Shown here: piece by piece, positions 1 to 64,000 of the stretch | Layout of the letters: every line of letters begins with the position of its first letter | Numbering within the stretch: position 1 is the stretch's first letter | From: Caldithrix abyssi DSM 13497 | GTDB lineage: Bacteria > Calditrichota > Calditrichia > Calditrichales > Calditrichaceae | NCBI RefSeq assembly: GCF_001886815.1 | Contig: NZ_CP018099.1 | Location: 2,416,501 to 2,480,500 of the forward strand | DNA: 64,000 bases | Direction of reading: 5' to 3' | Notes under the pieces: generated by a model | The model's input: only the letters and a program-made list of their open reading frames with translations | Told to the model about the DNA's origin: nothing | The model's database searches: none | Translations under genes and position numbers: made by a program

Positions 1-645
1 ATCGGTTCCAATACGCTGCAAGGCTTTACTCAACAGAAATGAAGCCAGATTCTTGACCTTAACCGTAGGTACGATCAAAAAACGATCATTACTGATCACA
101 TACTGGATATTCTCCCTTCGCGCCTTTTCGCTCCAGCCAATATAGGCATCCCTGGCTCGTAATTTATAAGTCGCTGAACTAAAGCCTAAAGCGCCAATAT
201 AGCCATACTTCTCGCTTTTTACAATATAGCGAATCTGAGCGCCACAAAGTTTTGCGCTTTTAAGGTAATGGAAATTCTCTATTAACTGAAACCATGCGCG
301 CGAATCCTTGCTGTAGCGGCTTTTGATCGGCTCGATTACAATTTCGCCTAAAACCGATAAATGGCCTTCAATGGAGGCGATTGGAACATCAAGCTTACGC
401 TTTTTCTTTTTTTCAAAAGCATAGCTTTTTTTTCGTTCTGGTAATTTGATTAAACCGCGCCGATCCAGCTCTAATAAGGCTTTACGGCAGCTCATCTCCT
501 GGAATTTCCCATTGGGAGATTTCCAGTCCATCAGTTCGCATACCTCTCGTGATAATTTCCTACGAGATATCTGCGGCTGCCGGGCAATGATCGCATTAAT
601 ACGTTTTAATATTGGTTCGCTAAAAATTTTCCCATATATTTGCAT
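1..645 (-). CDS. DruA/DUF4338-like protein, 3' part beyond the window
   Basis: An open frame of 215 codons starts at the ATG read from 645 to 643 and runs off the left edge without a stop, so only the N-terminal part is visible. The first ~75 residues look like a small helical, winged-helix-like region (ISRRKLSREVCELMDW). The part from about residue 85 has the pattern of the DUF4338/DruA family, with a track of the type LRARDAYIGW, then RRENIQYVISNDRFLI and VKVKNLASFLL near the left edge. In that family some members belong to Druantia anti-phage systems, and many others are stand-alone or sit in insertion sequences. A possible terminal inverted repeat at 745-793 favours the mobile-element reading. 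The family call is from memory of the motif pattern; the role is open. Confidence 0.6.
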   Translation of the reverse strand, partial: MQIYGKIFSEPILKRINAIIARQPQISRRKLSREVCELMDWKSPNGKFQEMSCRKALLELDRRGLIKLPERKKSYAFEKKKKRKLDVPIASIEGHLSVLGEIVIEPIKSRYSKDSRAWFQLIENFHYLKSAKLCGAQIRYIVKSEKYGYIGALGFSSATYKLRARDAYIGWSEKARRENIQYVISNDRFLIVPTVKVKNLASFLLSKALQRIGTD

Positions 646-744
646 GTAGAAAATTTAACAAATTATTCCCCCTGTGTCAAGTGTGTGCCAGGTCCAGCGA
701 TTTTCGGGAGAGGGGGACAGGGGGTGAGTGTTAATGTAAGATTT

Positions 745-793
745 ACCATGTATTTAAATAAATATACATTTAATTTCGCTTTTGAGACACCCC
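745..793. repeat. Candidate terminal inverted repeat, beside the DruA-like gene
   Basis: Read on the minus strand, the end of this stretch is GGGTGTCTCAAAAGCG, followed by AATTAAATGTATATTTAT. The same end, with small changes, bounds the MITE-like element at 50322-50622. The adjoining 680-730 segment (CGATTTTCGGGAGAGGGGGA) is also shared with that element. It could be the outer end of an insertion sequence that carries the DruA-like gene. Confidence 0.45.
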
Positions 794-1170
794 CATTTCT
801 CCTGCTTGAAAAGCCGCCTGTTTCAACCAAGGCCATGGGTTAATTATTAACGTAAAGCAAACAAAACGTACGCAAAGGCTGTAAATTTAATTCTTTTTAA
901 ATTTCCCAAATAGCCTTATTTAGGATACTTCCTCCAAAAGATCTAGTGCTGTGGCGTTTGAAATAAAAAACTCATCCCCCAGCCCCTTCTCTTTAAAAAA
1001 AGGTGTAAATTGTGCCGGTTTGCTTAGTTTTCGTCTTAAATGTTGAGATGCAGGTCTATTTTTTTTCAATTTTGGCGTTCCCTTTTCAGCTGACGCTAGA
1101 CAGAAGGTTTTGCGTAAAAAATCTTTGCGCTCTTTGCGGTTCGTTTTTGGTTGCGGCCTTGCTGCCTTGG

Positions 1171-1357
1171 AGGTTTTGAGGTAGTTTTTGAACCTTGATT
1201 AAAATGAATACAGGATTAACTTGATTTTTTTCACTCGTGAAAGTTTTACACTCAATTTTAAAGCAAAATTTTGTAAGCACAAAATACAAATCATGGAAAT
1301 CCCGAAATCAAGTAAATCATGGTTCAAAATTGATTGTCCGCCGGCCTGTCATTTTTT
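1171..1357 (+). repeat. Interspersed repeat, copy 1 (inverted partner at 63240-63430)
   Basis: The stretch from GAGGTTTTGAGGTAGTTTTT through TCACTCGTGAAAGTTT to CCGGCCTGTCATTTTT reappears as its reverse complement at about 63240-63430 with few differences. No frame is conserved between the copies, so it is a non-coding dispersed repeat. Confidence 0.75.
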
Positions 1358-1590
1358 AATTTTAAACGTCCTTTGCCCCCTTTGTGACTCCTCTTTGCTA
1401 ACAGTGGTTACTTAAATCCCTGCGGAAATGATTTTTGCTGCTTTAGATACTGGAATGTTCGTTGTCCTTCACAACAATCCAAACCATTCGTTAAGTTTAG
1501 TGATCGCTTTGTTATCCATTTCTAATAAATTTGAATGAATGGACGAAAATAAACATTATACTAATCTTTTATCTTATTTAAGGATTATCC

Positions 1591-3567
1591 ATGTGTGGAA
1601 TAGCAGGAATTTTCCAAATTAATGGTCCGATTGCACGGGCACAAGATAAAATAAAAAATATGGTGGGACAACTCTTTCATCGGGGCCCCGATGAATGTGG
1701 TTTTTATTTTGATTATCCAATAGCCATGGGCATGACCCGTTTAAGCATTATCGATGTGGCCGGAGGAAGCCAGCCTATATGTAATGAAAGTGAAGACATC
1801 TGGGTTGTTTTTAACGGCGAAATCTTTAATTACAAAGAGTTACGCGTTTTGCTGGAAAAATTCGGCCACCGCTTTAAAACCAGCAGCGACACCGAGGTTA
1901 TCGTTCACAGTTACGAACAATGGGGTGAGGACTTCATCCGATATTTAAACGGTCAGTTTGCCATCAGTCTGTGGGATCGGAAAAAAAGACAGCTTTTGCT
2001 GGCCAGAGATCGTCTGGGCATCCGGCCATTATTTTACGCCTTTTTTAAAAACAAGCTCATCTTTGCCTCGGAAATTAAAGCCATTTTTGCGGAGGGCAGC
2101 ATTAATCCGGAAGTTGATTTTTCAGGACTAAACGATATTTTTACCTTCTGGGTTACTCTGCCGCCGCGTACTGCTTTTAAAAAGATTAACGAACTACCGC
2201 CGGGACGGATGTTAACGGTTGATCATCGCGGCGTTAAAGAAACAGAATACTGGGATATTCCTTTTCAGGCTGACGTGAGCGACAAAAAAACCACGATCTT
2301 GCAGGAGGAACTGGAAAACCTGTTGACCGACGCGGTGCGCATTCGTTTGCGCGCTGATGTGCCGGTGGGCGCCTATTTAAGCGGTGGCCTGGATTCTTCC
2401 ATTATCACCGCATTGGTCAATAAAATTCATCGAAACAAACTCAAGACCTTTTCGGTTAATTTTACAGATCAGGCCTACGACGAGCAATTTTATCAGGAGA
2501 CGTTGATCAGCCAGTTAAATACAGAACACCGTTCCATGCGCGTAGATGCCGTTGATATTTTGCGCCATTTTCATCGCGTTGTATGGCTGGCCGAAAAACC
2601 CATGTTGCGTCTGGCGCCTGCGCCGTTGCTGGCCCTTTCTTCTATGGTGAACGGCGACGGTTTCAAAGTGGTATTGACCGGCGAAGGAGCCGACGAATTT
2701 TTTGCCGGATACAATATTTTCAAAGAAACCAGAGTACGCTGCTTTTGGGCCAGAGAACCGGAGGCCGATTGTCGTCCTTTATTGTTAAGCCGCATTTATC
2801 CCTACATTTTAAGTCAGCAGGGAACGCTCAATCCCTTCTGGCAGGCCTTTTTTAAGCGGCACCTACAGGAAACAGAGAATCCTTTCTATTCCCATCTTTT
2901 GCGCTGGGAAAATACGGCCAAAATTCGCCATTTATTAAGCGAACCAATAAAATCGTCTTGTAATTACGAGGATCAACTGGCCAGAGCAGAAGCTTATCTT
3001 TCAAAATTAAAAGAAATTTCTTCGCCTCTTTCCCGCGCTCAATACATCGAAGCAAAATTGTTTATGAATGGCTATCTATTGTCTTCGCAGGGCGATCGCA
3101 TGTTGATGGGACATTCCGTGGAAGGGCGTTTTCCATTTCTTGATCATCGGGTTGTCGCGTTTGCAGCCACGCTACCGGAAGATTTGCGACTAAGGGGCTT
3201 AAACGAAAAGTTTTTACTTAAAAAGACCTTTAAAAAGATTTTGCCATCGGTCATTTTGCAACGCCCCAAACAACCGTATCGGGCACCCGTTTCAAAAAAC
3301 CTCTTTGGCCACCCAGAACTGGAATGGATTGAGGCTTTTTTTCGGCCGCAAACGCTTGAGCAATACGGCTATTTTGATCCGACAAGAGTTGGTATTTTAA
3401 AACAAAAGATAATTCGTCAGCAAACGCCCCTTTCACTGGTTGACGAAATGGCCATTGTCGCCATTCTTTCCACGCAGTTGTGGCATTTTCATTTTTTTGA
3501 AGATTTAAACAATAAAGCCGAAAAATTACCTGAAAAACAAAAAATAGTTGATCAAAGAGAAGCATAG
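1591..3567 (+). CDS. asnB: Asparagine synthetase (glutamine-hydrolysing), AsnB type
   Basis: This 658-residue enzyme would transfer ammonia from glutamine to an ATP-activated carboxylate, classically aspartate to asparagine. The N-terminus MCGIAGIF supplies Cys2, the class II glutaminase nucleophile, once the initiator Met is removed. The synthetase domain has the pyrophosphate-binding SGGLDSS motif at residues 264-270 and the later GRFPFLDHRVV stretch typical of the family. Length matches AsnB-type proteins. The start is fixed by the required Cys2 and by AAGGA seven bases upstream. It is the first gene of a tight cluster with an NAD synthetase-like ligase and an acyl carrier protein, so it may amidate a biosynthetic intermediate and not free aspartate. 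The family is certain; the substrate is not. Confidence 0.93.
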   Translation: MCGIAGIFQINGPIARAQDKIKNMVGQLFHRGPDECGFYFDYPIAMGMTRLSIIDVAGGSQPICNESEDIWVVFNGEIFNYKELRVLLEKFGHRFKTSSDTEVIVHSYEQWGEDFIRYLNGQFAISLWDRKKRQLLLARDRLGIRPLFYAFFKNKLIFASEIKAIFAEGSINPEVDFSGLNDIFTFWVTLPPRTAFKKINELPPGRMLTVDHRGVKETEYWDIPFQADVSDKKTTILQEELENLLTDAVRIRLRADVPVGAYLSGGLDSSIITALVNKIHRNKLKTFSVNFTDQAYDEQFYQETLISQLNTEHRSMRVDAVDILRHFHRVVWLAEKPMLRLAPAPLLALSSMVNGDGFKVVLTGEGADEFFAGYNIFKETRVRCFWAREPEADCRPLLLSRIYPYILSQQGTLNPFWQAFFKRHLQETENPFYSHLLRWENTAKIRHLLSEPIKSSCNYEDQLARAEAYLSKLKEISSPLSRAQYIEAKLFMNGYLLSSQGDRMLMGHSVEGRFPFLDHRVVAFAATLPEDLRLRGLNEKFLLKKTFKKILPSVILQRPKQPYRAPVSKNLFGHPELEWIEAFFRPQTLEQYGYFDPTRVGILKQKIIRQQTPLSLVDEMAIVAILSTQLWHFHFFEDLNNKAEKLPEKQKIVDQREA

Positions 3568-3575
3568 GAGAAGTT

Positions 3576-4538
3576 ATGGCCTTTTCCAAAGAAGACTTAA
3601 ATATCGATCCGGCGGAAGAGACCGGACGCATCGTTCAATGGATGCGACAGAGCGTTGGACGCCGATTGCACAAACAGGGAGCGGTGATTGGTATTAGCGG
3701 CGGGATTGATTCCAGTGTCTGTCTGGCGTTGGCCGTGCGGGCCTTCGGCCCGCAGCGCGTGTTAGGCGTGGCCCTGCCCGAACACGAGTCCAATTCCGAA
3801 AGTTTGCATCTGGCTCGAAATCTGGCTAAGCAGTACGGCGCGCGGTTTATTGTGGAAGAAATAACCGACGCATTAAGCGGTTTTGGCGCCTATGCCAGAA
3901 GGGACGAGGCAGTAAAGAGCGTTTTCCCTGAATTCGGAGAAGGGTATCGATCCAAAATTGTTTTGCCGCCGGTAACCGAAAAGGATACGTTTAACGTGTT
4001 TTATTTAACCATTATTGCGCCCGACGGTCAGGAAAAGACCAAACGCCTGCCGTTGAAAGAGTACTTACAAATTGTGGCCGCTTCTAATTTTAAACAGCGC
4101 ACGCGTATGAGCATGTTGTATTATCATGCCGATCGTCTGAATTACGCGGTAATCGGAACAGGGAATAAAAATGAACATGAGCAGGGCTTTTTTGTCAAGT
4201 TTGGCGATGGAGGCGCCGATCTGAAACCCATCGCTCATCTGTTTAAAACCCAGGTCTATCAATTAGCAGAGTTTCTGGGCATTCCTGAAGAAATCAGAAA
4301 ACGTACGCCGACCACCGACACCTATAGCGCGGAGTGTACGCAGGAAGAATTTTTCTTTAGAGTGCCTTTTGAAATTGGCGATCTGGTCTGGCTGGGAATG
4401 GAACGACAGGTCCCCCCGGAAGAAATCGCCCGGGCCGCCAGTATTTCTGTTCAGGAAGTGATCAATATTCAGAACGACATCAAGCGGAAGATTCGAACGG
4501 CCGAATATCTAAAAATGAATCCGTTACATCTTGATTAA
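3576..4538 (+). CDS. nadE: NAD+ synthetase (NadE-like), ammonia-dependent form
   Basis: A 320-residue N-type ATP pyrophosphatase with the P-loop SGGIDSS at residues 41-47, followed by GTGNKNEHEQGFF, the KPIAHLFKTQV stretch and a C-terminal PTTDTYSAECTQEEFFF segment, as in NadE. Known members adenylate nicotinate adenine dinucleotide and amidate it with ammonia. No glutaminase (nitrilase) domain is present, so ammonia must come from elsewhere. The gene starts 8 bases after asnB behind AGGAG, and asnB could supply nitrogen. It is somewhat longer than single-domain NadE (~275 aa). Its place between an asparagine synthetase and an acyl carrier protein leaves open a specialised amide ligase role; true NAD synthesis remains the default reading. 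Confidence 0.85.
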   Translation: MAFSKEDLNIDPAEETGRIVQWMRQSVGRRLHKQGAVIGISGGIDSSVCLALAVRAFGPQRVLGVALPEHESNSESLHLARNLAKQYGARFIVEEITDALSGFGAYARRDEAVKSVFPEFGEGYRSKIVLPPVTEKDTFNVFYLTIIAPDGQEKTKRLPLKEYLQIVAASNFKQRTRMSMLYYHADRLNYAVIGTGNKNEHEQGFFVKFGDGGADLKPIAHLFKTQVYQLAEFLGIPEEIRKRTPTTDTYSAECTQEEFFFRVPFEIGDLVWLGMERQVPPEEIARAASISVQEVINIQNDIKRKIRTAEYLKMNPLHLD

Positions 4539-4577
4539 AAACAGCTTTTTAAATAAAAAATAAAAAGGGGAAATGGA

Positions 4578-4844
4578 GTGGAAGGCATGGAAAAGAAAAT
4601 CAGAAATTTTATCGTGGACAACTTTCTCTTTGGTGATAATAGCGTAACCTTTAGCGATGACGATTCTCTTTCGGAAAATGGTATTATTGATTCAACCGGC
4701 ATCCTTGGTCTGGTTAACTTTTTAGAAAGCGAATTTCAAATTTCAATAGAAAATGAGGAGATTACGCCAGAAAATCTGGATTCAATCAATAAAATTGTTC
4801 AGTTTATTAAAATGAAGATCGGCCAGATGTCCATGGCTGATTAA
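4578..4844 (+). CDS. Acyl carrier protein, specialised (non-fatty-acid) type
   Basis: An 88-residue acidic helical protein with the phosphopantetheine attachment pattern IIDSTGILGLVNFLE; Ser39 would carry the prosthetic group. The core is DST where fatty-acid ACPs have DSL, as is usual for carrier proteins of small biosynthetic clusters. It would hold an acyl or aminoacyl intermediate as a thioester. The frame can start at GTG 4578 or ATG 4587; the purine-rich AAAAGGGGAAATGG just upstream fits the GTG. It lies 39 bases after nadE in the same direction. No acyl-activating enzyme or condensing enzyme is seen in the adjacent genes, so the loading partner is unknown. Confidence 0.88.
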   Translation: MEGMEKKIRNFIVDNFLFGDNSVTFSDDDSLSENGIIDSTGILGLVNFLESEFQISIENEEITPENLDSINKIVQFIKMKIGQMSMAD

Positions 4845-4875
4845 GGCTTTTGAAATTAATCAAAATTTAAGAACC

Positions 4876-6162
4876 ATGCGCAGAAGATATTTTTTAGAAA
4901 TTTCAGGAAAAGCAACGGCCGCCTCTCTATTTTTCCCGCTGCTCGGCAGGGCGATAACGCCAAAGCCTTTCCCTCCGGAAGAGCTGGCGGATATTTATGT
5001 GGTTCAAAAAGGGCCGGCTGCAGAATTGACGGAGCGATTGATTGAACTTTTAGGCGGAATCGATCGCTTGGTCGGATCGGAGGATGTGGTTCTTTTAAAA
5101 GTAAACAGCCAGTGGTGGGCGCAGGGCATGACCAATACAGACGTGTTGCTGGCCTTCATCCGCAAAATTGTGGAGCGGCCGAACTTTAAAGGCGAGGTGA
5201 TTATTGCGGATAACCATCAAAGCAAAACGCCGAATTCACGCGGCTGGAACACCGCACGGCCTAACGGAAAGTTGAATTACAACGATCTGGTGTTGTGGTT
5301 TCATCAAAAGGGATTTAGCAATGTAAACAAGGTACACTGGCATCCGGCCGGTCCCAATCCTCATCCGCTGCAGTTCGGCGGCTCGGGCAATAGCGTGGTA
5401 AAAGGACCGGAAGAAGGTGATGGCTACGTGTGGGATGACGCGCTTTATTACCAGTCGCCTTATGGAAACAAAACGATATTAAGCTATCCCATCTTTACTT
5501 CGCCTTTTAGCGGACGGAGGATTGATTTTAAAAACGGCGTCTGGCAAAAGGGAAAATATCTGGATGTTCCTTTAAAGTTGTTCAATTTTTCCGCGCTTAA
5601 TCATCACAGCGCTTACGCCGGAGTTACGGCTTCCGTAAAAAATTTTATGGGCGTGGTGGATATGAGCTGCGGATATCCGGCGCCACAGCCTCAAGGAACC
5701 TACAACACACATCACATAGGCGTCACGCCCCTGTTTAAGCTTCTTGCCAGATACAGAGACGCTTTGAAAAAGATGCCGGGGTTTTATGGCGTCTATTTAC
5801 ATCCGGAAGTGTTTCGCTTCCATTTTACGGGAGGCGTGCTGGGCAAATTCATGAAGGTGGTGCGCCGCGCCGATTTAAACATCATCACGGCCATTAAAGT
5901 GGGCTGGGGCTCGCGAACAGATGCGGATAAGGCCATGCAGACCGATTCGCTCATTGCTTCTACGGATCCTGTGGCGCTCGATTTCTGGGCGGCCAAACAT
6001 GTTTTGCTGCCGGCGACAAAAGCGGCCCGTGCTCCTGAAAAGTATTTGCGCTTAAATGATCCGGAACGCACCGAAGGCCCCTTTCGACGTTTTTTAGAAG
6101 AATGTCGCAGGGAACTTGGCGGTACGCTTAGCGAAGAAAAGATGATCATTCATAGCAATTAA
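4876..6162 (+). CDS. DUF362-family protein with twin-arginine-like leader
   Basis: A 428-residue protein starting MRRRYFLEISGKATAASLFFP, which resembles a twin-arginine export leader with an RRxFL core and a hydrophobic stretch up to LLGRA. The mature part has the DUF362 pattern: EDVVLLKVNSQW near residue 75, a central region with SAYAGVTASVKNFMGVVD, and TDSLIASTDPVALDFWAAKHVL near the C-terminus. DUF362 proteins are often periplasmic or iron-sulfur associated, and their reaction is generally unknown. Few Cys residues are present, so no ferredoxin domain is included. It lies 31 bases after the acyl carrier protein in the operon, so the product or a late step of the pathway may be outside the cytoplasm. 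Confidence 0.72.
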   Translation: MRRRYFLEISGKATAASLFFPLLGRAITPKPFPPEELADIYVVQKGPAAELTERLIELLGGIDRLVGSEDVVLLKVNSQWWAQGMTNTDVLLAFIRKIVERPNFKGEVIIADNHQSKTPNSRGWNTARPNGKLNYNDLVLWFHQKGFSNVNKVHWHPAGPNPHPLQFGGSGNSVVKGPEEGDGYVWDDALYYQSPYGNKTILSYPIFTSPFSGRRIDFKNGVWQKGKYLDVPLKLFNFSALNHHSAYAGVTASVKNFMGVVDMSCGYPAPQPQGTYNTHHIGVTPLFKLLARYRDALKKMPGFYGVYLHPEVFRFHFTGGVLGKFMKVVRRADLNIITAIKVGWGSRTDADKAMQTDSLIASTDPVALDFWAAKHVLLPATKAARAPEKYLRLNDPERTEGPFRRFLEECRRELGGTLSEEKMIIHSN

Positions 6163-6174
6163 AGATGGGTAATT

Positions 6175-6810
6175 ATGGACTGCAAAACAAAAAAAAGGTT
6201 GTATCGGAATTTTAAATGTTTGAATAAAAATATTCCTTTTTTTCCCTTTCAATATTTTCAGTACTATTTTTTAGAATATCGAGGCATTCCCCATAAACAA
6301 AAGATTCGTTTTGACGGAAAAATTGCCGTAGCCAAAGAGGAAGACCTGAGAGAACTGCAGCGCTTTTTTAGCAGCAAGGCAAAAAAATTTGAAAGGCGGC
6401 TTAAAAAAGGTCATTTGATCGTTATTGCGCAGGAACAGGACGGACGCATTGTCGGTTATGAAAATCTTGATTTCTCGGCGGTGCATCTTGAGCGGCACAG
6501 CGGCATTGAAATCGCCATTCCGCAAGATTCGATTTATTTGTACGACGCTTACATCGATCCGCAATATCGAATGCGCGGCGTGTGGGTGGGATTTAAAAAT
6601 TTGATTGGCAATCTCATGGTAGAAAAAAAACGCAATCGTCTGATGACTTTTATCGAATGGGATAATCCGACTTCGTTAAAAACCCACCTGCAATTTGGAT
6701 TTAAGATTTATGAAAAACGTTGCATCTGGCGCATTTTTGGCAAACCGCTTGTCAAAACGGAATCGCTCACGCAAAACCCGCAGTTGATTCGTGCTTTATT
6801 GAATCATTGA
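6175..6810 (+). CDS. GNAT-like N-acyltransferase
   Basis: A 211-residue protein with the fold pattern of GNAT acyltransferases: a strand pair around LIVIAQEQDGRIVGYENLDF, then IYLYDAYIDPQYRMRGVWVGFKN, in which QYRMRG corresponds to the acyl-CoA binding motif, and a C-terminal FIEWDNPTSLKTHLQFGFKIYEK of the usual late helix and strand. The start follows AAAGATGGG at a 12-base gap from the DUF362 gene. It probably transfers an acyl group, from CoA or from the cluster's carrier protein, to an amine. It is the last gene of the cluster; the next 339 bases are non-coding. The substrate cannot be read from the sequence. Confidence 0.65.
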   Translation: MDCKTKKRLYRNFKCLNKNIPFFPFQYFQYYFLEYRGIPHKQKIRFDGKIAVAKEEDLRELQRFFSSKAKKFERRLKKGHLIVIAQEQDGRIVGYENLDFSAVHLERHSGIEIAIPQDSIYLYDAYIDPQYRMRGVWVGFKNLIGNLMVEKKRNRLMTFIEWDNPTSLKTHLQFGFKIYEKRCIWRIFGKPLVKTESLTQNPQLIRALLNH

Positions 6811-7149
6811 TGAGTGAGGGGGAATACTGGCGCTCCTGCGGAGTACAATGCAATAACTCCTGTAACTATTTTGAACACTAAAACGACTTAAGTTATTTAA
6901 AAACAACATGCCGTTCTTTTTTATTACCACTACAATATTTAAATTCTTGTCTTTTCCCAGCCTAATGGTTTGAGAGTGCCCTTCAATGCCTGCGCCATTG
7001 AATTATGGCTCTACAAGCTACATTTAGTCAGCAATTGGAACGCCGTCTGTTCAATAGGTGTTAATCCCATGTTAATTTAAAAATAGATTTGTCATGATCG
7101 CTCTTTATTGCGAAATTCCAGTTCTGTTCGATCAACAAGAAGTGGGGAA
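6811..7149. other. Non-coding gap after the amide-ligase cluster
   Basis: No gene, clear terminator or repeat copy is seen here. The frame of the downstream desulfurase can be extended to a TTG at 7108, but that extension has no family similarity. Confidence 0.5.
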
Positions 7150-8301
7150 ATGGAGCGTTTTACTAATAAGTTCTACTTTGACCATGCGGCTAATACACCG
7201 CTTGCGCCCGAAGTGCAAAACCTTTTAAGTGAATTTTACGCCAGGCATTACGGTAATGCGGCAGGGATTCATTCCTTTGCCCGAGATATGAAAGCGCGCC
7301 TGGATAGGGCTCGGGAGTTTTTCGCCCGCTTTCTTAACGCCAAACCTTCCGAGATTATTTTCACCGCGTCGGCCACGGAAAGCAATAATTTTGTACTAAA
7401 GGGACTGGCGCAGCGTTTTCCGCAAAAAAAACATTTGCTAATCAGCGCTGTGGAACATGCTTCGGTGTTTGAAACGGCGCGCTATCTAAAATCGCTGGGC
7501 TTCGAAGTCGATGAGCTGGCGGTGGATGAGTTCGGACGAGTTGATCCCGATGATGTTAAAAAATACCTCCGGCCAGATACGCTTTTGGTTTCGGTAATGT
7601 GGGTGAACAACGAGCTGGGAACCATTCAACCCATCAAAGAAATTGGCAAAATCTGTCATCAAGCCGGCGTCTTTTTTCACAGTGATGCTGTTCAGAGTTT
7701 TGCCCGGCTGCCTTTGAATATACAGGAATTTCAACTGGATTTTTTGAGCGCCTCGGCCCATAAAATTTACGGACCTCTGGGCGCCGGATTGGTTTACATT
7801 AAAGAGGGAATCCGTCCGGAGCCTTTGCTGCACGGCGGCGGACATGAAAACGAGCTGCGTTCTTCCACGGTGAATGTGCCGGCCATTGTGGGCTTTCAAA
7901 AGGCGACAGAAATCTATGAGAAAGAGCGCGCACAGGAGACGGAGCGCATTCGTAAATATCGGCAAAAGATTTGGCAGGCCGTGGAAAACGACATTCCCGG
8001 CAGCCGTATTAACTCGCCGCATGACGGTTTGCCCCATATTCTGAATTGCTCTTTTGAAAAGGTTGACGGAGAATTGTTAGCCATTTATCTGGATAAGCAG
8101 GGGATAGCTGTTTCCACGGGCTCGGCCTGCTCCACCGGCAAGGTAAAGGATAGCCGCACTTTGGAATCCATCCATCTTCCGCCTAAGTTTAAAAAGGGAA
8201 CCATTCGCATCAGTCCCGGCCGATACACAAAAGAGGAAGAGGTGGACTATTTAATCGAACAATTAAAACTTGCAGTAAAAAAGGTGAGAATGATATCATG
8301 A
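7150..8301 (+). CDS. Cysteine desulfurase (NifS/IscS family)
   Basis: A PLP enzyme of 383 residues that converts cysteine to alanine and passes sulfur to acceptor proteins. Landmarks are FYFDHAANTPLAPEV at the N-terminus, TASATESNNFVLKG, the PLP lysine in SASAHKIYGPLGAG (Lys205) and the catalytic Cys327 in STGSACSTGK. The ATG at 7150 is preferred to the TTG at 7108 because the family's N-terminal motif begins within ten residues of it and AGTGGGGAA precedes it. The last four bases overlap the start of thiI, so the pair is translationally coupled. This is the classic arrangement in which the desulfurase feeds sulfur to ThiI for 4-thiouridine in tRNA, as in Bacillus. Confidence 0.92.
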   Translation: MERFTNKFYFDHAANTPLAPEVQNLLSEFYARHYGNAAGIHSFARDMKARLDRAREFFARFLNAKPSEIIFTASATESNNFVLKGLAQRFPQKKHLLISAVEHASVFETARYLKSLGFEVDELAVDEFGRVDPDDVKKYLRPDTLLVSVMWVNNELGTIQPIKEIGKICHQAGVFFHSDAVQSFARLPLNIQEFQLDFLSASAHKIYGPLGAGLVYIKEGIRPEPLLHGGGHENELRSSTVNVPAIVGFQKATEIYEKERAQETERIRKYRQKIWQAVENDIPGSRINSPHDGLPHILNCSFEKVDGELLAIYLDKQGIAVSTGSACSTGKVKDSRTLESIHLPPKFKKGTIRISPGRYTKEEEVDYLIEQLKLAVKKVRMIS

Positions 8302-9461
8302 ATAGAGTTTTTTTATGTCATTACAGCGAGATCGGTTTAAAAAAAGGCAACCGTAACTATTTTGAACGCATCCTGGAAGCCAATATGCGCAAAAGCTTGC
8401 AGCGTTACTTGCCGGAAGAAAAATTTTCGATAAAAAAAGATCACAAGCGATTTTTAGTGTATTTTACCGAAGACGTGAAGATAGATCTGGTAAAATCTGC
8501 GCTGGAACGTGTATTTGGCCTGGTGAATTTTTCGCCGGTAACAACCGTGTCTTTGGAAATGAGCGAGATTGAAACCATTGCCCTGAAATTAATGGAGAAA
8601 AGGCCAGAAAAGACGTTTGCTGTGCGAACAAAAAGAGCCGAAAAATCCTTCCCTTTAACCTCGCAGGATATTAATGTGCAGGTCGGCGCCAGAATTGCCG
8701 AAAAAACAGGAAAAAAAGTTGACCTGACCAGGCCGGAAATTACCTGTCATATTGAAATCATGCGCGACAAGGCGTTGATTTTTGTAGAACGCTTCCCCGG
8801 ACCTGGCGGCCTGCCGGTAAGCGCCAGCGGCAAGGTGTTAACGCTGCTATCCGGCGGTTTCGATTCGCCCGTGGCTGCGTATTTAATGCTCAAGCGGGGA
8901 GGCAAAAGCGCCTTTATTCATTTCCATTCCTATCCCTACACCAACAAGTTTTCTCAGGAAAAGGTGATTGAACTGGCCAGGATTTTAAATCAATACCAGT
9001 TCAATAGTAAGCTGTTTATGGTGCCTTTTGCCGAAACCCAGGAAGAGATTGTCTTCAATTGTCCCGATAAACTGCGCGTTATTCTTTACCGCAGATTTAT
9101 GATGCGTATTGCCGAGGCGCTGGCCAAAAAGGAGGGTTATAAGGCCATTGTCACCGGCGAGGCGCTGGGGCAGGTGGCTTCTCAAACGCTTGAAAACATG
9201 GGCGCCATTGAACAGGTGATCACCCTGCCGGTGTTGCGTCCGCTGGTTGGGCTGGATAAAGCAGAGATTATTTCCATGGCTCGCAGGATCGGAACCTACG
9301 AGATTTCGGTGAAACCGCATGACGACGCCTGTACGCGTTTTATGCCGCGTAAGCCGGAAACACGCGCCAAACTGCATGAGGTGCTTAAAGCCGAAGAGGG
9401 ATTGGATGTAGAAGGAATGGTGCAAAAAGCATTGGAAAAAATGGAATTGGTCGAAATCTGA
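8298..9461 (+). CDS. thiI: tRNA 4-thiouridine synthase ThiI (no rhodanese domain)
   Basis: A 387-residue protein with an N-terminal ferredoxin-like/THUMP region (about residues 1-165, including KRAEKSFPLTSQDINVQVG) and a PP-loop ATPase domain with SGGFDSPVAAY (Ser185 onward). ThiI adenylates U8 of tRNA and inserts sulfur. The length is that of Bacillus-type ThiI, which lacks the C-terminal rhodanese domain of the E. coli enzyme, so persulfide must come straight from the desulfurase encoded by the overlapping upstream gene. The C-terminal HDDACTRFMPRKPETRAKL stretch is typical. A tRNA-Lys gene follows about 150 bases downstream on the same strand, perhaps by chance. Confidence 0.93.
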   Translation: MNRVFLCHYSEIGLKKGNRNYFERILEANMRKSLQRYLPEEKFSIKKDHKRFLVYFTEDVKIDLVKSALERVFGLVNFSPVTTVSLEMSEIETIALKLMEKRPEKTFAVRTKRAEKSFPLTSQDINVQVGARIAEKTGKKVDLTRPEITCHIEIMRDKALIFVERFPGPGGLPVSASGKVLTLLSGGFDSPVAAYLMLKRGGKSAFIHFHSYPYTNKFSQEKVIELARILNQYQFNSKLFMVPFAETQEEIVFNCPDKLRVILYRRFMMRIAEALAKKEGYKAIVTGEALGQVASQTLENMGAIEQVITLPVLRPLVGLDKAEIISMARRIGTYEISVKPHDDACTRFMPRKPETRAKLHEVLKAEEGLDVEGMVQKALEKMELVEI

Positions 9462-9607
9462 TTTGCATTGAAAAAGATCAGTTTGTAAATTTGTAATCTT
9501 GAATTTAAGGGGCGACTGCTTAAAACGACAACGTCTTGCGGGCTCGACGATCGTTCTGGAATTGAGCAGAGCTGCGGCAAAAACGTTCTTTAAAAATAGA
9601 TTAAACT

Positions 9608-9680
9608 GCACCTGTAGCTCAATTGGTAGAGCAGCGGACTCTTAATCCGTTGGTTGAAGGTTCGAGTCCTTCCAGGTGCA
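9608..9680 (+). tRNA. tRNA-Lys (anticodon CTT)
   Basis: A 73-base cloverleaf: acceptor stem GCACCTG/CAGGTGC with discriminator A, D arm with GCTCAATTGGTAGAGC, anticodon stem GCGGA/TCCGT around loop CTCTTAA (anticodon CTT), and T arm GAAGG-TTCGAGT-CCTTC. The 3' CCA is not encoded. T at position 8 is the possible substrate of the nearby ThiI enzyme. Confidence 0.95.
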
Positions 9681-9692
9681 CGTAATAAAAAC

Positions 9693-9727
9693 AAGGGCTT
9701 ATGGAGTTCTTCCATAAGCCCTTTTCA
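9693..9727 (+). terminator. Rho-independent terminator after tRNA-Lys
   Basis: A perfect 13-bp stem, AAGGGCTTATGGA with TCCATAAGCCCTT, around a 5-base loop and followed by a short T run. It ends the tRNA transcript 12 bases downstream. It may also work for the convergent acyl-CoA synthetase gene, since the A-rich 5' flank gives a weaker T tract on the other strand. Confidence 0.85.
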
Positions 9728-9797
9728 ATATATGTGTAAAAATTTTTATTATTCCTTAATGAGTTTACTCATTCATTCTTTCATTTTTTAAACAAGG

Positions 9798-11645
9798 CTA
9801 TAGCGCCGCAGATTGCCGCAGCAGTTGTGGCTGATGGTCTTCGGCCTGTCCATTATCCACGGAATACATCCTTTCGATTTCGTCTCTGTAGTTCTTTTCA
9901 ATTACTTTTCTCTTTAGCTTAAGCGTTGGCGTTATCTCTCCTTTTTCTACAGAAAAGGGTTGGGACAAAAGAGTAAACTTTTTAATCCTCTCATAGGCAG
10001 ACAGGGGCTTTGAAAGTTCATCTAAGCGCTGTCGATAAAATTGAATCACTTTTTCGTTTTTTACTAATTCTGACAATGTATCGTATTTAATGTCATGCTT
10101 TTGAGCGAATTCTTCTAACGCTTCAAAAGAGGGAACGATTAAAGCGGTGATGTATTTTCGCTTATCGCCGATTAATGCAATTTGTTCGATGTAATAGTCC
10201 TTGCCAATATGCGATTCAATCGGTTGCGGCGCAATGTTTTTGCCTCCTGCGGTGATGATAATATCTTTCTTGCGGTCTGTAATATGTAAAAATCCATCGC
10301 TGTCCAGATAACCGATGTCGCCCGTCCTAAACCATCCATCTGGCGAAAGGACTTCGGCCGTTAATTCTGGTTTGCGATAATAACCTTTCATTACATTTTC
10401 GCCTTTGACCAATATCTCGCCATCTGGGGCGATTTTTACCTGACAGATATTCACCACCTTGCCCGGCGTGCCAAATTTAAACTGATCTGGCCGATTGCAT
10501 GAAACGACCGGCGAGGTCTCCGTTAAACCGTAGCCCTGAGCAATAAAAATACCGGCGGCAAAAAAGAACTCTTCAATTTCTGAAGACAACGGAGCGCCTC
10601 CTGCCGAAAAGAAGTTCAATCTTCCGCCCATGATATTACGAATCTTATTTAAAACTAATTTTCGGGCCAGTGTATGTTTTAGGCGCAAATAAGGTGAAAT
10701 ATTTTCTTTTTTAAAGGCTTTATACTGATATTCCTTTCCGACTTCCAGGGCCCATTCAAACAGCCCCCTCTTAAAGCCGGAGGCGTTTTCCAGAGTGGCA
10801 AAAACTTTGGCGTACATTTTTTCATATAAGCGGGGAACGCCGACCATAAAAGTTGGTCGAACTTCCTTGAAACAATCAAGAACTTCCTTGGGATTTTCGC
10901 AATAATAAACAGTTACGCCATGCGATTGCGTCCAGTGTGTGGACGACTTCTGGTAGGCATGGCTAAGCGGAAGAAAACAGAGTTCGATATCGTTTTCACT
11001 GAAATTAAATAACGGGTCAAGCGCTTTAAACTGGCTGAAAAAATTACGTTGAGTTAACATTACGCCTTTGGGGCGTCCGGTGGTCCCGGAAGTGTAGATG
11101 ATGGTGGCGATGTCTTCTGGCGATGCCTCGCTCAGGCGTTGTTTTAAGGCCTGAGCGTTGTAATTAGCCAATCCCTGAGCAATAAAATCATCAAAATAGA
11201 TGACCTTTTCGTCGGTTTGAATTTTTGTTGACCGGTCGAATACAATCATCTTCTTTAATGTTTTGTTTTCAGAAAGAATTTTTATTGCTTTATCGTATTG
11301 TTCCTGGCCGCCAATAAAAAGAATTTCGATTTGCGCATCGTTAATAATGTATTCTAAATCAATTTCGGAACTGGTGGCGTAAATCGTGGTCGTAATGCCC
11401 CTTACGCCCATTATTCCGTAATCGCTTATAGTCCACTCTGGTCTGTTTTGAGAGTAAATCCCGATGCGTTCCTGGGGAAGCACGCCCCAGTTTAATAACG
11501 CACTGGAGACGCTGGTGATTTGTTTGCCCATTTCGCGCCAGGTAATACTTTTCCATGAATGATTCTCTTTGTGAAATAACGCGGCCCGATCGAGATGTTT
11601 TTGCGTTTGATTTAAAATCATTGTTGTTAAATGCATCTTTTGCAT
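9798..11645 (-). CDS. Long-chain acyl-CoA synthetase (AMP-forming)
   Basis: A 615-residue adenylate-forming enzyme. The AMP-binding signature TIIYTSGTTGRPKGVMLT is near residues 184-200, followed by LPLSHAYQKSS, QGYGLTETSPVVS and DGWFRTGDIGYLDSDGFLHITDRKKDII. This order matches the FadD/FACL family with its eukaryote-like linker. It activates free fatty acids to acyl-CoA through an acyl-AMP, at the cytoplasmic face of the membrane. The start can be ATG 11645 or the third-codon neighbour at 11636. It is a single gene facing the tRNA. Chain-length preference cannot be judged. Confidence 0.9.
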   Translation of the reverse strand: MQKMHLTTMILNQTQKHLDRAALFHKENHSWKSITWREMGKQITSVSSALLNWGVLPQERIGIYSQNRPEWTISDYGIMGVRGITTTIYATSSEIDLEYIINDAQIEILFIGGQEQYDKAIKILSENKTLKKMIVFDRSTKIQTDEKVIYFDDFIAQGLANYNAQALKQRLSEASPEDIATIIYTSGTTGRPKGVMLTQRNFFSQFKALDPLFNFSENDIELCFLPLSHAYQKSSTHWTQSHGVTVYYCENPKEVLDCFKEVRPTFMVGVPRLYEKMYAKVFATLENASGFKRGLFEWALEVGKEYQYKAFKKENISPYLRLKHTLARKLVLNKIRNIMGGRLNFFSAGGAPLSSEIEEFFFAAGIFIAQGYGLTETSPVVSCNRPDQFKFGTPGKVVNICQVKIAPDGEILVKGENVMKGYYRKPELTAEVLSPDGWFRTGDIGYLDSDGFLHITDRKKDIIITAGGKNIAPQPIESHIGKDYYIEQIALIGDKRKYITALIVPSFEALEEFAQKHDIKYDTLSELVKNEKVIQFYRQRLDELSKPLSAYERIKKFTLLSQPFSVEKGEITPTLKLKRKVIEKNYRDEIERMYSVDNGQAEDHQPQLLRQSAAL

Positions 11646-12339
11646 AATCTTTCGACTTTCTTTAATTAATTTGACTCAATATGTTACAATCTTTTCTTTA
11701 GACAATAGAGTGAAAAAGACTGAGTAGGACCTTTTTGTTTCTATGTTCCAAAATAAAACGCCCTATATTAAACTTTGTTATGTGTTTAATTTCCTGTTTG
11801 TAAACAAAGCTAAACATGACAAACAGGAAGGTAATAATATCGGAATAATGCAAATACCAGATTGTAAAATTTGTGTAAAAGCGCGTTTGTGATTTATTTA
11901 CCGGCTACAATAACGTTCTTACGGCCGCCTTTTTTCGAGCAACCCAAGATCAGCAACTGAAACGGAGTTGCCCCAAAAATTCCTGGCAGATGCAATCTCT
12001 TTTTTACGGCTTTAAGTTAAGGCGATGATTGGGGACTTAGAAAAAAGAATAAAAAGTGTAAAAAATGGGCCCTGTTTGATTAAAAAAATTTGACATTATT
12101 GTTAGCCTTTAATATACTATTAACGTGATTGGCTAATCATTTTTATTACACGTTTAATCCATTTTTAGTTTAATCTTTTTTCCTGCTTGCAATCGTCCTG
12201 ATTGAGTGATTGCTTAATGTTATATTGTGCAATGTATAGAAAGGTAAATAGTGGAGATTTCTGTTTTTGAGTTTGTATTAAAAACGGAGTACGTGTTTTT
12301 TTAAGACTTTTATGGGAAATATTTAAAAGATGCGTAACA
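11646..12339. other. Non-coding region upstream of cas6
   Basis: No gene is supported. The sequence becomes clearly more A+T-rich toward the cas genes. It should hold the divergent promoters of the acyl-CoA synthetase and of the CRISPR-Cas operon, but no certain -35/-10 pair or terminator was identified. Confidence 0.5.
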
Positions 12340-13236
12340 ATGGAATATTGTTTTTTTGAGATTAGTATTGTTGCCAAAAATGAGATAATACTTCCTCAAT
12401 TCAAAGGATCAGCGTTCAGAGGCGTTTTAGGACACGCCTTACGACAAACGTCATGTGTTACACAAATGATAAATTGTGAATACTGTATACTCCGGCATAA
12501 TTGTGCCTATGCCTATTTGTTTGAAACATTTAATAGCCGGAACGAATCCGTTGCCAGGCCCTTTGTCCTTGAGCCACCACTGACGGAAAAAAAACTGTTT
12601 CCGCCGGGGGACACATTAAAGTTCAATTTGATTTTATTTGGAAAGGCCATTGAGTACTTTCCGCTTCTCGTTTACACTTTTAAGGAGATGGGAAAGCGGG
12701 GCATTGGCGTTAAGCGCGGTAAATTTTGGTTAAAGCAGGTTACTGTAAGCGATCAGGTTGTGTATGATTATCAGGAGCAAATGATCAAAACTAATTTTAG
12801 AAGGCAGAATATATTTTCGATTGAAAAAGAACAAAGCAAATTTTTAAGGATTCGTTTTCTTACACCCACTGCGTTAAAAGTAAAAGGTAAAATCACAAAT
12901 ACCATTGACTTTATTACGCTATTGAAATCGATCAGACGACGTATAAAAGCATTAAATGTGTATCATAATGGCCAGTTACGGGAAGTATTTGATATTGATT
13001 TTGAAAAGGCAGAGGAAGTGAAAGTGAAAAAATCTGCCATAGAAGAATTTCGATGGGAACGGTACTCAAACCGTCAGCAGAAAAAAATTGATTATAGTGG
13101 GTTTTGGGGCGAGATGGAGCTTGAAGGGGATTTAACGCCTTTTATGGCAATATTGCGTATGGGGGAAATTGTGCACATTGGTCGAGGTACCGTTTATGGG
13201 ATGGGGAAGTATGTGATTGAGAGTGTAGTTTCTTAA
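12340..13236 (+). CDS. cas6: CRISPR RNA-processing endoribonuclease Cas6
   Basis: A 298-residue RAMP-fold protein that would cut the array transcript within each repeat and leave an 8-base 5' handle. The N-terminal half has the family's FKGSAFRGVLGHALR segment and a CEYCILRHNCAYAYLFETF cysteine cluster, as in the Cas6 branch with the PF10040-type C-terminal domain. The C-terminus carries the glycine-rich RNA-binding loop IVHIGRGTVYGMGKYVI. It is the first gene of the CRISPR block and is separated from cas10 by about 310 A+T-rich bases. Base composition is visibly more A+T-rich than the housekeeping genes before it, as in the effector genes that follow. Which residues are catalytic cannot be told by eye. 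Confidence 0.88.
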   Translation: MEYCFFEISIVAKNEIILPQFKGSAFRGVLGHALRQTSCVTQMINCEYCILRHNCAYAYLFETFNSRNESVARPFVLEPPLTEKKLFPPGDTLKFNLILFGKAIEYFPLLVYTFKEMGKRGIGVKRGKFWLKQVTVSDQVVYDYQEQMIKTNFRRQNIFSIEKEQSKFLRIRFLTPTALKVKGKITNTIDFITLLKSIRRRIKALNVYHNGQLREVFDIDFEKAEEVKVKKSAIEEFRWERYSNRQQKKIDYSGFWGEMELEGDLTPFMAILRMGEIVHIGRGTVYGMGKYVIESVVS

Positions 13237-13361
13237 GAAATATGTTTATTCTGTTACAAGATATTAATTGTGAAACGTCTTTAAAGGAGTAAGGGATATG
13301 AGAAAGTTTTTGGATGACGAATTAAAAATGTAAAATATGATAAAAATTTAAAGGGGAAAAG

Positions 13362-13487
13362 ATGTTCAATATTAATTGGAAAAACATTCTTAGTAAAATT
13401 AAAAATTTTAAATATTTACAAATATTTATTTTGGTTTTTAGTTTTTTCAAACGCATTCTCATGCTCTTTCCTCAACTATATCTTTAA
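13362..13487 (+). CDS. Possible 41-residue membrane peptide between cas6 and cas10
   Basis: A short frame begins MFNINWKNILSKIKNFKY, has the hydrophobic stretch LQIFILVFSFF, and ends in LFPQLYL. AAAGGGGAAAAG sits directly before the ATG, a better ribosome site than most random short frames have. There is no recognised relative. It could be a small membrane peptide, a leftover of a deleted gene, or chance. An even shorter frame (MRKFLDDELKM, from 13298) lies upstream behind GGAGTAAGG. Confidence 0.3.
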   Translation: MFNINWKNILSKIKNFKYLQIFILVFSFFKRILMLFPQLYL

Positions 13488-13548
13488 AGATGGAAGAATG
13501 ATTTAAAAGTATCAGATAATAGAAAATTTATAAAATAAGGAGAATGAA

Positions 13549-15042
13549 ATGGCTGCCTTCTTGTATGGTGCATCAATTCAGGGCATACAAAAATTTATTT
13601 TTGAGACAAAAAAATTAAAAGAGATTGTCGGCGCCAGTGAATTGGTAGAGCAAATGAGCAATGAACTATTTCAAAAAGAATTTAAAATCAATGAAGACGA
13701 TATGATCATGCATGCCGCAGGTAATGTCAGATTATTAAGTGAAGATGAACATCTAATTAAGAACATTGTTAAGACATGGCCCAAAATAGTGGGATCGAAA
13801 GCCCCGGGGCTTGTTCTATCACAAGCAGTCGTTAAAGTTGAAGGTACACTAAATAAATCACATTTTGATTTATTAGAAAAAAGGTTAAGAATTGCTCGCA
13901 ACAGACAATTTATAACTCAACCGGTAACGCCCATGGCGTCTATTCGTTCTCGAAGAACAGGTAAAGCGGCTATTGATTGGAACGACGATGGAAAGCCCAG
14001 AGATTGTTCAAGTAAAGTAAAACAGGAGATAGCCGGCAAAGATGCTAAGCAGAACTTGATGGAAAAAAGTTTAGGTGAAAATGCAAAACAATTTTTAAAC
14101 AGTTTTGCCATGGATGTAACACATATGATGTACAAAGATGAAGAAACAGGTTGGCTTGCTGTTATTCATGCGGACGGAAACAATATGGGAAAACTGATTC
14201 AACTTATTTCTCAAAAATTAGAAAAAAATCAATCTGATTTTAAGGATTTTTTCAAAAAATTTTCTGAAATTTTAAACAAATCCACCATTGCCGCCACAGA
14301 ATATGCAGTTAATCAAATAATATTACCTGAAAAGAAAAATAGCAAAAAACTGCCCTTCAGACCTGTTGTTGTTGGGGGAGACGACCTTACTATCATTATT
14401 CGAGCAGATTTAGCATTATCATTTACTGAAGTTTATTTAAAAAAATTCAATGAGGAAACCACGAATAATTTCAAAGAACTCGCCGCCACTTTTTCATTGG
14501 ACGAATTAAAAAATGGGCTTACGGCCTGCGCTGGTATAGCTTATATGAAGGATTCCTTTCCTTTTCATTATGCTGTCGATTTGGCGGAAAGTTTATGTGC
14601 GGACGCCAAGAAATATGCAAAACAAATTGATAAGGTGAATGTTCCATCAGCACTTTTATTTCATAAGGTTTATGATAGTTTTGTTGATGATTATAGTGAA
14701 ATTGAAGCAAGAGAATTAACCGCTGCCAATGGGATAAGTTTTAAATATGGCCCTTATGGTACAGACGGGAGAGGTCTTGCATCTATTAATGAGTTAAAAG
14801 AACAAGTTGAATTAATTTTGCGTGATGATTCCCCTCGGTCAGGAATTCGCAAATGGCTAAGTCTATTGCATAATGATCTAAATAAAGCAAATTTATGGCT
14901 AGAACGTGTAAAAGAGATAACCGGGGCTGAGTTTAGAAAAAAATTGAATCTGGAAACGGCTATATCTTCAAATAAAACACACTTATTTGATGTTTTAACC
15001 ATTGCTTCCATATCGAAAAAAAGAAAAGGAGGGAAACACTAA
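13549..15042 (+). CDS. cas10: Cas10, HD-less large subunit of the type III effector
   Basis: A 497-residue Cas10 with a polymerase/cyclase palm: VIHADGNNMGKLI at about 206-218 in the first palm strands and the catalytic GGDD at 276-279 (VVVGGDDLTIII). Intact GGDD predicts synthesis of cyclic oligoadenylates, or a related nucleotide messenger, when target RNA is bound. The usual N-terminal HD nuclease (~200 aa) is absent: the protein starts with FLYGASIQGIQKFIFETKKL and its length is well below the 700-900 aa of Csm1 or Cmr2. DNase activity is therefore not expected, and immunity would depend on the messenger-activated CARF protein downstream. The stop codon directly abuts the next start, so this is an operon. 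The start follows AAGGAGAATGAA. Confidence 0.88.
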   Translation: MAAFLYGASIQGIQKFIFETKKLKEIVGASELVEQMSNELFQKEFKINEDDMIMHAAGNVRLLSEDEHLIKNIVKTWPKIVGSKAPGLVLSQAVVKVEGTLNKSHFDLLEKRLRIARNRQFITQPVTPMASIRSRRTGKAAIDWNDDGKPRDCSSKVKQEIAGKDAKQNLMEKSLGENAKQFLNSFAMDVTHMMYKDEETGWLAVIHADGNNMGKLIQLISQKLEKNQSDFKDFFKKFSEILNKSTIAATEYAVNQIILPEKKNSKKLPFRPVVVGGDDLTIIIRADLALSFTEVYLKKFNEETTNNFKELAATFSLDELKNGLTACAGIAYMKDSFPFHYAVDLAESLCADAKKYAKQIDKVNVPSALLFHKVYDSFVDDYSEIEARELTAANGISFKYGPYGTDGRGLASINELKEQVELILRDDSPRSGIRKWLSLLHNDLNKANLWLERVKEITGAEFRKKLNLETAISSNKTHLFDVLTIASISKKRKGGKH

Positions 15043-15597
15043 ATGTCAAAGTTAACTTATAAAATCGATTTTTTTTCCGACTGGCATATGGGAACGGGTT
15101 TGTCTTCAGGATCAGACGCTGATCTGTTAGTTATAAAAGATAAAAATGGTTTACCTTTTATTCCGGGAAAAACATTAAAAGGTTTGTTTAAAGACGCGGC
15201 CAAAGATTTACTGGATGCCCATTATTTAGACACAAATTTTATACGGGAAGTGTTTGGAGTAGATTCAACGGAAAATAGCGATGAAGAGTCTATCCCGGGT
15301 AAAGCATTCTTTTCAAATGCGGAACTGTCAGACAATGTAAAAAAACTTTTGAAAGATAATACAACCCATATCTACCGCAGGATTTCATCTACAGCCATTG
15401 AAAAAAATGGCCAGGCTAAAGAACATAGTTTGCGAACTTTCGAGGTTACGGTTCCATTAACTCTCTATGCAACCATAGAGAATATTCCCGCTTCTGTTAA
15501 TATAGATACGTTGATCGCTTGTATGAAAATGATTAAACGCATTGGCACCGGTAGAAACAGAGGCTTTGGTAGATGTGAATTTTCAAAACATCCTTAA
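15043..15597 (+). CDS. Cas7-group RAMP (Csm3-like backbone subunit)
   Basis: A 184-residue single-domain RAMP protein. It has DFFSDWHMGTGLSSGSDADLLVIKD, then the signature LPFIPGKTLKGLFKDA, and the glycine-rich loop RIGTGRNRGFGRCEF near the C-terminus. In Csm3-type Cas7 proteins an Asp just before the xVIKD strand cuts target RNA; Asp27 or Asp29 in GSDADLL is in the right place. It probably forms the repeated backbone that holds crRNA. It directly abuts cas10 and is shorter than Csm3 (~220 aa). Csm3-like or Cmr4-like can both be argued; the type III-D context favours the former. Confidence 0.82.
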   Translation: MSKLTYKIDFFSDWHMGTGLSSGSDADLLVIKDKNGLPFIPGKTLKGLFKDAAKDLLDAHYLDTNFIREVFGVDSTENSDEESIPGKAFFSNAELSDNVKKLLKDNTTHIYRRISSTAIEKNGQAKEHSLRTFEVTVPLTLYATIENIPASVNIDTLIACMKMIKRIGTGRNRGFGRCEFSKHP

Positions 15598-15617
15598 ATT
15601 TATTTTGGAGGAAAACA

Positions 15618-17144
15618 ATGAAACGATTGGCGTTTAAATTGACCCTTCTTACGGATGTTGTTGTTCATGCCGACTCAGCAACAGAAGGTGAACGGAAGAC
15701 ACTTGATTTTATCCCAGGTTCCATTTTTTTAGGTTTAGTGGCAAAAAAATATGACGATATAAACAATCCCTACGATATTTTTCATAGCAATAAGGTTAAG
15801 TTTGGTGATGCACATCCCGCTTTGGATGAAGTCAGAGCTTTTAAGGCGCCTCTAAGTTGGTTTGTCAATAAAGGCGAATATCTAGAATCTGAACGTTGGG
15901 TACATCACTATTTAAATGATGATATTACCTCCACTCTTATAGCTAATGCAAAACAACTTAAACAAATCAGACATGGCTGGATTATTCCACAAACCCCTCA
16001 AGCAGGAGTGGTAATGCCGCTAAATAAGAATTTTTCTATTAAATCGGCCTATGACCGTTCAAAAAGAACAAGCGCTGAGGGAATGCTTTATGGGTACAAA
16101 TCTTTAGAAAGTGGTACGGAGTGGATGTTTTATGTGGATATAGATGAAAACATTGATGAAGATTTTATCAAGTCTGGTTTAGTTGGACACAAACATATTG
16201 GTAAAAGCCGGTCTGCCCAATACGGAAAAGTTGAGATTCAAGAGATAAAGCCAAATCAACCCAGTTGGTCAACTACCGAATTATTTGAGGATAAATACCT
16301 AATTATTTATGCCGAAAGCAGGCTGGCTTTTTTTGATGAATTTGGGCAACCGACGCTTCAACCTACCGCTCAACACTTTCACTTAGATGCCAGTTGGACT
16401 TTAGACTGGTCTAAAAGTCAGGTTATGAACTCCGTTTATGCTCCCTACAATTTCAAAAACAGGGCATTTTTAACTGATCGCGTATGTTTTGAGAAAGGTT
16501 CGGTATTTGTTTTTAAATCTGAAAATGGTGGCGATTATAATCCGCAATTGTTAAAAAACGGTGTTGGCGAATATTTAAATGAAGGGTTTGGACAAATTAT
16601 AATAAATCCTACTTTTTTACAGGCTGATAAAAAAGCAAAGAGTACTTTTAGTATTAGAAAAGCAAATCACAGCCCACAAAATAATAAAGTCCTTTCGTCT
16701 GTTGTTACCTCTGATCCGGCGTTCGATAATCGATTCTCAACCTGGCTTTCAAGGAAAAAATTGGAATTCGAGAATGAAAAATACATTTATGAAAGGGTAT
16801 CCAATTTTGTAAGCGAAAATAGCCGATTATTTACAGGTATAACTCCGAGTCAATGGGGTCAGGTGCGAGCGGCCGCTGTTAGTTCTAAAGATTTTAATGA
16901 AATGATGGTCTGGTTATTTGATAATATCACCCCCACCTCCCCTGATGGGATCACTCGAAGTCAGGATATAGCAAATTCAGGTATTTTGATGCATGGCAAA
17001 ACTGAAAAATTATGGAAAAAAGGCCGTGACATATTAAAAAATGAATTACAACAGGTTGAAATACAGAAACAAGTTGGCCGGGAGTATGCCATTGTTTTGG
17101 CTACACAAATGCAAAAAGTTGCGCAAAAAAAGGAGAGTAAATAA
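15618..17144 (+). CDS. csx10: Csx10-like RAMP (Cas5 group), type III-D marker
   Basis: A 508-residue RAMP protein beginning KRLAFKLTLLTDVVVHADSA and continuing with TLDFIPGSIFLGLVAKKY, the N-terminal pattern of Csx10. Glycine-rich loops appear at HIGKSRSAQYGKVEI (about residues 195-209) and EYLNEGFGQIII, fitting two RAMP-like halves. Csx10 takes the Cas5 position in type III-D complexes, capping the crRNA 5' handle. The region after about residue 350 is helical and charged and has no recognised domain; it might stand in for a small subunit. It starts behind GGAGG 20 bases after the previous gene, and its stop overlaps the next start. Confidence 0.72.
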   Translation: MKRLAFKLTLLTDVVVHADSATEGERKTLDFIPGSIFLGLVAKKYDDINNPYDIFHSNKVKFGDAHPALDEVRAFKAPLSWFVNKGEYLESERWVHHYLNDDITSTLIANAKQLKQIRHGWIIPQTPQAGVVMPLNKNFSIKSAYDRSKRTSAEGMLYGYKSLESGTEWMFYVDIDENIDEDFIKSGLVGHKHIGKSRSAQYGKVEIQEIKPNQPSWSTTELFEDKYLIIYAESRLAFFDEFGQPTLQPTAQHFHLDASWTLDWSKSQVMNSVYAPYNFKNRAFLTDRVCFEKGSVFVFKSENGGDYNPQLLKNGVGEYLNEGFGQIIINPTFLQADKKAKSTFSIRKANHSPQNNKVLSSVVTSDPAFDNRFSTWLSRKKLEFENEKYIYERVSNFVSENSRLFTGITPSQWGQVRAAAVSSKDFNEMMVWLFDNITPTSPDGITRSQDIANSGILMHGKTEKLWKKGRDILKNELQQVEIQKQVGREYAIVLATQMQKVAQKKESK

Positions 17145-18484
17145 TGAATTACAGATATTGTGCAAGAATTCTTCTCGAAGCAACCACCCCGTTGAAAATT
17201 GGTACCGGTGAAGCAGGGTTAATTACCGATGAATTGGTGGCAACCGATGCAAATGGATTGCCCGTTATTCCCGGAACCGCATTGACAGGTGTTTTAAGAC
17301 ACTCATTTAAAGACGAAAGCAAAATTAAAAATGTTTTTGGGTTTCAGGAAAAAAAAGAAGGTAAAGGCTCCAGACTCATTATCTCTAATGCCAATTTTGT
17401 CGGGAAGGATGGGGAGGTTATTGATGGTTTGGCGGATATTGATTTCTCAGACGAGTTTTATAAGAATTTTAAATTACTTCCTGTACGAGACCATACCAGG
17501 ATTACGGAGAAAGGAGTGGCTGATAGCGAAGCACATGGGAAATTTGATGAGCAGATCGTCTATAAAGGGTGCCGATTTGTTTTTGATATGGAATTAATTG
17601 GGGACAAAAATGATGTTGCTCTTTGGCAAGAGTTATTATCTAAATTGCGTTCCCCATTGTTCAGAATTGGTAGCGGCACACGCAAAGGATTTGGCGAACT
17701 TAAAATTGTTAGACTTGATGAAGAAATTTTTGATCTCACAAATGATGTACAAAAATATATGTCAAGGTCTGCAAAATTAAGCGTTCCTAAAAATGAATTC
17801 AAAGCAAAACTGGTATCGGATGATCAATTGATAACTTACGAACTCTACCTAGAAGCTGAAGATTTTTTTATTTTTTCCAGCGGATACGGAGACAACGAAA
17901 CCGATACCGTAGTCAAAAAAGAGCCATATATTATTTGGAGTGACGGCAAGCCGACATTTACTGAAGAAAAGATCTTGTTGCCTGCAACCTCGGTAAAAGG
18001 CGCAATTTCCCACCGTACTGCTTTTCATTACAATCGGTTGGCCGGTTATTTTGCCGATCAAATTCCTGTTGAAGATCATAAAAACTATGTTGGGGAAAAC
18101 AATACAGCTGTCCGTGCTTTATTTGGATTTGCGAAAAACAGTGAGGAAGATGAGAATTATGGCCAGCGCGGCAGGGTAATTTTCAGCGACTTGTTTGTGC
18201 GTGCAGCCGGTGAAAAGATTTTTGATCATGTGGCAATTGACCGTTTCACTGGAGGCGCAATAGACGGTGCCCTGTATAATGAAAAAGTAGTTTTTACCGA
18301 TGAAAACATAATTCTGAAAATTGCAGTGGAAAAAGAAGCTTTGGAGAATGATGATAAAATTATGGAAGCATTTGAATGCACTTTAAAAGACATTGCGACT
18401 GGAATGCTGCCATTAGGAGGCAATGTTATGCGTGGCCACGGCTCTTTTACAGGTAAAGTTTTTAAAAACGGAAAGGATATTTAA
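17144..18484 (+). CDS. Two-domain RAMP protein (fused Cas7-like units)
   Basis: A 446-residue protein made of two consecutive RAMP domains. The first has TPLKIGTGEAGLITDELV, then LPVIPGTALTGVLRHSFKD and the glycine-rich loop FRIGSGTRKGFGELKI (about residues 175-190). The second repeats the plan with ILLPATSVKGAISHRTAFHYN and GMLPLGGNVMRGHGSFTGKV at the C-terminus. The Asp in TDEL lies where Csm3 has its RNA-cutting Asp, while the second domain has no obvious counterpart. It probably provides two adjacent backbone positions of the effector. It overlaps csx10 by one base and is followed directly by the Csx19-like gene. Type III-D loci commonly carry such fused Cas7 proteins. Confidence 0.8.
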   Translation: MNYRYCARILLEATTPLKIGTGEAGLITDELVATDANGLPVIPGTALTGVLRHSFKDESKIKNVFGFQEKKEGKGSRLIISNANFVGKDGEVIDGLADIDFSDEFYKNFKLLPVRDHTRITEKGVADSEAHGKFDEQIVYKGCRFVFDMELIGDKNDVALWQELLSKLRSPLFRIGSGTRKGFGELKIVRLDEEIFDLTNDVQKYMSRSAKLSVPKNEFKAKLVSDDQLITYELYLEAEDFFIFSSGYGDNETDTVVKKEPYIIWSDGKPTFTEEKILLPATSVKGAISHRTAFHYNRLAGYFADQIPVEDHKNYVGENNTAVRALFGFAKNSEEDENYGQRGRVIFSDLFVRAAGEKIFDHVAIDRFTGGAIDGALYNEKVVFTDENIILKIAVEKEALENDDKIMEAFECTLKDIATGMLPLGGNVMRGHGSFTGKVFKNGKDI

Positions 18485-18901
18485 ATGACATGGCATAAAA
18501 AACTGAATAATTTATCCGAAATACCGGACTTAAATTTTGAGGGGTATTTGTGGCTTTCCAATGAAGCTGCACCAAGGCGAATCAACAAAATAAATGCGGC
18601 TGAATATGAAAAGGATGGCCAACCTCTAAATCCATTTATTAGAGAAGCCTATTTATATGATGTTGATAATAATGTTTCTGTCGCAGTAAGGCATGTTCCC
18701 GGACGATATTTAATTAATTTTTTTGATTTAAAAAAGTTGCCAGAAGATTTTGAAATAACCGAACAAAAATTTTTAGCAAACAAGAAAATAGGCAAGAAGC
18801 TAATCTTTAAAGAAATATGGGCGCCTGAGTCTGATGATAATTGTGAAGGATTTGCTGTTTTACGTAAAAAAGTTACCGTTTTTTGCGGTATTGAAATTTA
18901 A
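18485..18901 (+). CDS. csx19: Csx19-like type III-D CRISPR protein
   Basis: A 138-residue protein starting with the ATG directly after the previous stop. It contains EGYLWLSNEAAPR and, later, EAYLYDVDNNVSVAVRHVPGRYLINFFDL and KLIFKEIWAPESD. Length, position and the YLW..S pattern fit the Csx19/TIGR03984 family, which marks type III-D loci and has no settled function. It has no RAMP glycine loop and no catalytic signature. No Csm2- or Cmr5-like small helical subunit is found in this operon, so whether Csx19 takes that place is an open question. Family assignment is from memory of the pattern and the context. Confidence 0.6.
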   Translation: MTWHKKLNNLSEIPDLNFEGYLWLSNEAAPRRINKINAAEYEKDGQPLNPFIREAYLYDVDNNVSVAVRHVPGRYLINFFDLKKLPEDFEITEQKFLANKKIGKKLIFKEIWAPESDDNCEGFAVLRKKVTVFCGIEI

Positions 18902-18916
18902 TGTGGAGGAATAGAA

Positions 18917-21058
18917 ATGTCTGTAAAATCACCGTATAATTTTGTACCAATTTCAAATCGAGTCGTTGCGTATGAGAAACCTGAACAAGTATTACATGAT
19001 ATACCGTTTAGCGATGGTTTAAGCGGATATATTGAGGTAAAATTGATTACTCAAACTCCAATTTATATCAGAAATTCTGGCAATAACAACAATGATTTTT
19101 TTAATGCTCACATTGGAAAGAATAATACTGTGTCTCGTATTATCCCTGGTACCTCCCTTAAAGGAACCATTCGCAATGTTCTTGAGATTATTTCTTTTAG
19201 CAAATTAAATAAGGTTACCGATCATCGCTATTCCATTAGAGATCTCTCTTATTCAAAATATCAGTCAAAAATGACGGAAAAAGTCGCGGGTGTGATCCAT
19301 CCTAAGGTCAAAGCCGGATGGATATCACAAATGTCGACTGGAAATGGCATAATATGGAATTTAACCCCTTGCAAATATGCGCGTGTAGAACTTAAAGATT
19401 TAGAAACCTATTATTTTAATACGTACCATAATAATGTTAGATTAAATGATCGTATGTCTTCAATTGTCAAATATCAACGTTGGGGCAATAATCTTAACAT
19501 CCAATTTGATTATAAGGAGGGCGATTATCAACACTCTCCGGGTAAAATACATTATAAAAAAGTTACCACATTAGGTTCAGGAAAATATTCCGGCACCATT
19601 GTGTTTACCGGACAGCCTTTTCGTAGAAATGAAAAGAAAAGAAAAGGTAAGCACATGGAATTTATTTTTTTTAATGATGGTAAAACCTCCTACGATGTAA
19701 CGGCTTTGAAAAAGGATTTTGAGTTTATTCACTCCAACGAAAATGAAGAACCCAATGACGAATGGAAGTATTGGAAAAAAAAGCTTTCCATAGGCGAACC
19801 GATGCCTGTATTTTACCTGGAAGATGAAAGTGGCAATGTTGAGTCCTTTGGTCTGGCTATGATGTATCGATTGCCTTATCCTAACAAAATTTCTGATGCC
19901 ATTCGAAATTCAAACGCAAAGCATTTTCCTAAAAACAACGAAAAGTATATCCCGGATTTGTCCGATATGCTGTTTGGGTTCACGCACAATATTAACGGTA
20001 AAAATCTTGCATTGAAAGGGAGAATACAGTTTGGTCATTTATTTGAAACAAAAGAGTCTGCGCAAAGCACCAATGCATTAGGCCCTATCACGAAAATTCT
20101 TGGCTCTCCAAAGCCGACGTTTTATCCATATTATATCCAACAAAAAATTGACAATAATCTTCAAGTGCCAAAAAAAGGAAATAAATACGACTATAAAACT
20201 TTAATGGACAATGATGTAGAGCTTAAAGGGTGGAAAAGATACCCTTCAGAAAATAATCAGCCAGATTTAAATAGCATGCCAGCCGGAAATACGACTACTA
20301 CTTTCGAGCCAATTGCCAAAAACGCTGAATTTTTTGGAAAAATTAAATTCTTTAATTTACGTCCATTTGAATTAGGCGCACTACTATGGGCAATTAGTTT
20401 TGGGAATAATTCTTCATGCCAGCATAAAATTGGTATGGGCAAACCTTTGGGCTTTGGAAGAGTATTATTGGAAACATCGGATTTAAAAATATTTTATGAT
20501 AGAGAGGCACATGATATTTCTTATTTTTTAAAGGAATTTGAGAATTACATGAATCATAAAATACCAAACTGGAGCCAAACAGAGCAAATCAAGGAATTGA
20601 TCACTATGGCTGACGTTAGTTATCGGTCTAATTATGCTTCTGAATATCCTATTTTGGATCCAGATACAAATACCAATGAATTTGTAAGAGAAATTAAGAA
20701 TAGGGGCTATGCTTTGCCCAAATATTCTCAAGATTCCAGCAAAGATACTAATATCAAAATTCTAAGTTCCGAGAAAATTAGGCAACAAAAACAAGTGGAG
20801 CAGAAAAAGAAAGAGGCAATATCAAAAAATCCTGAAATTGATAAAATATTAAACTTAACCAATAGCGAATTGAAAGGTTACATTAAAGATGAAAGTATAT
20901 CATTGCATGACAAGAAAGTATTATTCGATGTATATCCTTTGTTGCCAAAATCGAAGCAAAAAATAATCATGGATAATTTGCATAAGAGAAAAGGAGCTAT
21001 ATTTAAAATTCTGGTTGCTCTAGAAAATCAATTTGGTCGAACTTTTCCAAGAAATTAA
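18917..21058 (+). CDS. TIGR03986-type CRISPR RAMP protein
   Basis: A 713-residue protein beginning SPYNFVPISNRVV, followed by HDIPFSDGLSGYIEVKLITQ and TPIYIRNSG, then IIPGTSLKGTIRNVLEI (about residues 75-90). This opening is characteristic of the TIGR03986 RAMP family found in type III-D loci. A second RAMP-like glycine loop, HKIGMGKPLGFGRVLLE, lies near 503-518. A long lysine-rich helical tail closes the protein. It probably supplies one or two crRNA-binding positions, at the distal end of the complex in my reading. It starts behind GGAGGAATAGAA, 15 bases after csx19, and is the last A+T-rich gene of the effector operon. It is larger than other RAMPs, and much of its middle is unassigned. 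Confidence 0.8.
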   Translation: MSVKSPYNFVPISNRVVAYEKPEQVLHDIPFSDGLSGYIEVKLITQTPIYIRNSGNNNNDFFNAHIGKNNTVSRIIPGTSLKGTIRNVLEIISFSKLNKVTDHRYSIRDLSYSKYQSKMTEKVAGVIHPKVKAGWISQMSTGNGIIWNLTPCKYARVELKDLETYYFNTYHNNVRLNDRMSSIVKYQRWGNNLNIQFDYKEGDYQHSPGKIHYKKVTTLGSGKYSGTIVFTGQPFRRNEKKRKGKHMEFIFFNDGKTSYDVTALKKDFEFIHSNENEEPNDEWKYWKKKLSIGEPMPVFYLEDESGNVESFGLAMMYRLPYPNKISDAIRNSNAKHFPKNNEKYIPDLSDMLFGFTHNINGKNLALKGRIQFGHLFETKESAQSTNALGPITKILGSPKPTFYPYYIQQKIDNNLQVPKKGNKYDYKTLMDNDVELKGWKRYPSENNQPDLNSMPAGNTTTTFEPIAKNAEFFGKIKFFNLRPFELGALLWAISFGNNSSCQHKIGMGKPLGFGRVLLETSDLKIFYDREAHDISYFLKEFENYMNHKIPNWSQTEQIKELITMADVSYRSNYASEYPILDPDTNTNEFVREIKNRGYALPKYSQDSSKDTNIKILSSEKIRQQKQVEQKKKEAISKNPEIDKILNLTNSELKGYIKDESISLHDKKVLFDVYPLLPKSKQKIIMDNLHKRKGAIFKILVALENQFGRTFPRN

Positions 21059-21133
21059 AAGCAATAGATTGTCGCGATAATTTTTTAACTCCTATTTTGA
21101 TTTTCAATAAATAGCGAGAATTTGGAGCAAAAA

Positions 21134-22780
21134 ATGGAAAACCTCAAAAAAATCCTCATTACTGCTATCGGGGCGCCAAAAAATTACCAACAGGTCACAT
21201 GGGACGAAAAACCCGATCCCATCAAAACGCCCTTCCCCTTCTTAGCCGTGGCTTCTAAGTGGAACGTCGATCATATCCTTTTGTTAGGCACTAAAGAAGC
21301 GTTAGATCAAAACAGAGAACATTATCAACAATTGTTAGACGAATTAGAACGATTCGGCCTTAAGAACAGCCTAAGCGCTAAAGAAATTGGCGCGCTAAAC
21401 ACCAGAGACGAATTCTGGAATGCATTTACCGAAGTGGTTTCCAATCGCTTGTTTAAAAGAGAGGAAATCGATCTTTTCATCGACCTGACCTTCGGCTACC
21501 GCGTGCAGCCCATACTCATCTTTTTAGCCGCCTATTTCTTGCGCGAAACCAGACCAAATATCCATCTTAAAAAAGTTACTTACGGAATTAAAGAAGCCGA
21601 TCCGCCGCACATCCTGGACATGACAGAACTTATCTACCTGTTGGACTGGCTAAAAGCCGCCCAATTGTTCATCCATGGCGGCTCCGCTAAAGAACTGGTT
21701 CTGCGCATCAAAACCATTACAAATGACCAGTTACCTAAATTTGTAGAGAGTTTTGAAGACTTTACCAATGCCTACGCCTTTAACTACGTTAGTTACCTGA
21801 AAAAGAAATCAGAAAGATTTTTAACCGCCAAAAATAAGGACGTTAAAAAATTCCTTAATGAAAACTATCCGGTTTATTCGCAGGTGGAACCCTTTATCCA
21901 CGATTTCCTTAAAATCTTTAAAAATAAAGACCAGCTCTCCTTGCAACTCAATATCGCCAGAAGAAATTTTGAAGAAGGCGCTTACGCCCGTAGCGTTCTT
22001 ATCCTGAGAGAATGCTTCATCACTCTTTTTTGTAAAGTTCTCAATCAAACCAAAAATAAATTCCGGCAAAAAGTGGAACTTGTGCTGCTTAACCGCGTCT
22101 ATTTTGCCCTGTTTGACGAACAAAAAAGCATTAAACTTAGCGTAGAAGAGAACCGTCTGGCTCAAGAGACCTTTCGTATCCTGAACGAGGCGATTCCTGA
22201 AAAAGAACTGCAAAGGTTTTACCGGCTATGGGGAGAAATCCGCGATATTCGCAATGCTGTGGGACACATTAAAAATTTCAACAAAGGCGAAGAAATCGAT
22301 TTTGTTGAACTTAAGAATTACCTGGATACCATCCTGCAGGAGAGCAAAACAATCCTCTTAAGCTTTGTCAGCCATCTGGATACCAGGCCGCAGGTTAAAC
22401 ATACGCTGCAAAACCTTTTAAGCGAAAAAGAGGAAAAGCGATTGTTTGTAATCGTCAACGAAGGCATTCATCCCATTTTGCCCGCCCTGCGTCAGAAATA
22501 TGGCAATAACATCAAATACAAAATTTTAACCGCCGGCAATGTAGATCTTGACATGGAAAAGACCGTCGCTCAACAGTGCAAAAAAATTGCGGAAGAGTAC
22601 CACGATTACCAGATTTTTCTGGTGCCCGGCGGCTATTCTTATCTTTCCATTACCGCCTATGGCGTTTTTCAGCAAAGTATGGGCCGCCATCCCATCTGGC
22701 TGCAATACGATCCCGGGCAAAACCGTTATGTGGAAAAGAATCTCAGTCCGCGCCGCCTGCTGAATGGGGGAGGGGAATAA
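21134..22780 (+). CDS. CARF-HEPN ancillary ribonuclease (Csx1/TM1812-like) with extra C-terminal domain
   Basis: A 548-residue protein. The N-terminal ~180 residues form a CARF-type Rossmann domain of the TM1812/Csx1 class: ILITAIGAPKNYQQVTW, HILLLGTKEAL, and LFIDLTFGYRVQPI, the counterpart of the DxTHG motif. A helical region contains RNAVGH (Arg377-His382 counted from the TTG at 21122), the RxxxxH motif of HEPN ribonucleases. It should be an RNase switched on by the Cas10-made messenger. The last ~110 residues (RLFVIVNEGIHPILPALRQK to IWLQYDPGQNRYVEK) form a further Rossmann-like unit not normal for Csx1. The ATG at 21134 is preferred because GGAG lies six bases before it. Base composition is richer in G+C than the preceding cas genes. 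Confidence 0.8.
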   Translation: MENLKKILITAIGAPKNYQQVTWDEKPDPIKTPFPFLAVASKWNVDHILLLGTKEALDQNREHYQQLLDELERFGLKNSLSAKEIGALNTRDEFWNAFTEVVSNRLFKREEIDLFIDLTFGYRVQPILIFLAAYFLRETRPNIHLKKVTYGIKEADPPHILDMTELIYLLDWLKAAQLFIHGGSAKELVLRIKTITNDQLPKFVESFEDFTNAYAFNYVSYLKKKSERFLTAKNKDVKKFLNENYPVYSQVEPFIHDFLKIFKNKDQLSLQLNIARRNFEEGAYARSVLILRECFITLFCKVLNQTKNKFRQKVELVLLNRVYFALFDEQKSIKLSVEENRLAQETFRILNEAIPEKELQRFYRLWGEIRDIRNAVGHIKNFNKGEEIDFVELKNYLDTILQESKTILLSFVSHLDTRPQVKHTLQNLLSEKEEKRLFVIVNEGIHPILPALRQKYGNNIKYKILTAGNVDLDMEKTVAQQCKKIAEEYHDYQIFLVPGGYSYLSITAYGVFQQSMGRHPIWLQYDPGQNRYVEKNLSPRRLLNGGGE

Positions 22781-23043
22781 TGACTTAAAACATCCAATGC
22801 TTTTACGCAAGATTTAAATAAACTCTGGATTTTTTAAACTACCAGAGCGCCAAAAAGACAAAAGCGAAAAGGACTGAAGTTTAAATAATTAGAAAATGCC
22901 AGAAAAATCACACTAATACGTCGCCCGATAAATGAAGGATTTTTCAAAAACTGCTTAAAGTACGCCTTGAAGTCTCTGTAACGCTTCCTGATTGAAGGCG
23001 CGCGTCATTAATAGTTCAATTTAACAAAATCAGGAAATTTAAC

Positions 23044-24546
23044 ATGCATGAAGCGCGTATATCCATCACTCCCTTTTGCAACTACAAATGCTTTTTTTGC
23101 CACAACGAAGGCCTGGCCAAAAAAGAAGGGCGCAAACCGCAAGCGCAAGACCTGCGCTTCTTGATCTCCCGCTTGTTGGATTACGGATATAACGACCTTA
23201 CCTTTACCGGAGGCGAACCCTTCATCTACCCCGATGTTTTAATGGAAACCCTGAACTGGTTGCAAAACGCCCACGCCGACCGCCTGCCCTCGGTAACCAT
23301 TGTTAGCAACGGCTCACTGGTACAGGAAAACCATGTGGTGCAAATCCTGAAATATCCGAAAATCAAATTCCATATCTCTCTTCATACGGCCAGTGACAAA
23401 AATTACCAGACCATCACGCGCCAGAAGCGCCATTCTTTTTCTACTATTTTAGAAACCCTGCAATTACTGGCAGAATACAGAGCGCATTTCAAAATCAACT
23501 ACGTGCTTTTGCGCGGGGTGAATAACTCGGAACCGGCTATCTGGAGCGCGGTGGACCTGGCCGCGCGCTATTGTGCCCGGGCCATTAAATTTTTGGAATT
23601 ATTGGTGATGGAAAACAACGAGTGGTTGTATCCCTATTTTTTTGATGTGCGATCGGCCGAAGCCATCATAAGTAAAAGAGCGCTCCATCTTCAAACGCAT
23701 AATCGTCGAAAGGTTTATCGCCAAAAGGGCCTTGCGCTCGATATCGAGTTACAGCAACTGACCTGTAAAATTGGCTGCGCAAAGTGTCTGGAAAATCGCG
23801 ATCATACCTTTAGCGCCGCTTTGCAATATTTTCCGTGTATGGAAGCCTCTGATGTTTATTATGATCTGAAAAACGTGGCTCTGGCGCGGGCTATAAAAGA
23901 AGGCAAAAAAATCATCGTTAATCTGGCACAAAAATACGGCAAGCGCTCGCCGTCGCTTATTCAGGAAACACGCTACACCAAAAGCCGCAAAGAGCTCTTT
24001 TTTAGTATGGCCGGCGCGAACTTTGAGCTATTTTTAAAGAAGAACAACGGCCGGTTACTGGAGCAAAAACAGTTTAACGACTGGTATTACCGTCCGCGTA
24101 CGGCGGACTCAGTTTGGGAGAGCAAGCAACGCGTCATTAAAATACGGCAGCATGTAACCGATGAGCGCCGGGCAAAGATCATCGGTTGCACCGTGATCAT
24201 GGATGAAATAGAAGGTCTGCTTTTTCAAAGAACCCTTTATCTTGAAAAAGACCGGGAGATTTATGTGTGCGAATTAGAAAACGCCCGTAAAATAATGGAA
24301 GCGCTGGACATGGTTTGCTGGTTTCAGAACGACTTATTGTTAAAAGTATATCTGGTGGATGGCGCGGAGGTCACCGCCAGCGCCGTAGGAGGCGGGACGG
24401 TGATTGTTGGCCTGAACGCGCAAAGCTTTAGCTCCGAAATAGAGATGAAAGCCTGGCTAAAAAAACATGGATTAGAAACGCGCGGTGAAAAATTATTAAG
24501 CCTTTTGCAGAAATTTTACAGAGCGGTTGAAAAAGGTTTGCAATAG
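23044..24546 (+). CDS. Radical SAM protein (MoaA-like) with CYTH-like C-terminal domain
   Basis: A 500-residue protein. The N-terminal radical SAM domain has the 4Fe-4S motif CNYKCFFC (Cys12, 16, 19) and SAM-binding TFTGGEPFIYPDV. A second cysteine set (Cys241, 245, 248 and 265, in CKIGCAKC and FPCME) recalls the auxiliary cluster of MoaA. From about residue 310 the sequence changes to a CYTH-like pattern, with alternating charged strands in NFELFLKKN, RVIKIRQHV, MDEIEGLLFQRTLYLEK and ARKIMEALDMVCW; CYTH enzymes act on triphosphates. Both halves therefore point to a nucleotide substrate. It lies between the CARF nuclease and the CRISPR leader on the same strand, 263 bases after the former. 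The radical SAM call is firm; CYTH is a moderate inference. Function is unknown. Confidence 0.75.
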   Translation: MHEARISITPFCNYKCFFCHNEGLAKKEGRKPQAQDLRFLISRLLDYGYNDLTFTGGEPFIYPDVLMETLNWLQNAHADRLPSVTIVSNGSLVQENHVVQILKYPKIKFHISLHTASDKNYQTITRQKRHSFSTILETLQLLAEYRAHFKINYVLLRGVNNSEPAIWSAVDLAARYCARAIKFLELLVMENNEWLYPYFFDVRSAEAIISKRALHLQTHNRRKVYRQKGLALDIELQQLTCKIGCAKCLENRDHTFSAALQYFPCMEASDVYYDLKNVALARAIKEGKKIIVNLAQKYGKRSPSLIQETRYTKSRKELFFSMAGANFELFLKKNNGRLLEQKQFNDWYYRPRTADSVWESKQRVIKIRQHVTDERRAKIIGCTVIMDEIEGLLFQRTLYLEKDREIYVCELENARKIMEALDMVCWFQNDLLLKVYLVDGAEVTASAVGGGTVIVGLNAQSFSSEIEMKAWLKKHGLETRGEKLLSLLQKFYRAVEKGLQ

Positions 24547-24754
24547 AAAAAAAATCGTTGTAAATTAAGATAAAACAGAAAGAAAGAGGGCGCTGAAAAA
24601 TTGCCTAACGGTACAGGGAGGTTTTGGCCTTCTAAAAAACAATGGTTTAGGTCGATTTTAGGTCAAATATGGCAGAAAGTTTACAATCAGAACAAACAGG
24701 TTTTGAAAAAGTGCCCCGCGAGGCCTTGTGTATCAAGGGCTGAAAAGTGGAGGA
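24547..24754 (+). promoter_or_regulatory. Probable CRISPR leader
   Basis: About 208 non-coding bases lie between the radical SAM gene and the first repeat. The 8-base 3' end of the repeat, ATTAAGAC, fits a crRNA 5' handle for plus-strand transcription, and the degenerate repeats lie at the opposite end. Both place the leader here. It is A+T-rich at its start and contains AGGTTTTGGCC and GGTTTAGGTCGATTTTAGGT. The array promoter was not pinned down. Confidence 0.65.
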
Positions 24755-25731
24755 GTCGGAAAGTACCCCGTTATTCAGAGGGGATTAAGACTAAATTGAC
24801 TGTTAGATTCCTGCAGTTCGTATCCGTTTTCCTGTCGGAAAGTACCCCGTTATTCAGAGGGGATTAAGACCCTATAACTGCTCATGCCCAGTCGTAGGCT
24901 CACCTGACTATCTGTCGGAAAGTACCCCGTTATTCAGAGGGGATTAAGACACTATCTTTATAGACCTGTCAGGAAAGGTCTGAATCTGTCGGAAAGTACC
25001 CCGTTATTCAGAGGGGATTAAGACATCCATCGTATAGTTCCTTTCAACTTAAGTTTAACAAATAAAGTCGGAAAGTACCCCGTTATTCAGAGGGGATTAA
25101 GACTTTGTTCTTATTGTATTGGCCATTGCGACCAAAGTTTTGAGTCGGAAAGTACCCCGTTATTCAGAGGGGATTAAGACCTTGCTTGAACGACTTTCAT
25201 CTTTTGAATATTTCATTTTTGTCGGAAAGTACCCCGTTATTCAGAGGGGATTAAGACTTTATCTCCTGCCATTGACTCGAGCCATAGCGCAGGCAGCTAC
25301 TGTCGGAAAGTACCCCGTTATTCAGAGGGGATTAAGACACTTATTGCGATAACCGCTATCGCTAATAGAATTAAATAAGGTCGGAAAGTACCCCGTTATT
25401 CAGAGGGGATTAAGACAAAAGAAATCTTCTAATTTCATGTTTATTTCCTTTCATCTTTGTCGGAAAGTACCCCGTTATTCAGAGGGGATTAAGACATTAA
25501 TGGGACACTTTTGAATGTCTTGTCTCCAATCCTGACTGTCGGAAAGTACCCCGTTATTCAGAGGGGATTAAGACTTCACCGTAGCCGGGATTAATGGGAC
25601 ACTTTTGTAGGTCTTGGTCGGAAAGTACCCCGTTATTCAGAGGGGATTAAGACTGGTTGTGGTTATAATAAGGATATGACGAGTTCCTCGTCATGTCGGA
25701 AAGTACCCCGTTATTCAGAGGGGATTAAGAC
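24755..25731 (+). CRISPR. CRISPR array, 13 repeats and 12 spacers
   Basis: Thirteen identical 37-base repeats begin GTCGGAAAGTACCCCG and end AGAGGGGATTAAGAC. Repeats start at 24755, 24834, 24914, 24988, 25067, 25144, 25221, 25302, 25380, 25459, 25538, 25617 and 25695. Spacers are 37-44 bases long. Each repeat can form a CCCC/GGGG hairpin with a 10-base loop. The ATTAAGAC end matches type III-style 5' handles cut by Cas6. Spacers 10 and 11 share an 18-base core. Spacer 12 ends in the hairpin ATGACGAG-TTC-CTCGTCAT, and spacer 3 has AGACCT/AGGTCT. No cas1 or cas2 is nearby, so acquisition would need another locus. Confidence 0.97.
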
Positions 25732-26052
25732 GGGATATTTTCTATTTGTTATTTTTTATTTGCTATTTAAAATTTGTATCGTGGTAATGAGCGGTTTTCC
25801 ACTTTGGTATTAGTCAAATAGAAAATCTTAAATAATAATTAACAAATAATTGCCTCGTTATTCAGAGGGGATTAAGACGGGATATTTTCTATTTATTATT
25901 TTTTATTTGCTATTTAAAATTTGTATCGTGGTAATGAGCGGTTTTCCACTTTGGTATTAGTCAAATAGAAAATCTTAAATAATAATTAACAAATAATTGC
26001 CTCGTTATTCAGAGGGGATTAAGACGGGATATTTTCTATTTATTATTTTTTA
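25732..26052 (+). repeat. Degenerate array end: 147-bp unit duplicated in tandem
   Basis: After the last full repeat, a 123-base A+T-rich segment ends in a truncated repeat, CGTTATTCAGAGGGGATT plus AAGAC, at 25856-25878. The whole 147-base unit is repeated at 25879-26025 with one visible base change (CTATTTGTT to CTATTTATT). A third copy starts at 26026 and is cut off after about 27 bases by the insertion sequence. Within the unit, ATTTTCTATTTG and CAAATAGAAAAT form an inverted repeat. The segment is too long for a normal spacer. Confidence 0.9.
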
Positions 26053-27340
26053 GGCTCTACTGGGATTTTTGTGAAAAACAAAAATAATCCTTAGATTGAG
26101 TTTATGAAAGATAAAGAATTATTTAAACAGATTTTGGGACTTTCGCATCCCTGGGAAGTGTCTAAAGTTGACTTAGATATTGCGAATGAGGAAGTAGAAA
26201 TAGAGATTATCTATAAGTCAAAAAAAGGTTTTTGTCCCGAATGCGAAGTGGAATATGATATTTATGATCATCGCGAAAAACGTCGTTGGCGGCATTTGGA
26301 TACATGCCAAATGAAGACCTATATTGTCTGCAAAGTTCCCCGCATTAAATGCAAGGAACACGGAGTAAAAACGATCAAAGTTCCTTGGGCAGAAAAGTCG
26401 AGTCGAACGACTTTATTATTTGAACGTTTTGCTATTGAGTTATTACTGGCCTCCAAAAACCAGAGCAAAACGGCACAATTTTTACGGATCAGCTTTGATA
26501 TGCTTCATCATATAATGAGCAAAGCAGTGGAACGCGGGCTATCACGCCGAACGGAAGAGGACATTAAATATATCGGGATAGATGAGAAGAGTATGAAAAG
26601 AGGTCATACTTATGTAAGCGTATTATCCGATAGTGAAAGAAGACGTGTAATAGATGTAAGTGAAGGTCGCACAACAAGCTCTGCCAGTTCCTTAATAAAC
26701 AAGGGATTAACAGAGAAACAAAAGGAGGGCCTCAAAGCGGTCAGTATGGATATGTGGAAAGCTTTTATTAAAGCTGTTCAAAAGGAGCTTCCCAATGCTT
26801 CCAAAGTGCATGACAAATTTCATATAATGAAGTATTTAAATGATGGAGTGGATAAAACCAGACGAGAGGAAGCCCGTAAATTACAAAAATCTAATGATAA
26901 AACCTTAGTGAAAAGTAAATATTTATTTTTAAAGAATCCGGAAAATATGACGGACAAGCAATTATCGCGTTTCAGAAAAATTCAAGAACTTAACCTTATC
27001 ACTTCCCAGGCTTGGGCGGCCAAAGAGAACTTCAAAGAATTCTTTAGGAGTGAAACAATAAATGATGCGAAATTCTTTTTTGCGGAATGGTATCAGGATA
27101 TTAAGGGACGTTCTTTAAATAAAATGATTAAAGTAGCAAAAATGCTCATTGCTCATTCAGATGGCTTATTAAACTATATAAGATATCAGATAGATAATTC
27201 AGTAGCCGAATGGTTGAACGGCAAGATACAGGAGATAAAAACAGTTGGTAGAGGCTTTAGAAAATTTGAAAATTTTAGGATAGCAATACTTTTCTTTCTT
27301 GGTAAATTAGACCTTTTTCCACAGGAATCCCAGTAGAGCC
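26053..27340 (+). mobile_element. Insertion sequence of the ISL3 family
   Basis: The element is 1288 bp. The left end reads GGCTCTACTGGGATT, then TTTGTGAAAAA; the right end, reverse-complemented, reads GGCTCTACTGGGATT, then CCTGTGGAAAAA. These are imperfect inverted repeats of about 26 bp. One full-length transposase lies between them. Flanking 8-mers (ATTTTTTA and AAATAAAT) are not identical, and the right flank does not continue the interrupted array-end unit. The expected target duplication is therefore missing, and a deletion or rearrangement on the right is likely. Confidence 0.92.
26104..27336 (+). CDS. ISL3-family transposase
   Basis: A 410-residue DDE transposase. The N-terminal zinc-binding region has CPECEVEYDIYDH, then RRWRHLDTCQ and CKVPRIKCKEHG, as in ISL3 proteins. 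The catalytic domain includes YIGIDEKSMKRGHTYVSVLSD (first Asp, about residue 159), KAVSMDMWKAFIKAV (second Asp) and a C-terminal NSVAEWLNGKIQEIKTVGRGFR (catalytic Glu region). The frame is intact and occupies almost the whole element, ending four bases before its right tip, so the element may still be active. It starts 51 bases inside the left end. There are no accessory genes. Confidence 0.95.
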   Translation: MKDKELFKQILGLSHPWEVSKVDLDIANEEVEIEIIYKSKKGFCPECEVEYDIYDHREKRRWRHLDTCQMKTYIVCKVPRIKCKEHGVKTIKVPWAEKSSRTTLLFERFAIELLLASKNQSKTAQFLRISFDMLHHIMSKAVERGLSRRTEEDIKYIGIDEKSMKRGHTYVSVLSDSERRRVIDVSEGRTTSSASSLINKGLTEKQKEGLKAVSMDMWKAFIKAVQKELPNASKVHDKFHIMKYLNDGVDKTRREEARKLQKSNDKTLVKSKYLFLKNPENMTDKQLSRFRKIQELNLITSQAWAAKENFKEFFRSETINDAKFFFAEWYQDIKGRSLNKMIKVAKMLIAHSDGLLNYIRYQIDNSVAEWLNGKIQEIKTVGRGFRKFENFRIAILFFLGKLDLFPQESQ

Positions 27341-27593
27341 AAATAAATTTTATTAAAAAAGGCAAAACCATGCTAATTTGCCATGCTTTAATTGAATTTA
27401 ATTATGCTAAGAGAAAAATTAAAAAGGATAATTCTCCAATAATCAACTGCTTAATTAGCGATATTCCGGCGGCAATATACATCCTGGTAATGGACTCTAA
27501 GCTTTTGCTCGTGCTAATCATGTTTAGTATTTCGCATAAAATTTTAAAAAATAAAGTTTCATATGAACTCAAAACTATCATAAGGAGAGCTTT
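27341..27593. other. Short non-coding gap before the tubulin-like operon
   Basis: This A+T-rich stretch should hold the promoter of the four-gene operon. A 75-codon frame (27370-27597) overlaps the next start but lacks a ribosome site and recognisable content. AAGGAGAGC sits seven bases before the ATG at 27594. Confidence 0.5.
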
Positions 27594-30500
27594 ATGAATG
27601 CTCAATACAAAATCCCGACTATTCTCCTGGGTATTGGCGGGACCGGGGGGCGGATCGTAGACCAATTAGCCGGAATGTACTACCGGCTTGAAGAGGAACA
27701 TCGAAACAATATCCCAACTGAATTCCTGGTGCTGGATACCGACGTCAATGATATTAATAGAATCAAACATATTGAACCGCAAAAAGTATTTAGAATATCA
27801 CGCAACTATTCTATAAAACAGTACATAGAATTGCATAATAATGGGCGAGATATCGAAGGCTGGTTCCCGATCTTATATCAATACCTGCACAACAAGTCAG
27901 TATTGGAGGGCGCCGGTCAAATTCGCATATTAGGAAGGCTGGCCCTGTACGCCATGTTTGAACAGCCGGGTTTTGAAGAGCGCGTTGCAAGCGAAATTCG
28001 AAATACGTTACGACAATGGCACGGTCAATTAGGGAATTTGCGTATTTTTTTGATCGGTTCCATTTGTGGCGGAACAGCCTCGGGTATTCTCATTCCTCTC
28101 ACCCTGTGGTTGCACAAAGAATTTAATGCCTTGCATCCTCAAATCAAAGGGGTCTTCTTTTTGCCGGGAATTTATACCAATGCCTATAATCTTCCCATTA
28201 ATCAACATGAACGTCTGCGTGTAAATGCTTATGCGGCGCTTAAAGAAATCGAAAATATGTTCCGCTTTATTTACGGTCTGTATGATCGGGATCAAAATGG
28301 CCTAAAACCTCGCCCCCTCCATTTCGACTTTCACCCCCAATATCGGAACTTTCAAATCACCAGCAATCAGCAGTTGTTTAAAATGGTATATCTGGTGGAT
28401 TTTGAAAACATGAAAAACCAGCACCTGGTAAAAAGAGGCGAAGAATATGAGAATCTGGTGATTCACGGTATTTTCAATCAACTTTACACGCCAATCGCCA
28501 GCGCTCAGGGTTCTATTGAAGATAATAATATCATTCAAACTCTACAGACTTTAGGAAAACAAAAGTTAACCAATATTTATTGTACATTTGGCGTGGCGGC
28601 CGTGGAATATCCTTACGACGATTTGCTAAACTATTTAGCGCATCAATACAGTATTCGCACCATCTCCGAAAACTGGCTAAAGATCGATCGAGAATTTGAA
28701 GCGCGCAAAAAAAATTATGATATGCAGCGCCAGCAGGGCATTTTAAATCTTCCCGAACTCCGTTTAGAAAAAGAATATGTCTCCATTTTCGAATCCTTCA
28801 GCCAGAATGATACATTTTTTAATACTATTTCCAAGCGATTTAACATACAGGTGGAAGGGACAAACCTTACTGTTAATCAGGCCGATCATTATATTGAAGC
28901 TCTGGAAAAGCATCTATTAAACGAGCTACGGACTAATGAGTTGTATTTTAACTTTGCGTACAAGTATGCAAGAGGTATTGACGCCGAAACCCTGAAAGAA
29001 GAAGCAGACCCCGCGGATGCCATTGCTACTTTTGAACAAGATTTTGAAGAAATGAGACTCAAATTGAACCGCCCTGGCGACCAGGTGAGCGATATGGTGT
29101 TTAGACAATCTGTGTTGGTGGGAGAAGAAACTCCGGATGGCCAATTGTTAGAAATTCATTTGCAAAATTACATTCGAAAAGACTCACCTCATCCCATCGG
29201 GGTGCGTTATTTTTTGTATAAAGTAATGCTAAATTTGGAATCAAAAATCGAAAATATTGAAAAAGAATTGTTGCAATTAAATGATCAATTTAATTGGTAC
29301 CAATATAAGGCATTTGATGATCCTGAAACCGAAGAAATCGAAAACGCCACCATGCGTTTTGATAGGATTCGCAATTCTGGTCTTATAAAACGTATGTTGA
29401 AGATTAATAAATTCTTAGAGAATTACAGCAATGAGGCAAGCAACCATATCCACCATTTAAAAAAGTACATGGAAGAATATGCTTTGCTGAAACTCTTTAA
29501 ACGGATCTACGAAGAAGTGGATAATATTGTCGAAGAATATGAGACTTTTTTTGATTCTTTACCCACTCTCATTCATCTGGTGCAGGTAAAAATTTCAGAA
29601 TTAGAAAACATGCACGATGCGCGCCAGAAAAATTCATTTAAACATTATATCTTTGCCAGCGCAGAATTGAAAAGAAAATTATGGGAGCAGGAGAAGTTTC
29701 GTCTGACCACCTTTAATGATCCTAAAATAAATCATGAAATTTATGAGTTACTTTTTAAAACCTATTATAACCGTTATCGTTCATCGTTTACTCTCTCGCG
29801 GCGACGTAAAATCCACTCTACCTATCCCCACAAATTCATAGATATTTTAATCCCGCGTTGTGTGGATGTGGTGCGTTCCTCAATCGGCGGTAATTATAAT
29901 TTAAATTTTGCTGAAATTTTCAGGAAACGAATCGAATTGGAGAATCCCGACATGGAACCTCAGGAAATTGAAAGACTATACATCCAGGAAATTAAAATGC
30001 TTCTCAAATCCCTGTTCAACAGGGCAGAAGGATTTTTGCAGGTAGTGGATGACCGTAATATACAGACGATGATTTTTTTAGGAATTCATGAAGATGTTTT
30101 AAACTACCTGAGAAATACCATAAACGATTTCGATGCATTTATCCAGCAGGAAGCCGGTCAGCAAACCATATCGGATAACTTTTTTAACAATAGAATTATC
30201 CAGGCCTATCGCGTTCGTTACGGAATTACGGCTAAAGACATGGCTCGCTTTCATTTTAAAGATGGCGAATATTACCGAGCCTATCAAAAGTGTATTAAGA
30301 ACATCTTTCAATCAGATGATCCTGAAGTTTTTCCGAATGATGTGTTGCCGCATTTAGATAAAAACTGGCATAAATATGGCTATTTGCCCGGCATATTTGA
30401 AGAAGAAATCGATCTTTACAACCGAATGAAAATGACGGCGATTACTGCGGGAAGACTAACTGACACCATCAATATTCAAAAGAGCCACCGTGCGCAAAAT

Positions 30501-31010
30501 GAAATAATTGTAAGATGGCAGTGGCCGGGAGAACTGCTGCAAGAAAGTTTTATGAAAAAAATATCGCCTTCTACTTTTTGCATGATCCATTACTGGCTGG
30601 ATGATCATGCAGGCTATATTCCCAGATTTCTGGACGAATTTAAAAATTGGGTTTTTAATTCAAACACCTATGACGAAAAAATATCTCATTTTCTACGTGT
30701 GTGGAAAGAACTAATGAAAAGCCTTCAGGAAGAACGAGGCAACTTAGATAATCAAACGTTTATTTACAACCTGGCGAAGCAGCTTTTGCCGATGTATAAG
30801 TATTTGGTAATGAACCAGGAAGGAATTTCGGATGACGAAAAATTCAAGCAATTCAACGCAGGACTTCAAAAATTTTCGGATTTACTCAACAAAAATACAA
30901 AGCTCCATCAGGATGAAAAAAACAATTTAACGAACATGATCGAAAGCGTTAACACGGCAGATGTAAAAGAGTTAGAGACGATTTTAACTCAATCGGAAAT
31001 TTTACTTTAA
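27594..31010 (+). CDS. Tubulin/FtsZ-like GTPase, very large
   Basis: A 1138-residue protein. Residues 8-30 hold PTILLGIGGTGGRIVDQL, the first nucleotide-binding loop of the tubulin/FtsZ superfamily. EFLVLDTDVNDINRI then follows as in these GTPases, and IGSICGGTASGILIPL (Cys158-Gly164) is the tubulin signature loop GGGTGSG with modest changes. This N-terminal third fits the 'tubulin-like' family (PF13809 type). The remaining ~750 residues are mainly helical, with coiled-coil-like runs and no recognised domain. It could form filaments or act as a GTP switch. No membrane segment is seen. It is gene 1 of a four-gene operon, with 9 bases to the next start and the AAGGAGAGC site in front. It is far longer than FtsZ (~380 aa) or TubZ. 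Confidence 0.78.
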   Translation: MNAQYKIPTILLGIGGTGGRIVDQLAGMYYRLEEEHRNNIPTEFLVLDTDVNDINRIKHIEPQKVFRISRNYSIKQYIELHNNGRDIEGWFPILYQYLHNKSVLEGAGQIRILGRLALYAMFEQPGFEERVASEIRNTLRQWHGQLGNLRIFLIGSICGGTASGILIPLTLWLHKEFNALHPQIKGVFFLPGIYTNAYNLPINQHERLRVNAYAALKEIENMFRFIYGLYDRDQNGLKPRPLHFDFHPQYRNFQITSNQQLFKMVYLVDFENMKNQHLVKRGEEYENLVIHGIFNQLYTPIASAQGSIEDNNIIQTLQTLGKQKLTNIYCTFGVAAVEYPYDDLLNYLAHQYSIRTISENWLKIDREFEARKKNYDMQRQQGILNLPELRLEKEYVSIFESFSQNDTFFNTISKRFNIQVEGTNLTVNQADHYIEALEKHLLNELRTNELYFNFAYKYARGIDAETLKEEADPADAIATFEQDFEEMRLKLNRPGDQVSDMVFRQSVLVGEETPDGQLLEIHLQNYIRKDSPHPIGVRYFLYKVMLNLESKIENIEKELLQLNDQFNWYQYKAFDDPETEEIENATMRFDRIRNSGLIKRMLKINKFLENYSNEASNHIHHLKKYMEEYALLKLFKRIYEEVDNIVEEYETFFDSLPTLIHLVQVKISELENMHDARQKNSFKHYIFASAELKRKLWEQEKFRLTTFNDPKINHEIYELLFKTYYNRYRSSFTLSRRRKIHSTYPHKFIDILIPRCVDVVRSSIGGNYNLNFAEIFRKRIELENPDMEPQEIERLYIQEIKMLLKSLFNRAEGFLQVVDDRNIQTMIFLGIHEDVLNYLRNTINDFDAFIQQEAGQQTISDNFFNNRIIQAYRVRYGITAKDMARFHFKDGEYYRAYQKCIKNIFQSDDPEVFPNDVLPHLDKNWHKYGYLPGIFEEEIDLYNRMKMTAITAGRLTDTINIQKSHRAQNEIIVRWQWPGELLQESFMKKISPSTFCMIHYWLDDHAGYIPRFLDEFKNWVFNSNTYDEKISHFLRVWKELMKSLQEERGNLDNQTFIYNLAKQLLPMYKYLVMNQEGISDDEKFKQFNAGLQKFSDLLNKNTKLHQDEKNNLTNMIESVNTADVKELETILTQSEILL

Positions 31011-31019
31011 GAAAAGCCA

Positions 31020-32711
31020 ATGCATATTCACATTATCAATCAGAATACAGAATCACCGTTGCGGGCACAGGGGCTTCTCATTCTTTTTGGGCTGCTTAAA
31101 GAGAATCCGGAGAAAATCACCATTCTGGATGAGACATTAAAAGAATGGGAATGCGCGACAGATGAAAAACTGTTTTCGGTTGTAGGATTGCCGCGCGAAA
31201 GACATGTGGAATACCTGCGTCTGAGAATTCTAGTGGGCGAAAGTCAGGTCAACCTGTGGATGCTCCCTTCCGGGAAAAATAACCCTGATATCATAAACGC
31301 TATTGCCAGCGATCTTAAACCTATTAACAACAGCCAACAGGTAATCAACATTTTGTTGGCGCAAAATTATCCTTCCCAAAATATTCAATTGCCCGTAGTT
31401 GAATTTACTGATAAGAAAAATTTATTGATTTTTATTATAGCGCTTTCACAATGGCTTTTGAATGATCAGGAAATAGAGGATGCAGATAAATTTAATATTT
31501 TGGAGCAATTGATACCGACACAATGTTGGGAATTAATAATAGAAAAAGGGGGCTTGAACCCTCAGGAAATTTATAATGCGTATGAGGAGATCAAGCAATT
31601 GGCCTCTGATGAAAAAGAAGAAAAAGAAATTCCGGATTCTTTCTGGCAACCGGTCGACACTTTGGCAGCCCCGGTTAATAAGGAAGACTGTCCTATGAAT
31701 ACGTTAAATTTAAACGAATCGCAGGCAGCATTAGCAATCAAAAATCCTCATGAAGCATCCAGGCTGAATGATTGGTTCAATTCAGTGCGAGAGGAAATAT
31801 TAAAAAACATTAAACAGAATACGCACAAACTGGGGGAGTGCTTTCAAAAGCGTTATGAAGAAATTATTAATAAAAACGACCCTTTAATTCTTCAAAAAAA
31901 TGAAATCGAGTCCATTTACACACCTCAAAAATATCAGACCCTATTTAATGAGATCGAAAGGCGCCAGAAAAATCTGGAAGCTGAACAAAAAGAAAATTTG
32001 CCCATTAATTTATTTAATGAAGTTCAACAAAAAATCGAACAGTTAGAACAACGCATGTTTCAGGCGGTCAATACTATCAAACGCACTATCCCTGAACGTA
32101 ATATCGTAATTCCAGCTGCCCTGTCTATTTTGTTAACCATTCTGTTCTTCGGAATCCCTCTATTTTTAACAATACCGGATGCACGACCACCCATGGAATG
32201 GAAAGAGTTAAAAATGGACCTGGTTTGGCTTGGCGCTCTATTGTTATTAATATCACTATTTGCAGTTTATATCTACAAAAAAGAAAAAAAGAAGATCGAG
32301 TCCGAAATTAATGCCTTAAAAAATCAATTGCAGGCCATTCAGGAAAAATTAACTAAATTGTATGAAGCACATGCCAAAGCCCATACCTTGCAAATGCAAT
32401 TAAATATACTCCTGCAATTAAAAGAAAAATTGTTGGAACATAAACAAAAGATGGAAGTGATTTCACAGAAAAAGAATGCGCAAATGACATTGCTGAACGA
32501 CTGGCAAACAAATATTATACGTCCATTGGAAGAAGAGATTAATTCTGTTTCTAAAAAAAAAGTGGTTTCTCAGCCTTCTCCATTGAAAGTGTTTTTGCAG
32601 AATGGGGCCCAAAATACAAACATTGAAATGACAAGTGATTTGATTGTTTCTACGGCCCGCCAAAATACGTTGTTAATTAAGCTTGAAAAAGCAAACAATG
32701 GGAGTTCATGA
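31020..32711 (+). CDS. Membrane-anchored coiled-coil protein of the tubulin-like operon
   Basis: A 563-residue protein of no recognised family. The first ~230 residues look globular (IHIINQNTESPLRAQGLLILFG at the start). Charged helical heptads follow around 290-355. Two membrane helices are predicted at about 361-384 (AALSILLTILFFGIPLFL) and 403-420 (WLGALLLLISLFAVYI), then a long coiled coil at about 420-510 rich in Glu, Lys and Gln, and a short C-terminal tail. Both large parts probably face the cytoplasm. It resembles a membrane adaptor or tether that could dock the GTPase encoded upstream. It overlaps the next gene by four bases (ATGA), so translation is coupled. No catalytic motif is seen. 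Confidence 0.6.
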   Translation: MHIHIINQNTESPLRAQGLLILFGLLKENPEKITILDETLKEWECATDEKLFSVVGLPRERHVEYLRLRILVGESQVNLWMLPSGKNNPDIINAIASDLKPINNSQQVINILLAQNYPSQNIQLPVVEFTDKKNLLIFIIALSQWLLNDQEIEDADKFNILEQLIPTQCWELIIEKGGLNPQEIYNAYEEIKQLASDEKEEKEIPDSFWQPVDTLAAPVNKEDCPMNTLNLNESQAALAIKNPHEASRLNDWFNSVREEILKNIKQNTHKLGECFQKRYEEIINKNDPLILQKNEIESIYTPQKYQTLFNEIERRQKNLEAEQKENLPINLFNEVQQKIEQLEQRMFQAVNTIKRTIPERNIVIPAALSILLTILFFGIPLFLTIPDARPPMEWKELKMDLVWLGALLLLISLFAVYIYKKEKKKIESEINALKNQLQAIQEKLTKLYEAHAKAHTLQMQLNILLQLKEKLLEHKQKMEVISQKKNAQMTLLNDWQTNIIRPLEEEINSVSKKKVVSQPSPLKVFLQNGAQNTNIEMTSDLIVSTARQNTLLIKLEKANNGSS

Positions 32712-35700
32712 GTGTGGATGTAATTCTCATAGCCATTACGCTGGTAATACTTTTGATGTTTTTTTTAATCAGGTCTTATCGCAATCCGCACCTGCATTTT
32801 TTCCCCATGATTGCGGCGTTAGTAATCTTTAGTTTTTCTTTTTGGGGCGCAGAATCTTTTAATGAGCTTTTCAATTGGTTGGACAGACAATTACAAATCC
32901 ATCTGGGGATTGTACTTCCTGCTTTTTTTTATAATTTTGCAATCTGGTCTGTAAACCTGATGCTCCTCATATTATTATTAATCGTTCGGTGGATACTCAT
33001 TATATTAGAAAAAATTTTACAGAGATTAACCGCGCACAAGTTGTCTTTCCCCGCTTATTATACGTATGGAATACGTTATTATTTACTAAAACGATTTAAT
33101 GGAATTAAGACCGTTTTAACCGGAGGCTGGATTATCATCAGCGGATTTGTTCTTCTGGGAATCTATCTTTCAGTAAATGGTACCTTGAATTTTTTCCCTC
33201 TGCTACTATGGGCGCCCCTTGTGGCTGTTGTGTATGAAGCGGCTGTTTATTTTTCCGGCGAGATTCGTTGGATCGACATGCGTCTGCCCATTTCTTTCGA
33301 AAAGCCTGCCTTGCGCTGGATTGATACCTACAATAAAATTTTTTCCATGTACAGGGAGCATTTCGATTCACATATCCTGTACCATTTAATATATCGAAAA
33401 CAATATATGAAGAATACGAATCAGACAAAAATTATCAGTGAACTGCAGGAGCAGGATGTTTTAATTACCGATCCGTTTAACGACCGGATATTATCCGTAA
33501 TTGCAGAAACGATATCTTATTATCTCTCGCATGGGAAAAAAGTTATCGTTCTTTCACATCATGAACACTCTTTGCAAGAATTTTACCACTCTATGAATCC
33601 CGTTTTAGAGAACGAGTTGTATATTTATTCGCGGGACATTTATTTTAATCAACCGCTAATCGATCCTCTTTTGATGGCCTACCGCATCTATTTCATTACC
33701 TTTGACAAGTGGGAAGACTGGATCGATACCGACAGGTGGAGTGCATTGGCCGCCAATACCGGTCTGATGATTGTTCTTCATCCTGGCCAGATGTACCCGG
33801 AGCTTCATGCCCAAATCGCTCAAATATTCAAAAAAAGTGATTTGCCCGAAAGACTCAGAATGTTGATTATTGCCGAAAAATGGCAGAATATCGAAGAGAG
33901 CGTGCGTTTATTGTACCGCCGTCGCAGGCTACTGGAAGTGCAGTCTCTGCAGTCCAATACATTTAAACGTTATTTGATTTTATGGGAAGGACGGCAAAAT
34001 TATCACCAAAAAGTTTTCTTGAATGTCAATTATTTACCACCTCCTGCAATTTTGAGCCTTGTTCCTTTACATTATGGCATTCCATCCATCTACTGGCTTG
34101 ATGCCGGTGATTTTGAACGTGATAGCATCGAAACTCTGGAGGGGGCAATTCGCCAACAAAACGCACAGATAAAAAATTTGAACAATACTTCCGTAAATGT
34201 GGATAAATTTTGTCTCCAATCTTCATGGCGTGTATGGAGAACAGGCAGCAGCCGCTTTAGTTTTATTTTCGATAGATTTTTCAATTTGCCTTTTCTGCTC
34301 AACTATCTGGAAAAGCATGGCGCTCTGGAACTGGAATTTATCAATATTTTATCAGACCAATACTTACTCCGCTCCTATTTTTTGGCTAATCTAAAATATT
34401 TTCTTATTACGCCACATCAGGAAGCTTTATTCCCGATTACCACCTGGCCTTCTACCTCTGTTAAACAAGTTCTCATCTCCTTACTACGCACCCTGTTGCA
34501 TAAATCCCTGACTGAACCAGAGCTGGAAAGCATGTTTTTTTATGATAAATCATTCTGGGATAAAGTTTATAAATTTATTGATCCAAATTCGGATAAACCA
34601 TTTGAATATAAGGCCCATAAGCTAAATCAACTAATCGCTATTTTTATTGAGAATGGAAATGATACGCAACTTATCAAAGAACATTACCAATGGGATGACC
34701 AAAACCAGGCGTATGTTAAATATTTCCCCGTGATCCAGGTAAAAGAAGACCAACTCATACCAAATAAAGATTTTAGCTTCCATCTGGCAGGGGATACTGA
34801 TAAAAGAGAATTATTATTCAAACACATTATTACACTGGACAATATTATCTATCATTTGCACCTCAATCAGATCATTATTTTGCATTTACCCGACCAGCAG
34901 AAGGATGATGTCAAGGCTTATCGCATTGAAAATATTGATGTCGATCAGCGCAAGGTTTTTGTGCAACATCAAACACCGCAGTCTTTACAAATCCTGATTC
35001 CATCCGTGGAATTCAGAATCGAGGTTAATATTCCCTTTGAGGAAACCAGTATCATAATACAGTCCAAAACAGTTGAGTACAGGCAGTGGCTATGTCGTTA
35101 CACACGCAAGGTGCGAAAAGTGCTAAAGTTTGTCGGAGAGCCCACTCTCTTGCCTAAAGAATTTCAGATACTTGATGCGAAAAATGTTTATCCGCAAAGT
35201 TTGCTCGAAAAAAACTTTCCCATTGCCCGGGCGCTTAGTATCCACCTGCAATTAAAGAGCGCGGGGTCATCCCACGATTTTAAACGCATCGCTTTTACGC
35301 TTAGCCTCCTTTTACAAAAAATGCTAAAAAGTCTCTTTCCCAGCGCCTTTCCGCAATTAAAAGTTTTTTCGCCACAGGCCTGTAATTTGTTAAACCAGCA
35401 AAAAGAAGAATATCCAATTGGGACAGGTTTGCATCTTTTATATCCGGTTGTAACAGATAAGGGGGACAAATCCTTTCCCGTTTCCGGATCAATAGATATC
35501 TGGATTTTGGAAGAAAGCGAGATCGGGTTGGGCGTGTGCGAATATCTTTATAACAGCAAACTTTCCAATTTGTGGGATATTTTAGAAGATTTTCTCTGTT
35601 TTATGAAAGAAAACGACGTTGCCGCAGATGACTTATATTTTCATGTGAGCGGAGACGAGCGTGACCAATTTCCTTACGACTTTGACGGCACCCTGGAAAT

Positions 35701-36463
35701 TGTTTCCGAATTGAACGCCAATAACGCTAATTCTTTAAAGCAGCGACGCGCCCTGTGGGACACAGCCCGTGCAGACCATTTTCATATCATTAACTTGCCC
35801 GACCGGCTGCAGGCTGGCGTGGAATGCGATTTTTGCGGTATAAAAATTGGCGAAAAATCTTATACGGAGCTGGAAGATGGGCGAACGCTCTGTGAAGAAT
35901 GCCAGAAGACCGCTGTGATGACCGAAGATGCCTTCAAAAAAATTATGAAAACGGTCTATCGGGATGTGGAACAATATTTTAGCATCCGCTTACCCAAAAT
36001 CGCTCAGATTTCTGTGATAAATACGGCCGATTTACAACAAGTTCTGGGAAAGACCTTTATTCCCACTCCCCAGTACGATCCACGCGTTGTGGGCGTTGCC
36101 ATTCACCAGCAAGATGATTTTATCATTATGATAGAGAATGGAGCTCCGTACTGGAATACATATTTAACCTTTGTTCATGAAATTACCCACATCTGGCAAT
36201 TTATTTCTCTGAAAAATCTCAATGAAATTCCTCTTGAGTTACTGGAAGGGCATACAACGTACGTGGAATATGCGCTGGCGCAATGGTATTTGCGCAAACG
36301 AGAAGATGAAATTCTGCAAAGAATTAAAGTCCAGCTTGATACCCGCCGTCAACAACAGGGAGATGTGTATGGCGTGGGACTTCAGTATTTTCTGCAGCAT
36401 GTTCCCAATAATTACAATCCATATTTCTATATGTTAGAATTGTTTGGTCGGCAGGAGTATTAA
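32708..36463 (+). CDS. Membrane protein with C-terminal LIM-like zinc module and DA1-like metallopeptidase
   Basis: A 1251-residue protein. Five or so hydrophobic helices occupy residues 1-185. A long middle part has an ATPase/helicase-like rhythm without a P-loop (DVLITDPFNDRILSVIAETI, KVIVLSHHEHS, GLMIVLHPGQ). Near the C-terminus, Cys1040-x2-Cys1043 and Cys1062-x2-Cys1065 form a LIM/treble-clef module ending DGRTLCEECQKTAVM. After it come FVHEITHIWQF, with HExxH at 1157-1161, and LLEGHTTYVEY, with Glu1180 as likely third zinc ligand. The LIM-then-HExxH-then-EEG/LEG order and wording match DA1-type peptidases, ubiquitin-linked in plants. It starts inside the preceding gene, and the VWA gene begins two bases after its stop. 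Peptidase targets are unknown. Confidence 0.68.
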   Translation: MSVDVILIAITLVILLMFFLIRSYRNPHLHFFPMIAALVIFSFSFWGAESFNELFNWLDRQLQIHLGIVLPAFFYNFAIWSVNLMLLILLLIVRWILIILEKILQRLTAHKLSFPAYYTYGIRYYLLKRFNGIKTVLTGGWIIISGFVLLGIYLSVNGTLNFFPLLLWAPLVAVVYEAAVYFSGEIRWIDMRLPISFEKPALRWIDTYNKIFSMYREHFDSHILYHLIYRKQYMKNTNQTKIISELQEQDVLITDPFNDRILSVIAETISYYLSHGKKVIVLSHHEHSLQEFYHSMNPVLENELYIYSRDIYFNQPLIDPLLMAYRIYFITFDKWEDWIDTDRWSALAANTGLMIVLHPGQMYPELHAQIAQIFKKSDLPERLRMLIIAEKWQNIEESVRLLYRRRRLLEVQSLQSNTFKRYLILWEGRQNYHQKVFLNVNYLPPPAILSLVPLHYGIPSIYWLDAGDFERDSIETLEGAIRQQNAQIKNLNNTSVNVDKFCLQSSWRVWRTGSSRFSFIFDRFFNLPFLLNYLEKHGALELEFINILSDQYLLRSYFLANLKYFLITPHQEALFPITTWPSTSVKQVLISLLRTLLHKSLTEPELESMFFYDKSFWDKVYKFIDPNSDKPFEYKAHKLNQLIAIFIENGNDTQLIKEHYQWDDQNQAYVKYFPVIQVKEDQLIPNKDFSFHLAGDTDKRELLFKHIITLDNIIYHLHLNQIIILHLPDQQKDDVKAYRIENIDVDQRKVFVQHQTPQSLQILIPSVEFRIEVNIPFEETSIIIQSKTVEYRQWLCRYTRKVRKVLKFVGEPTLLPKEFQILDAKNVYPQSLLEKNFPIARALSIHLQLKSAGSSHDFKRIAFTLSLLLQKMLKSLFPSAFPQLKVFSPQACNLLNQQKEEYPIGTGLHLLYPVVTDKGDKSFPVSGSIDIWILEESEIGLGVCEYLYNSKLSNLWDILEDFLCFMKENDVAADDLYFHVSGDERDQFPYDFDGTLEIVSELNANNANSLKQRRALWDTARADHFHIINLPDRLQAGVECDFCGIKIGEKSYTELEDGRTLCEECQKTAVMTEDAFKKIMKTVYRDVEQYFSIRLPKIAQISVINTADLQQVLGKTFIPTPQYDPRVVGVAIHQQDDFIIMIENGAPYWNTYLTFVHEITHIWQFISLKNLNEIPLELLEGHTTYVEYALAQWYLRKREDEILQRIKVQLDTRRQQQGDVYGVGLQYFLQHVPNNYNPYFYMLELFGRQEY

Positions 36464-36464
36464 A

Positions 36465-38534
36465 ATGCGCCATAAAATTCTCTATTACACATTTATTTAC
36501 TTTTTGTTGATGTCCGGCGCAGGCAGGGCGGCTGAGGAAGGACAGTGGATCGGGGTTATTTATGACAACTCTGGTAGTATGGAAAAGGCAGAACGTCATC
36601 ACATTACCGCTTATGCCTTTAAACTATTTACCGCTTTATTAATGCCAGAAGATACCCTGGCCATTATTACAATGTCTGAGGTAAGCGCTAATCCCAATGC
36701 GCGTCCGCGTGTATTCTACACTTCACGAAAACAACAAATATTAAATTACATCGACGGTCTGAACTATCGATCCGCCACGCCTGTGGAAACCATTCGGCAG
36801 ATGCTGCGCTATTTTCAACTAAAAGATAAAAAACAAAAAAGCCTGATGATTTTGACCGATGGCGTTTTTGAGCCGGAGCCAAATATTAATCTGGCTCAAT
36901 ATCTTTCACCGGAGGAGAATCTGGTTGCAGGATATTTAATACTCAATCCCAATCCAAATTTATTAAGGGAGATTGAACGTCAGAATGTACTGCCGACCTT
37001 GCTGGAAATTATCAATGGCTCCAGAAACAAAGGTTGTTTTTTTGTGCATCACCATCGGGAAATTCCAGAAAGATTGGGGGAGCTATTTGCCTTTGCCACC
37101 GGAAAAAGCCTTAAAGGACAGGAAGCTTTTGTCCAGGTTGAGGGCAAGCGGTTACGAATTAAAAGTCCTTTTCCCATGCGCAGCGTGCGGCTCATCTATC
37201 AAAGTACCTACAGTCGTGTGGTTCAGATTAGCCGTGTAAATTTTCCGAGCAGAAAGGAACTTTATCATCAGGCGCTTCCCGGAGCTAATCTGTCCGCTAT
37301 TTCAGGAATTCTCTTTTTTAATAATGTCATACCCCCTGATTCCACTATTGAGATCACCTTTAATCATCCGCTTCTTCGGGAAAATCTGTTTCTATTTCTT
37401 GATACAACGCTGGACCTACAACTAACGGTGCATAATGCCACATTAGGTCCGGTGGCTCCCATCGATCAAATTTATGCAGTGGGCGCCGGCGACTCTCTCT
37501 GGCTGGAAGGCGTATTCAGTTTCCAGAAAAAACCCTATCAATTTTCACCTTCATTATTGAAGCGTTTAAAATTTCAAGCTCAAATACGAGGCGGGGAAAA
37601 AATTGATTTTCAAACGACAGACCGTTTGCTCTTTAAAACACCACCATTTGTTTTGCAACCCACTACTTCCGGGGCCGTGGTAATAGATGTGTCGGCCATT
37701 TTTCCGGGACATTTTCACTTGCAGCGAAAGCTAATATTTAATACGGCCCCCATTCATTCGCGGATATTGATCAACGGGCAGCTGTGGCATGATTCCCTGT
37801 ATACATCCATACCTCGTCACAAATTGGATTCCATCCCGCCGCTTAATATCACTGTTGTCACGGAAAAAGGCGATACCGTTACGAGCGACTTTAATATCAA
37901 AATCTCAACGCATCCAGAAATTAAACGCCTTATTAACAAAAAAGGAAACTTGATCACGGTTATGTTTGACAATTATTTTTTCCCCTGGAAAGACCCCGAT
38001 AGAAATGTTTACCTGCAGATCAATGCCGTGCCCAAATCGCGACTCTATACAGCGCATCAAAAGTCCTTACAAATTAAGATTACGCCTGGCTCATTCTGGC
38101 AACACTGGAAAACATTTATCCTGACCATTCTATCCATTTTAGTAATAATTAAATGCCTGTATTGTTGGTTATTTGTGCCTCGTTTTCCACCGCGCGCCCG
38201 CATTTCTTATCGTAGAAAAAGTAAGGCCGGTTACCAGAATCCGATAACCCGTAAATTGCATCGCCGGTCTTCATATTTGTTCTGTTGGCGAGAACGGCGC
38301 AAGTTGGCGGGCATTTCTTTCCTTGCAAATAATAGACGTAGCATTTTGATTGATCGTAAATTTGCTCGTGAGAAAGAAAACATTCAGGTTAATGGCATTA
38401 CTTTAAAAGAAGCCAGCAAAGATGGAAAAAAACACATCCTGGTCAATACAAACACGGAGATTAAGATTTACCACAGCAATGGAGACACTACAAACATTCA
38501 ATTCCGTCCCAATGGTAAATTTTCAGCGAGGTAA
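36465..38534 (+). CDS. Exported, membrane-anchored von Willebrand factor A protein
   Basis: A 689-residue protein starting at the ATG at 36465 behind GGCAGGAG, not at the in-frame TTG at 36444. A signal peptide (RHKILYYTFIYFLLMSGAGRA) precedes a VWA domain with a complete metal-ion site: Asp34-x-Ser36-x-Ser38 in YDNSGSM, the Thr in SATPVETI, and LTDG. Beta-rich extracytoplasmic domains follow to about residue 540. A membrane helix at ~550-572 and a basic C-terminal part of about 110 residues come last. So the VWA faces the periplasm and the tail faces the cytoplasm. It would bind a protein ligand through the metal site. It is the last gene of the tubulin-like operon. Confidence 0.78.
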   Translation: MRHKILYYTFIYFLLMSGAGRAAEEGQWIGVIYDNSGSMEKAERHHITAYAFKLFTALLMPEDTLAIITMSEVSANPNARPRVFYTSRKQQILNYIDGLNYRSATPVETIRQMLRYFQLKDKKQKSLMILTDGVFEPEPNINLAQYLSPEENLVAGYLILNPNPNLLREIERQNVLPTLLEIINGSRNKGCFFVHHHREIPERLGELFAFATGKSLKGQEAFVQVEGKRLRIKSPFPMRSVRLIYQSTYSRVVQISRVNFPSRKELYHQALPGANLSAISGILFFNNVIPPDSTIEITFNHPLLRENLFLFLDTTLDLQLTVHNATLGPVAPIDQIYAVGAGDSLWLEGVFSFQKKPYQFSPSLLKRLKFQAQIRGGEKIDFQTTDRLLFKTPPFVLQPTTSGAVVIDVSAIFPGHFHLQRKLIFNTAPIHSRILINGQLWHDSLYTSIPRHKLDSIPPLNITVVTEKGDTVTSDFNIKISTHPEIKRLINKKGNLITVMFDNYFFPWKDPDRNVYLQINAVPKSRLYTAHQKSLQIKITPGSFWQHWKTFILTILSILVIIKCLYCWLFVPRFPPRARISYRRKSKAGYQNPITRKLHRRSSYLFCWRERRKLAGISFLANNRRSILIDRKFAREKENIQVNGITLKEASKDGKKHILVNTNTEIKIYHSNGDTTNIQFRPNGKFSAR

Positions 38535-38641
38535 GACCTTCCAAAAAATTATTTTAGAGAAAGCAGAGAAAAAATGCGTTCCAATTCAAATCTCATTTAT
38601 TCATCATTATTCTGGAATCGGACGAAAAAGAAAACACCTTC

Positions 38642-38680
38642 AAAAAAATTAAAACAGGGGCGCTGTTCAACGCGCCCCTG
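38642..38680 (-). terminator. Rho-independent terminator of the TonB receptor gene
   Basis: A perfect 9-bp stem, CAGGGGCGC with GCGCCCCTG (38655-38680), has an 8-base loop. On the minus strand it is followed by TTTTAATTTTTTT, so it ends the TonB-receptor transcript 13 bases after its stop. On the plus strand the following T tract is poor, so it is only a weak stop for the VWA operon. Confidence 0.85.
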
Positions 38681-38692
38681 ACTTGCATTTTG

Positions 38693-41569
38693 TTAAATCG
38701 AGTAGCTTAAACCGACAGAAAAAACTCTACCGCGTTTGAATTGATTGTAAATGTATTTCTTGCCCTTAAATTCCTGGTATTTTTCAAAAGTCGGATTGAG
38801 TAAGTTTTTGCCTGAAACTTTCAACGAAAGCTGATTAAACAGGCGCATTTTGGCGGAAACGTTCAGCAGCCCGGCCGATTTTTCGTAAACATCGGGCGTT
38901 CCTCCGTAACTCACTTTGCTCAATCGGTCGCCAAAAATATTGTAATAAACGGTGGTTGATAAACCCATCTGCGGATTGCTGTATGTTACATTAAGGTTGA
39001 TCAAATAAGGCGACTGCCCCTGGAATGGACGATGATCGTCAGCATCCGGCCTTAGATTATGGATCAACGCCAGCTCTTCCTCTGAAATATTAACCCTGGA
39101 TTTAATAAAAGAGACGTTAGCGCCAAGGAGTAAATATTTCAGATGTTTGCTGAGGATGCTCATGTTTTTTCTAACTTCTAACTCAACTCCATAAGCCCGG
39201 GCAAAATCAACGTTTTTCCAGGTGTTTTCTTCAAACGAATTAAACACGCGTTCAATGGGATCTTTAAAATTTTTGTAAAAGGCGCTTAGCGCAAGAACTT
39301 CGCCAGGATTCATAAACCATTCCCAGCGTAAATCAATGTTATCTATCGTACTTCTCTTTAAGTCCGGATTGCCGATATACACATCGCCGCCCATAAAATC
39401 AAAGGTGGCAAAAGGACCGATTTCTCTAAAGGTAGGACGCGCCAGAGTTCTGCTGTACGAGGCACGGAGATTCATTCTGGGCATTAATGAAAAAATAAAG
39501 TTTACGGAATGTAGCCAATCTTTTGTTTTTATCTCTCCTTTTTTAGCCGTCGAATCATTGGTGACCAGGTTCATATCAGTTACTTCATAACGTACGCCGC
39601 CAATAAAACGTAGTTTATCATATAACGGCAGTTCAACCATCACGTAGCTGGCATTAATCTTTTGATTGGCGCTGTAGTTGTTGCCGGGTAGCGTGCTTTC
39701 CTGAACTACAATGCCCCAATCGTACGATCTGTATTCCACGCCACGGATAGTCGTAATCAAAGTATCCACAATACCAATGTTCTCGTCGTTTAATAGATCA
39801 TTGGGATCGCCGTCGTAGTTATATCCCTGATGATCCACCATCTGGAACAAGCGCTCCGAATAATTACGATCTTTTTGCAAATGATAAAAACCGGTTTTAA
39901 ACGTGCTTTTCAAGCCCGACCATTGCTTGAAAGGTAGTTTATAATCGATAAAAAATTGGTTTTGATCTTCATCCAGATATCGAAAGTAGCGGGAAGGCGG
40001 GGTGTTGTCTTTAATACCAAAACTCTGTTTTTTGGTATCATAATAACTATTAAAATAACGTTGGTCCGGCTGATCTTCTATGGTTTTGCCAGCGCTGAAT
40101 ACCCATTCGATGCGACTATTAAAAAATTGGGGAACATAATGCGCGCCTTTTATCTGGCCGTTAATTAAAGTTCGTTCTTTAAAATTCAAAACTCGGGCTT
40201 GAAAAATCCTGCTTTCGTCCATATCATAAGGATAGGAGCCTGCCAGCGTGCGGGCAATAATTTCACCGTTTTTGTTGTAGATTCCGTTAAAACTGATCAC
40301 CTGATTGTCGGTTAGCTTGTAAGAAAAGTTCAATAAGCCACCCCATAAAATATTCTGTTCCGTTTTATTTTCTTTTAAATCAAAAACCGTTGTCATAACA
40401 TCCTGAGTTCCCTGATTCCAGCGACGAAATACCCCGTCTGAATAGCCAGAATAACTACGATTATAGGTAAAGCTGGCCAGATATCCCAATGGGCGAGAGA
40501 ATAGTCTTACCTGATTGCCCAGGGAAAAACTAAAAGATCGATTCATTGGCGGAGTGAACGCTGTTGGCCCCAGTTCGCGATTAAAAGAGCGAGTCAAGTC
40601 CTCGATTTGTCTGGCCAGAGCGCCTGTTTCATCTTGATTCGCCTCTGCAATGGACGGAATTTTCAGATTTTGATCTTTGAAAACGTCCGGTAAATCCAAT
40701 GTCCCGTCATTCATCCCCAGCCATCCCATGCGACCAACATTAAAGCCCAGTGCGCTGCTACCGTGGGTGACCTGCGGATTAAAAGCCAGAGAGAACGATG
40801 AATAAAACTGAAAGCTGCCCGGGAAATCTTTTGTTTTGATGTTCACGGCGCCGCCGGAAAAATCGCCCGGCTTATCCGGTGTAAAGCTCTTTAAAGTAAT
40901 GATGTTGTCAACCAGATTCGATGGAATTAAATCAATGGACGCCGTTTTTTTGTAAGGATCAGAGCTTGGCAGGCCGGCGCCATTAAGCCAGGTGCTAATG
41001 TAACGGTCGCCAAGCCCGCGAATGAAAATATTGTTGTCATCTCCAACGGAGGCTCCGGTAACCTGTTTTAAGGCCTCTGCGGCGTTGCCGCTGCCAGCCT
41101 GACTGATGGCCTCGGAACTGATGGCGTCGCTAATGGCTATCGATTTTTCACGGATTTTTAACAACGATGCTTCTGTGTTTGTAACCGCTTTTGCTTCCAC
41201 CTCTATCACGTCGGTGGTTAACACTTCCGGTTGTAAAATAACGTTAACCCTGGCTACTGTTTCTGGGGTTACTTTAAGATTATTAATCCTTGTTTCTGCA
41301 TAACCAATGACAGAAACAATTAAAGTATAATTGCCGGCAGGAACGCGATCAATCAGGAAATTTCCCTCCAGATCGCTTGCCGCGCCAAGCACGGTGTTCT
41401 CCAGATAAACATTAGCCCCAACAATCGGATCGCCCGTCTCTTTATCTACAATTTTTCCGATAACTCTACCTGTCGGCTGTGGCCCTGCAAAAGCGGCAGA
41501 AAAATTCAACAATAGAAAAAATATCGTGAATTGGCTGATTAACAATTTGAGGATTAGGTTAAACCTCAT
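38693..41569 (-). CDS. TonB-dependent outer-membrane receptor
   Basis: A 958-residue outer-membrane transporter. A signal peptide (RFNLILKLLISQFTIFFLLL) ends near AFAG. A carboxypeptidase-regulatory-like domain follows at about residues 30-110 (GRVIGKIVDKETGDPIVGAN, GNYTLIVSVIGYAE). The plug comes next (AISQAGSGNAAEALKQVTGA, IFIRGLGDRY), then a barrel of about 700 residues with alternating aromatic strands, closing with FSVGLSYSI. It would import a ligand such as a siderophore, glycan or peptide using the TonB system. The ATG at 41569 is chosen because GGAGGTGC lies eight bases upstream; the in-frame ATG five codons earlier overlaps that site. No SusD partner is adjacent, so this is not a standard SusCD pair. 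The ligand cannot be predicted. Confidence 0.9.
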   Translation of the reverse strand: MRFNLILKLLISQFTIFFLLLNFSAAFAGPQPTGRVIGKIVDKETGDPIVGANVYLENTVLGAASDLEGNFLIDRVPAGNYTLIVSVIGYAETRINNLKVTPETVARVNVILQPEVLTTDVIEVEAKAVTNTEASLLKIREKSIAISDAISSEAISQAGSGNAAEALKQVTGASVGDDNNIFIRGLGDRYISTWLNGAGLPSSDPYKKTASIDLIPSNLVDNIITLKSFTPDKPGDFSGGAVNIKTKDFPGSFQFYSSFSLAFNPQVTHGSSALGFNVGRMGWLGMNDGTLDLPDVFKDQNLKIPSIAEANQDETGALARQIEDLTRSFNRELGPTAFTPPMNRSFSFSLGNQVRLFSRPLGYLASFTYNRSYSGYSDGVFRRWNQGTQDVMTTVFDLKENKTEQNILWGGLLNFSYKLTDNQVISFNGIYNKNGEIIARTLAGSYPYDMDESRIFQARVLNFKERTLINGQIKGAHYVPQFFNSRIEWVFSAGKTIEDQPDQRYFNSYYDTKKQSFGIKDNTPPSRYFRYLDEDQNQFFIDYKLPFKQWSGLKSTFKTGFYHLQKDRNYSERLFQMVDHQGYNYDGDPNDLLNDENIGIVDTLITTIRGVEYRSYDWGIVVQESTLPGNNYSANQKINASYVMVELPLYDKLRFIGGVRYEVTDMNLVTNDSTAKKGEIKTKDWLHSVNFIFSLMPRMNLRASYSRTLARPTFREIGPFATFDFMGGDVYIGNPDLKRSTIDNIDLRWEWFMNPGEVLALSAFYKNFKDPIERVFNSFEENTWKNVDFARAYGVELEVRKNMSILSKHLKYLLLGANVSFIKSRVNISEEELALIHNLRPDADDHRPFQGQSPYLINLNVTYSNPQMGLSTTVYYNIFGDRLSKVSYGGTPDVYEKSAGLLNVSAKMRLFNQLSLKVSGKNLLNPTFEKYQEFKGKKYIYNQFKRGRVFSVGLSYSI

Positions 41570-42179
41570 TTTAAGCACCTCCATTAAAATATATTTCTAT
41601 GATTTGTCAGCTCAATTTAAACGGATTGCCCCGCCATGCCGTCAGGGCTTGCGTGCGTAAAATTCTTTTTAAAACACGTTTATTTCCGTTTCCCGTTTCC
41701 ATTCGGTTTGAGCATTAGATCATACATTTTGTCAGATAGGTTTTTGAGCTTTTGTTCTCCCCAACTTAAAGCAGTTTGATTTTTAATCTGCAACCTGCAA
41801 ATCTTATGCTTCCTCTTAACCTGTAAAACAGAATGTACATTCATCTATTACATTTCGTTTTTCTGACCATCCCCATCTGGCTTTTTGATTTTTTATGTTA
41901 CAGGCAAAATGTTTGAAATATGTTATGATTAGATAAAAAATATATTTTATTTTTGTTACGCCGCCTTTCAGGATAGAGTGGAGTGAAGCGGGGGAAGGAA
42001 AGCCCGGCGGAGATCGGAATTTTCCTTTTTATCTAAATTGAATTAGCTTATACACCAAAGAAAAAGGCCTCGCCCTGATCAGGGAGGCTGAAAAATATAG
42101 AAAACTTCATGCCCAAAATCAGTTGCTTTAGCGTGCAAAATTTTTTGTGCAGCCGAAGTAGTATTATTTATGAGTAAGA
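41570..42179. other. Non-coding region upstream of the TonB receptor gene
   Basis: No gene is supported. The stretch carries the promoter of the TonB receptor gene somewhere near 41600-41700. Toward 42100 it passes into the tandem-repeat block. Confidence 0.5.
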
Positions 42180-43230
42180 TTTAAAAACAGTAGTACGTCA
42201 TTTCGATCTCGTCCTGGCGGGAGAGGGATCTTTTAACTACAATAAGAACTATCTTTTTTAAAAAATTTTAATCCGCGCCATCCGGGTGCTATTTTGAACA
42301 GGATTCGACGGATTACGCGGACTGACACGGATTTTTTTTATGAATGAACTTTAAAGCAGGACGTATTGTCATTTCCAACGAAGAGAGAGAGCTTTTAACT
42401 ACAATAATGAACTATCTTTTTTAAAAAAATTTTAATCCGCGTCCATCCGTCCCATCCGCACCATCCGTGTGCTATATTGAACACGGATTCGACGGATTAC
42501 GCGGATTGACACGGATTTTTTTATGAATGAACTTTAAAGCAGGACGTATTGTCATTTCCAACGAAGAGAGAGAGCTTTTAACTACAATAATGAACTATCT
42601 TTTTTAAAAAAAATATTAATCCGCGTTCATCCGCCTCATCCGCGCCGTCCGCGTGCTATTTTGAACACGGATTGGACGGATTACGCGGATTTGCACGGAT
42701 TTTTTTTATGAATGAACTTTAAAGCAGGACGTATTGTCATTTCCAACGAAGAGAGAGAGCTTTTAACTACAATAATGAACTATCTTTTTTAAAAAAAATT
42801 TTAATCCGCGTTCATCCGTCCCATCCGCACCATCCGTGTGCTATTTTAAACACGGATTGGACGGATTACGCGGATTGACACGGATTTTTTTTATGAATGA
42901 ACTTTAAGCAGGACGTATTGTCATTTTCAACGAAGAGAGAGAGCTTTTAACTACAATATCAACTATCTCTCTTTTAAATGAATTTTAAATCCGCGTCCAT
43001 CCGTCCCATCCGCACCATCCGTGTGCTATTTTAAACACGAGTTGGACGGATTACGCGGATTGACACGGATTTTTTTTATGAATGAACTTTAAGCAGGACG
43101 TATTGTCATTTCCAACGAAGAGAGAGAGCTTTTAACTACAATGATGAACTATCTTTTTTAAAAAAAATTTTAATCCGCGTCCATCCGTCCCATCCGCACC
43201 ATCCGTGTGCTATTTTAAACACGGATTTTT
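42180..43230. repeat. ~184-bp tandem repeat block with nested hairpins
   Basis: At least five units follow one another; the word GCAGGACGTATTGTCATT recurs at 42356, 42539, 42724, 42908 and 43093, giving periods of 183-185 bp. A more diverged unit precedes the first. Each unit holds a large inverted repeat: AATCCGCG...CGCGGATT outside, CATCCGTCC...GGACGGAT within, and ATCCGTGT/ACACGGAT at the tip around GCTATTTTAA. The word AACGAAGAGAGAGAGCTTTT is also kept in every unit. No open frame runs through. Confidence 0.9.
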
Positions 43231-43330
43231 TTATTTATTTAGAATGATGTCTTTTATTCTGACTGATTTGTCGAGCGGGCGAGTGGAGAAGTGATTGCAG
43301 GCTGTTCCGTCCTGATGCGTGTTCAAAAAG

Positions 43331-43366
43331 AAAACGGCAACGCTCCAGGGCGGAGGCTGCCGTTTT
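43331..43366 (-). terminator. Terminator of the duplicated secreted-protein gene
   Basis: On the minus strand, AAAACGGCA pairs with TGCCGTTTT around an interior with a further CCTCCGCC/GGAGCG helix, and CTTTTT follows. It lies 23 bases after the stop of the 990-residue protein gene. Confidence 0.75.
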
Positions 43367-43388
43367 GCGTTTTATTTATATGAGGTGC

Positions 43389-46361
43389 TTATTTATTTAA
43401 AATCATTTTTCTGGTTTCAACTCGATCGTTTAATTGAAGCTGGTAGTAATAAACGCCGCTGGCCAGGTTATTGGCGTTCCATTGAATTTGATAACTTCCG
43501 GCGCTCAGTGTTTTATTTACCAGTGTCGTAATTTTTCTACCCAATTGATCATAAACAACCAGTTTAACATTGCCGGCTTTATTCAGGTCAAAATGAATGA
43601 CGGTTGTGGCATTGAAAGGATTGGGATAGTTTTGTTTCAGAGCAAAATTATCCGGAATGCTAAAGGTGTTGTTGATCACGCGGATCGCCGTCGGATACTG
43701 CGCCAGGTTTTGATAAGCCGGGCCGTTAAAAGCCGGACGCGGATCCAGCTGTCCATCCTGCACGCGGCTGATGCCGTTTAGCTGTGGATTAACTTCTTCA
43801 TTGCCGTTAGCTGCGTTTTGCAGGTAGTTCTGGATGTAATCTTGCTTGCCGATGGAATCGGCCATGGTGTAGCCATTAAAATCAAACCAGATATTGTTCA
43901 AGAATTTGAGTTCGCCGTTTAACAAACGATCCTTGCTGTCGTCGGGAGAGTACGCGTCGCTGACATCAATGCCGTAGCCGTTGTAATCCCCAAAAATGGA
44001 GTTAGCGTAAATTCCGCCCCAGTTTTCGCGCAACTTAAACATCTCATCGTTATCGGGATTGTTGGCGTTTTTTCCGGAACCCAGATAGGTGGCGTTAAAA
44101 ATGGTGGCAAAGGCTTTTGGCTCGCTGTTCACCGCCGATTTCGGCGCGCCGTCGTGCTCTGCGCAGCGATTGCCAAATTCCGGATGCTGAATGGCAAACA
44201 GGAATTGCAGTTTTCCGCGATAGCCTTCGTCCATGTCAAAGCCGTCGTCTCCGCAAAAAGCGGCAATCAGATGCTTGGCGTTTACCGTTCCGCCAAACCA
44301 TTCAAAGCCGTCGTCTTTGTTGGCAAACACTTCAACGTATTCGATCACTGTTCCGCGACCAACGCCGCCCATGGTCAAGCCGTTGATCTCATTGCCTTCA
44401 CCGATTTCCGCGCCGCCGTGACGAATGGAAACGTAGCGAAATACGCCGGAGTTGTCGTCATCGTCGTTACCGCCGTACAGCCCGCGGGGTTCGGTGGTCG
44501 GAATACCTTCGATGTTGTATTCGCCGCCAGGACGGTTGATGGTTGCCTTGCCTAAAATGATGACGCCGCCCCACAAACCTTTGGTGTCGTAAGAGATGTC
44601 CACAGGATTGTTCACGTCATCAGATTCCGCCGTAAATATGATCGGACGATCGGCCGTACCTTCGGCGTAAATCTTACCGCCGCGTGCAACAATCAAAGCG
44701 CTGGCGTTTTCGCCCTGTCCGGGCATGCCTTTAATAACCGTGCCGGCTTCGATGTGCAGCACGGCGCCTTCTTCCACAAACACGCGTCCGTTCAGGTGAT
44801 ACACATTGTCCGCCGTCCAATAAACCACTTCTCCGGGCTGAATATCGTCGTCGTTCACAATAACGTCATTCGTACCAGTGGTCGGTTCGGCCAGAACGCC
44901 GTAATGATAAAGCGCCGTCCAGCCCGAAGCCCAGTCGGTCGCTCCAAACGCCCCGCGGTAATCCACTTTTTCGAAAAACTCGTCGTTGGGATACTGCGCC
45001 AGGTTTTGATAAGCCGGGCCGTTAAAAGCCGGACGCGGATCCAGCTGTCCATCCTGCACGCGGCTGATGCCGTTTAGCTGTGGATTAACTTCTTCATTGC
45101 CGTTAACCGCATTTTGCAGATAGTTCTGGATGTAATCTTGCTTGCCAATGGAATCGGCCATGGTGTATCCATTAAAATCGAACCAGATATTGTTCAAGAA
45201 TTTGAGTTCGCCGTTTAACAAACGATCCTTGCTGTCATCGGGGGAGTAGGCGTCGCTGACATCAACGCCGTAGCCGTTGTAATCTCCAAAAATGGAGTTA
45301 GCGTAAATTCCGCCCCAGTTTTCGCGCAACTTAAACATCTCATCGTTGTCGGGATTGTTGGCGTTTTTCCCGGAACCCAGATAGGTGGCGTTAAAAATGG
45401 TGGCAAAGGCTTTTGGCTCGCTGTTCACCGCCGATTTCGGAGCGCCGTCGTGCTCTGCGCAGCGATTGCCAAATTCCGGATGCTGAATGGCAAACAGGAA
45501 TTGCAGTTTTCCGCGATAGCCCTCATCCATGTCAAAGCCGTCGTCTCCGCAAAAAGCGGCAATCAGATGTTTGGCGTTTACCGTTCCGCCAAACCATTCA
45601 AAGCCGTCGTCTTTGTTGGCAAACACTTCAACGTATTCGATCACTGTTCCGCGACCAACGCCGCCCATGGTCAAGCCGTTGATCTCATTGCCTTCGCCGA
45701 TTTCCGCGCCGCCGTGACGAATGGAAACGTAGCGAAATACGCCGGAGTTGTCGTCATCGTCGTTACCGCCGTAAAGCCCGCGGGGTTCGGTGGTCGGAAT
45801 ACCTTCGATGTTGTATTCGCCGCCAGGACGGTTGATGGTTGCCTTACCTAAAATGATGACGCCGCCCCACAAACCTTTGGTGTCGTAAGAGATGTCCACG
45901 GGATTGTTCACGTCATCAGATTCCGCCGTAAATATGATCGGACGATCGGCCGTACCTTCGGCGTAAATCTTACCGCCGCGTGCAACAATCAAAGCGCTGG
46001 CGTTTTCGCCCTGTCCGGGCATGCCTTTAATAACCGTGCCGGCTTCGATGTGCAGCACGGCGCCTTCTTCCACAAACACGCGTCCGTTCAGGTGATACAC
46101 ATTGTCCGCCGTCCAATAAACCACGTCTCCGGGCTGAATATCGTCGTCGTTCACAATAACGTCATTCGTACCAGTGGTCGGTTCGGCCAGAACGCCGTAA
46201 TGATAAAGCGCCGTCCAGCCCGAAGCCCAGTCGGTCGCTCCAAATGCCCCACGGTAATCGACTTTTTCGAAAAACTCGTCGCCGGCATACGTGTTGGTCG
46301 AAAACATGAAAGATGCGACCATCATCATTAAAATAAGTGACTTTACAGTAAAACGTATCAT
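43389..46361 (-). CDS. Secreted protein with two near-identical 432-aa domains and a type IX-like sorting domain
   Basis: A 990-residue protein. The signal peptide ends near MFSTNTYAG. Two consecutive copies of a ~432-residue unit follow (about residues 27-458 and 459-890); each begins DEFFEKVDYRGAFGATDWAS and contains beta-helix-like text such as GAVLHIEAGTVIKGMPGQ and GLWGGVIILGKATI. The copies differ at only a few residues, for example GDVV versus GEVV. The last ~80 residues (NYPNPFNATTVIHFDL to TRKMILNK) are a type A C-terminal sorting domain of type IX secretion. The protein probably ends up outside the cell or on its surface. It starts behind AGGAGGAATATCA. The unit's exact family is not certain; a right-handed beta-helix seems likely. 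Confidence 0.82.
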   Translation of the reverse strand: MIRFTVKSLILMMMVASFMFSTNTYAGDEFFEKVDYRGAFGATDWASGWTALYHYGVLAEPTTGTNDVIVNDDDIQPGDVVYWTADNVYHLNGRVFVEEGAVLHIEAGTVIKGMPGQGENASALIVARGGKIYAEGTADRPIIFTAESDDVNNPVDISYDTKGLWGGVIILGKATINRPGGEYNIEGIPTTEPRGLYGGNDDDDNSGVFRYVSIRHGGAEIGEGNEINGLTMGGVGRGTVIEYVEVFANKDDGFEWFGGTVNAKHLIAAFCGDDGFDMDEGYRGKLQFLFAIQHPEFGNRCAEHDGAPKSAVNSEPKAFATIFNATYLGSGKNANNPDNDEMFKLRENWGGIYANSIFGDYNGYGVDVSDAYSPDDSKDRLLNGELKFLNNIWFDFNGYTMADSIGKQDYIQNYLQNAVNGNEEVNPQLNGISRVQDGQLDPRPAFNGPAYQNLAQYPNDEFFEKVDYRGAFGATDWASGWTALYHYGVLAEPTTGTNDVIVNDDDIQPGEVVYWTADNVYHLNGRVFVEEGAVLHIEAGTVIKGMPGQGENASALIVARGGKIYAEGTADRPIIFTAESDDVNNPVDISYDTKGLWGGVIILGKATINRPGGEYNIEGIPTTEPRGLYGGNDDDDNSGVFRYVSIRHGGAEIGEGNEINGLTMGGVGRGTVIEYVEVFANKDDGFEWFGGTVNAKHLIAAFCGDDGFDMDEGYRGKLQFLFAIQHPEFGNRCAEHDGAPKSAVNSEPKAFATIFNATYLGSGKNANNPDNDEMFKLRENWGGIYANSIFGDYNGYGIDVSDAYSPDDSKDRLLNGELKFLNNIWFDFNGYTMADSIGKQDYIQNYLQNAANGNEEVNPQLNGISRVQDGQLDPRPAFNGPAYQNLAQYPTAIRVINNTFSIPDNFALKQNYPNPFNATTVIHFDLNKAGNVKLVVYDQLGRKITTLVNKTLSAGSYQIQWNANNLASGVYYYQLQLNDRVETRKMILNK
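43693..46281. repeat. 1296-bp tandem duplication within one gene
   Basis: Segment 43693-44985 and segment 44989-46281 are almost identical at an offset of exactly 1296 bases, a multiple of three, so the frame is kept. Differences are scattered single bases, many at third codon positions. This points to a recent duplication or continuing gene conversion. Confidence 0.95.
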
Positions 46362-46621
46362 TGATATTCCTCCTTTTTATTGGTTTAATGTTTTTGCGCC
46401 ATTAAAATAGAAGGGCATTGTTAGGAAGATGTTTATGCTGAATTAATTTTGGATTAAAGGTTTTTAGGCGCCGCAAATTCCCTTAATAGAGCCCTCGACG
46501 CGCTGCGCTCGCCAGGGATGACGGCGCGAGGCGAGACGTTTTTTGTAAAAGGCCGTATCTCTACCGCCGTTGGTGTAGGGACGAAGGATTTTCATGAACA
46601 ATTCCGCGCAGGCGAACATTA

Positions 46622-46745
46622 ATGAGTCCACTCTAAAAAGATATTAGATCGAATTACATTTAAAGGGACTATTGTTTTTTTTTAGAATTACATAAAATAT
46701 ATTCCTATCCCTTCGTAAAATTCGTGGCTTTTATACTGAACTCAT
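46622..46745 (-). mobile_element. Short MITE-like element, copy 1
   Basis: A 124-bp segment bounded by ATGAGTCCACTCTAAAAAG and, inverted, ATGAGTTCAGTATAAAAG, and flanked on both sides by TA. Its reverse complement is present at 50360-50484. It contains no coding frame. Terminal inverted repeats, a TA flank and two copies fit a non-autonomous transposable element. Confidence 0.6.
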
Positions 46746-46946
46746 TACTCTTTGTACAATTAAAATAAGCCTTGCTGAAAAAACTGGCGAAAGAAATCCT
46801 AAATCTAAATCATTCTGAACGGAGCGTAAGCTTCAGCCTGGAGAAATCTGGACGGGATGAAGGCCAGCCCAGGAAATCCTTGCCGAGTTGAGTGGTTAAA
46901 TTATCAAAAAAAATTCTCATGCCTTACAGCGGTAAGTAAGACATTC

Positions 46947-46998
46947 TGCACTGGTTGCTTGCACTGGCTGCCTGCACTGGATGCTTGCACTGGCTGCC
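46947..46998. repeat. 13-bp tandem repeat, four units
   Basis: Four consecutive units are TGCACTGGTTGCT, TGCACTGGCTGCC, TGCACTGGATGCT and TGCACTGGCTGCC. Confidence 0.85.
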
Positions 46999-47028
46999 TT
47001 AGGGGAGCAGTGGGTGAGGGCCATTGAA

Positions 47029-47130
47029 ACTATTTTTAATTAAAAATATTCTTTGCGCCCTTTGAGATCTCTCTGAGCTTTCTGTGGTTTTTAAATCCCT
47101 GCGGAAATGTTTTTGGTTGCGGCTTTTTGC
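47029..47130 (+). repeat. Dispersed repeat of the 'TTTGCGCCCTTTG' family
   Basis: The stretch from AAACTATTTTTAATTAAAAA through CTTTGCGCCCTTTGAG to GGTTGCGGCTTTTTGCC matches, in inverted orientation, the copies at 54911-55142 and 62950-63195. It is diverged and non-coding. Confidence 0.65.
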
Positions 47131-47270
47131 CTTAAAATGAAGTCAAAGCTGTGAAAAAAGATTTACATTTTATTGTTTTGTTTATTAATTTCTTTTCTCA
47201 AATAAAAGTAAAAAAAAGGAACGTGATAAATTTAACAAAGAAAATACGTCATTAAAGAAAGGAGCTGCTT

Positions 47271-48812
47271 ATGTTTGATCGCAGTATTTTAGAGAAGTTA
47301 GGTATAAAGGAAGAAAATTTTGGCGCTTGCACCGGTCTGGAATGGAGTAAAACCACAGATGCCGGTGTGTTAGAGGTGCATTCACCCATCGACGGCAAGC
47401 TGATCGCCCGAGTTTACCAGGCTTCTGCAGAAGATTATGAACGCGTTGTACAAAAAGCGGAGGAAGCCTTTAAATATTGGCGAACCATTCCTGCGCCCAG
47501 ACGCGGTGAAATCGTTCGTCAGATTGGCCTGCGTTTACGCGAATACAAAGATTTACTGGGCCGCCTGGTCACTTATGAAATGGGCAAATCCATACAGGAA
47601 GGCTGGGGCGAAGTGCAGGAAATGATTGACATTTGCGATTTTGCCGTGGGACAATCGCGCATGTTGTATGGCTTTACCATGCATTCCGAGCGCCCAAACC
47701 ACCGAATGTACGAACAATACCATCCGCTGGGCCCTGTGGCCATTATTACGGCCTTTAATTTTCCGGTTGCAGTATGGGCCTGGAACGCCATGATTGCCAC
47801 TGTTGCCGGCGACACCAACATCTGGAAACCCGCCTCCAAGGTTCCTTTAACTGCCATTGCCGTTCAGAACATTGTAGGCGAGATTGTTAAGGAAAACGAC
47901 CTGCCGGAAGGATTGTTTAATCTGGTAATTGGAAAAGGCTCCGTGATAGGCGAGAGAATCCTGGAAGATAAACGCATCCCGCTGGTATCTTTAACCGGAT
48001 CTACAGCCGTAGGACGTCATGCGGCGACTAAAATATCCGCGCGGTTAGGTAAATATATTCTGGAATTAGGCGGTAACAATGCCATTATCTTAACACCGGA
48101 CGCCAATCTGGAACTGGCCGTTCCCGCCATCGTATTTGGCGCTGTTGGCACCGCCGGTCAACGTTGTACGACCACACGCCGACTGATTATTCACGAATCC
48201 ATATACGACCGTGTTAAGGAATCGCTGATTAAAGCTTACAAAAGCGTGCGTATCGGAAATCCTTTGGATGATAAGATTCACATGGGGCCGCTGGTTGATA
48301 AAGGCGCTGTGGATACCTATCTCAAAGCCCTGGAGCAGGTTAAAGCCGAAGGCGGAAAGATTATTTACGGCGGCGAAGTTTTAACCGGCCCCGGTTACGA
48401 AGCCGGCACCTATGTTTTGCCCACGCTGGTTGAAGCCGAAAATCACTACCAGATCGTTCAGGAAGAAACCTTCGCGCCGATCCTGTATTTGATCAAATAT
48501 AAGGGCAGCGTGGAAAATGCCATTGAGATTCATAACGATGTGGTGCAGGGATTGTCTTCGTCTATTTTTACCAACAACCTGCAGGAAGCGGAAACATTCC
48601 TTTCGGCCTGGGGTTCAGATTGCGGCATTGCCAATGTTAACATCGGTACCTCCGGCGCTGAGATTGGCGGCGCTTTTGGCGGCGAAAAAGAGACCGGCGG
48701 CGGAAGAGAATCCGGCTCCGATGCTTGGAAAGCTTACATGCGCAGGCAAACCAATACCATCAATTTCGGAAAAGAACTGCCCCTGGCACAGGGTATTAAA
48801 TTCGAAATCTAA
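47271..48812 (+). CDS. ALDH7-type aldehyde dehydrogenase (aminoadipate-semialdehyde dehydrogenase family)
   Basis: A 513-residue NAD(P)-dependent aldehyde dehydrogenase. ITAFNFPVAVWAWNAMIA and SLTGSTAVGRHAATKI form the cofactor region, LELGGNNAIIL holds the general-base Glu, and TAGQRCTTTRRLIIH holds the catalytic Cys. The C-terminal GSDAWKAYMRRQTNTIN is close to the antiquitin/ALDH7A1 pattern, so the likely substrate is alpha-aminoadipic semialdehyde (piperideine-6-carboxylate) of lysine catabolism. Length is as expected. It starts behind AAAGGAGCTGC. It is transcribed alone and ends in a strong terminator. No other lysine-degradation gene is near, so the pathway is inferred from the family only. 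Confidence 0.9.
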   Translation: MFDRSILEKLGIKEENFGACTGLEWSKTTDAGVLEVHSPIDGKLIARVYQASAEDYERVVQKAEEAFKYWRTIPAPRRGEIVRQIGLRLREYKDLLGRLVTYEMGKSIQEGWGEVQEMIDICDFAVGQSRMLYGFTMHSERPNHRMYEQYHPLGPVAIITAFNFPVAVWAWNAMIATVAGDTNIWKPASKVPLTAIAVQNIVGEIVKENDLPEGLFNLVIGKGSVIGERILEDKRIPLVSLTGSTAVGRHAATKISARLGKYILELGGNNAIILTPDANLELAVPAIVFGAVGTAGQRCTTTRRLIIHESIYDRVKESLIKAYKSVRIGNPLDDKIHMGPLVDKGAVDTYLKALEQVKAEGGKIIYGGEVLTGPGYEAGTYVLPTLVEAENHYQIVQEETFAPILYLIKYKGSVENAIEIHNDVVQGLSSSIFTNNLQEAETFLSAWGSDCGIANVNIGTSGAEIGGAFGGEKETGGGRESGSDAWKAYMRRQTNTINFGKELPLAQGIKFEI

Positions 48813-48819
48813 AAAAAGA

Positions 48820-48850
48820 AAGAAAGGGCTCCTCGCGAGCCCTTTCTTTT
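48820..48850 (+). terminator. Terminator of the ALDH7 gene
   Basis: AAGAAAGGGCTC pairs with GAGCCCTTTCTT around a 5-base loop, and TT plus further T residues follow. It begins within ten bases of the stop codon. Confidence 0.9.
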
Positions 48851-49050
48851 TAAATATAGAAGATTTTATCTTCGCAGTTTATTGCATCGCTATCGCCATG
48901 CAATGGACGCTGTATTTTTCAACTCTTTTAAACGCCTAAACCATTTTGTTTTTGATCGTAATCTGACAAAAAATGTTTTTCTCCGCTGTATCTGAATGCG
49001 ATACGCTTGCGCAACTCATTTTCTTCAGGCGAAAAAAGTCAACCGCTATT

Positions 49051-49695
49051 TTAAAATTCGTAACCGAACAGAATGAAAAGGTTGTCAGCCGGAATGGTTA
49101 ACTTTTTGTCGCCATTAAGCCCCAGCCAGTCACCCGATCGCTCATACGTTGGGCTGGCCATGCAATAACGGATGGCCAGGTTCATCTTGAACACAGAAAG
49201 ACCGGCGCCAAGGCCATACCCAAGGGTCGTGGTGCTGGAATAGGTGTAGGTCGTTTTTGTAAAACCATCGGTGGTGTAAATATCTGGATAATTGGAAAAC
49301 AAAAGCCCGAAAAGACCGGAGCCGTAAATAAATACATTTTCAGAAAGCGCTTTTCTCAAGCTCAAACCAGTCATTGCCCAGACTGAAAAATGGTCGTCCG
49401 CCACCAATCCCATTTCAAAAAGCTGGTCTTGCATGGCGTTGGCATCCGTACTGTTAGAGGAAAAAATTAAACTGGAAACCCAGGTTGCTTTATGAATATT
49501 TTTCCTGAGTTCTACCATGGCGCCGATCCCGTTTTGGGCATAACCGCTTTTATCGCCGTTAGTTTCGGCGTACTCTCCCTGAGGCAGGGAAGGACCGATA
49601 TAGATGCCCACATGAAATTCAGAATCGGGCTTTTGCGCCAGAGTCATGTTAAAAGCTAATAAAATAGTCAGAATAATTAATGCCGCTGTTCTCAT
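49051..49695 (-). CDS. Outer-membrane beta-barrel protein
   Basis: A 214-residue protein with a signal peptide (RTAALIILTILLAFNMTLAQ) and then alternating strands: FHVGIYIGPSLPQGEY, GIGAMVELRKN, WVSSLIFSS, SVWAMTGLSLRKAL, NVFIYGSGLFGLLFSN, GYGLGAGLSVFKMNLAIRY, and a terminal strand NLFILFGYEF ending in Phe. This is the pattern of a small porin-like or OmpA-type barrel of eight or so strands. Such proteins sit in the outer membrane and may be structural or adhesive. It stands alone, facing the ALDH7 gene. No enzyme motif is seen. Confidence 0.8.
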   Translation of the reverse strand: MRTAALIILTILLAFNMTLAQKPDSEFHVGIYIGPSLPQGEYAETNGDKSGYAQNGIGAMVELRKNIHKATWVSSLIFSSNSTDANAMQDQLFEMGLVADDHFSVWAMTGLSLRKALSENVFIYGSGLFGLLFSNYPDIYTTDGFTKTTYTYSSTTTLGYGLGAGLSVFKMNLAIRYCMASPTYERSGDWLGLNGDKKLTIPADNLFILFGYEF

Positions 49696-49954
49696 GTTGA
49701 TTTTCCCTCATTTTAATTTCCTTTCCTAATAATTTACTTTAAAATATTTTAGTTTCAAGAATGTTTTAATCAGCGGACGGGAGAGATTGAAACAGAAAAT
49801 TCTTAATCATCAATTAAGAATTAAAAATTAAATATTGAGGGAGTGCAAGATTTGTCACGAGAAGCGGGAGGTCATGCCTGAAGTTTTCTCCTCCTGTCAT
49901 TTCGATTCCACCATGGCGAGAGATAAATCTTTTTTTGCTCACGTTCGTTTCTTC

Positions 49955-50165
49955 CCCGCTCCCTGAGCGTAGTCGAAGGGAGCGCAGTCTAAGAGAACGC
50001 TAAATGGGTCATGCCCACCATCGCTCGTTTTGATACGCCCCGCTATCGAAAGTACACGAAGGACGTTAAATCCAGCCCGATGGCTCAGTCATCGAGTCAT
50101 GGTAATACGCGAAAATGGAATTTGCCTCCGCTCCCTGAGCGTAGTCGAAGGGAGCGAGTTAGGGC
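49955..50165. repeat. REP-containing interspersed repeat, copy 1
   Basis: The unit begins and ends with GCTCCCTGAGCGTAGTCGAA followed by GGGAGC, a palindromic REP hairpin (GCTCCCT/AGGGAGC). In between it runs through GGTCATGCCCACCATCGCTC, TGATACGCCCCGCTATCGAA and CCGATGGCTCAGTCAT. The same order recurs at 57950-58255. Confidence 0.85.
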
Positions 50166-50321
50166 TGACTCAGTTCGCCGGCTTTTGTCGTTTCTCTCCC
50201 GCCCAGGAAGGAAAGAAATCTTTCAACGCCAATAAATAAAGACAACCGCTCCTTAAAAATTTACTCATCGTTCATCAATCATCCCTTCTCCAGCGGAGGA
50301 GAAATGGCTGCTAAAAAAAGA

Positions 50322-50622
50322 GGGTGTCTCAAAAGCGACATCAAATGTATATTTATAAAATGAGTTCAGTATAAAAACCACGAATTTCACGAATGGACAC
50401 GAATATATTTTATGTAATTTAAATAAAAACAATAGTACCATTTACATGAAATTCGATAACAATACCTTTTTAGAGGGGACTCATAAAATAATAGGTAAAA
50501 GTTTACAATAGCCCTCTCCCCCTTTCCCCCTCTACCGAAAATCGGGAGAGGGGGAATTAAAGGGGGTGAGGGAAAGAAAAACTTTATAAAAATACATTGT
50601 CTTTGACTTTTGGGACAGTCCC
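50322..50622. mobile_element. MITE-like element with ~40-bp inverted ends
   Basis: The left end reads GGGTGTCTCAAAAGCGACAT, then CAAATGTATATTTATAAA. The right end, inverted, reads GGGACTGTCCCAAAAGTCAA, then AGACAATGTATTTTTATAAA. The 301-bp element has no coding frame. Its interior holds another small element (50360-50484) and the palindromic CCCTCTACCGAAAATCGGGA stretch. The left end is shared with 745-793 next to the DruA-like gene. Confidence 0.65.
50360..50484 (+). mobile_element. Short MITE-like element, copy 2, nested
   Basis: The reverse complement of 46622-46745, beginning ATGAGTTCAGTATAAAAAC and ending GAGGGGACTCAT. It lies inside the 301-bp element, close to its left inverted repeat, so it inserted later. 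Confidence 0.6.
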
Positions 50623-50634
50623 TTTAAGAGCTTT

Positions 50635-52821
50635 TTACAGCATAAACAGCATTTCAGAATATTTTGGTAGGGGCCAGAGTTCATCGGGAATGATGGCTTC
50701 CAGTTGATCGGCCGGTCTGCGCGTCGCTTCAATCTGATCGACGATGCGATCGGCGAAGAATCTGGCCTGTTTTTCAATATCTTCAATGGTCAGCCCTTCT
50801 TTTAACAGAGCTTTCAATTTTTGGCACTCCTGATGCAATTCGGAGATCGTTGCATTGATTTTGTTTAAGGAGTCGATCAGGATTTCCAGCCCCAGGCCAT
50901 TGGTCACACTGGCCACGGCATGGGTTTCTTTGATGGCTACAGCTAAACGGGTTTGATATTCAACGGCCGCCGGTAAGATTTTCGTTTGAATCATATCGCA
51001 GATCGTATCGGCCTCGATGTCTAAGGTTTTTACGTATTGTTCCAGTTTAATATGGTAACGCGCTTCCAGCTCTTCGCGAGAAAATACCTTTTGACGTTCC
51101 AGCATGGCCACATTCTTGGGATCGATAAGAGCGGCCAGGGCGTAACCGGTTCGTTTAATATTGGGCAAACCGCGCTTTTCCGCTTCTTCTTCCCATTCCT
51201 TGCTGTAGTTGTTGCCTTCAAAGCGGATGCGTTCGGTCTCGATAATAAATTTGCGCAACACAGAAAGAACGGCGGCTTTAAACTCCGTGCCTTTTTCCAG
51301 TTCTTTCTGGATGTCTTTGATAATAATATCGATCGAGTCGGCCACGGCGGCGCTTAAGAAGATATTGGGCATGGAAATGGAAGCCGAAGAACCAACCGCT
51401 CTGAATTCAAACTTGTTGCCGGTGAAGGCAAATGGAGACGTTCGGTTACGGTCGGTGTTGTCCCTTAAAATAGATGGCAACTGGCTGATCCCGAGGTCGA
51501 TGATGAATTCTTCGGTGCGTTTGATTTCTTTGCCTGCTTTAATATCATCCAGTATCTCCGTTAATCGCTCGCCCAGAAAGACCGACATAATGGCCGGGGG
51601 AGCTTCATTGGCGCCCAGGCGGTGGTCGTTCCCGGCGGAAGCGATGGAGGCACGCAGCAGATCGCCATAATCATTTACCGCCTTTAAAACCGAAACCAGA
51701 AATACCAGGAATTGTAAATTTTCTTCCGGCGTTTTCCCCGGATCCAGTAAATTGTTGCCCTGCGAGTCAGATAATGACCAGTTGTTATGCTTGCCGCTAC
51801 CATTAACGCCTTTAAATGGTTTTTCGTGTAATAATAACGCCAGGCCATGACGCGCAGCCACTCGCTTCAAAACTTCCATGATCAACTGGTTGCGGTCGGC
51901 TCCTATATTCATCTCGGCAAAGATGGGCGCAATTTCAAACTGATGCGGAGCTACTTCGTTATGTCTGGTTTTGGCTGGCACGCCCAGGCGATAGAGCTCG
52001 TTTTCAGCGTCCTGCATAAAAGCCAACACGCGTTCTTTGATGGAGCCAAAGTAATGATCTTCCAGCTGTTGACCCTTGGGCGGCTCTGCGCCGAGCAAGG
52101 TGCGGCCGGCCACGCGTAAATCCGGCCTGAGGTTAAAAAAGCGTTTGTCGATTAAGAAATACTCCTGTTCCGTGCCTACCGTTGGAACCACACGAGTTGC
52201 CGTTTTATTGCCAAATAACTTAAGAAGCGCCAGTCCCGATCGATTAATGGCATCCATGGATCGCAAAAGCGGCGTCTTTTTGTCCAGGGCTTCTCCGTTG
52301 TAACTGATGAACACCGAAGGAATACACAAAATACCGCCGCCATTGGGCCCTTCGACGATGAATGCCGGGCTGGAAGGGTCCCACATGGTGTAACCGCGGG
52401 CTTCAAAAGTGGCGCGCATGCCTCCGCTGGGAAAGGAAGAGGCGTCGGGTTCGCCCTGCACAAGCTGGTCCCCTTTAAAGCGCTCGATGATCTGCCCGTC
52501 GCTTTCCACTTCATAAAATGAATCGTGTTTTTCAGCCGTTAAGCCGGTTTGCGGCTGAAACCAGTGTGTAAAATGCGTAACGCCCTTGCTGATTGCCCAC
52601 TCCTTCATGGCGTGCGCTACGCTGTTGGCAATACTTAAATCCAGCTTCTCGCCGGCTTTAATGGTTTTGATTAATTTTTTGTAAACATCCTTGGGCAGCT
52701 TTTCGCGCATCACGCGATCATTAAAGGTGTTTTCACCGAATTGAAACGGTTTTAATTGTTCGTAGGTGCGGGGGGATGGTGTAATTAACTCTAAAGCAAT
52801 TTGTTCGCGTACAGATGGCAT
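50635..52821 (-). CDS. glnN: Glutamine synthetase type III
   Basis: A 728-residue enzyme that makes glutamine from glutamate, ammonia and ATP. The length, the N-terminal FQFGENTFNDRVMREKLPK and the GSIII-specific GKHNNWSLSDSQGNNLLDP (around residue 345) identify the GlnN class found in Bacteroidota and some others; type I enzymes are ~470 residues. ATP and metal residues lie in RHNEVAPHQFEIAPIF and NRTSPFAFTGNKFEFR. The start follows AAAGGAGAT. A near-perfect -24/-12 promoter lies about 70-80 bases upstream, so transcription is probably sigma-54 dependent and under nitrogen control by the divergent activator. It stands alone as a transcription unit. Confidence 0.95.
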   Translation of the reverse strand: MPSVREQIALELITPSPRTYEQLKPFQFGENTFNDRVMREKLPKDVYKKLIKTIKAGEKLDLSIANSVAHAMKEWAISKGVTHFTHWFQPQTGLTAEKHDSFYEVESDGQIIERFKGDQLVQGEPDASSFPSGGMRATFEARGYTMWDPSSPAFIVEGPNGGGILCIPSVFISYNGEALDKKTPLLRSMDAINRSGLALLKLFGNKTATRVVPTVGTEQEYFLIDKRFFNLRPDLRVAGRTLLGAEPPKGQQLEDHYFGSIKERVLAFMQDAENELYRLGVPAKTRHNEVAPHQFEIAPIFAEMNIGADRNQLIMEVLKRVAARHGLALLLHEKPFKGVNGSGKHNNWSLSDSQGNNLLDPGKTPEENLQFLVFLVSVLKAVNDYGDLLRASIASAGNDHRLGANEAPPAIMSVFLGERLTEILDDIKAGKEIKRTEEFIIDLGISQLPSILRDNTDRNRTSPFAFTGNKFEFRAVGSSASISMPNIFLSAAVADSIDIIIKDIQKELEKGTEFKAAVLSVLRKFIIETERIRFEGNNYSKEWEEEAEKRGLPNIKRTGYALAALIDPKNVAMLERQKVFSREELEARYHIKLEQYVKTLDIEADTICDMIQTKILPAAVEYQTRLAVAIKETHAVASVTNGLGLEILIDSLNKINATISELHQECQKLKALLKEGLTIEDIEKQARFFADRIVDQIEATRRPADQLEAIIPDELWPLPKYSEMLFML

Positions 52822-52887
52822 TTTAATCTCCTTTTATGGTTACTCATCCTTAATTATTTTTGTTTTCAATAATTATTGAAATTATAT

Positions 52888-52904
52888 TGGCATAAATCAT
52901 GCCA
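52888..52904 (-). promoter_or_regulatory. Sigma-54 (-24/-12) promoter of glnN, nearly palindromic
   Basis: Read toward glnN, TGGCATGATTTATGCCA has the invariant GG and GC with the correct 10-base gap, and TGGCA and TGC match the consensus. Transcription would start near 52878, about 57 bases before the ATG. Because the site is almost a palindrome, the other strand (TGGCATAAATCATGCC) also meets the consensus and could fire toward the regulator gene. Confidence 0.72.
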
Positions 52905-53050
52905 TTGTATTTTAAGCAAAGATGCTTAAAAGAGAAATCGGGTAGATAATTTGATAAAAATAAGCATGTTAGCAGGTGTTTTTACGCGACATGCAGAGAG
53001 AACAGGTTTTGAATAAAAATACAAGATTGTAAGAAAAGGTTTGCAAAATA

Positions 53051-53293
53051 ACAAAAATGTAGTTATTTTGCTGGCAAGATGACTCATTAGAAGGTAGAGT
53101 GTCAGAACGCGGGGCGGGAAATGGCCTGCATTAAGTGGGTTTTTAAGAAGGCGATCGAGAACGCTTTTGAATTGCGGTGATATTTTAATTGATGTAGCGT
53201 GGAGATCGCTGGTTTTTGTGTGTTGATGGTGGATTGCGTGATAATAAAACTACAAAAATGTAGATAATAATAACAAAAACTACAAAAATGTCG
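53051..53293. promoter_or_regulatory. Repeated CTACA-N4-TGTAG sites before the sigma-54 activator
   Basis: CTACAAAAATGTAG (53250-53263) is a perfect dyad. CTACAAAAATGTCG (53280-53293) and ACAAAAATGTAG (53051-53062) are near copies. They lie 11 to 250 bases before the activator gene and 150-400 bases upstream of the glnN promoter, the usual range for enhancer sites of sigma-54 activators. They may serve glnN activation and autoregulation. Confidence 0.55.
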
Positions 53294-53303
53294 GAATGAA
53301 ATA

Positions 53304-54851
53304 ATGGATAAATTTAAAAAACAACGCGATACGTTAATTCGTAAACTTTCCATTTTAGAGGACATCAATCAGACGCTCAGTCGATCATTGAATTTGAAAG
53401 AGTCGTTTAATGCGGCTTTAAATATTCTCTTTACACGGGCTAAAATCAAAGCTGGCGCCGTCTTTTTGTTGGATGAAAGTGATTCGCTTCTAAGAATGGA
53501 AGCTCACATCGGCTATGATTCTCCGCCAGATAAAGTGAAATATCGGCTGGGCGAGGGGTTAACAGGGCGTATCGCTCAGAATAAATCGCCTATCGTAGTC
53601 CCTAAAGTCAGCAAAGAACCGCTCTTCTTAAATATGATGAAGGGATGGAATCCCAGAAAAGATCGTGAATTGAGTTTTGTTGGGCTTCCCATCATCAGCG
53701 ACTACCAGTTGCTGGGCGTTTTAAATGTTTTATTGCGATATAATCCCACGCGTGATCTGGATACCACGCTTAAATTTTACAAGCTGGTGGCCTCGGCGCT
53801 GGTGCAGCCCATCCGTCTTTCCAATATTTTGTTAAGAGAGCGCGAAAATCTGCTCAACCAGAAGGTTCGTCTGGACGCTCAGTTGAAAAGTGAATTTAAT
53901 CTGAACAATATTGTCGGTAACAGCCGCAGTATGCAGGAAGTTTATGAAAAAGTAGCGCAGGTGGCGAGAGCGGACACCACGGTTTTAATACGCGGTGAGA
54001 GCGGCACGGGTAAGGAGCTCATTGCCCAGGCCATTCATTACAACTCTTTGCGCTCGCACAAACCCTTTGTTCGCGTCAATTGCGGCGCCATTCCGGAAAC
54101 ATTGATCGAATCGGAATTCTTTGGCCACGAAAAAGGCGCTTTTACCGGCGCTGTGAAACTTAAAAAAGGAAAATTTGAGCTGGCAGACGGTGGTACTATT
54201 TTTTTGGATGAGATCGGCGAGTTGAGTCCCATGACCCAGGTTAAGTTGTTGCGCGTTTTACAGGAGCAGGAATTTGAACGTGTGGGCGGTCAGGAGACCA
54301 TTCGAGTTGATGTGCGTGTGATCGCCGCTACCAATGCCGATCTGGAAAAATTAATCGAAATGGGTAAATTCAGAGAAGACCTCTATTATCGGTTGAATGT
54401 TTTTTCGATTTTCCTGCCGCCGTTGCGCGAAAGAAAAACGGACATCCTTTTATTGGCTGATCATTTTTTACTGAAATACAATCGAAAACACGGCAAGGCC
54501 ATTCGCCGCATTTCAACCCCGGCTATCGATATGTTAATGCGCTATCACTGGCCGGGCAATGTGCGTGAGCTGGAGAACTGCATGGAGCGGGCGGTGCTGG
54601 TCTGTGAAGACCAGGTCATCCACGGTTACCATTTGCCGCCGACCCTGCAAACGGCAGAAAGCAGCAATACCACGCCTCGGGTTTCATTGCAGAAAGCTGT
54701 GGAAAATTACGAAAAAGATATGATCATCGATGCGCTGAAATCCACGCGGGGCATTGTGGCCAAAGCAGCCAGATTGCTGGACAGCACAGAAAGAATCATC
54801 AATTATAAAATTAAAAAGTACGGCATCGAGGTCAAACGCTTTAAAGGATAG
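53304..54851 (+). CDS. GAF-domain sigma-54 transcriptional activator (NifA/NtrC-like)
   Basis: A 515-residue regulator in three parts: an N-terminal GAF sensor (about residues 20-175, [20 protein letters not shown]); an AAA+ domain with Walker A GESGTGKE (231-238) and the sigma-54 contact loop GAFTGA (278-283), then [10 protein letters not shown]; and a C-terminal Fis-type helix-turn-helix ([20 protein letters not shown]). It would remodel sigma-54 RNA polymerase to open promoters. The GAF architecture is that of NifA-like proteins, which often sense 2-oxoglutarate or other small molecules. Divergence from glnN and the dyad sites in front suggest control of glnN and of itself. No receiver domain is present. 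Confidence 0.9.
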
Positions 54852-54910
54852 GCGCCAGGCAACCTTTTGTTTAATGTCTGACCGGTTCAGAAAAATATTT
54901 TTTGTAGTCC

Positions 54911-55142
54911 AGGCAGCGAAACCGCAACCAAAATCAACCGCAACGTACGCAAAGAAATTTTCTCGCAGATTACGCCAATCATTGCAGAAAGATTAAACAA
55001 ATTATTGTAAGCATCTACAGAGTAGGTACAAATAGCGAAAAGAATGTTTTAAATTAAAAATAGTTTCAATTGCATCGCCCTATTTCCAAAAATAAAAGTC
55101 TGTGAGAGAGAGACGCGGAGTGTGGAAGATTATTTCTAAGGT
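54911..55142 (-). repeat. Dispersed repeat of the 'TTTGCGCCCTTTG' family, longer copy
   Basis: From AAACCGCAACCAAAATCAAC through TTTTCTCGCAGATTACGCCA and AATGTTTTAAATTAAAAATA to GTGGAAGATTATTTC, this matches 62957-63190 base for base over most of its length. Confidence 0.85.
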
Positions 55143-55191
55143 TGGTAGGAGTTCACCACATTTGCAGAAACAGATTTGAAATAACAGACTA

Positions 55192-55239
55192 ACTATTCAA
55201 CCATTCAACCATTCAACTAATCAACTAATCAACCAATCC
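55192..55239. repeat. 8-bp tandem repeat (ACCATTCA type), six units
   Basis: The units are ACTATTCA, ACCATTCA, ACCATTCA, ACTAATCA, ACTAATCA and ACCAATCC. A similar array stands before the alcohol dehydrogenase gene at 56089-56134. Confidence 0.85.
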
Positions 55240-55384
55240 AGCGGCACAAAAATTTCCGCTTCCGCCATGGCAAAATATATCTTTTAAAGGAAATATGCTA
55301 AACATACAGCGCAATCATTTTTGTTTTTTTATTGAAATTCTCTTATTTTAAATAAATTATTTTGTCCTCCAATAAAAGGAGCTG

Positions 55385-55999
55385 ATGATGAAAAAGTACA
55401 CCCTTATCTTTCTGTTCCTTCTTAGCCTAAGCGCAGCCCGCGGTCAGGATTCTTCCAGTGTCAAATTCGGCCTTGGATTTACGCTGGTCGATTTTCGCGA
55501 TATGGCCAATACCTTTTTTTCCTACCACTATTTTTCGCCCAATTTCTCGATACCGATTGTCATAAAAAACATGGTTAGAATTGAGCCGTCCATCGGTTAT
55601 TTTAACCGGAACATCGAATTTAAATCCCAGGAAAATGAAAATGATTTTTACAAAGTTTCAGACTCCAATACGCATCTGGGGCTGGGACTTTTTTTTCTGA
55701 AGCAGTATGCTCCTCTGCAGGTATATTGGGGCAGCTATTTTTCCTACATTATTTCCACTGAAAAACAAAACGATAAAGACGATCGGGATACGGAAGAAGG
55801 AGACGGCTATTCGATTGGACCGGCATTTGGTATGGAGTATTTGTTTAACAAACATTTTAGTCTGGGTGGGGAAATCAGAGCCCAGTATCTTAAACTGGTT
55901 CGGGAAGAAGATTCAACGCGCGAAACAGCGGATAAGGATAAAATTACCTATCATAGTTTCGTAACCAGAGCTTTGATTACCTTACGGTTTTATTTTTAA
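55385..55999 (+). CDS. Outer-membrane beta-barrel protein
   Basis: A 204-residue protein with a signal peptide (MKKYTLIFLFLLSLSAARGQ) followed by alternating strands: VKFGLGFTLVDFRD, NFSIPIVIKNMVRIEPSIGY, THLGLGLFFLKQYAPLQVYW, SIGPAFGMEYLFNKHFSLGG and a terminal TRALITLRFYF ending in Phe, as outer-membrane barrels do. It is unlike the barrel at 49051 in sequence. Acidic periplasmic or surface loops such as KDDRDTEEGDG stand out. It starts at 55385 or at the next codon behind AAAAGGAGCTG. There is no known function beyond an outer-membrane location. Confidence 0.78.
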   Translation: MMKKYTLIFLFLLSLSAARGQDSSSVKFGLGFTLVDFRDMANTFFSYHYFSPNFSIPIVIKNMVRIEPSIGYFNRNIEFKSQENENDFYKVSDSNTHLGLGLFFLKQYAPLQVYWGSYFSYIISTEKQNDKDDRDTEEGDGYSIGPAFGMEYLFNKHFSLGGEIRAQYLKLVREEDSTRETADKDKITYHSFVTRALITLRFYF

Positions 56000-56088
56000 G
56001 ATTAAAAACGCCGGAGGCACAGAACATTGATTATCTGCAGTCCGAAAAATACAAGATTTAAAATGCGGTGGACTGAATGCACGCCCCA

Positions 56089-56134
56089 ACCATTCAGCCA
56101 TTCAACCATTCAACTATTCAACCATTCAGCCATT
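56089..56134. repeat. 8-bp tandem repeat (ACCATTCA type)
   Basis: About six units of ACCATTCA, GCCATTCA and ACTATTCA end 10-15 bases before the ribosome site CGGAGG of the alcohol dehydrogenase gene. A change in unit number could alter its 5' leader. Confidence 0.8.
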
Positions 56135-56149
56135 ATTCGGAGGTAAACA

Positions 56150-57178
56150 ATGAGAGCCATGGTGCTTAATCAAATAACCGATTTAAAAGAAAATAAAACG
56201 CCCCTGCAATTAATGGAGCTGCCTGATCCTGAACCGGCCGATCATGAAGTTTTGCTGAAGATATCGACCTGTGGCGTATGTCATACGGAACTGGATGAGA
56301 TCGAAGGCCGGACGCCGCCAGCTTATTTTCCCATGGTGCTGGGGCACCAGGTGGTCGGTAAAGTGGTGCAATTGGGGTCGGGAGTAACCCAATTAAAGGT
56401 CGGCGATCGTGTGGGCGTACCGTGGATTTATTCTTCCTGCGGGCATTGTGAGTTTTGTCAGCGCGGCGAAGAAAATCTTTGCCCGGAATTTAAGGCCACG
56501 GGACGCGATGTGTTTGGCGGTTACGCCGAGCTGATGGTGGTGCACGAGAATTTTGCCCATCCCATTCCGGAAGTCTTTAGCGACGAAGAAGCGGCTCCTT
56601 TGCTCTGCGCCGGCGCCATCGGCTATCGCTCCTTGCGGCTGACCAACCTTGAAAACGGTCAGCGGCTGGGCTTAACCGGCTTTGGCGCCTCCGGACACCT
56701 GGTGTTAAAAATGGTGCGGCACAAATATCCGGATACCGAGGTGTACGTATTTGCGCGCAGCAAAAACGAACAGAAATTTGCCATGGAGCTGGGCGCCGTG
56801 TGGGCCGGCGACACGGAGGCCGAAGCGCCACAAAAACTGCACGCCATTATCGACACAACTCCCGTCTGGAAGCCTATTGTTGAGGCTTTGAAAAATCTTT
56901 TGCCGGGCGGACGCCTGGTGATTAACGCCATTCGCAAAGAAGATTACGACAAAGACTATTTGCTTAAACTGGACTACCCCGAACATTTGTGGATGGAAAA
57001 GGAGATCAAGAGCGTGGCCAATGTGGCGTTGCGCGATGTGCGTGAGTTTTTAGAGCTGGCGGCCGAAATTCCCATTAAGCCGGAATACCAGACTTATTCT
57101 TTAGAAGAAGCCAACAAGGCGTTGATTGAGTTGAAAGAGCGCAAAATTCGCGGGGCAAAAGTGTTGACCATCAAATAA
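56150..57178 (+). CDS. Zinc-dependent alcohol dehydrogenase, CAD2-like
   Basis: A 342-residue MDR-family dehydrogenase. The catalytic zinc region has CGVCHTELDEIEG and the GHQVVGKVVQLG stretch (GHQ in place of the commoner GHE). The structural zinc cysteines are in CGHCEFCQRGEENLC. The Rossmann part has LGLTGFGASGHLVLKM. GHQ and the short LTGFGASG segment fit the cinnamyl-alcohol-dehydrogenase-like subgroup. It would interconvert alcohols and aldehydes with NAD(P). It starts behind CGGAGG. The phosphoesterase gene follows after 16 bases, so the two are probably cotranscribed. Substrate unknown. Confidence 0.88.
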   Translation: MRAMVLNQITDLKENKTPLQLMELPDPEPADHEVLLKISTCGVCHTELDEIEGRTPPAYFPMVLGHQVVGKVVQLGSGVTQLKVGDRVGVPWIYSSCGHCEFCQRGEENLCPEFKATGRDVFGGYAELMVVHENFAHPIPEVFSDEEAAPLLCAGAIGYRSLRLTNLENGQRLGLTGFGASGHLVLKMVRHKYPDTEVYVFARSKNEQKFAMELGAVWAGDTEAEAPQKLHAIIDTTPVWKPIVEALKNLLPGGRLVINAIRKEDYDKDYLLKLDYPEHLWMEKEIKSVANVALRDVREFLELAAEIPIKPEYQTYSLEEANKALIELKERKIRGAKVLTIK

Positions 57179-57194
57179 GGACTCTGGAAATAAA

Positions 57195-57857
57195 ATGAAA
57201 CTGATTGTTCTGACCGATATTCACGATCATGTGCTGACCATTGACCGGATTGGCCGCGAGCTGATGGAAGCCGACCTGGTGCTTCTGGCCGGCGATATTA
57301 CAACCTTTGGCAATGAACGGGATGCAAGGAAAATCATCGAAGCCATCCGCAATTACAATCAGAACCTCCTGGCCGTGCCCGGCAATTGCGATCCGCCGGC
57401 GGTTGATTTTTATTTAAAAGAGCTGGGCATCAATCTGGACAATGAATGGCGCGAGATCGATGGTTATTTTTTCTGGGGGCTGGGCGGAGCCCTGCCGGCC
57501 CCGGGCAAAACGCCAAACGAATTGAGCGAGGAACAGTACGAGCTGATTTTAAAAAATCTTCGCTTACAAATTCGCCAGCCAGAAAAATTGATCTTATTGG
57601 TGCATCAGCCGCCGTTCGGCACACTGGCCGATCGTCTTTCGGATAACCAGCATGTGGGCAGTAAAGCTTTGCGCCGCTTTGTGGAAGAGATGCAGCCGCT
57701 GGCCTATTTTACCGGCCACATTCATGAAGGGCAGAGCATTGATTACATCGGCCGGACGGTTATCGTTAATCCGGGACCGTTGCGCATCGGCGGATTTGCA
57801 AAAGTGTGTTTAAAGGGAGATGCGGTGGAGGTTGGGTTAGGGGAGAAAAAGGATTGA
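57195..57857 (+). CDS. Metallophosphoesterase, YfcE/MJ0936-like
   Basis: A 220-residue calcineurin-fold phosphoesterase with all five metal-binding blocks: LTDIHDH, LLAGDIT, VPGNCD, LLVHQPPFGT and YFTGHIHEGQ. It would cleave phosphodiesters or phosphomonoesters in the cytoplasm using two metals; there is no signal peptide. The start is the ATG behind CTCTGGAAATAAA, 16 bases after the dehydrogenase stop. Pairing with an alcohol dehydrogenase gives no obvious pathway. The size is typical for small archaeal/bacterial phosphodiesterases. Confidence 0.88.
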   Translation: MKLIVLTDIHDHVLTIDRIGRELMEADLVLLAGDITTFGNERDARKIIEAIRNYNQNLLAVPGNCDPPAVDFYLKELGINLDNEWREIDGYFFWGLGGALPAPGKTPNELSEEQYELILKNLRLQIRQPEKLILLVHQPPFGTLADRLSDNQHVGSKALRRFVEEMQPLAYFTGHIHEGQSIDYIGRTVIVNPGPLRIGGFAKVCLKGDAVEVGLGEKKD

Positions 57858-58563
57858 TGATTGATCTCACTAACCGAGTCAATTTGCAGGACTCGGCCTA
57901 TTTGTTTTGTTAGCGGGACTACTCAGCCACATTGAAATATGTAGTACCAAAATCGCTCCCTGAGCGTAGTCGAAGGGAGCGTAGTCGAAGGGAGCGGAGT
58001 CGAAGGGAGCGTAGTCGAAGGAAGCTGAGGCGACGGGAGCACAGTCTAAGGGAACGCTAAATAGGTCATGCCCACCACCGCTCGTTTTGATACGCCCTGC
58101 TATCGAAGTACATGAAGGGCGTTAAATCAATCCCGATGGCTCAGTCATAGAGTTATGGTAATACGCGAAAACGGAATTAGCCTCCGCCCCCTGAGCGGAG
58201 CCGAAGGGAGCGGAGCCGAAGGGAGCGGAGTCGAAGGGAGCGTAGTCGAAACGAACGTGAGCAGATGAAAAAGATTTCTCTCTTGCACGGAAGGGAGCAG
58301 GATGCCGACCAATGCCCCTTTAACCATTTAAATCTGCCTCTCCCGCTGTTGAATAAATTTTGCTCCATCCATTGAATTACAAACAAATCCTGTTTATTTT
58401 AGCTTTAACATCTGCGCAGGAAATCCTAAAGGATGAATGTAATCCCGTGAGTAATCGAAAGTCTTTTAAAAGGCGCCTGAATATTGGCGGCATAAATAAA
58501 ACCAAAAGTTTAAGCGTATTTTGACGAAGGATTATTTAAACGGAATCCATGGGAGAATGAGGC
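57858..58563. other. Non-coding region with REP repeats
   Basis: No gene is supported. Most of the region is the second copy of the REP-bearing repeat. The last ~180 bases should contain the cyclase promoter; GGGAGAATGAGGC precedes its start. Confidence 0.6.
57950..58255. repeat. REP-containing interspersed repeat, copy 2, expanded
   Basis: This has the same order of words as 49955-50165, but both ends have grown: the 15-base unit GTAGTCGAAGGGAGC, with variants GGAGTCGAAGGGAGC and GGAGCCGAAGGGAGC, is repeated three to four times on each side. The shared core contains GGTCATGCCCACCACCGCTC and CGATGGCTCAGTCAT. Confidence 0.88.
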
Positions 58564-60714
58564 ATGAAGTGGCTTAAAAAAACCTTAATCGGCGCCGGAC
58601 TGGGCGTCTTTGCCGCGCTGCTGGTCTGGTTAATCACCCGTTATACGGCGCATGATCTATTTTACACCTACGAAGCCAAAACCTACGACTGGCGGATTAA
58701 AAAGAAGTTTGAGAAACGTCCCACCATTGATGACATCATTATTGTCGATATCGATGAACGGGCCAATCAAAAATTAGGGAAGTATTCGCAGTGGCCGCGT
58801 AAATACCATGCGCAGATCGTTGATTTTTTGCATCGTGCGGGCGCCATGGCCATCGGGCTGGATATTTTGTATGACCGGGATATCTGGCAGCCAGATCAGG
58901 ATCGGGAATTTGTGCGGACCGTGCGCGAAGCAGGAAATGTGTACACGGCCATCTATTTTGCCAAAGCGGATTCCGATAACTGGTTGCCGGTTATGAAGTC
59001 TGAACCGGAAGGATTTGAAGCCGAACGTTTTTATTACACCATGCCGCTGGAAAACGCTTCTCGATTCAGAAGAGAAGAGCGCATGGAAAGCCGCTTTGTT
59101 GAATTGTTAAATGCCAGCAGGGGGGTGGGACATGTAAATTTTAATGGCGATATTGACGGCATTGTGCGCAGGATCCATCTTTTTACCAATTTTAACCACC
59201 ATCTTTATCCCACACTTGGATTTAAAATTTTCATGGATGCCCTGGGTGTGGATTCTGTGTTATTTGATGTCCGCAATCAGGTAATGAATTTATATCGAGA
59301 AAATGAACGGCTGATGGGCATCCCAACGGACGAATACGGCAATATGTACATTAACTGGGCAGGACCTTTTAAAACGTTTAGATACATTAGTTTTTACGAT
59401 GTGCTGAAGGCCGAAGAACGCAATTTGCCCCCGGAAATATTTAAAAACAAAATCGTACTCTTAGGCACCTCGCTGGCCGGCTTGTACGATTTAAGAAATG
59501 TTCCTTTTCAACGCGCCTTTCCCGGAGTGGAAATTCACGCCAATATTATTTACACGCTTATTAATCAAAACTTTATAACCAAAATGAACGAAAAATCAAC
59601 GCTTTTATTACTGATACTCATTGGGGTTGTTTTAGGCCTTATTTTAATCAGAACCAAACCCCTGTTTAGCGTTGCTTTTAGCATTGTGCTTGGATTTTTG
59701 TACGTCATCGTGGTAACCATCATCTTTTTTGAACAGAATTACTGGATAGAGATTATTGCGCCATTAATGACCATTTTATTAAGCTTTTCATTGATTTATG
59801 TGTACCGTTATATTACAGAAGAAAAAGACAAACGTTTTATTCGTTCTACTTTTTCCCATTTTGTTACTAAATCGGTGGTGGATGAACTGCTGGCCAATCC
59901 TGAGAAAATCAAATTGGGCGGCGAGAAAAAAGAATGTACGGTTCTGTTCAGCGACGTGGCTGGCTTTACGACCATTTCCGAACAATTAGAGCCGGAAGAA
60001 CTGGTTCAATTGCTGAATGAATATCTGACCGAGATGACCAATATCGTGTTCAAGTATGACGGTATGCTTGATAAATACGAAGGCGATGCCATTATGGCTG
60101 TTTTTGGCGCGCCCATTGAGCGCGGAAATCATGCCTATCAGGCCTGCGCCACGGCCCTGGAAATGCAGGAAAAACTGAGCGCCATGCGGGAGGTATGGAA
60201 ACGCCAGAATCGACCGGAATTGTACATGCGCATTGGCATCAACACCGGTCCCATGGTTGTGGGAAACATGGGCTCTGAAAGCCGTTTCGATTACACCGTA
60301 ATGGGAGACGCCGTCAATCTGGGCGCCCGTCTGGAACCGGCCAACAAGATTTACGGCACGAATATCATGATTGGCGAAGGAACGGTCAAAAAAGCAGGAG
60401 ATACGATAATCGTAAGGCCCCTTGATCTGTTGCGCGTTAAGGGCAAAACCGAACCAGTTTGGGTATATGAATTGGTTGGCCTGAGCGAAAAGGGCTTAAG
60501 CGACGACATGTTGCGCGTGATCGATCTGTTCAAAAAAGGTCTGAACCACTACCTCAAACGCGATTGGGATTCGGCCATTAATTACTTTATGCAGGCGCTG
60601 GCCATCCGCGAAAATGATGGGCCTTCTCAGTGTTACCTTGAACGGTGTAACTTTTTTAAAGAAAATCCACCGGCGGAAGATTGGGATGGCGTTTATACCC
60701 AAACAACAAAATAA
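58564..60714 (+). CDS. CHASE2-domain class III adenylate cyclase
   Basis: A 716-residue membrane cyclase. An N-terminal TM helix (GAGLGVFAALLVWLI) is followed by a periplasmic CHASE2 sensor (about residues 30-330, containing DDIIIVDIDERANQKLG and HVNFNGDIDGIVRRIH). Three TM helices come next (~345-420), then a class III catalytic domain: metal-binding Asp464 in SDVAGFTTISE and Asp508 in KYEGDAIMAVFG, and YTVMGDAVNLGARLEP. Lys504 and the Asp in VMGD are the adenine-selecting pair, favouring cAMP over cGMP. The C-terminal ~80 residues look TPR-like. The gene overlaps the start of the sugar-binding protein gene that follows, suggesting cotranscription. The signal sensed by CHASE2 is unknown. Confidence 0.9.
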   Translation: MKWLKKTLIGAGLGVFAALLVWLITRYTAHDLFYTYEAKTYDWRIKKKFEKRPTIDDIIIVDIDERANQKLGKYSQWPRKYHAQIVDFLHRAGAMAIGLDILYDRDIWQPDQDREFVRTVREAGNVYTAIYFAKADSDNWLPVMKSEPEGFEAERFYYTMPLENASRFRREERMESRFVELLNASRGVGHVNFNGDIDGIVRRIHLFTNFNHHLYPTLGFKIFMDALGVDSVLFDVRNQVMNLYRENERLMGIPTDEYGNMYINWAGPFKTFRYISFYDVLKAEERNLPPEIFKNKIVLLGTSLAGLYDLRNVPFQRAFPGVEIHANIIYTLINQNFITKMNEKSTLLLLILIGVVLGLILIRTKPLFSVAFSIVLGFLYVIVVTIIFFEQNYWIEIIAPLMTILLSFSLIYVYRYITEEKDKRFIRSTFSHFVTKSVVDELLANPEKIKLGGEKKECTVLFSDVAGFTTISEQLEPEELVQLLNEYLTEMTNIVFKYDGMLDKYEGDAIMAVFGAPIERGNHAYQACATALEMQEKLSAMREVWKRQNRPELYMRIGINTGPMVVGNMGSESRFDYTVMGDAVNLGARLEPANKIYGTNIMIGEGTVKKAGDTIIVRPLDLLRVKGKTEPVWVYELVGLSEKGLSDDMLRVIDLFKKGLNHYLKRDWDSAINYFMQALAIRENDGPSQCYLERCNFFKENPPAEDWDGVYTQTTK

Positions 60715-62020
60715 GATGCAGCTTTTATTGATCGTTGCGTTTGTCTTCATCTTTGCCTGTACGGTGGAAAAAAACGCAAGCGAAACGCAGCAAGCGCAAA
60801 ACGATTCTACCATTGTTTTTAAACATTTTAAACTGGCTAATGCGCGTCATGCCTTTCAGCAGGCCATACTCCAATTCGAAAAGCAGAATCCGGGCGTTAA
60901 GGTTAAAGAAGAAATCTTGCCATCCAATTCCAATATTCAACACCAGTTTTATGTCACCAGTCTGGAGTCCGGTTCCGCTGATTTTGACGTCTTTTTAATA
61001 GATGTGATCTGGGCGCCGGAGTTCAGCCTGGCGGGCTGGCTGGAAGACCTTTCGGCGCTGATTCCTGAAGAGGAACGAATTCAGTTTTTCAGCGCTCCGC
61101 TTCGGGCCGATATGTATCAGGGAAAACTTTATGCCGTTCCCTGGTACATTGACGCCGGGGTTTTGTACTATCGAAAAGACCTGTTGCAAAAGTATGGTTT
61201 TTCGCCTCCGGTCTCCTTTGATGATCTGGTGCATCAGGCGCAAACCATTTTAAATGGAGAACAGAATCCCACTTTAAATGGCTTTTTATGGCAAGGCAAA
61301 CAGTACGAAGGGTTGATTTGTACGGCAAACGAGGTGATCTCTGGCTTTGGCGGGAAAATTTTAGATGAAAACGGCCGGGTACGTCTTACAGACAATGCGG
61401 TGCGTTCGGCGCTGAACTGGTTAAAAGATTGTATTTATACTCATCGCATCTCTCCGCGTTGGGTGCTTTCTGCTGACGAAGAAAGCACGCGCCTCAGCTT
61501 TTTAAACGGGAATGCCGTTTTTTTACGCAACTGGCCCTATTGCTGGACTTTTTTTCAGCGGGAAGAATCAAAAGTGCGGGGAATGGTGGGAACGGCGCCC
61601 ATGCCTGCTTTGCCCGGTATTAACGGAAAGAGCACTCTGGGCGGCTGGCAGCTGGCCGTAAACCGCTTTTCACAAAAAAAGGAGCTGGCAAAGAGGTTTG
61701 TGCGTTTTATGGCCAGTCCCGAGGTGCAGCTGCAGTTCGCCATTCAGGTGGGAACAAAACCGACGCGTAAACCGCTCTATGAAGATCCACGATTGATTAA
61801 AGAGCAGCCGTTTATTGTGCAATTATTTCCGATCCTGAAAAATACCGTTCCCCGTCCCGTAACGCCGCTTTATCCGCAAATCTCTCAAATTCTACAAATC
61901 GAATTCTCCGCCATTCTTTCCAATATAAGAGCAGTAGAGCCTGCGCTGGAATCGGCCCAAATTCAGATTGAGCATGTTCTGGAAATTGAAAAACTGGCCT
62001 TTGATAAAAAGTCAAAATAA
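60686..62020 (+). CDS. Sugar ABC transporter substrate-binding lipoprotein
   Basis: About 444 residues. The start at 60686 gives a leader with lysines and a hydrophobic run (MQLLLIVAFVFIFAC) ending at a probable lipid-carrying Cys. The ATG at 60716 would give a leader without charge, and the frame opens as far back as 60614 inside the cyclase gene. The mature protein has the extracellular solute-binding family 1 layout: a strand like IVFKHFKL, FDVFLIDVIWAPEFSLAGWL, LYAVPWYIDAGVLYYRKDLL, and LGGWQLAVNRFSQKKELAKR. It would capture a sugar or oligosaccharide. The overlap with the cyclase and the permease that follows suggest cAMP signalling and sugar uptake are expressed together. Confidence 0.85.
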   Translation: MAFIPKQQNKMQLLLIVAFVFIFACTVEKNASETQQAQNDSTIVFKHFKLANARHAFQQAILQFEKQNPGVKVKEEILPSNSNIQHQFYVTSLESGSADFDVFLIDVIWAPEFSLAGWLEDLSALIPEEERIQFFSAPLRADMYQGKLYAVPWYIDAGVLYYRKDLLQKYGFSPPVSFDDLVHQAQTILNGEQNPTLNGFLWQGKQYEGLICTANEVISGFGGKILDENGRVRLTDNAVRSALNWLKDCIYTHRISPRWVLSADEESTRLSFLNGNAVFLRNWPYCWTFFQREESKVRGMVGTAPMPALPGINGKSTLGGWQLAVNRFSQKKELAKRFVRFMASPEVQLQFAIQVGTKPTRKPLYEDPRLIKEQPFIVQLFPILKNTVPRPVTPLYPQISQILQIEFSAILSNIRAVEPALESAQIQIEHVLEIEKLAFDKKSK

Positions 62021-62056
62021 TTTGTTTTTATTGCGGGAAAAAGTATTTTTGTGATT

Positions 62057-62929
62057 ATGAAGTCAAAATCCATTATCTATTTTCTACTGCCGGCATTGTT
62101 GTTAACCTTTTTGGTTACGGTTTTTCCGTTGCTTTATGGATTTGCGCTGGGAATGATGCGCAAGATGCCCGTGTTTGGAATTTCTGAATTCATCGGTCTG
62201 GATAATTTCATTTTTCTGTTGCGCGATCCTCGTTTCCAGCAGAGTTTGTGGACCACCCTCAAATTTACTTTGATTTCGGTGCCGCTGGAGCTTTTGCTCG
62301 GGCTGGGATTCGCCCTGCTTTTGAGAGAAAAGATTCCCGGCAATGCCCTGCTTAAAATAACGCTGATGATTCCCTGGGCCATTCCCACCGTGGTGTCTGC
62401 CAAAATGTGGGAGTGGATCTATAATCCGGAATATGGCGTTTTGAATTATTTGCTGCAGTCGGTCAACCTGTTAAACGAATCGGTGAACTGGCTGGGGCAT
62501 CCGCTGTGGACGCTGCCGGCCATCATCCTGGCCGATGTCTGGAAAACGGCGCCTTTTGCCGCGCTGCTGATCTACGCCGGTTTACAAACCATTCCAGAAG
62601 AACTGTACGAATCGGCCAAAATTGACGGCGCCGGAGCCTTTTGTCGTTTGTTTTACATAACCCTTCCTCTAATTTACCCTATTATTTTAATCGTTGGTAT
62701 CTTTCGGACGATGGATGCCTTTCGTATTTTTGATCTGATTTACGTCATGACAGGCGGCGGGCCGGCAAACATCAGCGAAACGATGAGCGTTTATGCCTAT
62801 AAATTGCTTTTTCAGACGCTGCAGTTTGGTTACGGCTCGGCAGTATCCGTGGCCATGTTTTGGATTATTGCTCTATTAAGCGGCGTTTATGTTTATGTCC
62901 TGCACCGAAAATTTAAGGTCTTAAGTTAA
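62057..62929 (+). CDS. Sugar ABC transporter permease (MalF-like)
   Basis: A 290-residue inner-membrane protein with six hydrophobic helices, starting KSKSIIYFLLPALLLTFLVT. The EAA loop that docks to the ATPase is EELYESAKIDGAGAFCRLFY. GLDNFIFLLRDPRFQQSL matches the N-terminal loop of this family. The in-frame GTG at 62051 is an alternative start. The MalG-like second permease and an ATPase normally follow, but the next 700 bases are repeats and then a regulator gene. The transporter set is therefore incomplete here; the missing parts must be elsewhere or lost. Confidence 0.88.
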   Translation: MKSKSIIYFLLPALLLTFLVTVFPLLYGFALGMMRKMPVFGISEFIGLDNFIFLLRDPRFQQSLWTTLKFTLISVPLELLLGLGFALLLREKIPGNALLKITLMIPWAIPTVVSAKMWEWIYNPEYGVLNYLLQSVNLLNESVNWLGHPLWTLPAIILADVWKTAPFAALLIYAGLQTIPEELYESAKIDGAGAFCRLFYITLPLIYPIILIVGIFRTMDAFRIFDLIYVMTGGGPANISETMSVYAYKLLFQTLQFGYGSAVSVAMFWIIALLSGVYVYVLHRKFKVLS

Positions 62930-62949
62930 AATTTATGAACCAAATCCGC

Positions 62950-63195
62950 ACACGCAAAGCCGCAACCAAAATCAACCGCAACGCCCGCAAAGTAATTTTC
63001 TCGCAAATTACGCCAAGCATCGCAGAAAATGATTAAACAACCACTGAGAGCGCAGAGAAATCACAAAGGGCGCAAAGAATGTTTTAAATTAAAAATAGTT
63101 TCTTGTTTCCCATAATTGCCTTCATCCCCTGCACTCTCTCCCAGAATAAAAGTCTAAGAGAGGGGTACGCTGAGCGTGGAAGATTATTTTCAACG
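62950..63195 (-). repeat. Dispersed repeat of the 'TTTGCGCCCTTTG' family
   Basis: It matches 54911-55142 in the same orientation over about 230 bases and 47029-47130 in the opposite orientation. Distinct words include AAAGGGCGCAAAGAATGTTT and CGCAAATTACGCCAAGC. Confidence 0.85.
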
Positions 63196-63239
63196 GCGTA
63201 AGTGATTCCCGCGCTGGCCAGCTTCGTGCAAATGCGAGA

Positions 63240-63430
63240 AAAGGAATGACAGGCCGGCGGCCAATCAATTTTGAACCATGATTTACTTGAATTCTGGATT
63301 TCCATGATTTGCTTTTTATGTTTACAAAATTTCGCCTTAAAATTGAGCGTAAACTTTCACGAGTGAAAAAAATCAAGTTAATCCTGTAATCTTATTAATC
63401 AAGGTTCAAAAACTACCTCAAAACCTCTTA
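63240..63430 (-). repeat. Interspersed repeat, copy 2 (inverted partner of 1171-1357)
   Basis: From AATGACAGGCCGGCGG through TTTCACGAGTGAAAAAAATC to AAAAACTACCTCAAAACCTC this is the reverse complement of 1171-1357 with scattered changes. Confidence 0.75.
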
Positions 63431-63650
63431 ACTTTTTTCTTCTCCAACGTTGGTAATCATTTCCCATATTAGCCTTTTCCTCTCTCTCCTGGAATAAACC
63501 TGGGGAGGGGACGCTGAGCGTTGGGAGGTATTTCCAACGCTTTAATTCGTAAAGGATCATTGCAAATGTATGGTCTCCTTTCCATTTTAGCCTCAATATT
63601 TTCACATTTTTACCGACAATCAGGATGTAAAACAAAGTTGCATGGGAACA

Positions 63651-64000
63651 ATGGTAGAAAAGTTTAAAATTTTAGCGGTTGACGACAATCCGATTAACTT
63701 AAAATTATTATCAAGCGCTTTAATCAATAGCGACTATGAAATTTACACGGCCTCTTCGGGGCAGCAGGCGCTGGAATTGGCCAATTCCGTTCTTCCGGAT
63801 TTGATCCTTCTGGATGTTATGATGCCGGACATGGATGGGTACGAGGTCTGTAAAAAATTACAGGAAAATAAAAACACTCAATATATTCCCGTCATATTCC
63901 TTTCCGCCCGCAACGAAGCTGTCGATAAGGCCAAAGGGCTGGCTTTGGGCGCGGTTGACTATTTGACCAAGCCTTTCAATCCCCTTGAAATAAACGCCCG
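63651..64000 (+). CDS. Response regulator, receiver domain, cut by the window end
   Basis: 116 codons are visible. The CheY-like receiver has the acidic pair in ILAVDDNPINLKLL, the phosphorylated Asp in LILLDVMMPDMDGYEV, the Ser in VIFLSARNE (in the Thr/Ser position) and the Lys in YLTKPFNPLEI. The start could be the ATG at 63651 or the in-frame ATG at 63642. The receiver ends at about the window edge, so an output domain may follow; the wording DDNPINLKLL and GAVDYLTKPF is common in hybrid kinases and in GGDEF or PP2C output regulators. It lies alone after a long repeat region. Confidence 0.9.
   Translation, partial: MVEKFKILAVDDNPINLKLLSSALINSDYEIYTASSGQQALELANSVLPDLILLDVMMPDMDGYEVCKKLQENKNTQYIPVIFLSARNEAVDKAKGLALGAVDYLTKPFNPLEINA

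What the first reader, a model, noticed from the sequence alone, without database searches (positions are those of the whole stretch)
27594..38534. Four-gene system: tubulin-like GTPase, membrane coiled coil, LIM-DA1 peptidase, periplasmic VWA protein
Seen: four large genes in one tight operon (gaps of 9, -4 and 1 bases), with tubulin GTP-loop motifs, two-TM coiled coil, zinc module plus HExxH, and an exported VWA with complete metal site. Known: each part belongs to a recognisable superfamily. Inference: together they look like a signalling or cytoskeletal machine spanning the inner membrane, in which the VWA senses or binds outside, the coiled coil tethers, the GTPase polymerises, and the peptidase cuts. 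Its place directly after a CRISPR locus and an IS suggests a defence or stress role. I know of no described system with this exact set.
Basis: partly seen in the sequence, partly recalled or inferred. Interest (0 to 1): 0.92.

Follow-up and report, generated by a model that had tools for sequence, protein, structure and literature searches.

The report
Tubulin-GTPase membrane operon with dead helicase
Four neighbouring genes in this bacterium form an operon that recurs in distantly related bacteria and appears to build a membrane-spanning machine: an outside sensor, a tubulin-like GTPase, a coiled-coil tether, and a membrane-anchored dead helicase that here carries a peptidase; what it does is untested.

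Summary
The same four-part operon (Tubulin_2 GTPase, two-TM coiled coil, large multi-TM protein, exported VWA protein) recurs in an Azospirillum plasmid, another alphaproteobacterium and eleven Clostridia-class genomes. Its tubulins form one branch (98/98) apart from the other Tubulin_2 proteins sampled. It is a multi-TM protein whose central region derives from YprA/MrfA-family SF2 helicases (RecA1 and OB-CON-DUF1998-like parts, profile-profile p about 2e-6 and 7e-4, controls negative) and has lost the P-loop and DExH box. The zinc-finger/DA1 peptidase is a C-terminal module, absent from the alphaproteobacterial copies and followed by a transglutaminase domain in several Clostridia. Tubulin_2 plus VWA operons are already known (Makarova and Koonin 2010; Kaur et al. 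2020), so this is a new variant of a known kind; the membrane-anchored pseudo-helicase and the DA1 output are parts I found no description of. Function (signalling/conflict versus membrane remodelling) is inferred. Homology of the coiled-coil protein across loci could not be shown.

The parts
27594..31010 (+). gene 1: Tubulin_2/FtsZl1-family GTPase, 1138 aa; GTPase-like domain at residues 10-353, then a long helical C-terminal part
   Evidence: PF13809 E 9.5e-76; profile of relatives built without the window protein: E 2.8e-135; groups with the four-gene tubulins 98/98
27630..27650 (+). GTP-binding loop GIGGTGG of gene 1
   Evidence: sequence; motif present in all 16 tubulins compared
31020..32711 (+). 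gene 2: 563 aa, coiled coils around a two-TM hairpin
   Evidence: position, size and TM position (67-73% of length) match the gene at this place in most other loci; sequence homology not shown, since a reversed control scores equally
32118..32276 (+). two-TM hairpin of gene 2
   Evidence: hydropathy, centres at residues 376 and 410
32708..36463 (+). gene 3: 1251 aa, multi-TM + YprA-derived pseudo-helicase + zinc finger/DA1 peptidase
   Evidence: profile of relatives built without the window protein: E 2e-74
32708..33262 (+). N-terminal membrane region of gene 3, about five TM segments
   Evidence: hydropathy; three to five segments in the relatives
33380..34027 (+). RecA1-like domain without P-loop or DExH box (residues 225-440)
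   Evidence: hhalign to MrfA/YprA profile p 2.2e-6 to 3.5e-6; 0 of 100 column shuffles and no reversed profile reach it
34805..35737 (+). C-terminal OB-CON-DUF1998-like part of the pseudo-helicase (residues 700-1010), without the four-Cys cluster
   Evidence: colinear hhalign match p 5e-4 to 1.8e-3; 0 of 100 shuffles reach it
35825..35902 (+). zinc finger of the LIM-DA1 module (C1040, C1043, C1062, C1065)
   Evidence: invariant in 12 aligned proteins
36176..36247 (+). DA1-type peptidase active site HEITH...EG (H1157, E1158, H1161, E1180)
   Evidence: invariant in 12 aligned proteins; a bridging protein matches PF12315 E 1.2e-11 and PF00412 E 2.7e-17
36465..38534 (+). gene 4: exported VWA protein, 689 aa, anchored by one C-terminal TM
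   Evidence: profile of relatives built without the window protein: E 1.8e-31; PF00092 only E 0.0035
36564..36578 (+). MIDAS motif DNSGS of the VWA domain
   Evidence: DxSxS and TDG present in all 16 VWA proteins compared
38115..38171 (+). C-terminal TM anchor of gene 4, with a short cytoplasmic tail after it
   Evidence: hydropathy, centre at residue 560; same layout in relatives

Best explanation
The operon encodes one envelope-spanning complex. The VWA domain of gene 4 sits outside the inner membrane and binds a ligand through its metal site. Gene 2 and the N-terminus of gene 3 hold the complex in the membrane. The tubulin-like GTPase assembles beneath it, on the coiled coils, in a GTP-dependent way. 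The pseudo-helicase of gene 3 acts as a nucleotide-independent scaffold that keeps the C-terminal output module latent. Outside binding changes GTPase assembly and clusters gene 3, releasing the zinc-finger/DA1 peptidase to cut a cytosolic or membrane target. Shown by sequence: the parts, their predicted topology, their recurrence, the loss of the helicase ATPase motifs and the exchangeable C-terminal module. Inferred: complex formation, GTP-dependent assembly, latency, signal direction, and a role in stress or conflict response.
For: Conserved operon with coupled translation: gene 2 and gene 3 overlap or lie within 2 bases in all 16 loci tabulated. MIDAS and an extracytoplasmic VWA layout kept in all 16 VWA proteins; GTP loops kept in the tubulins. 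P-loop and DExH absent from the RecA1 region of all 17 gene-3 proteins while the fold signal is retained. The C-terminal output varies on a constant chassis: none (L004, L023, L032), LIM-DA1, or LIM-DA1 plus transglutaminase (PF01841 E 1.3e-8). Peptidase ligands invariant. Patchy distribution: 1 of 40 genomes of the window's phylum with the full protein, 17 of 295 of one Clostridia-class order. In plants DA1 is a latent peptidase whose LIM-like finger is needed for activity (PMC5322733).
Against: No biochemistry was found for any member. FtsZl1 proteins lack recognisable T6-H7 elements, so filament formation is doubtful. Homology of gene 2 across the loci is not shown. Structure models were too poor to use (pLDDT 40 and 52). 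Pseudo-helicase homology rests on profile-profile comparison only. Most flanking genes have no defence match.
Confidence: 0.42

Rival explanations
1. Membrane-remodelling machine, as proposed for FtsZl1 operons: the GTPase drives vesicle or inner-membrane shaping, the VWA protein anchors it outside, and the peptidase or transglutaminase only trims or cross-links components.
For: Published proposal for the whole FtsZl1 family with VWA, OmpA-like and membrane partners; one alphaproteobacterial copy has MotA/MotB-OmpA-like genes beside the VWA gene.
Against: The published proposal is itself context-based, and a reviewer proposed transport or signalling instead. A dead DNA-helicase core and exchangeable hydrolase modules are not expected parts of a membrane-shaping device.
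Confidence: 0.27
2. Anti-phage defence system that senses infection at the envelope and triggers peptidase-mediated arrest or death.
For: [quoted passage not shown] tubulin plus VWA modules occur in predicted conflict systems (PMC7159879); a type III CRISPR locus lies nearby in the window, CARF-PDDEXK in G883 and ZorA/ZorB-like genes in G384; variable effector module and patchy distribution.
Against: No PADLOC model matches any of the four proteins at a meaningful E-value; most flanking genes in other copies have no defence match; the helicase core is dead; the Azospirillum copy lies beside iron and TRAP transport genes.
Confidence: 0.25
3. The four genes are unrelated neighbours that happen to lie together.
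For: Absent from the other 39 genomes of the phylum searched, apart from a separate LIM-DA1 protein.
Against: Same four-part set in three bacterial groups, tightly spaced, with a single tubulin branch.
Confidence: 0.01

Closest known systems
FtsZl1 (Tubulin_2, PF13809) / VWA predicted membrane-remodelling operons, Makarova and Koonin 2010 (PMC2875224)
   Same: Tubulin_2 GTPase with a long helical C-terminus next to a VWA protein with intact MIDAS; membrane proteins of unknown kind in the operon; alphaproteobacterial copy with an OmpA/MotB-like gene.
   Different: No P-loop GTPase and no protein kinase in the set; adds a multi-TM YprA-derived pseudo-helicase and LIM-DA1/transglutaminase modules, which the main text does not describe. 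Its unnamed gene families A1-A2 and B1-B9 are listed only in supplements that could not be read.
GAP1-N2 GTPase-centric systems with tubulin and VWA proteins, Kaur et al. 2020 (PMC7159879)
   Same: Firmicute operons with tubulin domain plus coiled coil and an extracellular VWA protein; proposed regulated assemblies in biological conflicts.
   Different: Those have GAP1 GTPases, FNIII proteins and two tubulins; none of these is among the four genes here.
YprA/MrfA-family helicases (MrfA, DrmA, Dpd, Druantia DruE, ARMADA; PMC12458937)
   Same: RecA1 and OB-CON-DUF1998-like regions in the same order.
   Different: P-loop, DExH and the four-Cys cluster lost; N-terminal multi-TM region; no nuclease seen; fused to a peptidase. 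The paper does not mention tubulin, VWA, LIM or transmembrane forms.
LIM-DA1 peptidases (plant DA1; bacterial stand-alone form in G023)
   Same: Zinc finger followed by HExxH...EG peptidase; 26% identity and E 3.2e-8 to a bacterial three-LIM DA1 protein.
   Different: Only one CxxC-CxxC finger, and fused to a membrane protein.
Thermaceae VWA-Tubulin_2-BrxL loci (L005, L006)
   Same: Tubulin_2 next to a VWA gene.
   Different: Tubulins fall on the other branch; no gene-3 homologue found by profile; BrxL follows.

Membership tests
FtsZl1/Tubulin_2 systems | Tubulin_2 GTPase domain with superfamily GTP loop | tested here: met
   PF13809 E 9.5e-76, GIGGTGG
FtsZl1/Tubulin_2 systems | operon with a VWA protein having intact MIDAS | tested here: met
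   gene 4
FtsZl1/Tubulin_2 systems | frequent P-loop GTPase and/or protein kinase partner (frequent, not obligatory) | tested here: not met
   no such Pfam match in the four proteins
GAP1-N2 tubulin systems | GAP1 GTPase and FNIII protein in the operon | tested here: not met
   no GTPase or FNIII match in the four proteins
YprA/MrfA helicase family | RecA1 fold homology | tested here: met
   hhalign p 2e-6, 0 of 100 shuffles
YprA/MrfA helicase family | OB-CON-DUF1998 region homology | tested here: met
   colinear hhalign p 7e-4, 0 of 100 shuffles
YprA/MrfA helicase family | Walker A (GKT) and DExH motifs of an active helicase | tested here: not met
   absent from the RecA1 region of all 17 proteins; hence filed as helicase-derived, not as a helicase
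YprA/MrfA helicase family | four-cysteine zinc cluster (DUF1998/MZB) | tested here: not met
   no C4 pattern in 17 proteins; the cluster is also lost in Dpd
LIM-DA1 peptidases | LIM-type zinc finger directly before the peptidase | tested here: met
   single CxxC-CxxC finger only, aligned with the last finger of a bacterial LIM-DA1 protein
LIM-DA1 peptidases | HExxH plus downstream Glu of the DA1-like domain | tested here: met
   invariant in 12 proteins; direct PF12315 match only E 0.1 in one relative, but E 1.2e-11 in the bridging protein
Known anti-phage systems (PADLOC) | match of core proteins to a defence model | tested here: not met
   best E 0.27
Tubulin-like cytomotive filament systems | GTP-dependent polymerisation | not testable with these tools
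   needs purified protein

The most novel reading that the evidence does not exclude
A previously undescribed class of transmembrane signalling or immune machine in which a YprA-family helicase lost its ATPase, moved to the membrane, and became a scaffold controlled by a tubulin-like GTPase and an outside VWA sensor, with a DA1-type peptidase or transglutaminase as interchangeable output.
Probability: 0.3. Interest if true: 0.85.

Novelty: new variant of a known kind. Interest (0 to 1): 0.66.

Why it matters
Tubulin_2 proteins have been known since 2010 without an assigned function. This set gives a compact, conserved and testable operon with a clear enzymatic output (a peptidase) and a defined outside domain, so the question of what FtsZl1 systems do can be put to experiment. 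It would also extend the YprA helicase family, so far tied to DNA repair and phage defence, to a catalytically dead membrane form, and provide a bacterial setting for the plant-type DA1 peptidase.

Tried and rejected
Scans of viral contigs with proteins 1 and 3: no relatives. Protein 3 against plasmids: none. PDB sequence searches with proteins 1 and 3 and with the 17-member profile: nothing credible. NCBIfam: nothing. AlphaFold models of the RecA1 and LIM-DA1 regions from two-row alignments were too poor (pLDDT 40, 52), and the Foldseek searches with them are treated as uninformative. Homology of gene 2 to the coiled-coil genes elsewhere: it is the best non-member hit apart from a near copy of a member (E 0.0023), but the reversed sequence scores as well, so rejected as proof. 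A first profile for the coiled-coil family contained a wrong seed and was rebuilt. One column-shuffle run on a gap-rich alignment gave a single outlier score (136); with gap-rich columns removed none of 100 shuffles reached the real score. The DA1-like Pfam model found nothing in 196 genomes, including G042, which carries the module in gene 3, so it is too insensitive here. Chance neighbourhood: rejected. 'Directly after CRISPR' as functional evidence: rejected as not shared between loci.
Full report
Where it lies. The four ORFs are at 27594-31010, 31020-32711, 32708-36463 and 36465-38534, with gaps of 9, -4 and 1 bases. The genome holds one Tubulin_2 gene. Upstream, a transposase gene between imperfect 34-base inverted repeats (26045-27348) separates the operon from a CRISPR array (about 24729-25731) and its type III genes.

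What each protein is. Gene 1 matches Tubulin_2 (PF13809) at E 9.5e-76 over residues 10-353. Gene 2 has two TM segments at 67-73% of its length amid coiled-coil-like sequence and no family match. Gene 3 has about five TM segments in its first 185 residues, a long middle that I take to be cytoplasmic, and a C-terminal zinc finger plus HExxH peptidase. Gene 4 has a signal-peptide-like N-terminus, a VWA domain with complete MIDAS and one TM near its C-terminus, leaving a short tail that would be cytoplasmic.

The set recurs. tblastn with protein 1 found an Azospirillum ramasamyi plasmid with four genes of similar size in the same order; protein 1 aligns over residues 8-937 at 24% identity (E 4e-69), the VWA protein at E 2e-10 and gene 3 at E 2e-6. 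A genome scan found a Clostridia contig with VWA, tubulin, two-TM coiled coil and a gene-3 homologue with LIM-DA1. Searches around it found gene-3 matches in 4 of 291 genomes of the class and 17 of 295 of one order; ten further loci read in full all have VWA, tubulin, coiled coil, gene 3 in that order. In G384 (same class as an alphaproteobacterial contig) tubulin, coiled coil and gene 3 overlap by 4 bases each, and the VWA gene is divergent with MotA/ZorA-like and MotB/ZorB-like genes behind it. Profiles built without the window protein find gene 1 (E 2.8e-135), gene 3 (2e-74) and gene 4 (1.8e-31). Gene 2 scores best among unrelated ORFs against the coiled-coil profile (E 0.0023), but its reversed sequence scores equally in hhalign, so only position and topology link it. 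In a tree of 24 Tubulin_2 domains the 17 from such loci lie on one side of a branch with 98/98 support against seven tubulins from other kinds of loci. Long branches and small sampling make the inner order unsafe.

Gene 3 is a membrane-anchored pseudo-helicase. Reading the 17-protein alignment suggested SF2 helicase motifs without catalytic residues. I built a profile of MrfA/YprA proteins from PF09369 genes and compared it with the middle of gene 3. Residues 225-440 match RecA1 at p 2.2e-6 to 3.5e-6, and residues 700-1010 match the OB-CON-DUF1998 region colinearly at p 5e-4 to 1.8e-3; reversed profiles give p 0.13 or worse and none of 100 column shuffles reaches either score. Generic DEAD-box helicases of the same genome match RecA1 less well (p 2.2e-4). 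No P-loop or DExH occurs in the RecA1 region of any of the 17, and the four-Cys cluster is absent. So it appears to derive from helicases but cannot be an active one of the usual kind.

The peptidase is a module. LIM-DA1 is present in the window protein and in the Clostridia, absent from Azospirillum, G384 and G109, and followed by a transglutaminase domain (PF01841 E 1.3e-8) in several Clostridia. Its identity rests on a stand-alone protein in another genome of the window's class (three LIM domains, PF00412 E 2.7e-17; DA1-like PF12315 E 1.2e-11) that aligns with the gene-3 C-terminus at 26% identity, E 3.2e-8, with all four Cys, HExxH and the downstream Glu kept.

What is known. Makarova and Koonin 2010 described Tubulin_2 (FtsZl1) operons with VWA, a P-loop GTPase, kinases and OmpA proteins, proposed membrane remodelling, and noted that filament elements are not recognisable; a reviewer favoured transport or signalling. 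Kaur et al. 2020 placed tubulin plus VWA operons with GAP1 GTPases among predicted conflict systems. A 2025 study of YprA helicases describes DISARM, Dpd, Druantia, ARMADA, BRIGADE and TALON and does not mention tubulin, VWA, LIM or transmembrane forms. I found no description of this exact set in the open-access library searched; subscription papers and supplements were not available.

How it may work. The predicted topology puts a metal-dependent binding domain outside, TM anchors in genes 2, 3 and 4, and GTPase, pseudo-helicase and peptidase inside. A conserved chassis plus an exchangeable C-terminal hydrolase fits a sensor-to-effector device in which GTPase assembly sets the threshold. This is inference. 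Membrane remodelling and dedicated phage defence remain open; neighbourhoods give only scattered defence links (CARF-PDDEXK in G883, ZorA/ZorB-like in G384, type III CRISPR in the window), and most flanks have none.

Limits. No structure of usable quality was obtained. The p-values are from single profile pairs, not database E-values. Genome samples were drawn from chosen groups, so frequencies are local, not global.

Noticed in passing
window 18917-24543: Type III CRISPR genes: Cas7/Csm3 III-D-like fusion (PADLOC E 1e-164), Csx1-type CARF-HEPN protein (E 3e-44) and a radical SAM protein matching prokaryotic viperin models (E 8e-17).
   Followed up: partly
window 24729-26052: CRISPR array of 13 full repeats; beyond it two 147-base AT-rich tandem repeats carry degenerate copies of the CRISPR repeat. 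Two neighbouring spacers share the string ATTAATGGGACACTTTTG.
   Followed up: no
window 26045-27348: Transposase gene (ISL3-like by my reading) between imperfect 34-base inverted repeats, lying between the CRISPR array and the operon.
   Followed up: no
window 43389-46361: 990-aa exported protein made of two nearly identical halves followed by what looks like a C-terminal secretion-sorting domain.
   Followed up: no
L032 2025-4364 (G384): MotA/ZorA-like and MotB/ZorB-like genes directly behind the VWA gene of this copy (PADLOC ZorB2 E 2e-14, ZorA2 E 6e-7).
   Followed up: partly
L067 999-2225 (G883): CARF-PDDEXK nuclease gene 1.4 kb upstream of the operon.
   Followed up: partly
L016 16324-18435 and L062 15444-17213: Membrane proteins with weak RCK/TrkA_N, RyR or Castor/Pollux matches directly downstream of the operon in some Clostridia; possible extra component.
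   Followed up: partly
L005 and L006 (Thermus oshimai and Meiothermus taiwanensis plasmids): VWA, Tubulin_2, hypothetical gene and BrxL in a row, with exonuclease, helicase or HEPN genes nearby: a different Tubulin_2 class in a BREX-like setting.
   Followed up: no
L002 1420-2565 (G023): Stand-alone LIM-LIM-LIM-DA1 peptidase in another genome of the window's class, a bacterial counterpart of plant DA1.
   Followed up: partly
L072 (G636) and L073 (G763): Strongly diverged members of the four-gene family, with altered LIM-DA1 residues in L072.
   Followed up: no
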